Below the pieces are notes generated by a model that made no database searches, was not told where the DNA came from, and worked only from the letters and a program-made list of their open reading frames with translations. The translations under genes were made by a program, and so were the position numbers. 38,818 nt of DNA. Origin: a virus. Positions 1 through 38,818 of the stretch are shown piece by piece (position 1 is the stretch's first letter; the number at the start of each line of letters is the position of its first letter). The DNA lies in the IMG/VR virus record IMGVR_UViG_3300046722_000287, positions 1 through 38,818 of that record. One strand, 5' to 3'.

Positions 1-57
1 GTCGAGCGCCAGGGCATCACGCTGCCGCGGCTGAAATGCCTGGAGGAGGATCTATGA
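1..57 (+). CDS. C-terminal end of upstream CDS (partial)
   Basis: Frame 1 is open from the window edge and gives 18 residues ending LKCLEEDL before a TGA at 55-57. The stop overlaps the ATG of the next small ORF (ATGA at 54-57), so the pair looks translationally coupled. In phages with a DUF1073 portal the preceding gene is often the large terminase subunit. Too little is visible here to say which protein this is. Confidence 0.6.
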   Translation, partial: VERQGITLPRLKCLEEDL

Positions 58-128
58 GGCGGGAGATCGTCCGCGCGGCGCTGCTGTTCGTCGCGCTGGT
101 CGCGCTGAACGTGTTCTTCGGAGGCTGA
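54..128 (+). CDS. tiny hydrophobic single-segment peptide (24 aa)
   Basis: ATG at 54 overlaps the upstream TGA, and the ORF ends with TGA at 126-128, four bases before the portal ATG. The peptide has a short basic start (MRREIVR) and then an uninterrupted hydrophobic stretch of about 16 residues, as in a single transmembrane helix. The coupling at both ends and the membrane-like composition argue for a real gene. The size makes chance possible. No function is assigned. Confidence 0.42.
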   Translation: MRREIVRAALLFVALVALNVFFGG

Positions 129-132
129 GCCG

Positions 133-3100
133 ATGGGATGGGGCGGGGCGCGTCCGGGAGCCGGCCGCAAGAAACCGAAGGCGCCGGCGACGCCGCCGCT
201 CAAGCCCAAGCCGACTCCGGAGATGCGCGAGGCGGAGCGCCGCTCGGTCGCCGCCATGCACGAGATGATCGAGGCGTCCCGCGCGGCGGCCTCGTCGGCC
301 CGCGAGAAGCAGGCGCACCTCAACCCGTTCGCCATCCGCCCGGACCTGTTCCCGCCGCCCGCCGTCCCGAAGGCCAAGGGGATGCGGCTCGCGATGGACG
401 ACGCGACCAACTGGGCGTCGAACGCCTGGGCGGCCTCCGGCGCGGTGCTCGGCGCGGCGCAAGAGGGGCTGATGTTCCTCGGCTACCCGTACCTCTCGGA
501 GCTGGCGCAGCGCCCGGAGTACCGGACCTTCGCGGAGACCATCGCGACGGAGGCGACCCGGAAGTGGATCAAGCTGAAGGGCTCGAAGGCCGAGGAGGAG
601 GCCGAGGAGAAGGGCGCGACCCCGGAGCAGGCGCAGGACGAGCAGGCCGAGGCCGACGACAAGAACGACAAGATCAAGGATCTGGAGGGCTACCTCAACC
701 AGCTCCAGGTCCGCGACCACTACGCCAAGATCGCGCTGCACGACGGGCTGTTCGGGCGGAGCCACCTCTACTACGACTTCGGCACCGATCTCGGCGATGA
801 CGAGCTCAAGACGCCGATCGGCAACGGTCGCGACGAGCTGACCAAGGCGAAGGTCACGACGGGATCGCTGAAGCGGCTGAGCGTGATCGAGCCGGTCTGG
901 ACCTACCCGACGACCTACAACGCGAGCAACCCGCTGGCGCCCGACTGGTACAACCCGCAGGTCTGGTACGTGCTCGGGCGCGAGATCCACGCGAGCCGCA
1001 TCCCGCGGTTCGTGAGCCGCGAGGTGCCGGACATCCTCAAGCCGGCGTACTCGTTCGGCGGGCTCTCGCTGACGCAGCTCGCCAAGCCCTACGTCGACAT
1101 CTGGCTGACGACGCGGGCGAGCGTCGGGCAACTGATCCACGCGTTCTCGGTCATGGTGCTGATGACCGACCTGGAGAGCATCCTGCAGCCGGGCATCGCG
1201 ACCTCGCTGCTGGCGCGCGTCAACCTGTTCAACGCGCTGCGCGACAACCAGGGGACGTTCGTCCTCAACAAGGAGACCGAGGAGTTCAAGAACGTCAGCG
1301 CGCCGCTCTCGGGCTTGCACGAGCTCCAGGCCCAGGCGCAGGAGCACATGATGAGCGTCGCCCGCATCCCGGCGGTGAAGTTCACCGGGATGCAGCCGCA
1401 GGGGCTCAACGCGTCGAGCGAGGGCGAGATCAGGGCGTTCTACGACACCATCGAGGCGTTCCAGAACGCGTTCTTCCGCCCGAAGCTCAACACGACGCTC
1501 GACTTCGCGATGATCTCGCTGTGGGGCGCGCGCGACGAGGAGATCGTCTACGACTTCGAGCCGCTGTGGGCGCTGAGCGAGAAGGAGAAGGGCGAGCTTC
1601 GCAAGGCCGACGCGGAGACCGACCAGATCCGGATCGACACCGGCGTCGTTAGCTCGGAGGAGGTCCGCGCCAAGGTCGCGGCCGATCCGGACTCCGGCTT
1701 CGACAACCTCGACCCCAACGACGTGCCCGACCTCCTGGAGGAGGAGGCGCAGGGCCTGCAGCCCGAAGGCGGGCGGCCGCAGCCGATCGCGCAGGGCGAC
1801 CCGACCGGCGAAGTCAGCGAGGGAGGCGGGGCTAACGACGCCGTGGTCCCTTTCGGCGGCGGCGCTGACGAGGCGGGCTTCGAGGAATCGAAGCATCCCC
1901 GGGACGACGGCGGCAAGTTCACGAGCGGCTCCGGCGGCGGCAAGGGCGTTCCGCACGCGCCGCAGTTCGGCCTCCAGCACGGCAAGTTCACCGCGCCCGG
2001 CGGCGGCTCGTCGTCGTCGTCCTGGTTCACCGGGTTCGGCGCGAAGAAGACCAACGTCGGGGAGCCGATCGACGTCTCGAAGATGAAGAAGGTCGGCGCC
2101 CAGATGGGCTCGAACCCGGGCGGCGTGTTCGAGGGCGAGGGCGGCGAGAAGTTCTACGTCAAGCGGGGCAAGTCGAAGGCCCACGTCCGCAACGAGATGG
2201 TCGCCGCGGCGCTCTACGACCTGGCCGGCACGCCGACGCTGAAGTACCGGCCGGTCGAGGGCGGCGAGCACGTCGCGACCGAGATGGCGAAGCTCGACAA
2301 GGACAACGCGGCGAAGCTGTCGAAGGCCGAGCGGGCCGAGGCGGCGCGCGACTTCGCGGTCCACGCGTGGCTCGCCAACTGGGACGCGGTCGGCACCGGC
2401 GGCGACAACCTCGGCACCGTGCGCGGCGTGCCGACGGCGCTGGACCTCGGCGGCGCGCTGGAGTTCCGGGCGCAGGGCGCTCCGAAGGGCAAGGCGTTCG
2501 GCACGAAGGTCGGCGAGCTCGACACGCTGCGCGACGGCAGCAACCACGACGCGGCGAAGATGTTCGGCGACATGACGCCGGCGCAGATGCGCGAATCGGC
2601 GCGGTACGTCGCGGCGATCGGCGACCAGAAGATCAAGGACGCGGTCGAGAAGAACGGCGGCGACGCGGCGCTGGCCGAGAAGCTGATCAAGCGGCGCGAC
2701 GACATCGCGGAGCGGATGAAGACGTTCGGCGAGGACGGCGACCCGGAGAGCCCGGACGGCACGATGGTCGTCCCCGCCGGCGGCAAGATGCCGATCAAGA
2801 AGCTGAACGGCGTGGCGTTCAAGCCGTGGCGGCCGCCGGCCGACTGGGCCGCGGTCGACGGCCAGGCCGAGATCGACGAGCCCGAGTTCTTCGTGACGCC
2901 GGGCAAGCGCGCCTCGACCGGCGTGATCGTGCGCGAGGCCGACGGGCGGGTGTGGCTGATCCAGCCGCGCAACGGCTACGGCGGCTACGAGGGGACGTTC
3001 CCGAAGGGCGGGCTCGAGAAGGGGCTGTCGCTGCAGGCCAACGCGATCAAGGAAACCTGGGAGGAGAGCGGGCTCAAGGTGAAGATCACCGGGTTCGCCG

Positions 3101-5217
3101 GCGACCACGAGGGCGACGCCTCGACGACGCGCTACTACCACGCCGAGCGCGAGGGCGGCGACCCGTCGCAGCACGACGACGAGAGCGAGGGCGTCGTGCT
3201 GGTCCCGGAGAGCAAGGCGGCGGGCTTCCTCAACCGCAAGCGCGACCAGGCGGTGCTGGCGCACGACGAGGCGAACTTCGAGGAGAGCAAGCACCCGCGC
3301 GACGCGGAGGGCAAGTTCGCCACGACCGCGGGAGGCGGCGGCGGGCCGAAGGAGTTCGCGAAGGAGCTGAAGAAGATCGTCGGCAAGCACGGCGAGGGCG
3401 GCTCGTTCGAGAGCGCCGAGAAGAAGGCGGTCGCCGCGCTGAAGAACAACGTCGGCGAGGAAGATCTGGAGGCGGCGCTGTCGCCGGTCGAGGCGCACGA
3501 GCTGAAGAAGGCGCACGGCGGCTCGCTCGCCAAGGCGATGCAGAACCTGGCCGAGGAACACGGCATCGGCGGGGAATCGCTCGCGGAGGAGCCTGATGAT
3601 GAGGAGGAGGGCTCCCTCTCCGCGAAGCAGATCGAGGATCTCCCGCTGCTCGGCAAGGCGATGCAGTTCGTCCACGGCGGCGGGGTACCGCTGACGAACG
3701 CCGAAGCGACGACTTTGGCGAGCGAGATGGGAATGGAGATGCAGGACGTGTGGGACATGGTCGAAACGACCCCGCCCGATCTTACGCCATCGCTGGAAAC
3801 GAAAGCTCCGGCGGCGACCTCTAGCGGCGGCAAGAAGACCGCGTTCGGCGGCCTGTGGAAGGTCGGCGTCGGTGCGCCGGGATCGGCCGAGGAGTTCGGC
3901 CACAACGTCGGGCACGTCCTCGGGAAGCCGACCAACGCGGGCTCGACCTACCGCACGATGCTCGGCTTCATGATGAAGAACGCCGCGAAGCACGGCATGC
4001 CCGAGATGGCCGAGAAGCTGAAGGACAAGCTCGGCGAGGCGTTCTTCCTGGCCGGCAACAAGGCGGCGCAGCAAGGCGAGGGCGCGGCCGCGGCGAAGGC
4101 GTTCAAGAAGGCGGCCGAGTTGGGATACCTCGGCGGCTCGCCGGCGGCGCCGCTCCTCGCACCCGCCGAGAAGGCGGTCGCGGCGGCGGCGAAGGCTCCG
4201 ACCCCGAAGGCCGCGGCGAAGGCGGCGGAGGAGGTCAAGCCGAGCAGCTTCCCGGCCCCGACGGCGCAGGAGCTGGAGAAGGCGAAGAAGTCGGTGCAGC
4301 TCCAGTCCGCGTACGTGCCGGGCTTCAACGAGCTGCAGCAGATGAACGGGGCGATGACCGTGGTCCCGGAGGTGAACAAGCTCGTCAACGAGTTCAACGC
4401 CAAGTACGAGGGCAAGACGCTGACCGACGCCGGCGCGCTGGCGCAGAAGGTCAACGACTTCAAGACGCTCGGGGCGAAGGTCGCGGCGCTGAAGGCTTAC
4501 GTGCAGCAGAACCAGACCGAGCTGCAAAAGAAGCAGGCGGCGAAGCAGAAGGAGGCGGCGGCCGAGCAGGCGAAGAAGGCCGCGGCGGAGAAGGAGAAGC
4601 TCAAGGCGCAGCACGCCGAGGTCACGAAGGAGCTCGGCATCACCGAGCCGGCCGAGCTGGAAGCCTTCGACGCGTTCGTCGACCACTTCGGCGGCACGAA
4701 GAACGCGCTCGACAAGTTCAAGTCGTGGACGGCGGAGGCGCAATACGCGGCGGCGAAGAACCCCGGCCACGGCTTCGAGAAGCTCTCCGGCTTCGAGATG
4801 GGCTGCATCAAGGCGTACACCGGGCCGCAGTCCGGCTGGATCAACACGGCGATCCGCGACGACGCGATGACGCCGGCGCAGTTCATGTTCGAGAAGGTCC
4901 TCAACGCCGCGATCGACAAGCTGCCGAAGCAGACCAAGCCGACGAAGCGCGGACTCTCGCTCGACGCGGCGACGCAGGGGAAGCTCAAGCCCGGCGTGAT
5001 CTGGACGCACCGCAACTTCGCGAGCAGCAGCTCGAGCGGATGGGGCGGCAACACCAAGCTGCACATCACGACCAGCGGCAAGGGCGGCGCATACGTCGAC
5101 CCGATCTCGTCCCACAAGGGCGAGGACGAGACGCTGTTTAAGAGCAACCTGAAGCTCTATATTGAGAAGGTCGAGAACAAGGGCGGCGTGCTGCAGGTTT
5201 ATTGCAAAGAGATGTGA
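133..5217 (+). CDS. portal protein (DUF1073-type) fused to kinase-like, Nudix and ADP-ribosyltransferase domains
   Basis: This is a 1694-aa multidomain protein; ordinary DUF1073 portals are about 450-550 aa. Residues about 80-560 match the DUF1073 portal family, which forms the DNA entry/exit ring at one capsid vertex. A linker FEESKHPRDDGGKF (583-596) leads to a HipA-like kinase-fold domain at about 650-880: candidate nucleotide Lys677, loop LANWDAVG (Asp751) with D758/N759, and metal-type Asp771 in ALDLGG. Residues about 925-1045 are Nudix-like. The box at 959-981 keeps E974, E977, E978 and G980, but the usual Glu at box position 7 is Leu and the usual Arg is Lys. A second linker (1049-1062) leads to an Ala/Lys-rich helical region (about 1070-1510). 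The C-terminus (about 1515-1694) is ART-like: YTGPQSGWIN (1562-1571), R1606, Ser run 1631-1635 (STS-type) and E1664-D-E1666 (ExE). The N-terminus carries GGARPGAGRKK. Portal identity is confident; catalytic activity of the added domains is inferred. Confidence 0.9.
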   Translation: MGWGGARPGAGRKKPKAPATPPLKPKPTPEMREAERRSVAAMHEMIEASRAAASSAREKQAHLNPFAIRPDLFPPPAVPKAKGMRLAMDDATNWASNAWAASGAVLGAAQEGLMFLGYPYLSELAQRPEYRTFAETIATEATRKWIKLKGSKAEEEAEEKGATPEQAQDEQAEADDKNDKIKDLEGYLNQLQVRDHYAKIALHDGLFGRSHLYYDFGTDLGDDELKTPIGNGRDELTKAKVTTGSLKRLSVIEPVWTYPTTYNASNPLAPDWYNPQVWYVLGREIHASRIPRFVSREVPDILKPAYSFGGLSLTQLAKPYVDIWLTTRASVGQLIHAFSVMVLMTDLESILQPGIATSLLARVNLFNALRDNQGTFVLNKETEEFKNVSAPLSGLHELQAQAQEHMMSVARIPAVKFTGMQPQGLNASSEGEIRAFYDTIEAFQNAFFRPKLNTTLDFAMISLWGARDEEIVYDFEPLWALSEKEKGELRKADAETDQIRIDTGVVSSEEVRAKVAADPDSGFDNLDPNDVPDLLEEEAQGLQPEGGRPQPIAQGDPTGEVSEGGGANDAVVPFGGGADEAGFEESKHPRDDGGKFTSGSGGGKGVPHAPQFGLQHGKFTAPGGGSSSSSWFTGFGAKKTNVGEPIDVSKMKKVGAQMGSNPGGVFEGEGGEKFYVKRGKSKAHVRNEMVAAALYDLAGTPTLKYRPVEGGEHVATEMAKLDKDNAAKLSKAERAEAARDFAVHAWLANWDAVGTGGDNLGTVRGVPTALDLGGALEFRAQGAPKGKAFGTKVGELDTLRDGSNHDAAKMFGDMTPAQMRESARYVAAIGDQKIKDAVEKNGGDAALAEKLIKRRDDIAERMKTFGEDGDPESPDGTMVVPAGGKMPIKKLNGVAFKPWRPPADWAAVDGQAEIDEPEFFVTPGKRASTGVIVREADGRVWLIQPRNGYGGYEGTFPKGGLEKGLSLQANAIKETWEESGLKVKITGFAGDHEGDASTTRYYHAEREGGDPSQHDDESEGVVLVPESKAAGFLNRKRDQAVLAHDEANFEESKHPRDAEGKFATTAGGGGGPKEFAKELKKIVGKHGEGGSFESAEKKAVAALKNNVGEEDLEAALSPVEAHELKKAHGGSLAKAMQNLAEEHGIGGESLAEEPDDEEEGSLSAKQIEDLPLLGKAMQFVHGGGVPLTNAEATTLASEMGMEMQDVWDMVETTPPDLTPSLETKAPAATSSGGKKTAFGGLWKVGVGAPGSAEEFGHNVGHVLGKPTNAGSTYRTMLGFMMKNAAKHGMPEMAEKLKDKLGEAFFLAGNKAAQQGEGAAAAKAFKKAAELGYLGGSPAAPLLAPAEKAVAAAAKAPTPKAAAKAAEEVKPSSFPAPTAQELEKAKKSVQLQSAYVPGFNELQQMNGAMTVVPEVNKLVNEFNAKYEGKTLTDAGALAQKVNDFKTLGAKVAALKAYVQQNQTELQKKQAAKQKEAAAEQAKKAAAEKEKLKAQHAEVTKELGITEPAELEAFDAFVDHFGGTKNALDKFKSWTAEAQYAAAKNPGHGFEKLSGFEMGCIKAYTGPQSGWINTAIRDDAMTPAQFMFEKVLNAAIDKLPKQTKPTKRGLSLDAATQGKLKPGVIWTHRNFASSSSSGWGGNTKLHITTSGKGGAYVDPISSHKGEDETLFKSNLKLYIEKVENKGGVLQVYCKEM
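1879..1920 (+). other. HPRD linker motif, copy 1 (portal / kinase-like junction)
   Basis: This encodes FEESKHPRDDGGKF, followed by Gly/Ser-rich sequence, where the portal domain ends. The same pattern recurs at 3277-3318 and 16181-16222. It marks a domain border and may be a flexible linker, a protease site or a docking site. Confidence 0.8.
3277..3318 (+). other. HPRD linker motif, copy 2 (Nudix / helical region junction)
   Basis: This encodes FEESKHPRDAEGKF, followed by a Gly-rich stretch. It is nearly identical to copy 1 in the same protein and separates the Nudix-like domain from the Ala/Lys-rich region that leads to the ART domain. Confidence 0.8.
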
Positions 5218-5219
5218 CG

Positions 5220-5543
5220 ATGGTCGAGCGAATCGACGCCACGCAGATGCTCCTGACGCCGGAGGAGGCCGCGCAGTTCGACGCGCAGGCCGCGGCGCAG
5301 GCGAGCGGATCCGCGAGCAAGGCCGAGGCGCGCTACCAGAACGAGCCGCGCGGCGAGGAGAGGTGCGACAAGTGCTCGATGTTCGTCGCGGGCTTCCCCA
5401 CGGACCCCGGCGGCTTCTGCACGAAGGTCACGTCGTTCCGCGGCGGCCCGCTCGGCACGATCTTCGCGGACGGCTGGTGCAGGTTCTTCGAGCCGGACCC
5501 GCTCGCGGAGGAGCAGCCCGAGGACTTCGCGGACTTGAAATGA
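5220..5543 (+). CDS. HiPIP-like four-cysteine small protein
   Basis: The product is 107 aa. The spacing C49-x2-C52-x14-C67-x19-C87, with the last Cys in GWC, resembles the [4Fe-4S] ligand pattern of high-potential iron-sulfur-like proteins; similar small proteins occur near phage head genes. The ATG at 5220 is preferred because it lies just after the portal stop, although an in-frame TTG at 5202 would overlap the portal gene. The gene ends in an ATGA overlap with the MuF-like gene. The N-terminal half is Glu/Ala-rich and probably helical. Whether it binds an Fe-S cluster or zinc cannot be decided from sequence. Confidence 0.72.
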   Translation: MVERIDATQMLLTPEEAAQFDAQAAAQASGSASKAEARYQNEPRGEERCDKCSMFVAGFPTDPGGFCTKVTSFRGGPLGTIFADGWCRFFEPDPLAEEQPEDFADLK

Positions 5544-6325
5544 TCGCCAAGTCGGCCGCGCGCGCGATTCGCCCGAACGCCGGGATCGAGGCGGCGTACC
5601 GCAAGCGGCTCCGCCTCCTGCTGGAGGAGATGCGGCGCTCGGTCGAGCACTGGATCGAGGCCGCCTACCGGGACAACCCGCCGATCGCGATGGACTCGCC
5701 GGCCTCCGACCTCGACCGCGAGATGCGAAGGCTGTCGCGGCAATGGCGGCGGCGGTTCAACGAGGCTGCGCCGGAGATCGCGGCGCTGTTCGCGAGGCGC
5801 GCGCGAGGAGGAGCCGACGCGACGCTGCTGCGGATGCTCAAGCAGGCCGGCTTCACGGTCCCGTTCCGGATGACCAAGGGCATGCGCGACGTGGTCGACG
5901 CGACGGTCGCGGAGAACGTCTCGCTGATCCGCTCGATCCCGGAGAAGTACCTCGGCGACGTCCAGACGTCGGTGATGCAGAGCGTCAAGGCCGGCCGCGA
6001 CCTCGCGACGCTGTCGAAGGACCTTCGCAAGAACTACGGCGTGAGCTACCGGCGCGCGGCGCTGATCGCCCGCGACCAGAACAACAAGGCCACGAGCGCG
6101 CTGATGCGGGTCCGCCAGGTCGACCTCGGGCTCGAGAAGGGCGTGTGGCTGCACTCGCACGCCGGCAAGGAGCCGCGGCCGACCCACCTCGCCAACCACG
6201 GCAAGAAGTTCGACCTCAAGGAGGGCTGGTTCGACCCCGACCCGCGCGTCCGCAAGCGCATCCTGCCCGGCGAGCTGATCAACTGCCGCTGCGTCTGGAA
6301 GCCCGTCGTCCCGGGGCTGACGTGA
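5540..6325 (+). CDS. MuF-like minor head protein
   Basis: The product is 261 aa. The ATG at 5540 overlaps the preceding TGA (ATGA), although the frame is open further upstream. The N-terminal half is helical and Arg-rich. The C-terminal third shows the phage Mu gpF / SPP1 gp7 signature: RRAALIARDQNNKATSAL, then RPTHLANHGKKFDL, then LPGELINCRC. These proteins bind the portal and take part in head morphogenesis; some are injected with DNA. Its place directly after the portal agrees. No extra C-terminal toxin domain is present, and the ADP-ribosyltransferase sometimes fused to MuF sits on the portal here instead. Confidence 0.9.
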   Translation: MIAKSAARAIRPNAGIEAAYRKRLRLLLEEMRRSVEHWIEAAYRDNPPIAMDSPASDLDREMRRLSRQWRRRFNEAAPEIAALFARRARGGADATLLRMLKQAGFTVPFRMTKGMRDVVDATVAENVSLIRSIPEKYLGDVQTSVMQSVKAGRDLATLSKDLRKNYGVSYRRAALIARDQNNKATSALMRVRQVDLGLEKGVWLHSHAGKEPRPTHLANHGKKFDLKEGWFDPDPRVRKRILPGELINCRCVWKPVVPGLT

Positions 6326-6516
6326 CCTCCGTCCTCCACATGAACCTGCTGCGGTTCCGGTGCGCCTACGCCCCCGGATTCCTCGGCGTGAGCGAGGAGG
6401 AGATCGACGCGATGAAGCGCGGCGCGCTGCCGGCGGAGCGCGTCGCCGAGATCGTCAAGGTCGCGGAAGTCGCCGCCGAGGGGCTGCGCGAGTCGCCCGT
6501 CCAGGGGACGTGCTGA
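6322..6516 (+). CDS. small protein of unknown function
   Basis: The product is 64 aa from GTG at 6322, which overlaps the MuF stop as GTGA. An ATG at 6340 is an alternative start giving 58 aa. It contains FRCAYAPGFLGVSEEEIDAM and then a helical Ala/Glu-rich segment. The coupling and codon composition fit a real gene. I do not recognise a function. It could be a small head-associated or regulatory protein. Confidence 0.6.
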   Translation: MTSVLHMNLLRFRCAYAPGFLGVSEEEIDAMKRGALPAERVAEIVKVAEVAAEGLRESPVQGTC

Positions 6517-6596
6517 CGCGGCGGCGTGACAGGTCGCGGCTTTGATGTTAAAGACTCAGCCATCGAATCGGCCTTCGCGATCCTGGGGAGAGCTTC

Positions 6597-7073
6597 ATGT
6601 CGAATTTTTCCGGTCCGCTTTTGGTTGGCACGGTCGCGGGCACCTACAAGAGCGCGGGCGTCCTCGCCGCGGCGGGCCGCCGCGCGATGGTCTACGAGGC
6701 CGAGTTCGGCCAGACCGCGGCGCTGGCCTCGACCGACTGCCAATGCCAGTGGGACCTTTCCCGGATCGCCAGCACCAACACGATGGCCGCGACCGCGGTG
6801 GCGATGAACCTTCTGGACCCCGCCGACATCGCCGCGACGACGCTGTTCTACAACACCGTGACCACCGAGCCGCCGAACATCACGACCGTCGGCCTCGGCC
6901 TCAACCTGAAGAACTGGGCGATCAACCAGCGCGGAAGCTACCGCTGGCGCGCGCTCGACGACGGCGACAACATCATCGTCGCCTCCGGCGCCTCGCAGGG
7001 CCTCGCGCTCCGGGTGCTGTCCTCGAACTTCACCGGCTCCGCGGTCGGGACGTTGAGCATCATCGAGCGGTGA
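6597..7073 (+). CDS. unknown phage protein, beta-rich, probably virion-associated
   Basis: The product is 158 aa. The start is supported by a GGGGAGAG ribosome-binding sequence about 5 bases upstream. Composition is rich in Thr, Ala, Asn and Gly, with alternating hydrophobics, as in small beta-sandwich virion proteins. It has an internal CQCQW and ends with VGTLSIIER. No catalytic motif is visible. It opens the accessory block between MuF and the capsid protease, after an 80-base spacer that is less GC-rich than its surroundings. I do not recognise the family; a head decoration or fibre-attachment role is a guess from position and composition. Confidence 0.75.
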   Translation: MSNFSGPLLVGTVAGTYKSAGVLAAAGRRAMVYEAEFGQTAALASTDCQCQWDLSRIASTNTMAATAVAMNLLDPADIAATTLFYNTVTTEPPNITTVGLGLNLKNWAINQRGSYRWRALDDGDNIIVASGASQGLALRVLSSNFTGSAVGTLSIIER

Positions 7074-7077
7074 TCGC

Positions 7078-7377
7078 TTGCCTCGGCTCGTAAGGCTGAA
7101 GCCGGGAGCGGTCTCCCAATACTTCGACGAGCCCGGCCAGTCCGGCCGGGTTCGCGAGATCCACTCCTCGACCTGCTCGCACTGCCAGCACATGACCGAG
7201 TTTCCGTCGATGCGGCGGATGATGGAGTTCGTCGAGATCTGCCGCGGCTGCATGAAGCTGATCTGCCTCGGCTGCGTCGGGAAGCCCTGCGTCCCCTTCG
7301 AGAAACGTGTGGACATCAAGGAGCGGGAGGACGAGCTCCACGCGAAACTCGTGCGCGAGGGCTGGCGCTGCTATTAG
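7078..7377 (+). CDS. conserved phage cysteine-rich protein, zinc-binding type
   Basis: The product is 99 aa from a TTG start, chosen because the N-terminus it gives (MPRLVRLKPGA) fits the phage family I recall and no better start exists. Cysteines are arranged as CSHC, then CRGC about 30 residues later, then CLGC and a single Cys, followed by a Lys/Glu-rich helix ending GWRCY. This is consistent with a zinc ribbon or treble clef. Such proteins are common beside phage head genes, but their role is not established as far as I know. Confidence 0.8.
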   Translation: MPRLVRLKPGAVSQYFDEPGQSGRVREIHSSTCSHCQHMTEFPSMRRMMEFVEICRGCMKLICLGCVGKPCVPFEKRVDIKEREDELHAKLVREGWRCY

Positions 7378-7419
7378 AATGCCCCCCGATATTCTTTTCC
7401 ACGCGAGGGCAAACATTCC

Positions 7420-8001
7420 ATGTCGACCTGCGACCACTGCGCGCTCTGGCTGGTGCGCCGAGAGACCGGCTACGACGGCGGCGAGATCGTCGTCACCTGG
7501 TTCGACCCCGACGGCCGCGGCAAGTGCCTGGGACCGCTCAAGGGCGTCCTGACCGAGCCGGAGTTCGGCTGCAACTCGTTCCAGGATGGCGGTCCGCTGA
7601 TCGAGACCTCCCGCAAGGGCGGCCACCCGTGGCAGCACGCGACGCCGATCCCGTGCCCCGACTGCCGCAAGCCCGGCTGCGGCTTCGTCGCGCCCGGCGA
7701 ATGCACGGCGATCGGCTGCCCCGGGACCGACAAGTGCCTCGGGCTCGGCAGCGCCAACGACGGGGCCGACGGCCGCTGCGTCGGCACCGGGACCGTGCTG
7801 CGCTACGACGACGGCTTCGTCGGCGACAACCGCACGAAGAAGCACCCGAAGGAATCGGAGCGGGTCGAGCCGAGGTCGTGCCAGCGGTGCGCCAGGCCGG
7901 TCGAGACGACGTGGCTGCACTGCCCCCACTGCGGGCAGAACCTGCACGAGGAGGGGAAGACCGAGGTCCTCAACGACGTCCTGACCGGAGGCATCACGTG
8001 A
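7420..8001 (+). CDS. cysteine-rich multi-ribbon protein
   Basis: The product is 193 aa. It contains an N-terminal CDHC, a central cluster (CPDC, a single Cys, Cys-x-Ala, Gly-Cys-Pro, Lys-Cys-Leu) and a C-terminal CQRC...CPHCGQN. The last pair is a classical zinc-ribbon arrangement (C-x2-C, about 13 residues, C-x2-C). The middle resembles a disulfide- or metal-stabilised small domain. It sits between another Cys-rich gene and the methyltransferase/glycosyltransferase fusion, with which it shares a GTGA overlap at 7998-8001. Function is unknown; nucleic-acid or protein binding through the ribbon is possible. Confidence 0.75.
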   Translation: MSTCDHCALWLVRRETGYDGGEIVVTWFDPDGRGKCLGPLKGVLTEPEFGCNSFQDGGPLIETSRKGGHPWQHATPIPCPDCRKPGCGFVAPGECTAIGCPGTDKCLGLGSANDGADGRCVGTGTVLRYDDGFVGDNRTKKHPKESERVEPRSCQRCARPVETTWLHCPHCGQNLHEEGKTEVLNDVLTGGIT

Positions 8002-10340
8002 GAAGCGAGCACTTCTGGAGCTGGTTCGACGGCCACGCGGTGCCGCGGCTCAAGGGCGGCAACCCGCAGATGAACCGGGTCAACACGTTCCGGGCGATGT
8101 TCGAGCACCTCGACGGCTTCGAGGAGCCGCTGATCGTCGAGACCGGCTGCATCGAGGAGCCGGACAACTGGGTCGGCAACGGCTGCTCGACCATCATGTT
8201 CGACAAGTACGCGGACTTCGCCGGCGGCTTCGTCAGGTCGGTCGACATCGACCGGGGGAAGGCTTCGCGGGCCAACGCGCTGACCGGCGAGCGCACGACC
8301 GTCGCCTGCGCCGACAGCGTCGCGTTCTTGAAGGCGCTGGGCGCGCAGCCGGAAATTCCGGCGCTGGTCTACCTCGACGCGTCGCACCTCAACTGGCAGG
8401 TCGAGACCGAGGCGCAGGTCCACCACTTCCTGGAGCTGAAGGCGATCTGGCCGCGGCTGGCGCCCGACACGATGGTCGCGGTCGACGACAGCCCGGCGAT
8501 CCTCGACGAGAACGGCCGGCTGATCATCTGCGGCAAGGGCGGGCTCGTCGCCCGGCACGCCGGCGAGGTCGGCGCGGCGCTGGCGTTCACCGAGTACCAG
8601 AGCGGCTGGACCGGCTTCCCCGGCTCGCCGGAGCGCACCGACGAGGCGGCCGAGGAGATCCTCGGGCGCGCGCGGTGGCTCCTGGAGAACGGCGAGTGGG
8701 CGAAGGCGCACCCGCTCTACCGCTCGGTCCTGGTCCGCACCCCGCCGCCCTGGAACGGCGTCCAGCGCGTCATGCACGGCGAGGCTTGCGCGTTCTTCGC
8801 GCGGCTCGCGCTCCAGCACGAGCGGCCCGGCGCCGCGTTCGACTGGTTCAAGCGGGCGCTGGAGGCCGACCCGATGGCGGCCGACTACCGCGTCGAGCTG
8901 GTCAACAAGGCGATGCTGCCGCTCGGCATGACCGGCGCGGCGAAGTCGGAGGCCGAGCGGGCGACCAAGATCGAGCCGTCGAACCAGTACGCCTGGCGGA
9001 CGCTCGGCCTGGTCGAGGGAAGGCTGAACAACGCGGCGAAGAGCCTCGCCGCGCACGAGGAGCAGGCGCGGCTGACCGGGCGGTCGACCGTGGCGCTGCT
9101 CGACGTGGTCGCGACGCTCGTCGACGTCGAGCGGTACGAGGAGGCGGCGACGCTGCTCAACGAGGTCGAGGCGCGCGACCCGAACGACGCGATGATGGGC
9201 GACGTCCGGCAGTGCCAGGCGATGATCCTGGCGCGGCACGGCGACCACGAGGCGGCGATCCAGCTCTTCGAGGACGCGATCGAGATCGGCTGCTGCGACC
9301 CGACGCTCTGCCACTTCCACCTCTCGCTGTCGCTGCACTCGATCGGGCGCTACCGCGAGGGCTGGGCGCACCACTCGATGCGGGCGAAGAACGCGAGCGA
9401 CCCGGCGCTGTTCGTGCCGATGCGGCGGTTCGACCGGCCGCTCTTCACGCTCGACGCGCCGCCGTCGACGGTCCACGTCCACGCCGAGGCGGGAGCGGGC
9501 GACAACATCGCGATGCTGCGCTACCTGCCGCTGCTCCGGGAGATGGGCCACAAGGTCCGCTACGAGTGCCGCGACGAGCTGCTCGAGCTGGCGCGCTTCA
9601 GCCTGCCCGGCGTCGAGGTCGTGCCGATGGCGAAGGACTACCCCGGCAGCCTGGGGCTGCGGGACTTCGACCTGCACTGCCCGGTCGGCGAGCTGCCGCA
9701 CGCGTTCGGGACCGAGGTCGACACGGTGCCGTGGAGCGGTCCGTACCTCTCGGCCGACCCGGGGTGGGCCGAGCGGTTCGCCGAGCACAAGGGCAAGATC
9801 GGCCTCGCGTGGTCGTCCGGCATCCGCCCGGAGGGCATCTGGCTCAAGCGGTACGGCGAGCTGAAGTCGCTGAAGTTCAGGGACGTCGGTCGGCTGCTTT
9901 GGCAGGGCGACGGGTGGACCAAGCGGGCGTGGGAGAGGATGGTGTCGCTCCAGGTCGGATCGGGCCGCGAGGAGAACGACAAGCTGCTCCTCGCCGACGT
10001 GCTGAGCGAGAGCCCGACGTGGGCGGAGACCGCGGGGCTGCTCGCGAACCTCGACCTCGTCATCACGCCGGACACCGGGCTCGCGCACCTCGCCGGCGCG
10101 ATGGGCAAGCGCACGATCCTGCTGATGCACTGCCACAACAGCGGCTGGCACTTCATGTGCGAGCGGCCCGGCGCGTTTTGGAACGAGCGCAGTCCGTGGT
10201 ATCCGAGCGTCACCGTCGTCCGCCAGCGCGAATCGGGGCGGTGGGACGACGTCGTCGATCGCGCGCTCGGGATGGTCGAGCTGTGGGAGCGGACGCATGA
10301 CCACGCAGAGGTGGCGGAGCCGGCGGGACCGGGAGCCTGA
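7998..10340 (+). CDS. methyltransferase-like / TPR / GT-B glycosyltransferase fusion
   Basis: The product is 780 aa from a GTG that overlaps the upstream TGA. Residues about 1-205 look like a class I Rossmann domain of the SAM-methyltransferase type seen beside glycosyltransferases: VETGC near residue 48, then an Asp after a beta strand (VDIDRG) and a later VAVDDSP. Residues about 215-475 are helical pairs with TPR spacing and composition. Residues about 480-770 resemble GT family 9 / heptosyltransferase-like GT-B: VHVHAEAGAGDNIAMLRYLP, then KIGLAWSSG, then DLVITPDTGLAHLAGAMGK, the nucleotide-sugar binding end. TPR plus GT-B recalls protein O-glycosyltransferases. The acceptor is unknown; the downstream repeat protein or another virion protein is an inference from position. 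Confidence 0.8.
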   Translation: MRSEHFWSWFDGHAVPRLKGGNPQMNRVNTFRAMFEHLDGFEEPLIVETGCIEEPDNWVGNGCSTIMFDKYADFAGGFVRSVDIDRGKASRANALTGERTTVACADSVAFLKALGAQPEIPALVYLDASHLNWQVETEAQVHHFLELKAIWPRLAPDTMVAVDDSPAILDENGRLIICGKGGLVARHAGEVGAALAFTEYQSGWTGFPGSPERTDEAAEEILGRARWLLENGEWAKAHPLYRSVLVRTPPPWNGVQRVMHGEACAFFARLALQHERPGAAFDWFKRALEADPMAADYRVELVNKAMLPLGMTGAAKSEAERATKIEPSNQYAWRTLGLVEGRLNNAAKSLAAHEEQARLTGRSTVALLDVVATLVDVERYEEAATLLNEVEARDPNDAMMGDVRQCQAMILARHGDHEAAIQLFEDAIEIGCCDPTLCHFHLSLSLHSIGRYREGWAHHSMRAKNASDPALFVPMRRFDRPLFTLDAPPSTVHVHAEAGAGDNIAMLRYLPLLREMGHKVRYECRDELLELARFSLPGVEVVPMAKDYPGSLGLRDFDLHCPVGELPHAFGTEVDTVPWSGPYLSADPGWAERFAEHKGKIGLAWSSGIRPEGIWLKRYGELKSLKFRDVGRLLWQGDGWTKRAWERMVSLQVGSGREENDKLLLADVLSESPTWAETAGLLANLDLVITPDTGLAHLAGAMGKRTILLMHCHNSGWHFMCERPGAFWNERSPWYPSVTVVRQRESGRWDDVVDRALGMVELWERTHDHAEVAEPAGPGA

Positions 10341-10437
10341 CCGGCGGGAGCTCCGCGAGATCGCCGAGAGCCCGCACAACCGGCGGCTCAACGCCGAGCT
10401 GATGCGCGCGCTGCGGCGCAAGAAGCGGAGGCGGTGA
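10297..10437 (+). CDS. tiny Arg-rich protein
   Basis: The product is 46 aa. The ATG lies inside the end of the glycosyltransferase fusion gene (44-base overlap), and the TGA lies six bases before the next ATG. About one residue in three is Arg, and the C-terminus is RRKKRRR. The ORF bridges two genes with the spacing seen elsewhere in the cluster, which supports translation. High Arg content is also expected by chance in GC-rich DNA, so confidence is moderate. If made, it would be strongly nucleic-acid binding. Confidence 0.45.
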   Translation: MTTQRWRSRRDREPDRRELREIAESPHNRRLNAELMRALRRKKRRR

Positions 10438-10443
10438 GGTGCG

Positions 10444-11112
10444 ATGCCCCTGGTCGACTCCAACCAAGCCTCGCTCTGGGACGGCAGCAGCGACCTCTCG
10501 CTCTATCGCGCCTGGGTCAACAACCTGCCGGTCGGCTACCAGCGGATGGCCGACGGCAGCAGCCCGTTCATCGGCAACGACGCGAAGGCGCTGATCGCGG
10601 CGCTGGAGAGCCGCGGCCTGCTCAAGACGCACCGGCTCGTGCTGATCGGCGCGGGCTTCGGCTTCGTCCACGACGAGTTCCTCGCGGCGGGTTATGGGCC
10701 GACCGCCGACGGCACGGCGAACGGCAAGCTGCTGAGCGTCGACACCTCGACCTACATCCAGGCCAACCTCAATGGCAACGCGCGCGTCCCGATCCTGAAC
10801 GCCGACGTGAACGCGGCGACCGGGCGCCGGACGGTGCGCCAGCAGTTCGGCAGCAACAACGCCGCGGTCGACTGGATCGTCACCGAGGACGTGCTCGGCA
10901 CGCTGATCGGCGCCGGGCCGACGCCGGGCGGCAACAACGAGATCGTGCCGCTCTGCCAGAACCTCCGCACATTCACCGCCAACGTCGCGCACTGGATCAG
11001 CCCGCTGACGGCGAGCAGCGACCCGCGCCTCAACTGGAAGGCGATGAGCGAGTGGAAAGCCTGGGTCGCGCCTGACCTGGTGATCCAGCGCGGCACCTCG
11101 GCGGTGCTGTAA
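10444..11112 (+). CDS. Rossmann-like protein, possible SAM-dependent methyltransferase
   Basis: The product is 222 aa. The stretch RLVLIGAGFGFVHDEFL is a glycine-rich nucleotide-binding turn after a hydrophobic strand (methyltransferase motif I type). VDTS follows at the expected distance for the ribose-binding acidic position, then NADVN and IVTEDVLGTL as later strands. The N-terminus (MPLVDSNQASLWDG) and C-terminus (VIQRGTSAVL) look like phage proteins of unknown function rather than classical enzymes. The stop TAA shares one base with the next ATG. The methyltransferase call is an inference from fold motifs only; another Rossmann-fold activity or an inactive structural use is possible. Confidence 0.6.
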   Translation: MPLVDSNQASLWDGSSDLSLYRAWVNNLPVGYQRMADGSSPFIGNDAKALIAALESRGLLKTHRLVLIGAGFGFVHDEFLAAGYGPTADGTANGKLLSVDTSTYIQANLNGNARVPILNADVNAATGRRTVRQQFGSNNAAVDWIVTEDVLGTLIGAGPTPGGNNEIVPLCQNLRTFTANVAHWISPLTASSDPRLNWKAMSEWKAWVAPDLVIQRGTSAVL

Positions 11113-14100
11113 TGGCATTGCCGACGACGATCACTGGAATCAGTACGGCGGCCGCTTGTGCGGGTCCATTTATTTCGAGCGGCGGGAATGTCTATTTCTT
11201 CGGCGTTGATGGAACGACCGCCACAACATTGCAGGCTTACAAAGCAACTGACCCGACGAGTTCGTTTTCCTCGATAGCGACGTGCGACGGATCGACCATC
11301 GTCACGACCAGCATCAACGTAATTAGTGCTTTTCAAGTCGGGGACACGATCCACATTTGCTTCGGGGGTCAGGCTTCTTCGACAACGGCCGGTTTTGGAT
11401 ATTGTGCTTTCGACATGTCATCCGACGCCTTCTCTGTTTCCACGCCGGAAGGCCCCGCTCACAGCAGTTTGGACACAAGAACGTCAGGCGGAACTCTACA
11501 ATTCGGAATATCCTGCATCGTCCGCTCCGGCGGCGAGGTTGTCGCCTTCTTCAGCGGTGCTCGCGTTGCCTCGATGGGCAACAGTTGGGCGCAGACTTAC
11601 TACTCCCGGCGCACCGGAGTAAACACATGGTCTGCGAACACGCAGGTCAGTGCAGGCGGCGCAATAGACTTTACATTGCCGGAAGCGCTGTTGGGAGCAT
11701 CTGATGAATTGCACTTTTGCTATGCGGCGAGCAGTGGAAATATATTCAGACAAAGGGCGCTAACGTCTGGAAATTCGTTGCAAACTGAGGGAAGCGTCTC
11801 CTTGGCAGTAACCGAAACCCAAGGAAATTCCTACGACCAGTCTGGAACAAGAAAGGTCATCGTCGCTGCTGGGACAAGCACGACCTCGAATGTCTATTTT
11901 GACGGTGGGAACACACCGACGCTCAATACCTCCAACGGCGGCGATGGCACGTTCTCTATTCCTGAGAGGGTTTTTCATGATGGAACGACCGCATATTTGG
12001 TGGTGCGCCGGACGACCACGACCGGTCTTGCCATCATAAGCTCCACAGACGGCGGGGCAACTTGGTCTGCGATCACGAACATATTTAGCGCCAGCATCAC
12101 TCAGGCAGACTCCAACCTGTCCATCGATGGCAACGTCTTCACTCGCGGTTCCTCTGTCGTCATTCCCTATGTCGTCAATGACGGCGGCACGTTGAAGTAC
12201 AACGAGTATTTGATCCGGTCGCTCGCCAGCCCGAGCGGCTGGAACGATCAATGGCCGCGCGCGCTTCCGATCGTCGCGAGAAACCGCCAGCGAGCCTCCG
12301 CGTTCCTTCGCGGCGACGACGGCATCTACAACGTGATGGCGCCGCCTCCCGCCGCGCCGCCGTTCGGGTACGATCCGCCGCCGGTCCATCACCGCAAGCC
12401 GTACAACCGCGCGGCCGCGGGCATGCGCGGCAGCGACGGCACCGACGCGCCGAAGATCAACTTCTTCGACCACGGATTCCCGGTGCAGCCGCCGCAGCCT
12501 CCCCGCCGGCCGCCGACTCGATCCGCCGCCGCGATCATGCCGAGCGTCAACGTCGACGCGGTCTTCCAGAGCTGGCGCAACGCCGGGTGGGAAGTGCAAG
12601 CGCCGCAACCTCCGCATCGCCGCCCGGAGCGCGGCGCCGCGATCTTGGAAGGAGACGACGGCACCGAAGCCCCGTTCGTTCCGCCATTCTCGCCGCCGCC
12701 GCCGCTCGACATGCCGACCCAGCTCCGCGCGAGGCCGATCAGGCTCGTCGACAAGGCGCAGCAAGACCCGCAGGCCGCGTTCCAGAACTTCGTCGGCTTC
12801 GGCTTCGAGGTCGCGCCGCCCGTGGCGAAGGGCAAGCGCACGGTGACCGTCGACGACGCGTCGCTCGATCCGCAGAACGCGTTCCAGTTCTTCCGCGACG
12901 CCGGGTTCGTCGCGACCTTCCCGCAGCCGCCGCACCCGAGGCCTGAAAGGTTCGGCGCGATCGCCCGAGGCAGCGACGGCACCGAGGGGCGCTTCCAATT
13001 CTGGATCAACGACGGCTGGGAGATCGCCCCGCACCAGCCCGGCCATCCGCGGCGCGAGCGGGCCGGCGCGATCCTCGAAGGCGACGACGGGAACGAGGGC
13101 GTCTTCGCGCAGTTCGTCCCGCTCGGCTGGCCGGTCCAAGATCCGCAGCCCCGGCATCCGAGGCCGGAGCGCGCCGCCGCCGCGATGACCGGCGACGACG
13201 GGATCCAGGCGACGTTCACGCTGACCGCGGCTCAGCCCGTCCTCTTCGAGCCGACGTTGCCGACGGTCAAGGCGCGGCCGAGGATCACGGCGGACGACGC
13301 GTCGCTCGATCCGCAGCAGCCCTACGCCGCGTTCTTCCCGCTCGGCTTCCAGGTCCAGGACTGGCAACCGCCGCATCCCCGTCCCGAGCGCGCCGCGGCG
13401 ACGTTGGAGGGCGACGACGGAATCGAGGGGACGTTCGTCCTGACCGCGGCGCAGCCGACGCTGTTCGAGCCGGCGCTGCCGACGCTCCGCGCCCGCCCGA
13501 GGATCACCGTCGACGACGCCTCGGTCGACCCGCAGCAGCCGTTCGCGCAGTTCTTCGCGATGGGGTTCGAGCCGACGCAGTCGCAGCCGCTCCACCCGCG
13601 CCGCGAGAAGGCCGGGGCCGCGATGCGCGGCGACGACGGCTCGGCCGGCGTCTATCAGTTCTGGCGCAACTCCGGCTGGGAGGTTCAGCCTCCGCAGCCG
13701 CCCCATCCCCGGCCCGAGCGTTCGGGCGCGCTCGCCCGCGGCGAGGACGGCACCGAGGGCGTCCAGATCAACTTCGTCGCGCACGGCTGGCCGACTCAAC
13801 ACGTCCAGCCGCCTCACCCGCGCCCGGAGCGCGCTGCCGCGGTCATGCTCGGCGACGACGGCGACCAGGCGGTCTACCAGCCGACCTTCACGCCGGCGTG
13901 GTGGGAGGTCCAGACCCCGATGCTGCGGCGCCGCCCGCCGCTGACGGTGGACGACGCCTCGCTCGACCCTCTCAACGCGTTCCAGGCGTTCGCCGCGATG
14001 GGATTCGAGCCGGCGCTGCCGCTGGTCCGCGTCCGGCGCCGCGTGCTGTCGGACAGGTGGACGTACGACCCGCTCCAGCCGTTCGCGCGGTTCTTCGACG

Positions 14101-15500
14101 CCGGCTTCTCGCCGACCTATCCGCAGCCGCCGCACCCTCGACCGGAGAGGGGAGCGGCGATCCTGGAGGGCGACGACGGCTCGGAGGGCACGTTCACGGC
14201 GTGGCGGAACGCCGGGTGGGAGGTGCAACCTCCTCAACCCCCGCACCCCCGCCGCGAGCGCGCGGGCTCGATCGCGCGGGGGCTCGACGGGACCGATTCG
14301 CCGTTCGCGCAGTTCGTCAACCACGGCTGGCCGATCCAGCCGCCGCAGCCTCCCCATCCGCGCCCGGAGCGCGCCGGCGCGTTGTTCGGGGGCGACCCTG
14401 GCAACGAGGCGGCCTTCGCGCAATTCTTCGCCCACGGCTTCCCCGTCCAGCCTGTGCAGCCTCCCCACCCTCGACCGGAGCGGGGCGGGGCGATCATGCG
14501 GGGGGACGACGGGACCCAGGCGATCTTCCAGTTCATCGTGACGCCGATCTCGGTGTTCGAGACGACCCCGCCGCTGCTGCCGCGCCCGACCGGATGGCGG
14601 GCCGCGGCGCTGATGCGCGGAGACGACGGCACGCAGGCGACCTTCGCCCGGTTCTTCGACCACGGCTGGGCGGTCCAGCACCCGCAGCCTCCGCACCCGC
14701 GGCGCGAGCGATGGGCCGGGCTGATCCAGGGCGACGTCGAGCCGCACTTCCGGTGGCTGCCGTGGCCGTACCTCGGGTTCGAGCCGACGCCGCCGCTCGC
14801 CGCGTTCCGGCGCCATCCGGGCGGGGCGATCGCGCAGGGCTCGTTCGTCGAGGCGGTCCTGGTGCAGGCCGCGGTCGCGTTCGGCTGGCAGATGGTCGAC
14901 GCGCAGCTTCGCCGGCCGCCGACGCGGCGCGGCGCGGCGCTCCGGATCGACGACGTGATCTCGCGGCTCCTCGCGACGCCGACGCACGGCTGGCCGGTCC
15001 AGCCTTGGCAGCCGCCGCGGCCGAGGTGGTGGCGCGCGGGTTCGACCGCCGCGGGCGACCAGGGGACGCAGCGCCCGTTCGCGCTTTGGCGCAACGACGG
15101 ATGGGAGGTCGCGCCGCCGATGCTGCGCCGGCCGCCGCGCCGCGAGCGGTTCGCCGTCCCCGACGTCTTCAGCCCGGCGGTCGCGCCGCCGGCGTTCACC
15201 TGGCAAGGCGAGATGCCGTTCCAGCCGCCGCACCCGCGGCGCGCGCTCGACGACCGCTCGTGGGCCTGGCAGGGCTGGCTGATCCGGAGGCGCGCGCACG
15301 TCGCGAAGTGCCTCGCGTTCGACGAGGCGGTCTGGGAGTCCGAGCCGACGAGCGTGAGCGTCGCGAAGTGCTTTGCCTCTGACGCCGCGGCGTGGCAATC
15401 GGAGCCCGCGGCCGCCCGAGGCTTCGAGTCCATCTGCATCGACAGTGCGGTATGGTCGTGCCAAGCCTCCGATTCTGGACCGGAGCCAGACGACGCATGA
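11112..15500 (+). CDS. long virion-like protein: beta-propeller N-terminus plus about 25 Pro/Trp/Arg-rich repeats
   Basis: The product is 1462 aa. Residues about 1-375 form a sialidase/BNR-like beta-propeller: repeating beta-rich blades and one clear Asp box (STDGGATW, near residue 311). Residues about 390-1385 are a tandem array of roughly 40-residue units. A typical unit reads F-x-x-F-x-x-x-G-W-E/P-V-Q, then PQPPHPRPER, then a small-residue stretch and GDDGT. A variant unit has RARPRITVDDASLDPQ in place of the Pro-rich segment. Near the C-terminus a short Cys/Trp motif (AKCxAxDxAxWxSEP) occurs twice, with a third degenerate copy. The propeller half is visibly less GC-rich than the repeats and neighbouring genes. 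An adhesin or fibre role is inferred from the propeller. I recognise no named family for the repeats. Confidence 0.85.
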   Translation: MALPTTITGISTAAACAGPFISSGGNVYFFGVDGTTATTLQAYKATDPTSSFSSIATCDGSTIVTTSINVISAFQVGDTIHICFGGQASSTTAGFGYCAFDMSSDAFSVSTPEGPAHSSLDTRTSGGTLQFGISCIVRSGGEVVAFFSGARVASMGNSWAQTYYSRRTGVNTWSANTQVSAGGAIDFTLPEALLGASDELHFCYAASSGNIFRQRALTSGNSLQTEGSVSLAVTETQGNSYDQSGTRKVIVAAGTSTTSNVYFDGGNTPTLNTSNGGDGTFSIPERVFHDGTTAYLVVRRTTTTGLAIISSTDGGATWSAITNIFSASITQADSNLSIDGNVFTRGSSVVIPYVVNDGGTLKYNEYLIRSLASPSGWNDQWPRALPIVARNRQRASAFLRGDDGIYNVMAPPPAAPPFGYDPPPVHHRKPYNRAAAGMRGSDGTDAPKINFFDHGFPVQPPQPPRRPPTRSAAAIMPSVNVDAVFQSWRNAGWEVQAPQPPHRRPERGAAILEGDDGTEAPFVPPFSPPPPLDMPTQLRARPIRLVDKAQQDPQAAFQNFVGFGFEVAPPVAKGKRTVTVDDASLDPQNAFQFFRDAGFVATFPQPPHPRPERFGAIARGSDGTEGRFQFWINDGWEIAPHQPGHPRRERAGAILEGDDGNEGVFAQFVPLGWPVQDPQPRHPRPERAAAAMTGDDGIQATFTLTAAQPVLFEPTLPTVKARPRITADDASLDPQQPYAAFFPLGFQVQDWQPPHPRPERAAATLEGDDGIEGTFVLTAAQPTLFEPALPTLRARPRITVDDASVDPQQPFAQFFAMGFEPTQSQPLHPRREKAGAAMRGDDGSAGVYQFWRNSGWEVQPPQPPHPRPERSGALARGEDGTEGVQINFVAHGWPTQHVQPPHPRPERAAAVMLGDDGDQAVYQPTFTPAWWEVQTPMLRRRPPLTVDDASLDPLNAFQAFAAMGFEPALPLVRVRRRVLSDRWTYDPLQPFARFFDAGFSPTYPQPPHPRPERGAAILEGDDGSEGTFTAWRNAGWEVQPPQPPHPRRERAGSIARGLDGTDSPFAQFVNHGWPIQPPQPPHPRPERAGALFGGDPGNEAAFAQFFAHGFPVQPVQPPHPRPERGGAIMRGDDGTQAIFQFIVTPISVFETTPPLLPRPTGWRAAALMRGDDGTQATFARFFDHGWAVQHPQPPHPRRERWAGLIQGDVEPHFRWLPWPYLGFEPTPPLAAFRRHPGGAIAQGSFVEAVLVQAAVAFGWQMVDAQLRRPPTRRGAALRIDDVISRLLATPTHGWPVQPWQPPRPRWWRAGSTAAGDQGTQRPFALWRNDGWEVAPPMLRRPPRRERFAVPDVFSPAVAPPAFTWQGEMPFQPPHPRRALDDRSWAWQGWLIRRRAHVAKCLAFDEAVWESEPTSVSVAKCFASDAAAWQSEPAAARGFESICIDSAVWSCQASDSGPEPDDA
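12280..15270 (+). repeat. in-frame tandem repeat array encoding PQPPHPRPER / GDDG units
   Basis: I count about 25 diverged units of roughly 40 codons, including variants that replace the PHPRPER box with a VDDASLDPQ box. At DNA level the units are recognisable by cagccgcc-rich boxes followed by ggcgacgacgg. Copies differ at many synonymous sites, so this is an old protein-level repeat rather than a recent DNA amplification. Confidence 0.85.
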
Positions 15501-15790
15501 ACACCTACCAGATCGACACCTCGATCAAGCTGCAGGGCATCTTCGTCGACGACGTCGGCCTGACCGCCGACCCGACGACGATCGCGCTGTTCGTCCGGCC
15601 TCCCGCCGGCGCGGTGCGGACGTTCAACTTCCCGGCGGACGTCACGAAGGACCGCACCGGCGTCTACTCGATCGTCATCACGCCGGAGATCTCCGGGCAG
15701 TGGACTTACCAATGGCAGGGCGCCGGGGCGGTGGTCGCGACCTCGCCCGAGACGCCGTTCAAGATCGCGCCGACGACGCTGATCTCGTGA
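15497..15790 (+). CDS. Ig-like small phage protein
   Basis: The product is 97 aa from an ATG that overlaps the preceding stop (ATGA). The frame is open further upstream, but that would lie inside the repeat gene. The pattern, strands ending in DPTTIALFVRPPAG and then DRTGVYSIVITPEISGQWTYQWQG, matches a widespread family of short Ig-like beta-sandwich proteins in phage structural clusters. It probably sits on the virion as decoration or as an adaptor for the preceding long protein. No enzymatic residues are visible. Confidence 0.8.
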   Translation: MNTYQIDTSIKLQGIFVDDVGLTADPTTIALFVRPPAGAVRTFNFPADVTKDRTGVYSIVITPEISGQWTYQWQGAGAVVATSPETPFKIAPTTLIS

Positions 15791-15821
15791 CCGGCGAGGG
15801 AATCGGTGCTATCCATCGGCG

Positions 15822-16004
15822 ATGGGCCGGCTGAAATTCCTTCGGCGGTGGTTGCGGAGCGGGGTTTGCTACTCGCTCGTCGCCGCGCCGTGGCTCGCCG
15901 CCCCGATCGAGCGGTTCGCGCCCGGCGTCTATCCGTTCGGCCGCGAGCCCGTCCCGACCGACGAGGATCGCAAGCGCAGGCAGCGCGGCGCGGCGCGAAC
16001 ATGA
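15822..16004 (+). CDS. small hydrophobic-basic protein
   Basis: The product is 60 aa. A basic start (MGRLKFLRRWLRS) precedes a short hydrophobic stretch (VCYSLVAAPWLAAP), then a hydrophilic, positively charged C-terminus. The stop overlaps the ATG of the protease gene (ATGA at 16001-16004), which supports translation, but the ribosome-binding sequence is weak. It could be a small membrane-associated protein. Function is not recognised. Confidence 0.5.
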   Translation: MGRLKFLRRWLRSGVCYSLVAAPWLAAPIERFAPGVYPFGREPVPTDEDRKRRQRGAART

Positions 16005-18214
16005 TCACGAACCCGAGCTCCGGACCTCCCGCCGGCCTCCGCAAGCTGGTCGACGACATGCGCCAGCGCGGCATCGCCGACGACATGACGCCGGAGGACT
16101 GGGCGGCGATGCGGCGCGGCTTCAGCCAGTGGATGAGCGAGGAGGAGCGCGAGGGGGAGGAGCACGGCGAGGACGCCGAGTTCAAGGAATCGGATCACCC
16201 GCGCGACAACACCGGAAAGTTCGGATCGGGCGGCGGCGGCAAGACGTCGAGCAAGGATCCTGCCAGGGAGGGCCGGATCGCCGCCGGCTTCAAGGGCGGC
16301 ACGCCCGGCGAGCAGGGCGAGATCGCGGCGAAGACCGACGCGGCGGCGGTCGAGCATTCCAAGAAGGCCGGGCTGGCGATCATCAAGCGGATCAAGCGCG
16401 ACTCGTTCCTCGGCAAGTACGCCAGCTCGGACGACGAGTACGGCAACGACCCGTTCACGGTCAGGAAGGACGGCTCGGTCGAGGTCTCGATGCGCGACGT
16501 CGGCCAGTGGGTCAACCCGCCCGGCAAGGAGCGCGAGGAGGACTACGACTGGAAGGTCCCGACCAAGGAAACCGAGGCCAAGGTCAAGGCGGCGGTCGCG
16601 TCGATGGAGAAGGAGCTCGGCGTCAAGATCAGCGTGAGCGGCGGCGAGAAGAGCTACACGTATTTCCGGATCTCCGCGCCGAAGGCCGGCGATGAGTCGG
16701 TGGCGACTGATTCGGCCCTTCGCCTCGCGCTCGACCGCGAATCGATCCGCGAGAAGTCGAAGGACGGGCACCTCCACGTCGCCCGCACGCCGATCTCGAA
16801 GGCGACCGTCAACCCGTACCGCGGCGCGGAGATTCCGAACTGCGAGGAGCTCGGCCTCGACCCCGAGGAGATCTACTACCTGCTGCGCGATCCGGACGAG
16901 CTGGCGAAGGCCGCGGCGAGCTTCAACGGCAAGCCTTTGCTGCGTAAACACGTGCCCGTCAGCGCCGAGGACCACGCCGCGCACGACACCATCGGCGCGG
17001 TGATGAACGACGCCGCGTTCGAGGATCCGTACCTCAAGGCGAGCCTCTCGGTTTGGCCGCAGGACGACATCGACGACATCGAGTCGGAGGCGAAGAAGGA
17101 GCTGTCGAGCGGCTACCACTACCGCGCCGAGATGACTCCCGGAAATTTCCGTGGTATGCGCTACGACGGGGTGATGAGGGACATCGTTGGAAACCACGTC
17201 GCCCTGGTGAAAGATGGACGCGCCGGCCCGGACGTCGTGGTCGGTGACAGCATGGAGAGCCTCATGGCCAAGCCGACCCGTTTCGCCGCCCTCACCCTCG
17301 GCCTGGTCGCCGCCAACGTCGCACCGCTGATCGCCAAAGACTCGAAGATCGAGCTGCCGAAAGGCCTGTTCTCTTCGATCACCACCAAGAACTTCCAGAC
17401 GAAAAGGACCGAGCTGCTCGGCGGCGTCCGCGCCGCGCTCGACGGCAAGCTCCGCAAGGGCCTCGCGCTCGACGCCAGCATGGAGCAGGTCGGCAAGGTG
17501 ATGGACAACGTCGCCGGGCTGTTCGGCGAGAAGGGCGGCGACGAATCGGTCTCCGAGGAGCAGCACAACGCGATGGAGGCCGCGGCCCACGGCGAGAGCA
17601 ACCTCGGCATCCCGAAGAGCGTCGGCGAGGAGTTCGAGAAGGCCGACAAGGGCAAGTCGTTCGACGCCGAGCCGTTGAAGAACTTCCTGCGCGAGAAGGG
17701 CATGGGCGAGGACGACATCAAGGCGGCGTTCGACATGCTGCCGAAGCCCGGCACGGACGCGTCCGAGGAGGAGCAGGCCGAGAAGACCGAGGAGGAGAAA
17801 AAGGCCGCGGTCAGCGAGGCCGTCGAGAAGGAGCGCAAAGCTATGGACGAGAAACTCAAGGGCATGGTCACGAAGACCGCGATGGACGAGGCGATCAAGG
17901 CCGCCGCGAAGACCACGCGCGAGACCGAGCGCGGCATCCGCGCCGCCCTGGACTTCGTCCGCCCCTACGTCGGCGAGCTCGCCTCGTCGCTGGCGCTCGA
18001 CAGCGCCGACGACGTCTACCGCCACGCCGCGGTGGCGATGAAGATCGACGGCGCGAAGGACATCCACCCGTCGGCGCTGCCGACGCTGATCAAGATGCTG
18101 CCGAAGCCCGGCGCGCGCCAGACCGAGCACACCTCGATCGCGCAGGACGAGGCGACGGTGACCGACTTCGAGAAACGCTTCCCGAACGCCACCCGGATCC
18201 AGCCCGGCGCCTGA
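16001..18214 (+). CDS. capsid maturation protease / scaffold precursor (DUF2213)
   Basis: The product is 737 aa from the ATG overlapping the previous stop. Residues 1-60 are helical and acidic. A linker FKESDHPRDNTGKF (61-74) is nearly the same as the two in the portal fusion. Residues about 90-230 form an unrecognised small domain (VEVSMRDVGQWVNPPG region). Residues about 255-420 match DUF2213, a prohead-protease-type family: GHLHVARTPISKATVNPYRG, then LLRKHVPV, then MRDIVGNHVALVKDGRAG. The rest is Lys/Glu/Ala-rich helix typical of a fused scaffold, with a segment ALDFVRPYVGELAS. It would form the inner core of the procapsid and process head proteins. Placement just before the decoration and capsid genes agrees. 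It is longer than usual because of the linker and extra domain. Confidence 0.85.
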   Translation: MITNPSSGPPAGLRKLVDDMRQRGIADDMTPEDWAAMRRGFSQWMSEEEREGEEHGEDAEFKESDHPRDNTGKFGSGGGGKTSSKDPAREGRIAAGFKGGTPGEQGEIAAKTDAAAVEHSKKAGLAIIKRIKRDSFLGKYASSDDEYGNDPFTVRKDGSVEVSMRDVGQWVNPPGKEREEDYDWKVPTKETEAKVKAAVASMEKELGVKISVSGGEKSYTYFRISAPKAGDESVATDSALRLALDRESIREKSKDGHLHVARTPISKATVNPYRGAEIPNCEELGLDPEEIYYLLRDPDELAKAAASFNGKPLLRKHVPVSAEDHAAHDTIGAVMNDAAFEDPYLKASLSVWPQDDIDDIESEAKKELSSGYHYRAEMTPGNFRGMRYDGVMRDIVGNHVALVKDGRAGPDVVVGDSMESLMAKPTRFAALTLGLVAANVAPLIAKDSKIELPKGLFSSITTKNFQTKRTELLGGVRAALDGKLRKGLALDASMEQVGKVMDNVAGLFGEKGGDESVSEEQHNAMEAAAHGESNLGIPKSVGEEFEKADKGKSFDAEPLKNFLREKGMGEDDIKAAFDMLPKPGTDASEEEQAEKTEEEKKAAVSEAVEKERKAMDEKLKGMVTKTAMDEAIKAAAKTTRETERGIRAALDFVRPYVGELASSLALDSADDVYRHAAVAMKIDGAKDIHPSALPTLIKMLPKPGARQTEHTSIAQDEATVTDFEKRFPNATRIQPGA
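16181..16222 (+). other. HPRD linker motif, copy 3 (protease precursor)
   Basis: This encodes FKESDHPRDNTGKF followed by a Gly-rich stretch. It matches the portal-fusion linkers in 10 of 14 positions and lies before the extra domain and the DUF2213 domain. A shared processing or docking signal between substrate and protease is possible. Confidence 0.8.
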
Positions 18215-18260
18215 ACCGGCCTGAACGCGAACCCGTAAGACCTCTGAGGAGAGCCAAGAC

Positions 18261-19229
18261 ATGAGCGGCACCGGCGGCTTCCAAACGCAAGTCACTTCGC
18301 AGCCCGCACCGGCGGTCGCCGGCGACTTCGCCAGCCAGAACCCGTACTTCTCGTACGACGCGGGCGACGGCGGCCTCGTCGCGGGATCGGCCGGCGTCAC
18401 GATCGGCCGCTTCGCGTGGGTCTACCCGCCGCTCGACAGCGACAACGCCCCGCAGGTCGCGCTCAACAGCGGCTGGGGTCCGGTCACGGGCTTCGTGCAC
18501 CGCGAGCAGCAGGGCCTGATCACGAACTTCCTCGGCTTCGCCGGCATGGTGATCCCGAAGGGCTTCCAGATGACGCTGATGAACGGCGGCGACTTCTGGG
18601 TGGTCAACGACGGCTCGACGACGGCGCAGATGGGCCAGAAGGCGTTCGCGAACCTCAACACCGGCCAGGTCTCGTTCGGCACGGCGGGCTCGCCGCCGAG
18701 CAGCGCGACCGACTCCGGCGGCGCGGTGGTCAACACCACGCTGACCCTGGTCGGCGGCGTCGTCGACAACGTCCTGACCGTCGCCTCGGTCTCGGCCGGC
18801 GTCGTCTACCCGGGAGCGGTCCTGAGCTCGAACGCGGTCGGCGTCGTCCAGCCGTACGGCTCGGGCGGCACGACCGGCACCGGCGGCGCGGGCACCTACC
18901 TGCTCAGCATCGGCGAGCAGACCGTCGCGGCGGGCACCACGATCGGCGGCAACTACGGCGTCTACACCGTGGGAACCGCCACCGGCACGTTCACGGTCGG
19001 CATGCTGCTCACCGGCGGCACGACGCTGCCGACCGTCCCGCCCCCGGCCCTGACGGTCCTGATCTCGGGCACCGGCGGCAACGGCTCGACGTTCGCGACC
19101 TCCGGCGGAGCCGTCGCGCAGACCTCCCACGCCCTCGTGGGCAGCTCCTCGGTCGAGACGAAATGGTACGCGATGTCGCAAGGCATCGCGGGCGAGCTGA
19201 TCAAGATCAGCGACCACCCGACCGGCTGA
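18261..19229 (+). CDS. capsid decoration / cement-type protein carrying inserted beta modules
   Basis: The product is 322 aa, with a GAGGAGAG ribosome-binding sequence upstream. The N-terminal part (FASQNPYFSYDAGDGGLVAG, then GRFAWVYPP, then GFVHREQQGLI) and the C-terminal part (SSVETKWYAMSQGIAGELIKIS) together resemble the structural cement proteins found just before DUF2184 capsid genes. Between them is a Gly/Thr-rich region of about 130 residues with two copies of the module also found in tail proteins (one with GTGGAGTYLLS, one degenerate). No enzyme motif is present. It is expected to bind the outside of the capsid lattice, with the modules projecting outward. Confidence 0.82.
   Translation: MSGTGGFQTQVTSQPAPAVAGDFASQNPYFSYDAGDGGLVAGSAGVTIGRFAWVYPPLDSDNAPQVALNSGWGPVTGFVHREQQGLITNFLGFAGMVIPKGFQMTLMNGGDFWVVNDGSTTAQMGQKAFANLNTGQVSFGTAGSPPSSATDSGGAVVNTTLTLVGGVVDNVLTVASVSAGVVYPGAVLSSNAVGVVQPYGSGGTTGTGGAGTYLLSIGEQTVAAGTTIGGNYGVYTVGTATGTFTVGMLLTGGTTLPTVPPPALTVLISGTGGNGSTFATSGGAVAQTSHALVGSSSVETKWYAMSQGIAGELIKISDHPTG
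18725..18935 (+). repeat. shuffled beta module, copy 1 (decoration protein)
   Basis: It encodes TLTLVGGVVDNVLTVASVSA... through GTGGAGTYLLSIGEQTV. It shares the LTVxxVxxG start, the GTGGxGTY turn and the terminal Q-x-V with the copies at 23588, 24247, 24864, 25932 and 34388. Confidence 0.7.
18958..19120 (+). repeat. shuffled beta module, degenerate copy 2 (decoration protein)
   Basis: It encodes GTATGTFTVGMLLTGGTTL... through ISGTGGNGSTFATSGG. The order of short strands and the GTGG turn is kept, but the match is weaker than in the other copies. Confidence 0.45.
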
Positions 19230-19278
19230 CCGGCGTAGGACAACTCGGCCCAGAGAACACATCGCACAGGAGCCCACG

Positions 19279-20373
19279 ATGAACCTCCAAGAAGCCCGCG
19301 CCCAGTTCCAGGCCGACAAGCCGATGCTGGCGGCGCGCGGCGTCGTCCTTCCGGGCGTCGACCGCTACCTCACGCCGGCGGAGAAGGCGGACTTCCGGAT
19401 CGCGATGGACGCCATCCCGGGCCTCGCCACCGACCCGTCCTCGGCGATCCCGGCGATCCTGACCACCGCGATCGACCCGCAGGTCATCCACGTGGTGTTC
19501 TCGCCGCTGGCCTTCGGCAAGATCCTCGGCGAGCAGAAGCGCGGCGACTGGCTCGAGGAAACCCGGATGTTCCCGGTCGTCGAGATGACCGGCGAGGTGT
19601 CGAGCTACGGCGACTTCAACAACAACGGCCGCGCCGGCATCAACATGAACTGGCCGCAGTTCCAGTCGTACCTGTTCCAGACCTTCGTGCGCTACGGCGA
19701 GCGCGAGCTGGAGCGGGCCGGCCTCGGCAAGATCAACTACGTCAGCGAGCTCGACATCGCGGCGGCCTCGCTCCTCAACCGCTTCCAGAACCTGACCTAC
19801 GCCTTCGGCGTCCAGACGCTGCAGAACTACGGGATCATCAACAACCCGTACCTGTCGGCGTACCTGACGCCGGCGACCAAGGCGGCGGGCGGCACGGCCT
19901 GGTTCACCGCGGGCGGCTCGCCGAACGCGACGGCGAACGAGGTCTACAACGACGTCGTCGCGCTGTGGCAGCAGGTCATCGCGCAGACGCAGGGCGCGGT
20001 CGACATGAACCAGAAGGCGACGCTCGCGCTGTCGCCGCAGAGCGCGCTCGCGACCAAGTTCGCGAACTCGTTCGGCGTCTACGTCTCCGAGCTGCTGAAG
20101 ACCGGCTTCCCGAACATGAAGGTCGAGCAGGCTCCGCAGTACGGCACGCAGACCGCGACCAACCCGCAGGGCGCCTCGACCGCGGGCAACGTCGTGCAGC
20201 TCATCCTCGACGACGTCGACGGCCAGCAGGTCGCCTACGCCGCGTTCAACGAGAAGCTGCGCGCGCACAAGATCATCCCGGAGCCGTCGGCCTGGCAGCA
20301 GAAGAAGACCAGCGGCTCGTGGGGAACGATCACGCGGATGCCGGTCGGCATCTCGCAGATGATCGGCATCTAG
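19279..20373 (+). CDS. major capsid protein (DUF2184)
   Basis: The product is 364 aa, with CAGGAG upstream of the ATG. The sequence matches the DUF2184 capsid family (HK97-like fold): VIHVVFSPLAFGKILGEQKR, then EVSSYGDFNNNGRAGINMNW, then QSYLFQTFVRYGERELERAG, a C-terminal PQGASTAGNVVQLI region and the end TRMPVGISQMIGI. It forms the icosahedral shell. Order is protease, decoration protein, capsid, as usual. It is followed by a 153-base gene-free spacer with strong hairpins, the longest gap in the window. Confidence 0.92.
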   Translation: MNLQEARAQFQADKPMLAARGVVLPGVDRYLTPAEKADFRIAMDAIPGLATDPSSAIPAILTTAIDPQVIHVVFSPLAFGKILGEQKRGDWLEETRMFPVVEMTGEVSSYGDFNNNGRAGINMNWPQFQSYLFQTFVRYGERELERAGLGKINYVSELDIAAASLLNRFQNLTYAFGVQTLQNYGIINNPYLSAYLTPATKAAGGTAWFTAGGSPNATANEVYNDVVALWQQVIAQTQGAVDMNQKATLALSPQSALATKFANSFGVYVSELLKTGFPNMKVEQAPQYGTQTATNPQGASTAGNVVQLILDDVDGQQVAYAAFNEKLRAHKIIPEPSAWQQKKTSGSWGTITRMPVGISQMIGI

Positions 20374-20430
20374 GAAATACCTGGAGGGGCTCGGCACGAC
20401 TCGCGAGGTCTCCGGCGCGGACTTATAGGG

Positions 20431-20507
20431 GTCCGCCGAACCGGGCGACACCGCCGCCCACGAAGGGCGGACAGGACGTCCGGGGAAGGTTCTGAGAACC
20501 GGCCCCG
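20431..20507 (+). promoter_or_regulatory. hairpin cluster downstream of the capsid gene
   Basis: The 153-base spacer (20374-20526) holds no gene. It contains GTCCGCC (20431-20437) complementary to GGCGGAC (20466-20472), an alternative CCGCCC/GGGCGG hairpin (20454-20470), a GGACGTCC palindrome (20474-20481), and a strong stem CGGGG-aa-GGTTC / GAACC-gg-CCCCG (20481-20507, loop TGA). No T-run follows, so a classical intrinsic terminator is unlikely. mRNA processing, stabilisation of the capsid message or partial attenuation fit better. Confidence 0.55.
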
Positions 20508-20526
20508 TAGCTTTGAGGAGAGACTG

Positions 20527-21108
20527 ATGGCGGCAGCGGCGAGGAAGCTCCAACCGACGACGGCGAAGGTCGAGACCCGGGCGGCGCCGCGCGCCTCCGG
20601 GGCGACGGTCACGGTCGGCTGCAAGGTCGGGCTCGGGATGTACCTGCAGCTCCAGAACAGGCGCGAGGAGACCGAGGACACGCCGGGCGGCACGCGCAAG
20701 CGCGTCTACCACGACAAGGTCGGCGTCCGTTACCACGTCGCCGGCCCGGAGCGGCCGCGCGGCTCGCCGCCGGCGGGCTACAAGATGCCGATCGTCGTCT
20801 CCGGCGCGGCGCTGACCTCCAACATCCCGGCCGACTTCTGGGACAAGTGGCTGGAGCAGAACAAGGACGCGCCCTACGTCACCGGCGGCTTCGTGTTCGC
20901 GCACTCGCGGCGCTCCGACGTCGCGGACGAGGCGCGCGAGAAGGTCGGCCTGACGACCGGGCTCGAGCCGCTCAACCCCGAAAACGACGCGCGGATGCCG
21001 AAGCCGATCGGCTCGGGCGTCGGCGGCATCAACGTCGCGGACGAGATGCGGCCGCGCCTGCGGAGCGCCCAGGAAGAGCTGGAGGAGGCGGACGCGGACA
21101 GCGTCTGA
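20527..21108 (+). CDS. conserved phage protein of the head-neck region, function unknown
   Basis: The product is 193 aa, with GAGGAGAG upstream of the ATG. A Lys/Ala-rich start is followed by a beta strand (TVGCKVGLGMYLQLQN), then YKMPIVVSGAALTSNIPADFWDKWLEQNKDAPYV, given here as a continuous region rather than a motif, then a charged C-terminus (EELEEADADSV). It resembles conserved phage proteins between the capsid and DUF4054 connector genes. No catalytic motif is visible. A neck or head-completion role is inferred from position. Confidence 0.75.
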   Translation: MAAAARKLQPTTAKVETRAAPRASGATVTVGCKVGLGMYLQLQNRREETEDTPGGTRKRVYHDKVGVRYHVAGPERPRGSPPAGYKMPIVVSGAALTSNIPADFWDKWLEQNKDAPYVTGGFVFAHSRRSDVADEAREKVGLTTGLEPLNPENDARMPKPIGSGVGGINVADEMRPRLRSAQEELEEADADSV

Positions 21109-21117
21109 ACTCCCTCG

Positions 21118-21204
21118 ATGGCGGGCAAGGTCAGGGAGTTCTGGGAGCTTAAGAAGGGCCATCCCCTGGTCGCGAGCGGGCACCTCCTGCTGAAGGAGGA
21201 CTGA
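21118..21204 (+). CDS. tiny protein (28 aa)
   Basis: ATG at 21118 and TGA at 21202-21204 encode MAGKVREFWELKKGHPLVAS plus eight residues. It fills the gap between two clear genes almost exactly, and its last codons contain the AAGGAGGA site of the next gene. The sequence is amphipathic and not low-complexity. Translation would help load ribosomes on the downstream GTG start. Function is unknown, and chance cannot be excluded at this size. Confidence 0.5.
   Translation: MAGKVREFWELKKGHPLVASGHLLLKED
21193..21200 (+). promoter_or_regulatory. strong ribosome-binding site deciding a GTG start
   Basis: AAGGAGGA lies 7 bases before GTG at 21208. This near-perfect Shine-Dalgarno supports GTG rather than any later start for the DUF4054 gene. 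Confidence 0.8.
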
Positions 21205-21207
21205 GCC

Positions 21208-21687
21208 GTGGCCGCGGTCGTCACCTACAGCTACGCGACGTGGACCGGGATGTTTCCCGAGTTCTCCGGCTGCACCGACGCGCAGGGCCTGGGCTTCTTC
21301 AACCGCGCGACGCTGATGTTCACCAACACGCAGGGCAACCCGGCGTTCTGCGACGGCAACATGGAGGCGCTGCTCTACCTCCTGACCTCGCACGTCGCCT
21401 GGCTGAACGCGCCGCGCGACGCGAGCGGCAACCCGGCGGCGAGCGGCCAGCCCGCGCCGAGCGTGGTCGGTCGGATCTCCAACGCCAGCGAGGGCTCGGT
21501 CTCGGTCGCGACCGAGTGGAACGGCTCCGGCTCGCCGTCGCAGGCCTGGTTCCTGCAGACCCGGTACGGCGCGGAGTTCTGGCAGGCGACGGCGCAGTAC
21601 CGCGCCGCGCGCTACCAGGCGCGGCCGACCGTGGTCGGCGACGTCGCCTTCCCGGGGCCGGGCTTCGTCCGCGGCGGGAGGTGGTGA
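21208..21687 (+). CDS. head-tail connector (DUF4054)
   Basis: The product is 159 aa from GTG, set by a strong ribosome-binding site. The pattern YATWTGMFPEFSG, then a helix with FFNRATLMF, then LLTSHVAWL and GRISNASEGSVSVATEWN followed by AWFLQTRYGAEFWQ matches the DUF4054 family, adaptor-type proteins at the head-tail joint. It ends in a TGATG overlap with the next gene. Role in the neck is by family and position. Confidence 0.85.
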   Translation: MAAVVTYSYATWTGMFPEFSGCTDAQGLGFFNRATLMFTNTQGNPAFCDGNMEALLYLLTSHVAWLNAPRDASGNPAASGQPAPSVVGRISNASEGSVSVATEWNGSGSPSQAWFLQTRYGAEFWQATAQYRAARYQARPTVVGDVAFPGPGFVRGGRW

Positions 21688-22202
21688 TGCGGCTCTCCGG
21701 GGGCGAGAAGTTCGAGGCGGCGATCCGCGACATCGCGTCGAAGCTCGCCGGCGGGGCGTCGACGCTCCGGGTCGGCTTCCTGGAGGGAGCGACCTACCCG
21801 GCGCGGCCCAAGGCGGCGCTCCGGAAGGCGTACGCGAAGAAAAAGACCGCGGGAGCCATCGAGGGCAGCCCCGGGACGATCAACGTCGCCAGCGTCGCGT
21901 TCTTCCAGGAGTTCGGCACCGGGACGATCCCGCCGCGGCCGTTCTTCCGGACCATGATCCGCGAGAAGAACGCGGAGTGGGGTCCGGCGTTCGCGACCCA
22001 GCTTCGGCTCACCGACTACGACGTACCGCGTTCGATGGAGATCCTCGGCGCGGGAATCGCGGGCCAGCTCCGCGAGAGCATCATCGAGACCAACTCGCCG
22101 CCCTTGGCGGCGTCGACCGTAGCGCGTAAAGGATTCAGCAAGCCGCTGATCGACACCTCGCACATGATCAACTCGATCGACCACGCGGTCGTCGAACGAT
22201 AG
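21687..22202 (+). CDS. tail completion / neck protein (HK97 gp10-like)
   Basis: The product is 171 aa from the ATG overlapping the upstream stop. An N-terminal helix is followed by LRVGFLEGATYP, then VASVAFFQEFGTGTIPPRPF, then IIETNSPPLAASTVARKGF and KPLIDTSHMINSI. This order (FxEFGTxxxPxRPF, then NSPPLxxSTxxRKG, then LIDTxxMxxSI) is typical of gp10-like head-tail joining proteins. It would link connector and tail. Placement between DUF4054 and the terminator gene agrees. Confidence 0.88.
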   Translation: MRLSGGEKFEAAIRDIASKLAGGASTLRVGFLEGATYPARPKAALRKAYAKKKTAGAIEGSPGTINVASVAFFQEFGTGTIPPRPFFRTMIREKNAEWGPAFATQLRLTDYDVPRSMEILGAGIAGQLRESIIETNSPPLAASTVARKGFSKPLIDTSHMINSIDHAVVER

Positions 22203-22213
22203 GAGCCGAAACG

Positions 22214-22489
22214 ATGGTCACGAAGAACACTCTCTGGGAGACCGCGAAGGGCGAGCTGCAGTCGGACAAGTTCGACACGCTCGGAACCAAGTCGGGCGGC
22301 ACCATCGGCTTCTCCGGCAACACGCCGATCCCGCCGCCCGCGGCGCAGACCCCGGTCACGCTGACCCCGCCGACCAGGGTGACGGTGACCAGCGCCTACG
22401 GCTTCCAGACCGGCGCGCAGTTCAACGCCCTGCTCAGCACGGTCAACGCCATCGTCTCGCTGCTCACGACCCGGGGCGACTGGAAGTGA
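22214..22489 (+). CDS. small phage protein with IGFxGxTP motif
   Basis: The product is 91 aa. It holds the IGFSGNTPIPPP segment seen in many small phage proteins linked to head fibres or decoration, followed by a Thr/Pro/Val-rich strand region and a C-terminal helix (FNALLSTVNAIVSLLTTRG) that could trimerise. No signal peptide or catalytic residues are visible. A fibre or attachment role is likely but not shown. Five-base spacing and codon use match the cluster. Confidence 0.7.
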   Translation: MVTKNTLWETAKGELQSDKFDTLGTKSGGTIGFSGNTPIPPPAAQTPVTLTPPTRVTVTSAYGFQTGAQFNALLSTVNAIVSLLTTRGDWK

Positions 22490-22490
22490 G

Positions 22491-23453
22491 ATGCGCTGGA
22501 TCGCGTCGTTTCCCTGCTGGGGGGAGGAGTACGCGCGCCGCGCGGTCCGCGGCCCGCTCCGCAGCGTGGTCGAATCGATGCGCCGCGCCGGGATCGCCTC
22601 CGACGGCCTGGTCCTGATCAACACCGACGACTGGCGGCACTTCCGGGAGTTCGAGCGCGGCTGCCCCTACGAGGTCCAGTTCTGGCGCGTCCCGGCCGAG
22701 ATCAAGCGCGGCAGCGACGAGCAGTACAACATCTTCGGCAACTGCCACCGCCACGCGATCGACGCGGCGCGGCCGGGCGACCGCGTCGCCTTCATGTGCG
22801 GCGACATGACGGTCTCGCTCGACGCCTTCGCGGCGGCCAAGAGGATCTTCGCCTCCGGCGAGAAGAAGCTGATCGTCGCGGCGGCGAGCGGGGTCAGCGC
22901 CGACGCGCCGCTGCGGGACTCGGCCGGGCTGCTGACCTGGTCGATGGCGAACCTGGCGCCGATGTGCCGCGACCTGTTCTGGGGCACGGGCAAGGGGCTG
23001 TTCCCGTGGTGCGTCTACTTCCAGCACCGGGGCGGGATCGACTTCCGCGGCTTCCACCTCCACCCGGCGTTCTGCGTCAAGCGCGAGGGCCTGACGTTCC
23101 GCGGCTCGACGGTCGACTACGACATCTCCTCGCAGTTCGAGGAGGCGGAGATCCACGTCGCGCGGGATCCGCGCGAGATGGCGATGGTCGCGCGCGCGGT
23201 GCCGGGGACGCGGGACAGCGGACACATCCGGATCGGCACGCTCGCGCTCGTGACCTGGGCGGTCTCGATGGGGCGGTTCGCGCTGCCGCGGCACTTCTGG
23301 CAGTTCGCCCAGCAGATCACGCTCGTCGGCGAGCCCGACCCGGACAACCAGCGGCTCGCGGACCGGACGCTGCGCTGGATCGACCGCGCGAGGCGCGGCG
23401 CCGAGCGGCGGCAGGCGCTCGAGTTCTACCGGGCGGCGAGGAGGGCGGCGTGA
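22491..23453 (+). CDS. putative glycosyltransferase-like protein (GT-A type)
   Basis: The product is 320 aa. It starts MRWIASFPCWGEEYARRAV, then has a strand with LVLINTDDW, an N-x-x-x-H segment, GDRVAFMCGDMTVS (an acidic D-x-x-x-S turn at the place of a GT-A metal site) and EKKLIVAAASG. This order resembles GT-A sugar transferases seen in phage clusters; a classical DxD is not certain. It interrupts the neck genes and is coupled to the next gene by GTGA. It could modify a virion or surface polysaccharide; the acceptor is unknown. The alternative is a conserved phage protein with a related fold and no transferase activity. Confidence 0.6.
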   Translation: MRWIASFPCWGEEYARRAVRGPLRSVVESMRRAGIASDGLVLINTDDWRHFREFERGCPYEVQFWRVPAEIKRGSDEQYNIFGNCHRHAIDAARPGDRVAFMCGDMTVSLDAFAAAKRIFASGEKKLIVAAASGVSADAPLRDSAGLLTWSMANLAPMCRDLFWGTGKGLFPWCVYFQHRGGIDFRGFHLHPAFCVKREGLTFRGSTVDYDISSQFEEAEIHVARDPREMAMVARAVPGTRDSGHIRIGTLALVTWAVSMGRFALPRHFWQFAQQITLVGEPDPDNQRLADRTLRWIDRARRGAERRQALEFYRAARRAA

Positions 23454-24034
23454 ACCTCCACGGCGTCGTCCAGGGCAACATCACCGCGGTCAACCCGACG
23501 GTCCCGGTCGGCCTGCGCGTCAGCACCGGGCAGGAGGCGACCTCGCCGGACGGCAAGCGCGTCCCGCTGTTCGCGACGCCGGGCGAGTTCACCGGCACGA
23601 TCGCGGGCGGGATCCTGACGGTCACGGCGGTCGGCGCGGGCAGGCTGCTGCGCGGCCAGGCGCTCGCCGGCGAGACGGTCGCGGCGGGGACGACGATCCT
23701 CGGGCAGATCTCCGGCAACGCCGGCGGCGTCGGGGTTTACTCGGTGAGCGGCAGCCAGGTCGTCGCCGAGGAGCTGATGACGACCTCGCTCGCGGTGCCG
23801 GCGCAGATCCAGGCGCTGACGTTCCGCGACATCACGCAGATCGAGAGCCTCAACCTCCAGGGCACGCGGCGGGCGATCTACTTCTACGGCGCGGTCGACG
23901 GGCTGGTGCGCCCGGGCGGCAAGGGCGGCGACCTCGCGACGTTCCCCGACGGGAGCGTGTGGCTGGTCGCGATCGTGCTAGAAAGCTGGCCGGACTGGTG
24001 CAAGGTCGCGGCGACGCTGCAGAACAACGGATGA
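23450..24034 (+). CDS. phage neck/tail structural protein with inserted beta module
   Basis: The product is 194 aa from GTG overlapping the upstream stop. The N-terminal part (NLHGVVQGNITAVNPTVPVG, then DGKRVPLFATP) and the C-terminal part (VPAQIQALTFRDI, LNLQGTRRAIYFYG, GGDLATFPDG, VLESWPDWCKV) together form a conserved phage family seen near tail terminator genes. Residues about 47-113 are a foreign-looking module starting FTGTIAGG that splits this family between VPLFATP and VPAQIQAL. Function is unknown; structural by context. The gene overlaps the next by ATGA. Confidence 0.8.
   Translation: MNLHGVVQGNITAVNPTVPVGLRVSTGQEATSPDGKRVPLFATPGEFTGTIAGGILTVTAVGAGRLLRGQALAGETVAAGTTILGQISGNAGGVGVYSVSGSQVVAEELMTTSLAVPAQIQALTFRDITQIESLNLQGTRRAIYFYGAVDGLVRPGGKGGDLATFPDGSVWLVAIVLESWPDWCKVAATLQNNG
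23588..23788 (+). repeat. shuffled beta module, copy 3
   Basis: It encodes FTGTIAGGILTVTAVGAG... through GGVGVYSVSGSQVVAEELM. It is inserted inside an otherwise continuous conserved protein, which argues for transfer as a unit. Confidence 0.75.
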
Positions 24035-24666
24035 GGGCAACCATGCCGAAGCTGGCACAGTTCACGGTCTCCTTCTTCACCTTCGCGATCCTGGCGCTGC
24101 TCGTCGCCTTCCTCGCGCTCGCGTCCCCGACGCGGGCCGGCGACGCGGTGGTCCGCGGCGAGCCGGTCGTGCCGCTCGGCAACTGCCAGCTTTCGGCGAC
24201 GCAGCTCTCGGCCTCGGTCGGGCTCTCCGTTTGCACGCGCTCGGCGTTCACCGGCACCGGCTCGGGCACCAACCTGACGACGACGTCGGTGACCGGCGTG
24301 ATCCTCAAGGGAGACACCGTTTCGGGGACCGGAGTTCCTGCCGGCACCACGATCGTGTCGCAGACCTCGGGGACCGCCGGCGGCGCCGGCGTCTACGTGA
24401 CGAGCGCCGCGACGACCTCGTCCGGCGCGAGCCTGACCTCGGGCGGCATCCCGCCCGGCGCGACGATGGCGTACCTCCAGGGCGAGGTCGCCGACGTCCG
24501 CTGGCGCGACGACGGCGGCGCCCCGACGACGGCGATCGGCAACCTGATCCACGGCGGCACGATCGGGACCAACTTCCCGGGCCTGTTCTACCGCGGCACG
24601 CTCTCGCAGATCCGCTTCATCGGGGCGAGCGGGAGCCCGCTGCTCAACGTCGCCTTCTACCGATGA
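24031..24666 (+). CDS. exported-type virion protein with signal sequence and inserted beta module
   Basis: The product is 211 aa from ATG at 24031 (ATGA overlap); a second in-frame ATG is at 24043. Residues about 5-36 have the form of a Sec signal: a Lys, a long hydrophobic core (FAILALLVAFLALA), then SPTRAGD with a plausible cleavage after Ala. The middle holds a module with FTGTGSG...GTAGGAGVYV. The C-terminal part (ATMAYLQGEVADVRWRDDGG, then YRGTLSQIRFIG and LLNVAFYR) matches a small phage virion domain. A signal peptide on a virion protein is unusual; the alternative is a membrane anchor. Confidence 0.75.
   Translation: MRATMPKLAQFTVSFFTFAILALLVAFLALASPTRAGDAVVRGEPVVPLGNCQLSATQLSASVGLSVCTRSAFTGTGSGTNLTTTSVTGVILKGDTVSGTGVPAGTTIVSQTSGTAGGAGVYVTSAATTSSGASLTSGGIPPGATMAYLQGEVADVRWRDDGGAPTTAIGNLIHGGTIGTNFPGLFYRGTLSQIRFIGASGSPLLNVAFYR
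24247..24440 (+). repeat. shuffled beta module, copy 4
   Basis: It encodes FTGTGSGTNLTTTSVTGVIL... through GTAGGAGVYVTSAATTSSG. It lies between the signal-bearing N-terminus and the conserved C-terminal domain. Confidence 0.75.
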
Positions 24667-25406
24667 TCCAGATCAGCCCGACCGACGGCGACGTCTTCAC
24701 GGCGCTCCGCGGCTTCCTCGTCGCGGCGCTCCCCGACGGCGTCGACGTCGTCCAGGGCCAGCAGAACCGCGTCCCGGAACCGCAGGCGGGCAGCTTCGTC
24801 GTGATGTGGCCGCTCAGCCGGCCGCGGCTCGCGACCAACGCCGACGCCTTCCAGGACAACCTGTTCACCGCCTCGATCGCGGCGGGCGTCATGACCGTGA
24901 CCTCGGTCGAGCAGGGCGCGGTGCTCGCGGCGAGCTCGCCGCTGTTCGGCGTCGGCCTCGACCCGGCGAGCAAGGTGATCTCGCAGACGACCGGGTCGCC
25001 GGGCGCCGCCGGGACCTACGCCGTCTCGCCGCCGCAGAACGTCGCCTCGCGGCCGATGGCGACCGGCCAGGTGCTGGCGACCCAGGAGACGGAGATCGTG
25101 ATGCAGGTCGACGTCCACGCCGACGACCTCGCGACCGCGGGCAACCTCGCGGCGACCATCGCGACGCTGTTCCGCGACCCGTACGCCTCGGACTTCTTCG
25201 CCGCCAACGCGACCGCCGTCGCGCCGCTCTACGCCGACGACCCGCGCCAGAGCCCGTTCCTCGACGCGGAGCAGCAGTACGAGTCGCGCTGGACGGTCGA
25301 CCTTCACCTGCAGGCGAACCAGACCGTCACCGGCGTTCCGGTCCAGTTCGCGGGCGCGCTGTCGGTCGAGCTCGTCTCGGTCGACGCCGCTTTTCCGCCG
25401 GCGTGA
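24663..25406 (+). CDS. tail terminator / neck-type protein with inserted beta module
   Basis: The product is 247 aa from ATG overlapping the preceding stop. An N-terminal helix with FTALRGFLVAALPDGVDVV, then FVVMWPLSRPRLATN, then (after the module) EIVMQVDVHADD and a C-terminal YESRWTVDLHLQANQTVTG pattern resemble phage tail terminator or neck proteins located just before the sheath gene. The inserted module (residues about 68-133) splits the core after RLATN. The terminator assignment rests on fold-level similarity and position. Confidence 0.78.
   Translation: MIQISPTDGDVFTALRGFLVAALPDGVDVVQGQQNRVPEPQAGSFVVMWPLSRPRLATNADAFQDNLFTASIAAGVMTVTSVEQGAVLAASSPLFGVGLDPASKVISQTTGSPGAAGTYAVSPPQNVASRPMATGQVLATQETEIVMQVDVHADDLATAGNLAATIATLFRDPYASDFFAANATAVAPLYADDPRQSPFLDAEQQYESRWTVDLHLQANQTVTGVPVQFAGALSVELVSVDAAFPPA
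24864..25060 (+). repeat. shuffled beta module, copy 5
   Basis: It encodes FTASIAAGVMTVTSVEQGAV... through GAAGTYAVSPPQNVASRPM. It splits the terminator-type core. Confidence 0.75.
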
Positions 25407-25460
25407 CCTTCTCGCCGGAATCGTGTTAGGAACCGAAACGACGCTACGGAGGGGTTAGAG

Positions 25461-27221
25461 ATGTCCACGATTCCCGCCTCGGAACTCGTACAAGTCACGC
25501 CCAGCGTCATCGGGGCCGGCGGCACCGCGGTCGACGTCATCGGCCTGCTCCTGACCTCCAGCACGCGGCCGCCGGTCGGCTCGATCCTGACGTTCTCCTC
25601 CGCCGCCGACGTCTCGACCTACTTCGGGGCCGCCTCGCTCGAGGCCGCGCTCGGCGCGGTCTACTTCGCGGGCTTCAACGGCAAGAACAAGATCCCGGCC
25701 TCGATCCTGTTCGCGCAGTACAACGCCGCCGCCGTGTCGGCCTACCTCCGCGGCGCGGCCTACGGCCTTACGCTCGTCCAGCTCCAGGCGGTCAGCGGCA
25801 CGCTCGCCGTCGTCGTCGACGGCTTCTCCTTCAGCGCCGGCGCGCTCAACCTCTCGGCGGCGACGAGCCCGTCGTCGGCCGCGGCCATCATCCAGACCGC
25901 GCTCAACGGCGGCGCTCCCGCGGGGGCGTCGTTCACCGGCGTGATCTCGACGACCACGCTGACGACCTCCGCCGTGACCGGCACCATCGCGGCCGGCCAG
26001 ACCGTCGCGGGCGTCGGCGTCGCGGCGGGGACGGTGATCCAGTCGCAGATCGGCGGCACGCCGGGCGGCGCGGGCACCTACGCCGTCAACAACTCGCAGA
26101 GCGTCGGCAGCGAGGCGATGACCTCGGCGGCGACGCCGGTCGTCGTGAGCTACGACTCGGTCTCCGCGGCGTTCGTCGTCACCTCGGGGATCACCGGGGC
26201 GGTCTCGACCATCGCGTTCGCGACCGGGACGACCGCGGCGACGCTCAAGCTGACCTCGGCGACCGGGGCCGTGACCTCGCAGGGCGCGGCGGCGGCGACG
26301 CCGGCGGCGTTCATGAACGCGATCATCGCGCAGACGACGAACTTCGTGACGTTCATGACGACGTTCGACCCTGACCCGAGCGGCAACACCAACAAGCAGG
26401 CGTTCGCCGCCTGGAAGAACACCGCGCTCGGCGGCAACCGCTTCGCCTACGTCTGCTGGGACCTCGACGCCTCGCCGACGACCTCGGTGCCCGCGGCGGC
26501 GAGCCTCGGCCAGATCCTCCTGGCGAACTCCGACTCGGGGACCTGCCTGCTCGACGGCGACGCGGCCTCGGGCTGGAACGCGACGGCGGGGGCGACGCTC
26601 GCGGCGTTCGTCTGCGGCGCGGCCGGCTCGATCGACTTCGAGCAGAACAACGGGCGCATCACGTTCGCCTACAAGGCGCAGGACGGACTCGCCGCGACGG
26701 TGACGACGCAGACCGTCGCCGACAACCTCGGCGGCAACCCGCAGACCTCGAGCCGCGGCAACGGCTACAACTTCTACGGCGTGTACGCGACGGCGTTGAT
26801 CTGGCTCCAGCGCGGCTTCGTCACCGGCGCCTACCTCTGGCTGGACAGCTACATCAACCAGGTCTGGCTCAACAGCTCGTTCAAGGCGGCGATGCTGAAC
26901 CTGCTGCAGAACTCCAAGTCGGTGCCCTACAGCACGGCGGGCTACGCGCTGATCGAGAACTCGCTCGCGGCGACGATCCAGGCGGGCCTCAACTTCGGCG
27001 CGTTCGGGCCGGGCTCGATCTCGGCGACGCAGATCGCGGAGGTCAACGCGCAGGCCGGGAGCGACGTCTCGGGCCCGCTGCAGACCCAAGGCTGGTATCT
27101 CCAGGTGCTCGACGCGAGCTCCAGCGCGCGCGCGGCGCGGACCACGCCGCCGGCGACGTTCTGGTACCTCGACCGCGGCTCGGTGCAGTCGATCAACCTC
27201 GCCAGCGTGGCGGTCCAATAG
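25461..27221 (+). CDS. tail sheath protein (DUF3383), with inserted beta module
   Basis: The product is 586 aa, with a GGAGG site upstream. The sequence follows the DUF3383 sheath family: PASELVQVTPSVIGAGGTA, then VSTYFGAASLEAALGAVYF, a central FAYVCWDLDASPTTS region, GNGYNFYGVYAT and a C-terminal domain with DRGSVQSINLASVAVQ. It would form the contractile outer tail tube, which defines the phage as myovirus-type. Residues about 158-222 are a module starting FTGVISTTTLTT and ending SVGSEAM, placed in an N-terminal domain likely to face outward. Confidence 0.9.
   Translation: MSTIPASELVQVTPSVIGAGGTAVDVIGLLLTSSTRPPVGSILTFSSAADVSTYFGAASLEAALGAVYFAGFNGKNKIPASILFAQYNAAAVSAYLRGAAYGLTLVQLQAVSGTLAVVVDGFSFSAGALNLSAATSPSSAAAIIQTALNGGAPAGASFTGVISTTTLTTSAVTGTIAAGQTVAGVGVAAGTVIQSQIGGTPGGAGTYAVNNSQSVGSEAMTSAATPVVVSYDSVSAAFVVTSGITGAVSTIAFATGTTAATLKLTSATGAVTSQGAAAATPAAFMNAIIAQTTNFVTFMTTFDPDPSGNTNKQAFAAWKNTALGGNRFAYVCWDLDASPTTSVPAAASLGQILLANSDSGTCLLDGDAASGWNATAGATLAAFVCGAAGSIDFEQNNGRITFAYKAQDGLAATVTTQTVADNLGGNPQTSSRGNGYNFYGVYATALIWLQRGFVTGAYLWLDSYINQVWLNSSFKAAMLNLLQNSKSVPYSTAGYALIENSLAATIQAGLNFGAFGPGSISATQIAEVNAQAGSDVSGPLQTQGWYLQVLDASSSARAARTTPPATFWYLDRGSVQSINLASVAVQ
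25932..26126 (+). repeat. shuffled beta module, copy 6 (sheath)
   Basis: It encodes FTGVISTTTLTTSAVTG... through GGAGTYAVNNSQSVGSEAM. Its end (SQSVGSEAM) is nearly the same as that of the copy in the baseplate J protein (SQTVGSEAM). Confidence 0.8.
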
Positions 27222-27230
27222 GGGAGCAAC

Positions 27231-27662
27231 ATGGCCTCGATCACTTCCGCCAACGCCGTCGTAACGCTGTCGGTGCCGCCGCTGTTCGTCGTGCCGCAGC
27301 AGCTCCAGGGCTTCGCGGCCGACGACGTCTTCGACGTCCCGGAGATCAAGTCGGTCGAGACCCTGATGGGCGTCGACGGCAAGCTCTCGGGCGGCTTCGT
27401 CTACGTCGCGATCCCGCAGCAGATCACGCTGCAGGCCGACTCGCTGTCGAACGACTTCTTCGACACGTGGTGGACGCAGATGCAGGCGGCGAAGGACGTC
27501 TACGTCGCGCTCGGCATGGTGACGCTGCGCTCGATCGGGACCAAGTTCGTGATGACCAACGGCTTCCTCACCGGCTACAAGCCGACGCCCGGCGCGAAGA
27601 AGATCCTGCAGCCGCGGCGCTTCGAGATCACATGGGAATCGATCGTCCCCTCGCCGACGTGA
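27231..27662 (+). CDS. tail tube protein
   Basis: The product is 143 aa, preceded by GGGAGCAAC. Directly after the sheath gene, its length and pattern (FAADDVFDVPEIKSVETLMG, then GGFVYVAIPQQITLQADS, FFDTWWTQMQ, NGFLTGYKPTPGAKKILQ and FEITWESI) fit small tail tube proteins of DUF3383 phages. It would form the inner tube around the tape measure. The stop overlaps a GTG start (GTGA). Confidence 0.87.
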   Translation: MASITSANAVVTLSVPPLFVVPQQLQGFAADDVFDVPEIKSVETLMGVDGKLSGGFVYVAIPQQITLQADSLSNDFFDTWWTQMQAAKDVYVALGMVTLRSIGTKFVMTNGFLTGYKPTPGAKKILQPRRFEITWESIVPSPT

Positions 27663-27829
27663 ATTGCCGTTGGTGCGGGCTGACCCACGGGCCGCGCTGC
27701 CCGATGGTGAAGGCGCTCGACTTCGCGGACGACGGCGCGACCGTGCTGCGGGTCGAGTTCTTCTCGCCGCGCGACTTCAACGCGGAGCCGATCGCGCCGC
27801 CGGAGTATCCGAAGAAAACCGCGGGGTGA
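27659..27829 (+). CDS. small cysteine-containing phage protein
   Basis: The product is 56 aa from GTG overlapping the tube stop. The start NCRWCGLTHGPRCPMVKALDF has C-x2-C plus His and Cys close by, as in a short zinc-binding knuckle. The rest is VLRVEFFSPRDFNAEPIAPP. Similar small proteins lie between tube and chaperone genes in related phages. Function is unknown. Confidence 0.7.
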   Translation: MNCRWCGLTHGPRCPMVKALDFADDGATVLRVEFFSPRDFNAEPIAPPEYPKKTAG

Positions 27830-27832
27830 GGC

Positions 27833-28297
27833 ATGCGAAGGTCCGAGGTCGTCAAGGTGCCCGCGGAGTGGGGCAGGCGCGACGCCGGCAAGATGTTCAT
27901 GATCACCGAGAAGCCGGCGACCGCCGCGGAGAAGTGGGCGTGGCGGCTCTTCATCGCGGTCAAGGGCACGACCGCGCAGATCCCGCCGGAGCTGGAGCAG
28001 CTCGGCATGGTCGGCGTCGCGATCCGCGGCATCAACTCGTTCCTCGCCGCCGACGTCGACTTCGCCAAGATCGAGCCGCTGCTCGACGAGATGATGGAGT
28101 GCGTGAAGGTCGTGCGCGACCCGGCGCACCCGGAGCTCGCGACCGACCTCACGAGGCTGGACGACGTCGAGGAGGCGCAGACCGTGACCTGGCTCCGCAA
28201 CGAGGTCTTGAGGGTCCACACAAATTTTTCCTTCGCCGAGCAACTGTCCCGGTTGATCTCGGCGATCACGACGACGGGAAGCTCCTCGGCTACGTGA
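27833..28297 (+). CDS. tail assembly chaperone, short form (gpG-like)
   Basis: The product is 154 aa. It sits between tube and tape-measure genes, the fixed place of tail assembly chaperones. It is helical and charged with a conserved-looking centre (AEKWAWRLFIAVKGTTAQIP, then GMVGVAIRGINSFL, then EPLLDEMMECV). A canonical -1 slippery site at 28222-28228 moves a fraction of ribosomes into the overlapping frame, making a longer gpGT-like form. These proteins bind the tape measure during tail assembly and are absent from the virion. The unshifted end is Ser/Thr-rich (SAITTTGSSSAT). Confidence 0.88.
   Translation: MRRSEVVKVPAEWGRRDAGKMFMITEKPATAAEKWAWRLFIAVKGTTAQIPPELEQLGMVGVAIRGINSFLAADVDFAKIEPLLDEMMECVKVVRDPAHPELATDLTRLDDVEEAQTVTWLRNEVLRVHTNFSFAEQLSRLISAITTTGSSSAT
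28222..28228 (+). promoter_or_regulatory. -1 programmed ribosomal frameshift site A-AAT-TTT
   Basis: In the chaperone frame the codons are ACA AAT TTT TCC, so A-AAT-TTT fits X-XXY-YYZ exactly. It is a rare A/T-rich spot in GC-rich DNA. After slipping back one base, reading continues TTC CTT CGC in the frame that stays open to 28455. Confidence 0.9.
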
Positions 28298-28455
28298 ACG
28301 TGCCGCCGAGCGTCGGCGCCGCGATCTCGGCCGACAAGTCGCTGGCGCTGCCGCTGTCCCAGGCGATGGGGCTGGAGGACCTGTACGACGTGCTGGAGGT
28401 GCTCCAGGTCGACGCGCACAACAGGCGCGTGATCGCGCGCCGCGAGGAGGAGTAG
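28228..28455 (+). CDS. frameshift extension of the tail assembly chaperone (gpT-like part)
   Basis: Read only after the -1 shift, this adds 75 residues and gives a fusion of 207 aa (27833-28228 joined to 28228-28455). The extension contains GKLLGYVNVPPSVGAAISAD, then QAMGLEDLYDVLEVLQVDAH and ends IARREEE; the LEDLYDLLEI-VDAHN type of ending is familiar from chaperone extensions. No good independent start is seen near 28228. The stop TAG lies one base before the tape measure ATG. Confidence 0.85.
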   Translation, partial: FLRRATVPVDLGDHDDGKLLGYVNVPPSVGAAISADKSLALPLSQAMGLEDLYDVLEVLQVDAHNRRVIARREEE

Positions 28456-28456
28456 G

Positions 28457-29851
28457 ATGACGACGGTCGTCGACACCTTGGTCCTGGAGCTCGGCCTCGA
28501 CCCCTCGAAGTTCACCGAGGGGCAGCGCGAGGCGCTCGCCGCCTTCAAGAAGACCCAGGAGGAGGTCGAGAAGGGCGGCAAGAACGTCGACGCGCAGAGC
28601 TCGAAGATCGAGAACTTCTTCGGCACGCTGAAGCGCCAGGCGCTCGGGCTCACCGCGGCGTTCATGGGCGGCCGCGGGATCCAGCAGTTCGCGGAGTACG
28701 TGACGCACATCGACGCCAACGTCGGGCGGCTCGCGTACACGACGCAGCAGTCGACCCGGGAGATCTCGGCCTGGCAGGGCGTGGCGCGGCAGTTCGGCGG
28801 CACCGCCGAGACCGTCTCCGGCTCGATGCAGGGCCTGACCGACCAGGTCAGCCAATTCCTTTTGACCGGGCAGACCGGCGGCTTCCTCCAGGTCTTCAAC
28901 GCGCTCGGCGTCAGCCTCTACGACTCGAACCGGCAACTGAAGACCGCGGGGCAACTGTTCCTCGACCTCAACGACGCGATCCAAGGCATGAACCCGAGTC
29001 GGGCGCGGTCGCTGCTGCTCGCGGCCGGCGCAGACCCGGCGACCGTCAACATGCTGCTGACCAACTCCAAGACGCTGAAGGACATGCTGGAGACGCAGCG
29101 CCAGATCGGCGGAACCACCGACCAGTCGGCGGAGGCGGCGGGCAAGCTGCAGGCGGCGTGGCAGCGCATCTACACGCGCGTCGAGGAGTTCGGCCGCAAG
29201 TTCCTGCCGATGATGCTGGTGTTCTCCGGCCTGGCCGAGTTCGCGATGGACTGGCTCGCCAACAAGATAAGCGGGCGGCCGATGACGCCGCCGCCGAGCG
29301 GGGCCGGCGTCCCCGGCGGCGTGTCCAGCAGCGGCGCCATGAACAACGCCCAGATCGAGGCCGCCATCCGGTCCGAGGCGCGCGCGCGCGGAATCGATCC
29401 CGACATCGCCGTGAGGGTTTGGCAGTCGGAGGGCAAGGGCGGCTACGTCGGCGACCGCGGCTCGTCGTTCGGCCCGTTCCAGCTCCACTACGGCGGCGTC
29501 GCCTCCGGCGGCATGGCGGCGAAAGGGCTCGGCGACAAGTTCACGGCGACGACCGGGCTCGACGCCCGCGACCCCTCGACGACGCTGGCGCAGATCCGCT
29601 TCTCGCTCGACGAGGCGGCCCGCGGCGGCTGGGGGCCGTGGCACGGCTGGACCGGCCTGCCGCGCGCCGGGCTCGCCGGGGCGCACCCGATGGGCGGCGA
29701 CACCAACACGAGCCACAGCACGACCAACGTCAACATCGGCAAGGTCGAGGTCGTCACGCAGGCGACCGACGGCGACCGCGCCGCGCGCGACTTCGCCTCG
29801 ACCCTGGAGCGGATGAAGTTCGGGGCGTCGGCGAACTATGGGCAGCGATGA
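28457..29851 (+). CDS. tape measure protein with C-terminal murein hydrolase-like domain
   Basis: The product is 464 aa, short for a tape measure, which would imply a short tail. Residues 1-270 are helical (LVLELGLDPSKFTEGQREAL, a coiled-coil-like stretch, a Gly-rich turn with FMGGRGIQQF), with a hydrophobic segment around MMLVFSGLAEFAMDWL. Residues about 300-420 resemble a lysozyme-fold / transglycosylase domain: ARARGIDPDIAVRVWQSEGK with candidate catalytic E325, then GDRGSSFGPFQLHYGG and GWGPWHGW. Such domains open the cell wall during DNA entry. The C-terminus has a Thr/Asn/His-rich stretch. It follows the chaperone gene directly. Confidence 0.87.
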   Translation: MTTVVDTLVLELGLDPSKFTEGQREALAAFKKTQEEVEKGGKNVDAQSSKIENFFGTLKRQALGLTAAFMGGRGIQQFAEYVTHIDANVGRLAYTTQQSTREISAWQGVARQFGGTAETVSGSMQGLTDQVSQFLLTGQTGGFLQVFNALGVSLYDSNRQLKTAGQLFLDLNDAIQGMNPSRARSLLLAAGADPATVNMLLTNSKTLKDMLETQRQIGGTTDQSAEAAGKLQAAWQRIYTRVEEFGRKFLPMMLVFSGLAEFAMDWLANKISGRPMTPPPSGAGVPGGVSSSGAMNNAQIEAAIRSEARARGIDPDIAVRVWQSEGKGGYVGDRGSSFGPFQLHYGGVASGGMAAKGLGDKFTATTGLDARDPSTTLAQIRFSLDEAARGGWGPWHGWTGLPRAGLAGAHPMGGDTNTSHSTTNVNIGKVEVVTQATDGDRAARDFASTLERMKFGASANYGQR

Positions 29852-29852
29852 C

Positions 29853-29936
29853 ATGGACGCGATTCTCTTGCTAATGATCTGCGGGACCGTCGCGATCATC
29901 GTGTTCTGCCTGGTCGCGCTCCTCTCGGGGTGGTGA
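29853..29936 (+). CDS. tiny single-pass membrane peptide (27 aa)
   Basis: ATG at 29853 and TGA at 29934-29936 fill the gap between tape measure and baseplate genes with one base to spare before the next ATG. After MDAILL the sequence is almost wholly hydrophobic (LMICGTVAIIVFCLVALL) and ends SGW, as in one transmembrane helix. An ATG at 29848 in another frame gives only eight residues. Its size limits confidence, but position and composition fit. No function is known. Confidence 0.5.
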   Translation: MDAILLLMICGTVAIIVFCLVALLSGW

Positions 29937-29937
29937 G

Positions 29938-30546
29938 ATGCCGAACGTGCCGAACGTGCCGGGGGTGCCGACGCTGACCTCGTACTCGGCGGCGCCGATC
30001 CTCCTGGCGCTGAGCGACGCGGCGTTCGTCGCGCTGTCGTTCCTCGCGCCGCGCTGGGGCATCTTCCTCGACGGCGTCCCGGCGCTGCCGATGGCGAAGT
30101 CGGTCGCGAGCTTCGAGTACAAGCAGGACTGGACGATCTCGGACTACCCGGTCGAGGAGGGCGGCTTCCAGAGCTACGACAAGGTGCAGCTCCCGTTCGA
30201 GTGCCGGGTCCGGATCACGTCGAGCGGGTCGAGCGGCGACCGCGCCGCGCTGCTCGCCGCCCTCGACCAGATCGCGAACTCGCTCGACCTCTACGACGTC
30301 GTCACGCCGGAGCGGGTCTACACCTCGGTCAACGTCCACCACATGGACTACCGGCGAACCGCGACGAACGGCGTCGGCCTCCTGGTGGTCGACCTCTGGC
30401 TCGTCGAGGTCCGCGTCACGGCGACGGCGACCTTCACCAACACGCAGCAGCCCGGCGACTCGGGCCAGCAGGGCGTCGGCAACGTCCAGCCGCAGGCGCC
30501 GTCTGGCGGCTTCGACGAGGCCGGGTTCGTCGGCGGGGTGCAGTGA
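29938..30546 (+). CDS. baseplate protein, initiator/hub-associated type
   Basis: The product is 202 aa. It starts with the PNVPNVPGVPTL repeat, then RWGIFLDGVPALPMAKSVAS, then WTISDYPVEEGGFQSYDKVQ and LDLYDVVTPERVYTSVNVHH. This pattern belongs to a phage baseplate family placed between tape measure and plug/hub genes in compact contractile tails. It ends with a flexible Gln/Gly/Pro-rich tail. It likely joins the tail tube to the baseplate hub; the exact role is inferred from gene order. Confidence 0.8.
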   Translation: MPNVPNVPGVPTLTSYSAAPILLALSDAAFVALSFLAPRWGIFLDGVPALPMAKSVASFEYKQDWTISDYPVEEGGFQSYDKVQLPFECRVRITSSGSSGDRAALLAALDQIANSLDLYDVVTPERVYTSVNVHHMDYRRTATNGVGLLVVDLWLVEVRVTATATFTNTQQPGDSGQQGVGNVQPQAPSGGFDEAGFVGGVQ

Positions 30547-30851
30547 TGCAGATCGTCCCGCTCCAGCCGATCGCGAACCAGAGCGTGCAGGTCCAGCTCG
30601 GCGACCAGGCCTGCACGCTCGGGATCCAGCAGCTCGCCTACGGGCTGTTCATGACCGTCACGGTCGGCGGCGCGCTGATCATCGCCGGCGTGATCTGCGA
30701 GAACCGCAACCGGATCGTCCGCTCGGCCTACCTCGGATTCTCCGGCGACCTCGCGTTCGAGGACACGCAGGGCGCCGCCGACCCGGTCTACACGGGCCTC
30801 GGGACGCGCTTCCTGCTGGCGTGGCTCGAGCCCGCCGACCTCGCGGGGTGA
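30546..30851 (+). CDS. baseplate plug-like protein (DUF6983 / Pam3 gp18 type)
   Basis: The product is 101 aa from the ATG in a TGATG overlap. The sequence MQIVPLQPIANQSVQVQLGD, then YGLFMTVTVGGALIIAGVIC, NRIVRSAYLGFSGDLAFEDT and GLGTRFLLAWLE matches the small baseplate plug family known from cyanophage Pam3. It is beta-rich and would close the tube end in the baseplate before infection. Confidence 0.85.
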   Translation: MQIVPLQPIANQSVQVQLGDQACTLGIQQLAYGLFMTVTVGGALIIAGVICENRNRIVRSAYLGFSGDLAFEDTQGAADPVYTGLGTRFLLAWLEPADLAG

Positions 30852-30852
30852 C

Positions 30853-31878
30853 ATGGTCACCAAGATCACCGTCAACCCGCTGCCGAAGAACGCGCTGCCC
30901 ACGACGCCGGCGCCGCAGGCGTCGTTCGTCCGCCGGCTCCTGGAGGTTTCGGTCAAGCTCGGCGGCGGCGGGAAGACCAACACGCCGTCGACGTTCTCGG
31001 AGAGCGGCACCGACACGGTGACGCTGTCGGGGCTGCGGACCTCGGCGCGGATCCAGAACTCGGGGGCGCCGTCGGGGGCGAGCGCGACGATCCAGGTCTG
31101 GGGCATGAGCCCGAGCCTGATGAACCAGCTCGCGACGCTCGGGATGGTCTACAACATCGTCGAGAAGAACGAGCTGACGCTGCTCGCCGGCGACGCGACC
31201 GCGGGCATGAGCCCGGTGTTCTCCGGGACGGTGGTCGCGGCCTACACGCAGTTCGACCAGGCCCCGGACGTCGCCTGCCGGTTCGACTGCAACTCCGGGC
31301 TCGGCGCCTCGACCGCGCCGGCCGCGGCGACGAGCTACGCCGGCTCGACCGACGTCGCGACCATCATGTCGAGCTTCGCGAAGCAGATGAACGTCGGGTT
31401 CGAGAACAACGGCGTCAACGTCAAGCTGTCGGCCCCCTACTTCTGGGGCAACGTCCGCGAGCAGGTCCGCGACGCCGCCGAGGCCGCCAACGTCAACGCC
31501 GAGGTGATCGAAGGCAAGCTCTGCATCTGGCCGAAGGGCGGCAACCGCAACACGACGACGGTGCCGGAGATCGGCGCGGCGACCGGGATGATCGGCTACC
31601 CGGCCTACACGCAGAACGGCATGATCGTGAAGACGATCTTCTCCCCGAAGATCTCGTTCGGCGGGCTCGTCCACGTCACCTCGACGCTGTTCTCGGCGGC
31701 GGCGCAGTCGAAGTCGGCGAACGCCTCCCAGGTGCTGCCGCAGGACGGCAACTGGGCGATCTACAAGATCGACCACGCGCTCGACGCCTTCATGCCGGGC
31801 GGCCAGTGGATGAGCACGGTCTACGGCTACAACCCGAAGTACCCGAGGCCGACGGTGCCCGGCCCGGTGCTGTCGTGA
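30853..31878 (+). CDS. baseplate hub protein
   Basis: The product is 341 aa. Beta-rich N-terminal domain (RLLEVSVKLGGGGKT, then LSGLRTSARIQNSGAPSGAS, IQVWGMSPSLMNQL), then a segment with IMSSFAKQMNVGFENNGVNV and a C-terminal domain with IGYPAYTQNGMIVKTIFSPK. Placement between plug and spike, and length, suit gpD/gp27-like hub proteins that carry the spike. It ends in a GTGA overlap with the spike gene. Confidence 0.83.
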   Translation: MVTKITVNPLPKNALPTTPAPQASFVRRLLEVSVKLGGGGKTNTPSTFSESGTDTVTLSGLRTSARIQNSGAPSGASATIQVWGMSPSLMNQLATLGMVYNIVEKNELTLLAGDATAGMSPVFSGTVVAAYTQFDQAPDVACRFDCNSGLGASTAPAAATSYAGSTDVATIMSSFAKQMNVGFENNGVNVKLSAPYFWGNVREQVRDAAEAANVNAEVIEGKLCIWPKGGNRNTTTVPEIGAATGMIGYPAYTQNGMIVKTIFSPKISFGGLVHVTSTLFSAAAQSKSANASQVLPQDGNWAIYKIDHALDAFMPGGQWMSTVYGYNPKYPRPTVPGPVLS

Positions 31879-32849
31879 GCAACGACGCCTTCGGCTACGG
31901 CCAGCAGGGTCCGGGCGACGCCGCGGACGACTTCAACATCACCACGTTCCTCGTCCGGCAGATGATGCTGCGGATGCGGACGATGGTCCCGGTCGTGGTC
32001 AAGGCCGTGACCGGGGGAGGAGCGGCGGCGGCCCCGCCGACGGTCGACGTCCAGCCGCTGGTCAACCAGGTCGACGGCAACGGCAACCCGCAGCCGCACG
32101 GCACGGTCCACGGGATCCCGGTGCTCCGGATCCAGGGCGGCGACTCGGCGATCGTGATCGACCCGAAGGTCGACGACGTCGGCTACGTCGCGGTGTCGGA
32201 CCGCGACATGTCCACGATCAAGAAGACCAAGAAGCCGTCGAACCCCGGCTCGTGGCGGAGCTACGACCTCGCCGACGGCGTCTACGTCGGCGGCCTGTTC
32301 GGGGCGGCGCCGACGCAGTACGCGCTGTTCGACGACAGCGGCATGAAGTTCCTGGACCGCAACGGCAACACGATCCTCGGGTCGTCGTCCGGGCTGGACG
32401 TCACGCCGAAGACGGGCCAGCCCGTGACGATCCACGGCGACGAGGTGGTCACCGGCAACCTGACCGTCGACGGCACCGGGCACATCGTCGGCAACGTGAC
32501 GCTAGACGGCGCGCTCGGCGTGACCGGGAAGGCCACGGTCGGCTCGTTCGAGATCGGCACCGGAGCGACGATCACGCGCATCCTGACCGGGACCAAGACT
32601 ACCAACTTCGGCGGCGCCATCACCACCGGGACCATCACGACCACGACTCTGACGGTGACCGGGGCCAGGGCCGGCGACTACGTCGCGGTCGGCCTCAACG
32701 GAGGTCCCGGCAACGGGCTCATGACGCTTTACGCCTGGGTGTCATCGAACGACACGGTCACGCTCGGGCTCGGCAACCCATACTTCGGGGCGTCATCGCT
32801 CCCGGTCAGCACCTCAACGTACAATGTGATAGTCATCGGGACGACGTGA
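31875..32849 (+). CDS. baseplate spike protein (Gp138/gp45-type)
   Basis: The product is 324 aa from GTG overlapping the hub stop. The N-terminal helix LVRQMMLRMRTMVPVVVKAV leads to an OB-like domain (VHGIPVLRIQGGDSAIVIDP, then VGYVAVSDRDMSTIK) typical of Gp138/gp45-type spikes. A repetitive beta-helix-like stretch follows (VTGNLTVDGTGHIVGNVTLD, then VTGKATVGSFEI). The C-terminus is a separate beta domain with GPGNGLMTLYAWVSSNDTV. It would form the trimeric membrane-piercing needle; the terminal domain may be a cap. Confidence 0.85.
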   Translation: MSNDAFGYGQQGPGDAADDFNITTFLVRQMMLRMRTMVPVVVKAVTGGGAAAAPPTVDVQPLVNQVDGNGNPQPHGTVHGIPVLRIQGGDSAIVIDPKVDDVGYVAVSDRDMSTIKKTKKPSNPGSWRSYDLADGVYVGGLFGAAPTQYALFDDSGMKFLDRNGNTILGSSSGLDVTPKTGQPVTIHGDEVVTGNLTVDGTGHIVGNVTLDGALGVTGKATVGSFEIGTGATITRILTGTKTTNFGGAITTGTITTTTLTVTGARAGDYVAVGLNGGPGNGLMTLYAWVSSNDTVTLGLGNPYFGASSLPVSTSTYNVIVIGTT

Positions 32850-32856
32850 GGGTGTG

Positions 32857-33240
32857 ATGGCAGAAACGATTCTCCTCGACACCGTGACATGGGACCTGGT
32901 CCTCGACGCGAACGGCAACATCGCGCACGCGAAGGAGCCGTACTCGCTGGCGCAGGACGCCGCCTCGGCGATCAAGACGTTCGCCGGCGAGTGCTACTGG
33001 GACACGACGGTCGGCGTCCCCTACATGACGCAGATCCTCGCGCAGTCGAACCCGCTGGCGCTGATCAAGCAGCTCTTCGAGGACGCGGCGCTGACGGTCC
33101 CGGGGGTCGGCGCGGCGACGTGCTTCATCGAATCGGTCAACGACCGCGGCATCTCCGGGCAGATCCAGGTCCGGGCGGTGGCGAACATGCAAACCTCGAC
33201 CGCGCAGTTCCAGACCATCAACCCGCAGACGGGAGCCTGA
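32857..33240 (+). CDS. baseplate wedge protein, gp25/gpW-like
   Basis: The product is 127 aa from ATG at 32857; GTG at 32854 is an adjacent alternative. DLVLDANGNIAHAKEPYSLA, then DAASAIKTFAGECYWDTTVG and ALIKQLFEDAALTVPGV show the gp25-like wedge pattern (Mu gp46 type). It lies between spike and gpJ, the conserved order. The wedge ties the sheath to the hub. Confidence 0.87.
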   Translation: MAETILLDTVTWDLVLDANGNIAHAKEPYSLAQDAASAIKTFAGECYWDTTVGVPYMTQILAQSNPLALIKQLFEDAALTVPGVGAATCFIESVNDRGISGQIQVRAVANMQTSTAQFQTINPQTGA

Positions 33241-33241
33241 G

Positions 33242-34657
33242 ATGGCGAACATTCCCGGCACCAACGTCCCGGCCGTCACGTGGGGAACGAACGGCTTCCA
33301 GATGCCGCCCGGGCCGGACGTCCTCGCCGGCGTCCAGGCCGACATCAGCGCGGCGTTCGGCGCGACGCTGAACTACTCGCTCAACACGCCGCAGGGCCAG
33401 ATCGCATCGAGCGAGGCGGCGCTGATCAACAACTTCAACTCGACCTTCGTCTACTACACGAACCAGGTCGACCCGGCCTACGCCAGCGGGCGGATGCAGG
33501 ACGCCATCGGCCGCATCTACTTCCTGGAGCGGCTCGGCGCGACCTCGACCGCGCTGCAGGTCGCCTGCGTCGGAACGGTCGGCCTCGCGATCCCCGGCGG
33601 CGCGACGGTCCAGGACGCCTCCGGCAACGTCTACGCGGCGACCGTCGGCGGGACGATCCCGGCGGCCGGCACGGTCACGCTGCAGTTCAACAACCTCGTC
33701 GCCGGGCCGACCTCGGTGCCCGGCACGGTCTCGATCTACCAGACGATCCCCGGGTGGGACACGGCGACCGTGGTCTCCGGAACGATCGGCAGCGACGCCG
33801 AGAGCCGGTCGTCGTTCGAGGAGCGCCGCCAGCAGTCGGTGGCGCAGAACTCGGTCGGGATGCTGTCGTCGATCCTCGGCTCGGTGCTCAACGTCGCCGG
33901 CGTCACCGACGCCTACGCGATCGAGAACGTCAGCGGCTCGCCGGTCACGATCTTCGGGCAGACCCTCGTCGCGCACTCGATCTACGTCGCGGCGCTCGGC
34001 GGCACCGACCTCGACGTCGCGACGGCGATCTGGCGAAAGAAGGCGCCGGGCTGCGACTACAACGGCAACACGACGGTGGTCGTGACCGACAGCAACTCCG
34101 GCTACAACCCGCCGCTGCCGACCTACTCGGTGAAGTTCACGCGGCCGCCGCAGCTCCGGGTGCTGTTCGCGGTGAACATCCTCAACAGCTCGCTGGTGCC
34201 GGCCGACGCGGTGACGCAGATCCAGAACGCGATCTCGTCCGCCTTCGTCGGCGGCGACGGCGGCCAGCGGGCGCGGATCGGGTCGAAGATCCTGGCGAGC
34301 CGGTTCTACGCGCCGGTCATCGCGCTCGGCTCCTGGGCGGAGATCATCTCGATCCTGCTCGGCTCGGCCAACACCGCGGCGGCCTCGTTCACGGGCGCGA
34401 TCGCCGGGACGACGCTCACGGTCAGCGGCGTGACCGGGGTCGTGGCGATCGGGCAGACCGTGATCGACGCGACCGGCAACGTGCTGCCGGGGACGGTGAT
34501 CCTGAGCGGCTCCGGCACGACCTGGACGGTCAGCATCTCGCAGACCGTCGGCTCCGAGGCGATGCAGGGCGCGGTCGCGACCGCGACCTCGGTGCAGGTC
34601 CAGATCAACCAGGCGCCGGTCGTCGACGCCGTCGACATCCAGGTGACGCTGACGTGA
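33242..34657 (+). CDS. baseplate J-like wedge protein with inserted beta module
   Basis: The product is 471 aa. Standard baseplate J features: an N-terminal GPDVLAGVQADISAAFGATL, LNTPQGQIASSEAALIN, then GSDAESRSSFEERRQQSVAQ (the conserved Asp-Glu-Ser-x-Arg region), NVAGVTDAYAIENVSG and GGTDLDVATAIW. Near the C-terminus residues about 383-443 are the module FTGAIAGTTLTVSGVTG... SQTVGSEAM, followed by only a short natural ending (VQVQINQAPVVDAVDIQVTL). The GTGA overlap leads into the DUF2612 gene. Confidence 0.88.
   Translation: MANIPGTNVPAVTWGTNGFQMPPGPDVLAGVQADISAAFGATLNYSLNTPQGQIASSEAALINNFNSTFVYYTNQVDPAYASGRMQDAIGRIYFLERLGATSTALQVACVGTVGLAIPGGATVQDASGNVYAATVGGTIPAAGTVTLQFNNLVAGPTSVPGTVSIYQTIPGWDTATVVSGTIGSDAESRSSFEERRQQSVAQNSVGMLSSILGSVLNVAGVTDAYAIENVSGSPVTIFGQTLVAHSIYVAALGGTDLDVATAIWRKKAPGCDYNGNTTVVVTDSNSGYNPPLPTYSVKFTRPPQLRVLFAVNILNSSLVPADAVTQIQNAISSAFVGGDGGQRARIGSKILASRFYAPVIALGSWAEIISILLGSANTAAASFTGAIAGTTLTVSGVTGVVAIGQTVIDATGNVLPGTVILSGSGTTWTVSISQTVGSEAMQGAVATATSVQVQINQAPVVDAVDIQVTLT
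34388..34570 (+). repeat. shuffled beta module, copy 7 (baseplate J)
   Basis: It encodes FTGAIAGTTLTVSGVTG... through TTWTVSISQTVGSEAM. It lacks the GGxGTY turn of the other copies, which is replaced by a shorter SGSGTTWTV. Confidence 0.75.
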
Positions 34658-35322
34658 GCGGCCCCCCGTACCCGCACCCGAGCCCGGCGCCGGGCAGCAA
34701 CGCGATCGGCTCGTTCGTCATCGGCGTCTCGCCGATCGGGACGATCAACCCGTTCGACGTCTGGACGACGGTCATCAGCCAGTACGCCAACTCGCCGATC
34801 CTGGATCAGCTCGTCGTCAACCTCGCGGCGTACTTCGACCAGACCAAGAACTTCGACGACTTCTATGACAACATCTGGAACATCGACACGGCGGTCGGCC
34901 ACGGCCTCGACGTGCTCGGGCGCATCCTCGGCGTGAGCCGGACGCTGACCGTCGTCTCGACGCCGTTCTTCGGCTTCGAGCAGCAGGTCCCGACGGTCGA
35001 CACGTGGGGGCCGCAGGGCCTCGGCACGTTCTTCTCGGGGACGTCGGCGACCTCGAACTTCAACCTGACCGACCAGGCGTACCGGACGCTGCTGTTCGCG
35101 AAGGCGTTCGCCAACGTCATCGACGGCTCGATCCCGTCGATCAACCAGCTCCTGCTGAACCTGTTTCCGAACCGGGGAAACGCTTACGTGATAGACAGCG
35201 GGGGGATGGCGCTGATCTATCGATTCGTGTTCATCCTGTCGCCGGTCGAGGCCGCGATCATCACGCAGAGCGGGGTGATCCCGAAGCCGGTCGGCGTGTT
35301 CTCGACCGTCGTGCAGTCGTGA
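34654..35322 (+). CDS. baseplate protein (DUF2612)
   Basis: The product is 222 aa from GTG overlapping the J stop. The pattern WTTVISQYANSPILDQLVVN, then FDDFYDNIWNIDTAVGHGLD, LGRILGVSR, then FGFEQQ and QAYRTLLFAKAFANVIDGSI matches DUF2612, which takes the place of gpI/gp48 and links wedge to fibres. The Gly/Pro-rich N-terminus could be an extended arm. Confidence 0.85.
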   Translation: MSGPPYPHPSPAPGSNAIGSFVIGVSPIGTINPFDVWTTVISQYANSPILDQLVVNLAAYFDQTKNFDDFYDNIWNIDTAVGHGLDVLGRILGVSRTLTVVSTPFFGFEQQVPTVDTWGPQGLGTFFSGTSATSNFNLTDQAYRTLLFAKAFANVIDGSIPSINQLLLNLFPNRGNAYVIDSGGMALIYRFVFILSPVEAAIITQSGVIPKPVGVFSTVVQS

Positions 35323-35332
35323 GGGGAAAGCG

Positions 35333-36259
35333 ATGAAGGCGTCGGACATCCCGTCGAAATTCCAGGTCCCGTTCGGCAACAGCGCGCTCGGCGCGGACAT
35401 CCGCGCGATCCCGCTGACCACGGCGGACCCGAACGCGGCGTCGCTGCAGGCGGGCTTCCCGCCGCCGACGTTCACGCCGGTCGGCGCCGGAGGGGCCGCG
35501 CCCGACGGCCGCGACTTCAACGGCCTGTTCAACCAGTCGACCGCCTGGGACCGCTGGTTTTCGGCCGGCGGCCCGGTCGCGTGGGACTCAGGCTTCTCGG
35601 CCGCGATCGGCGGCTACCCGCTCGGCGCGATCGTGCGCTCGCTGACGATCCCGGCGAGCTCGTGGATCTCGACCGCCGACGACAACGTGACCAACCCCGA
35701 CGCCGGCGGCGCGGGCTGGAGCGCCTACGGCCCCTCGACGGGGGACGTGAGGCTGACGCTGAAGGCCGCCGCCGACTACGGCTGGCTGATGCTCAACGAC
35801 GGCACGGTCGGCAACGCCGGGAGCGGGGCGGGCTACGCCAACGCCAACGCGTCGGCGCTGTTCAACCTGCTGTGGGGGCTCAACGCGACCTACGTCCTGA
35901 TCTTCACCAGCGGCGGCGGGGCCTCGACCCGCGGCGGCTCCGCGGCGGCGGACTTCTCGGCCCTGAAGCGGATCTCCCTGCCGATCCAGCTCGGGCGGGC
36001 GTTCGCCGCCGCCGGGGCCGGCTCCGGGCTGACCAGCCGCGTCGCGGCGCAGTTCCTCGGCGAGGAGGCGCACCAACTGACCATCCCCGAGCTCGCCGCG
36101 CACACCCACCCGTCGCTCGCCATCATCACCCTGAACTTCGGCACCCCGAGCACGCCGGTCAACCTCGCGACCACGGGCACCACCGGCTCGACCGGCAACG
36201 ACCAGCCGCACAACAACATGCAGCCGTCGACGTTCTGGAACGCGATGATCAAACTGTGA
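35333..36259 (+). CDS. tail fibre with collar-like C-terminal domain
   Basis: The product is 308 aa, with GAGGGGAAAG upstream. The N-terminal attachment region MKASDIPSKFQVPFGNSALG, then PDGRDFNGLFNQSTAWDRWF is common in phage fibres. A middle beta region with YGWLMLNDGTVGN is followed by a C-terminal GEEAHQLTIPELAAHTHPSL and NNMQPSTFWNAMIKL, the tail-collar/His-box pattern. It probably makes the receptor contact or a short fibre. The gene ends the baseplate operon and starts the fibre group. Confidence 0.85.
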   Translation: MKASDIPSKFQVPFGNSALGADIRAIPLTTADPNAASLQAGFPPPTFTPVGAGGAAPDGRDFNGLFNQSTAWDRWFSAGGPVAWDSGFSAAIGGYPLGAIVRSLTIPASSWISTADDNVTNPDAGGAGWSAYGPSTGDVRLTLKAAADYGWLMLNDGTVGNAGSGAGYANANASALFNLLWGLNATYVLIFTSGGGASTRGGSAAADFSALKRISLPIQLGRAFAAAGAGSGLTSRVAAQFLGEEAHQLTIPELAAHTHPSLAIITLNFGTPSTPVNLATTGTTGSTGNDQPHNNMQPSTFWNAMIKL

Positions 36260-36267
36260 GGACGACC

Positions 36268-38277
36268 ATGAAGCGGATCCTCCTGGCGCTCGCGACCCTC
36301 CTGTGGGCGGGGCTTCCCGCCGCCGCGCAGGTCACGTGCCCGACCTTCACCTTCGGCCTCGTCCTGACGGCGGGCCAGTGGCAGGCGTGCTTCGACGCCA
36401 AGCAGAACGCACTCGGCTACACGCCGGTCAACAAGGCCGGCGACGTCATGGTCGGCCGCCTGGTGACGACGGCCTCGACGACGCTCGCGGCGGGCTTCAA
36501 CATCCCGCACGGCGCGGCGCCGTCCGCGCCGGTCAACGGCGACCTCTGGACGACGACGACCGGGCTCTACGTCCAGATCAACGGCGTGACGGTCGGCCCG
36601 CTCTCCACCACCGCCGCGCCGACGTTCACGCCGACGGTCACGATCAGCGGGGCGCTCGCCGACCAGCAGAGCGCGCTGGTGATCACGTCGACGTTGCCGG
36701 CGGTTCCGACCAACCAGCAGAACGGCGTCAACTTCACCATCACGAGCGCCGGAACGGCGGCGCAGACCCAACGCGGAATGCTCATAACGCTGGCCGCCGG
36801 CTACACCGGATCGACCAACTCGCAGGGGCTCGGCGTTTTGAACTCCGTGGCCGGAACGGCTTCGACGCTGATCCCCGCCGCCGGGAGCGTCAACGCGCTC
36901 GGCAACATGGGCATAGTCGGCAACACCGGCAGCACGACGACCGGCCTCAACGTCGGCGTCGACGGCATCGCGAGCGGCGGCAACATCAACGTCGGCCTGC
37001 TCGGCCTCGCTCAAAACGCCAAGAACTCCGCGACCAACATCGGCGTGGTAGGCAGCGCGATCAACACCGGCTCGAGCCCGGTCATGGTCGGCGGCTGGTT
37101 CTCGCTGAACCAGACCACCGTGCCGACCGTGTCGGCCGGCCTGATCGCGGACAACGGGGCGCAGGCGCTTCCGGTCGCGCTGTTCCAGGTCAACGGGGTA
37201 ACCAAAACACAAATCACGTCGGCAGGCGTGGTGGACATCACAGGGCCGGCAGGCAGCGGCGTGGCGGCGTTGATCGTCCGGCCTGACAACGCGACCGGCA
37301 TCAACTTTGTGGTCCAGAGAAGCGCTGGCGGCGGAGGCACGGTGACCTTCGGCACGAGCAGCAACCACAACCTCACGTTCATGACGAACGCGACCGAATG
37401 GATGAGCCTGAGCGCCACCGGCACGTTCCTGATCGGCACGTCCACGTCGCGCTACACGCAGTTCACGCAGAGCGCGGGCGCGGTCACCGCGTCGCAGTTT
37501 CGATACGACGACAGCGCGCTGCACATCATGCAGCAGATACAGAACAACGGCGTCTTGGCCGCGGGACAGGGCGCGACCATCAACTTCGAGTACGGGACGG
37601 GCGGCGTGGCCACGGGCACCGCCGGGCGCCTCTACTTCCCGTCCACCGACACCTGGGCCGCCGCCGGAAACCGATCCGCGCAGTTCCAGGTCGACGTGAT
37701 CCAGGCCAACACCCTCACCCCGGCCCTGCAGCTCACCAGCACGGCGTTCAACACCAACGGCTACGCCCGCTTCGGCAGCTTGTCGGCCCCGACTAACACC
37801 ACGGCCGGGGACGTGACGGGAATCCGGTTTTTCGGAACGTCGGTCAACTTGGTCACCATCACCCAGCCGGCCGCCGGCTCGACCCTGACGATCCTCAACG
37901 GCAAGACGTTCACGGTCAACAAGTCGATCACCCTCGACGGCACCGACTCGACGACGATGACGTTCCCGAGCGTCTCGGCGACGATCCCGCGGACCGTGGC
38001 GAGCGGCGCGAAGGCGCTCGCGACCGGCGCGATCTCGTCGGCGACCTGCACGTCGGCGCAGACCGCGAGCGCGACCGGAACGCTGACGAGCGACGCGATC
38101 GAAGCGACGTTCAGCGCCGACCCGACCGGGACGGTCGGCTACCAGGCGGCGACGACGGGCATGCTGACGATCATGGCCTACCCCACGGCTGACACGGTGA
38201 ACTTCAAGGTCTGCAACAACACCGGCTCCTCGATCACGCCGGGGGCCGTGACGCTCAACTGGGCCGTGCTCCGATGA
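36268..38277 (+). CDS. long fibre-like protein with N-terminal signal peptide
   Basis: The product is 669 aa from ATG at 36268, supported by GAGGA five bases upstream; an in-frame GTG at 36256 is less likely. The first 22 residues (MKRILLALATLLWAGLPAAA) form a clear Sec signal with an AAA-Q type end. Then comes the fibre motif LGYTPVNKAGDVMVGRLVTT and NGDLWTTTTGLYVQINGVTV. The long middle is repetitive and Thr/Ala/Asn/Gly-rich, beta-helix-like, and its DNA is somewhat less GC-rich around 36780-37350. No catalytic motif or chaperone domain is visible. Tail fibre is the best call; export before assembly would be unusual. Confidence 0.78.
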   Translation: MKRILLALATLLWAGLPAAAQVTCPTFTFGLVLTAGQWQACFDAKQNALGYTPVNKAGDVMVGRLVTTASTTLAAGFNIPHGAAPSAPVNGDLWTTTTGLYVQINGVTVGPLSTTAAPTFTPTVTISGALADQQSALVITSTLPAVPTNQQNGVNFTITSAGTAAQTQRGMLITLAAGYTGSTNSQGLGVLNSVAGTASTLIPAAGSVNALGNMGIVGNTGSTTTGLNVGVDGIASGGNINVGLLGLAQNAKNSATNIGVVGSAINTGSSPVMVGGWFSLNQTTVPTVSAGLIADNGAQALPVALFQVNGVTKTQITSAGVVDITGPAGSGVAALIVRPDNATGINFVVQRSAGGGGTVTFGTSSNHNLTFMTNATEWMSLSATGTFLIGTSTSRYTQFTQSAGAVTASQFRYDDSALHIMQQIQNNGVLAAGQGATINFEYGTGGVATGTAGRLYFPSTDTWAAAGNRSAQFQVDVIQANTLTPALQLTSTAFNTNGYARFGSLSAPTNTTAGDVTGIRFFGTSVNLVTITQPAAGSTLTILNGKTFTVNKSITLDGTDSTTMTFPSVSATIPRTVASGAKALATGAISSATCTSAQTASATGTLTSDAIEATFSADPTGTVGYQAATTGMLTIMAYPTADTVNFKVCNNTGSSITPGAVTLNWAVLR

Positions 38278-38818
38278 CGAAACGCCTCGCCCTCGCCGCG
38301 GCTCTCGCGCTCCTGGCGGCCGCGCCGGCCGCGCCGCAGTCGGTGTCGTTTCCGGGGCCGGGCCTCGGGGCTCCGACCGCCTGCAACACCACGCTGGTGT
38401 TCCTCACGACCACCGGGGCGAACACCTGGCTCAACAACACCGGCTGCGCGACGTTCCAGATCGACTGCGTCGGCGGCGGCGCATCGGGGGCCGGCGGTCC
38501 CGCCGCCTCGAACGGTCGCCCCGGCGGCGGCGGCGGAGGCTGGACCAAGTCGACCGGCGTGACGGTACTCGGCGGCGCGACGGTCAACTACACCGTCGCC
38601 ACGGGCGGCAGCGCCACGACCGGGACCACGGGCAACGTCGGCGGAGACACCTTCTTCAACGACACGGTGTTCCCGTCCGCCGGATCGAACAAATGCGGGG
38701 CCAAAGGCGGGGCGGCCAACAGCAGCGACACCGGAGGCCTCGGCGGCTCGGCGACCGCCGCGTACGGCGGCGCGGGCGGCGGCACCCTCAACCCCGGCGC
38801 GTCGTTCGCCAAAGCGGG
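38274..38818 (+). CDS. glycine-rich fibre-like protein with signal peptide (partial)
   Basis: ATG at 38274 overlaps the previous stop (ATGA); the frame stays open to the window end (181 codons). It starts MTKRLALAAALALLAAAPAA, a Sec-type signal, then CNTTLVFLTTTGANTWLNNT and IDCVGGGASGAGG and long Gly-rich stretches, as in the glycine-rich fibre tip domain of phages. Three Cys are spaced in the first 70 residues. The C-terminal end is missing, so tip identity cannot be checked. Confidence 0.78.
   Translation, partial: MTKRLALAAALALLAAAPAAPQSVSFPGPGLGAPTACNTTLVFLTTTGANTWLNNTGCATFQIDCVGGGASGAGGPAASNGRPGGGGGGWTKSTGVTVLGGATVNYTVATGGSATTGTTGNVGGDTFFNDTVFPSAGSNKCGAKGGAANSSDTGGLGGSATAAYGGAGGGTLNPGASFAKA

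What the first reader, a model, noticed from the sequence alone, without database searches (positions are those of the whole stretch)
133..5217. Portal protein carrying kinase-like, Nudix and ADP-ribosyltransferase domains
Seen: one 5.1-kb frame with a DUF1073-type portal, a HipA-like kinase-fold segment (K677, D751, D771), a Nudix-like box (959-981) and a C-terminal R-S-E type ART core (R1606, SSS at 1631, E1664/E1666). Known: head-borne ARTs such as T4 Alt enter the cell with the DNA and modify host proteins, and ART domains are fused to MuF or portal proteins in other phages. Inference: a 12-mer portal could carry many copies of each domain, with the Nudix domain perhaps acting on ADP-ribose or NAD-related products. 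All three domains in one portal is unusual.
Basis: partly seen in the sequence, partly recalled or inferred. Interest (0 to 1): 0.9.

Follow-up and report, generated by a model that had tools for sequence, protein, structure and literature searches.

The report
Phage portal carrying three enzyme domains
The protein predicted to form the DNA gateway of this phage's head carries a long tail of three apparently intact enzymes (a kinase, a Nudix hydrolase and an ADP-ribosyltransferase), a set that recurs in other phages and may enter the bacterium to take it over or disarm it.

Summary
Window 133-5217 is one 1694-aa frame: DUF1073-type portal, HipA/CtkA-like kinase, Nudix, long linker, R-S-ExE ADP-ribosyltransferase (ART). 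Predicted structures are very good for kinase+Nudix (pLDDT 97.3) and good for the ART (88.8); nearest solved folds are CtkA, MutT1/Ap4A-type hydrolases and an interbacterial ART. Catalytic residues are nearly invariant (kinase K677 192/192, D751 191/192 rows). It is not a one-off. Portal plus all three occurs in 9 of 102 kinase clusters; elsewhere the set is split over neighbouring genes, which one depositor calls particle-associated. Kinase ORFs are also fused to DUF2213 and MuF head proteins, and three portal relatives add anti-CBASS Acb1. A linker, ExxHPRxxxGKF, recurs between head proteins and cargo. Best reading: a head-borne polyvalent effector tail delivered with the DNA; delivery, release and substrates are inferred. 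The general kind is known; the kinase family, triad and linker were not found in the papers searched.

The parts
133..5217 (+). 1694-aa portal fusion protein
   Evidence: single ORF, GGAGG upstream, GC3 0.96
490..1629 (+). portal domain (aa 120-499), Phage_portal_3 / DUF1073 type
   Evidence: PF06381 1.4e-75, phrog_146 1.2e-98
1879..1920 (+). linker 1, aa 583-596, FEESKHPRDDGGKF
   Evidence: motif at aa 588; 0 of 83 motif copies lie inside a domain hit
2062..2802 (+). HipA/CtkA-like kinase domain (aa 644-890; structural match aa 644-867)
   Evidence: AF2 pLDDT 97.3; VIA Z 15.1 to CtkA, 207 aligned, 3.6 A; K677, E688, D751, N759, D771 conserved
2803..3249 (+). Nudix domain (aa 891-1039), variant box G959-L981
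   Evidence: PF00293 4.7e-12; VIA Z 15-16 to MutT1 and Ap6A hydrolase; profile 2.5e-13 to Aquifex Ap4A hydrolase
3277..3318 (+). linker 2, aa 1049-1062, FEESKHPRDAEGKF
   Evidence: motif at aa 1054
4657..5214 (+). R-S-ExE ADP-ribosyltransferase domain (aa 1509-1694)
   Evidence: AF2 pLDDT 88.8; VIA Z 21.8 to 6drh, 181 aligned, 2.0 A; profile 8.6e-27 to 8za7
5220..5543 (+). next gene: 107-aa cysteine-containing ORF, no function assigned (context)
   Evidence: ATG at 5220, two bases after the portal stop codon
5540..6325 (+). MuF head-morphogenesis protein (context)
   Evidence: PF04233 2.7e-13 and phrog_324 2.4e-80 in this frame; ATG at 5540
15806..18214 (+). head maturation protease (candidate for cargo release)
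   Evidence: phrog_2229 3.3e-108 at aa 306-799
19279..20373 (+). major head protein (context)
   Evidence: phrog_264 1.1e-53
25461..27221 (+). tail sheath: contractile-tailed phage (context)
   Evidence: phrog_205 6.8e-70

Best explanation
The gene makes a portal whose C-terminal tail is a cargo of three enzymes with intact active sites: a HipA/CtkA-like protein kinase, an Ap4A-hydrolase-like Nudix enzyme and an R-S-ExE (arginine-type) ART. Shown here: the frame, the predicted folds, the conserved catalytic residues, and the recurrence of the same partners, fused or as neighbouring genes, in other phages. Inferred: because the portal C-terminus faces the head interior (recalled), the cargo enters the head at assembly; it is freed, perhaps at its linkers by the head maturation protease encoded in the same gene cluster, and passes into the cell with the DNA, as T4 Alt does. 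There the ART ADP-ribosylates and the kinase phosphorylates host proteins, and the Nudix enzyme hydrolyses a nucleotide product or signal, to take over the cell or block defence in the first minutes.
For: Folds and residues. Recurrence: of 80 Nudix-seeded viral loci 62 have the kinase and 57 an ART; of 80 kinase-seeded viral loci 56 have an ART and 33 the Nudix (each set holds 3 copies of the window's protein and other near-duplicates, and the sets overlap). In 50,697 phage records the kinase was found in 19 (E 0.01) and this Nudix in 8 (E 0.001), of which 7 are the same records (related phages, not 7 independent events). Sample chosen only by the linker motif: kinase with Nudix 3/7 versus 1/112 (p 5e-4), with ART 6/7 versus 9/112 (p 9e-6). 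Head: kinase ORF fused to a portal in 20 of 102 clusters; of 40 kinase ORFs picked for a Pfam scan 8 match Phage_portal_3, 5 DUF2213, 2 MuF. Yersinia phage fHe-Yen8-01 lists the kinase+ART protein, the next protein and the Nudix protein as particle-associated. Anti-CBASS Acb1 sits in three portal relatives, L006, L024, L108. Head and tail genes follow in the window.
Against: No experiment on this phage; 'particle-associated' is a depositor's note, and no paper on that phage was found. A portal stays in the virion unless cut, and no cleavage site is shown. No start codon with a good ribosome site lies between portal and kinase, so every subunit should carry a tail of about 1100 aa, which is bulky for a ring (12 subunits: recalled); starts at aa 1022, 1206 and 1330 that could give a separate ART are not excluded. 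Tree-aware tests of whether Nudix and ART come and go together were not significant (median p 1). No Nudix was found in the locus for 39 of 102 clusters and no ART for 26 of 102 (some loci are cut). In bacterial genome contigs the company is thinner: of 69 kinase loci 24 have an ART, 13 the Nudix.
Confidence: 0.6

Rival explanations
1. Anti-defence cargo only: the tail chiefly destroys or blocks nucleotide- or NAD-based immune signals (Nudix, Acb1 in relatives), while ART and kinase inactivate defence proteins, rather than taking over transcription or translation.
For: Acb1 in the same proteins in L006, L024, L108; the published view that phage Nudix and related domains counter ADP-ribose signals (passages of PMC9503650).
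Against: Acb1 is present in few relatives (2 of 40 scanned); the Nudix is nearest to Ap4A hydrolase.
Confidence: 0.35
2. Late, in-cell role: made late with head proteins, the enzymes act in the producing cell, for example to exclude other phages, and their fusion to the portal is incidental.
For: Proposed for a HipA-family kinase coded between portal and MCP in five Gratiaviridae phages (passages of PMC8008677).
Against: Fusion to portal, DUF2213 and MuF proteins and the particle-associated note on a relative would be odd for a cytosolic late enzyme.
Confidence: 0.15
3. Structural or assembly role: the domains are decorations that help assembly or DNA packing, with catalysis irrelevant.
For: They are part of the portal polypeptide.
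Against: Near-absolute conservation of catalytic residues and the same enzymes away from portals.
Confidence: 0.05
4. Independent payloads: the three enzymes have unrelated targets and co-occur only because head cargo is shuffled as cassettes.
For: The order of Nudix and kinase varies; ART in the kinase ORF changes at least 22 times on the kinase tree and tree-aware pair tests show no coupling; linkers lie between domains.
Against: Among linker-bearing proteins the kinase is far more often with this Nudix and with ART than other proteins are; where kinase and ART share an ORF the kinase comes first in 58 of 61 clusters and between two ARTs in the other 3.
Confidence: 0.4

Closest known systems
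Polyvalent proteins of phages and conjugative elements (Iyer et al. 2017, PMC5512222; passages seen)
   Same: Large multidomain effector proteins coded among virion genes; 2H, PBECR and InPase domains fused to portal (the first two also to MuF)
   Different: ARTs of polyvalent proteins are there assigned to the H-Y-D Tox-ART-HYD2 clade and kinases to a distinct Ser/Thr/Tyr group; 'HipA' has 0 occurrences; no kinase-Nudix-ART set in the passages seen
Virion-packaged ARTs and NudE-like Nudix domains fused to MuF/portal (PMC9503650; passages seen)
   Same: ART and Nudix on head proteins
   Different: 'HipA' has 0 occurrences and no such kinase in the passages seen; the Nudix here is nearest to Ap4A hydrolase/MutT1
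T4 Alt
   Same: Head-borne ART injected with the DNA (passages of PMC5512222)
   Different: A separate protein, not part of the portal; no kinase or Nudix fused (recalled)
HipA/CtkA kinases
   Same: Predicted fold, glycine-rich loop, catalytic and metal aspartates
   Different: Part of a virion protein; an antitoxin partner was not looked for
Interbacterial and exotoxin-type R-S-E ARTs (6drh, recalled as Tre1; Lmo0066; Vis; SpvB; VIP2)
   Same: Closest solved folds and profiles; R-S-ExE residues
   Different: Carried by a phage head protein
HipA-family kinase of Gratiaviridae (PMC8008677; passages seen)
   Same: HipA-like kinase coded beside the portal gene
   Different: Described as its own gene; 'Nudix' and 'ADP-ribosyl' have 0 occurrences; whether it belongs to the family described here was not tested

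Membership tests
HipA/CtkA-like kinases | kinase fold of the HipA/CtkA type | tested here: met
   VIA Z 15.1, 207 aligned, rmsd 3.6 to CtkA; CotH Z 13.1; predicted model
HipA/CtkA-like kinases | glycine-rich loop, ATP lysine, catalytic Asp/Asn, metal Asp | tested here: met
   GSNPGG loop; K677, E688, D751, N759, D771 in 188-192 of 192 rows
HipA/CtkA-like kinases | recognised by HipA family profiles | tested here: inconclusive
   HipA_2 0.0097 in 1 of 12, HipA_C 8.7e-4 in 1 of 40, none for the window protein
hipBA toxin-antitoxin module | adjacent antitoxin gene | not tested
   a 107-aa ORF and MuF follow; upstream genes were not annotated
Nudix hydrolases | Nudix fold and Pfam NUDIX above cut-off | tested here: met
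   46.5 bits against 21.1; Z up to 16.0
Nudix hydrolases | canonical box GX5EX7REUXEEXGU (recalled) | tested here: not met
   first Glu is L965 (L in 80 of 102 rows), Arg is K973 (K in 101 of 102); E974/E977/E978 are kept in 102/100/102 of 102
R-S-E ADP-ribosyltransferases | R, F-x-S-[ST], ExE | tested here: met
   R1606 (121/134), S1631 (115/134), E1664 (125/134), E1666 (132/134); fold
Polyvalent proteins | several unrelated effector domains in one polypeptide coded among virion genes | tested here: met
Polyvalent proteins | packaged and delivered with DNA | not testable with these tools
   only a depositor's note on a relative
Polyvalent-protein kinases of Iyer et al. 2017 | loss of the C-terminal subdomain, His...Asp insert | not tested
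   their alignments were not read

The most novel reading that the evidence does not exclude
The three enzymes form one pathway on one target rather than three weapons: the ART adds ADP-ribose, the Nudix partner trims it (or a nucleotidylated product of the kinase-fold enzyme) to a phosphoribosyl or other scar that host ADP-ribosyl-hydrolases cannot remove, and the kinase, which the model places against the Nudix with high overall confidence (pTM 0.93), primes or locks the same target. A head-borne, irreversible protein-modification machine would be a new kind of phage effector.
Probability: 0.15. Interest if true: 0.92.

Novelty: new variant of a known kind. Interest (0 to 1): 0.68.

Why it matters
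It adds a large, apparently catalytic and so far unnamed kinase family to the few phage kinases described, ties it to one Nudix subfamily and to ARTs, and shows a common linker between head proteins and effectors. That makes the open question of what phages inject besides DNA testable with cultured relatives (for example Pseudomonas putida phages Dolphis and Jeremy) and simple enzyme assays.

Tried and rejected
Rejected: (1) assembly artefact: near-identical copies in three other contigs. (2) Minus-strand gene 52-5115: GC3 and the homologies found fit the plus strand. (3) Chance motif matches for the kinase: predicted fold and 192 aligned rows agree. (4) Separate translation of the whole cargo from an internal start: no ribosome-site-like start (energy -6 or lower) between aa 407 and 983; starts nearer the ART remain possible. 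(5) Independent-pairs tests of Nudix versus ART and portal versus Nudix: too few pairs, no support.

Led nowhere: PDB sequence profile of the kinase (best 0.041, unrelated names), NCBIfam (best 0.014 in 1 of 12), PHROGs for the kinase (12 families, each in 1 of 12 members, best 4.4e-4, ten of the twelve without a name), a paper on fHe-Yen8-01 (none), the linker in print (none for six spellings), a search with one ART-bearing ORF (5 loci, not used). The 50 Foldseek rows shown are, by title, Nudix proteins; the kinase match came from the second look. A search of viral models gave a portal, two ART-annotated and several uncharacterised phage proteins among its best rows, not followed.

The Nudix and ART profiles were iterated on these same loci. 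The 102 clusters come from L001-L007 and L017-L175 only. The first kinase profile, built from an alignment that ran into linkers, extends over some linker motifs at its C-terminal end (listing); with the iterated profile no motif lies inside a hit, trimmed or not.

Full report
WHAT IS THERE. Window 133-5217 (+) is a single 1694-aa frame with an upstream GGAGG and GC3 of 0.96. Pfam finds Phage_portal_3 (aa 120-499, 1.4e-75), NUDIX (925-1029, 4.7e-12) and a weak ADPrib_exo_Tox (1642-1682, 0.0013); PHROG 595, labelled head maturation protease, matches aa 1471-1692 with its C-terminal part (8.5e-9) and the MuF protein of this window with its middle part (6.1e-14). A 107-aa ORF (5220-5543) and MuF (from ATG 5540) follow, and farther on a head maturation protease, major head protein, tail sheath and baseplate genes: a contractile-tailed phage.

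THE KINASE. tblastn of aa 640-890 matched 19 of 50,697 phage records (best 3e-26). An alignment of 12 relatives shows invariant loop residues (G659, S660, N661, G663), K677, E688, N749-W750-D751, N759 and D771. Pfam, NCBIfam, PHROGs and PDB profiles named nothing solid. AlphaFold2 on aa 640-1043 with an 84-row alignment (kinase rows, kinase+Nudix rows and Nudix-only rows) gave pLDDT 97.3 and pTM 0.93; VIA-align matched the kinase to H. pylori CtkA (Z 15.1, 207 aligned, 3.6 A) and to CotH (Z 13.1). Over 192 non-identical rows K677 is kept in 192, E688 in 190, D751 in 191, N759 in 188, D771 in 190. So this is a large family of apparently active HipA/CtkA-like kinases without a name in the libraries used.

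THE NUDIX AND THE ART. The Nudix profile is nearest to Aquifex Ap4A hydrolase (2.5e-13) and the model to MutT1 and Ap6A hydrolase (Z about 15-16). Its box lacks the first Glu (L965) and has Lys for Arg (K973), but E974, E977 and E978 are kept in 102, 100 and 102 of 102 rows. The ART (aa 1372-1694 modelled, pLDDT 88.8, pTM 0.70) is nearest to 6drh, the ART of a toxin/immunity pair (recalled as Tre1; Z 21.8, 181 aligned, 2.0 A); the profile also finds Lmo0066, Vis, SpvB and VIP2. R1606, S1631, E1664 and E1666 are kept in 121, 115, 125 and 132 of 134 rows. Against L006 the ART is 37% identical over its core while kinase and Nudix are 65% and 72%: the ART changes fastest in this pair.

THE SET RECURS. 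In Yersinia fHe-Yen8-01, Pseudomonas Dolphis and Touem01, Enterobacter phiT5282EW, Aeromonas ST4 and Morganella Mecenats66 a large protein with kinase and ART is followed, after one gene, by the Nudix gene. The fHe-Yen8-01 record calls all three genes particle-associated. In Gordonia Forza the kinase gene follows the portal gene directly and an ART gene lies two genes on. Among 80 Nudix-seeded viral loci 62 have the kinase, 57 an ART, 46 all three; among 80 kinase-seeded viral loci 56 have an ART, 33 the Nudix, 22 all three; among 69 kinase-seeded genome loci 24, 13 and 7. Of 102 kinase clusters (85% identity) 61 have the ART in the same ORF, 47 the Nudix, 20 a portal; 24 have all three enzymes in one ORF, and 9 have portal plus all three, the window included. 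The kinase stands before the ART in 58 of 61 and between two ARTs in 3. Nudix stands before or after the kinase.

CONTROLS. The numbers are small. On a kinase tree the portal fusion changes at least 6 times, ART in the same ORF 22, Nudix 13; tree-aware pair tests were not significant. So the pairing with the kinase looks real, but coupled gain and loss is not shown.

THE LINKER. FEESKHPRDDGGKF and FEESKHPRDAEGKF bound the kinase-Nudix block (aa 583-596, 1049-1062). The motif HPRx(2-6)G[KRQ]F is in 60 of 270 non-identical kinase/Nudix/ART ORFs and 11 of 10,721 other ORFs of the same loci. With the iterated profiles no copy begins inside a domain hit: 0 in 97,378 domain residues versus 83 in 206,462 others, untrimmed (0 in 92,949 and 83 in 210,891 with kinase hits trimmed). 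The first, longer kinase profile does run over some copies at its end. Of 81 linker ORFs without my four domains, 56 were scanned: they carry portals of three Pfam types, DUF2213, an XkdF-like protease, MuF, Zeta toxin, topoisomerase IB, NUDIX, RelA/SpoT, PBECR, GNAT, ART-PolyVal and PI3/PI4-kinase-like domains. It looks like a general joint between head proteins and effectors; whether it is a cleavage or packaging signal is unknown.

HOW IT MOST LIKELY WORKS. The portal C-terminus lies inside the head (recalled). Fusion of the same kinase to portal, DUF2213 (recalled as a head-protease family) and MuF proteins points to the head as destination. No good internal start precedes the kinase, so all subunits should carry the tail; release then needs a protease, and one is encoded in the cluster. 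After entry the ART and kinase would modify host or defence proteins. Acb1 in three portal relatives argues that part of such cargo is anti-defence. The Nudix substrate cannot be told from sequence; dinucleoside polyphosphates fit its nearest relatives, ADP-ribose derivatives fit its partners.

WHAT IS KNOWN. Passages of PMC5512222 and PMC9503650 describe polyvalent proteins and ART and NudE-like Nudix domains fused to MuF and portal; passages of PMC8008677 describe a HipA-family kinase between portal and MCP in five gut phages; PMC7824862 and PMC8262856 were also seen as passages; other papers only in listings. The searches showed no report of the kinase-Nudix-ART set or of the linker in the titles, abstract starts and passages seen; most subscription papers and preprints are not in that library. 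Hence: a new variant of a known kind, with an unnamed kinase family at its core.

Noticed in passing
window aa 583-596 and 1049-1062 (nt 1879-1920, 3277-3318); loci L250-L366: Inter-domain linker ExxHPRxxxG[KQ]F shared by many different phage head proteins and effectors; possible cleavage or packaging tag.
   Followed up: partly
L006:4607-9790, L024:3427-9663, L108:2992-10212: Anti-CBASS Acb1 domain inside portal fusion proteins (E 3.6e-33, 3.3e-37, 3.8e-29).
   Followed up: partly
window 5220-5543: 107-aa ORF right after the portal with a spaced cysteine pattern (CDKC...C...WCRFFEP) that recalls small iron-sulfur proteins; phage DSL-LC01 has a gene labelled high potential iron-sulfur protein near its kinase gene.
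   Followed up: no
window 7524-10340: ORF with TPR repeats and a glycosyltransferase-9-like match above cut-off and a methyltransferase-like match below it, between MuF and the head protease.
   Followed up: no
window 11112-15500: 1462-aa ORF without a family match (best BNR_2, 0.075) among head genes.
   Followed up: no
window 15806-18214: Head maturation protease ORF with about 300 residues before the protease match, mostly unassigned; the true start was not checked.
   Followed up: no
L116:1639-9312: Portal domain split by an intein/Hint-like insert (Intein_splicing 3e-6, below cut-off) in a portal with all three cargo enzymes.
   Followed up: no
L057:5242-8664, L063:4192-9021, L091, L092: Two to four ART copies around or before one kinase.
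   Followed up: no
window aa 1551-1683 versus L006: ART is 37% identical, kinase 65% and Nudix 72% between these two relatives.
   Followed up: no
L002, L008, L009, L010, L014, L015: A gene of 159-167 aa sits between the kinase/ART gene and the Nudix gene in all six; three of the six were scanned and had no Pfam match above cut-off; particle-associated in fHe-Yen8-01. Whether the six are homologous was not tested.
   Followed up: no
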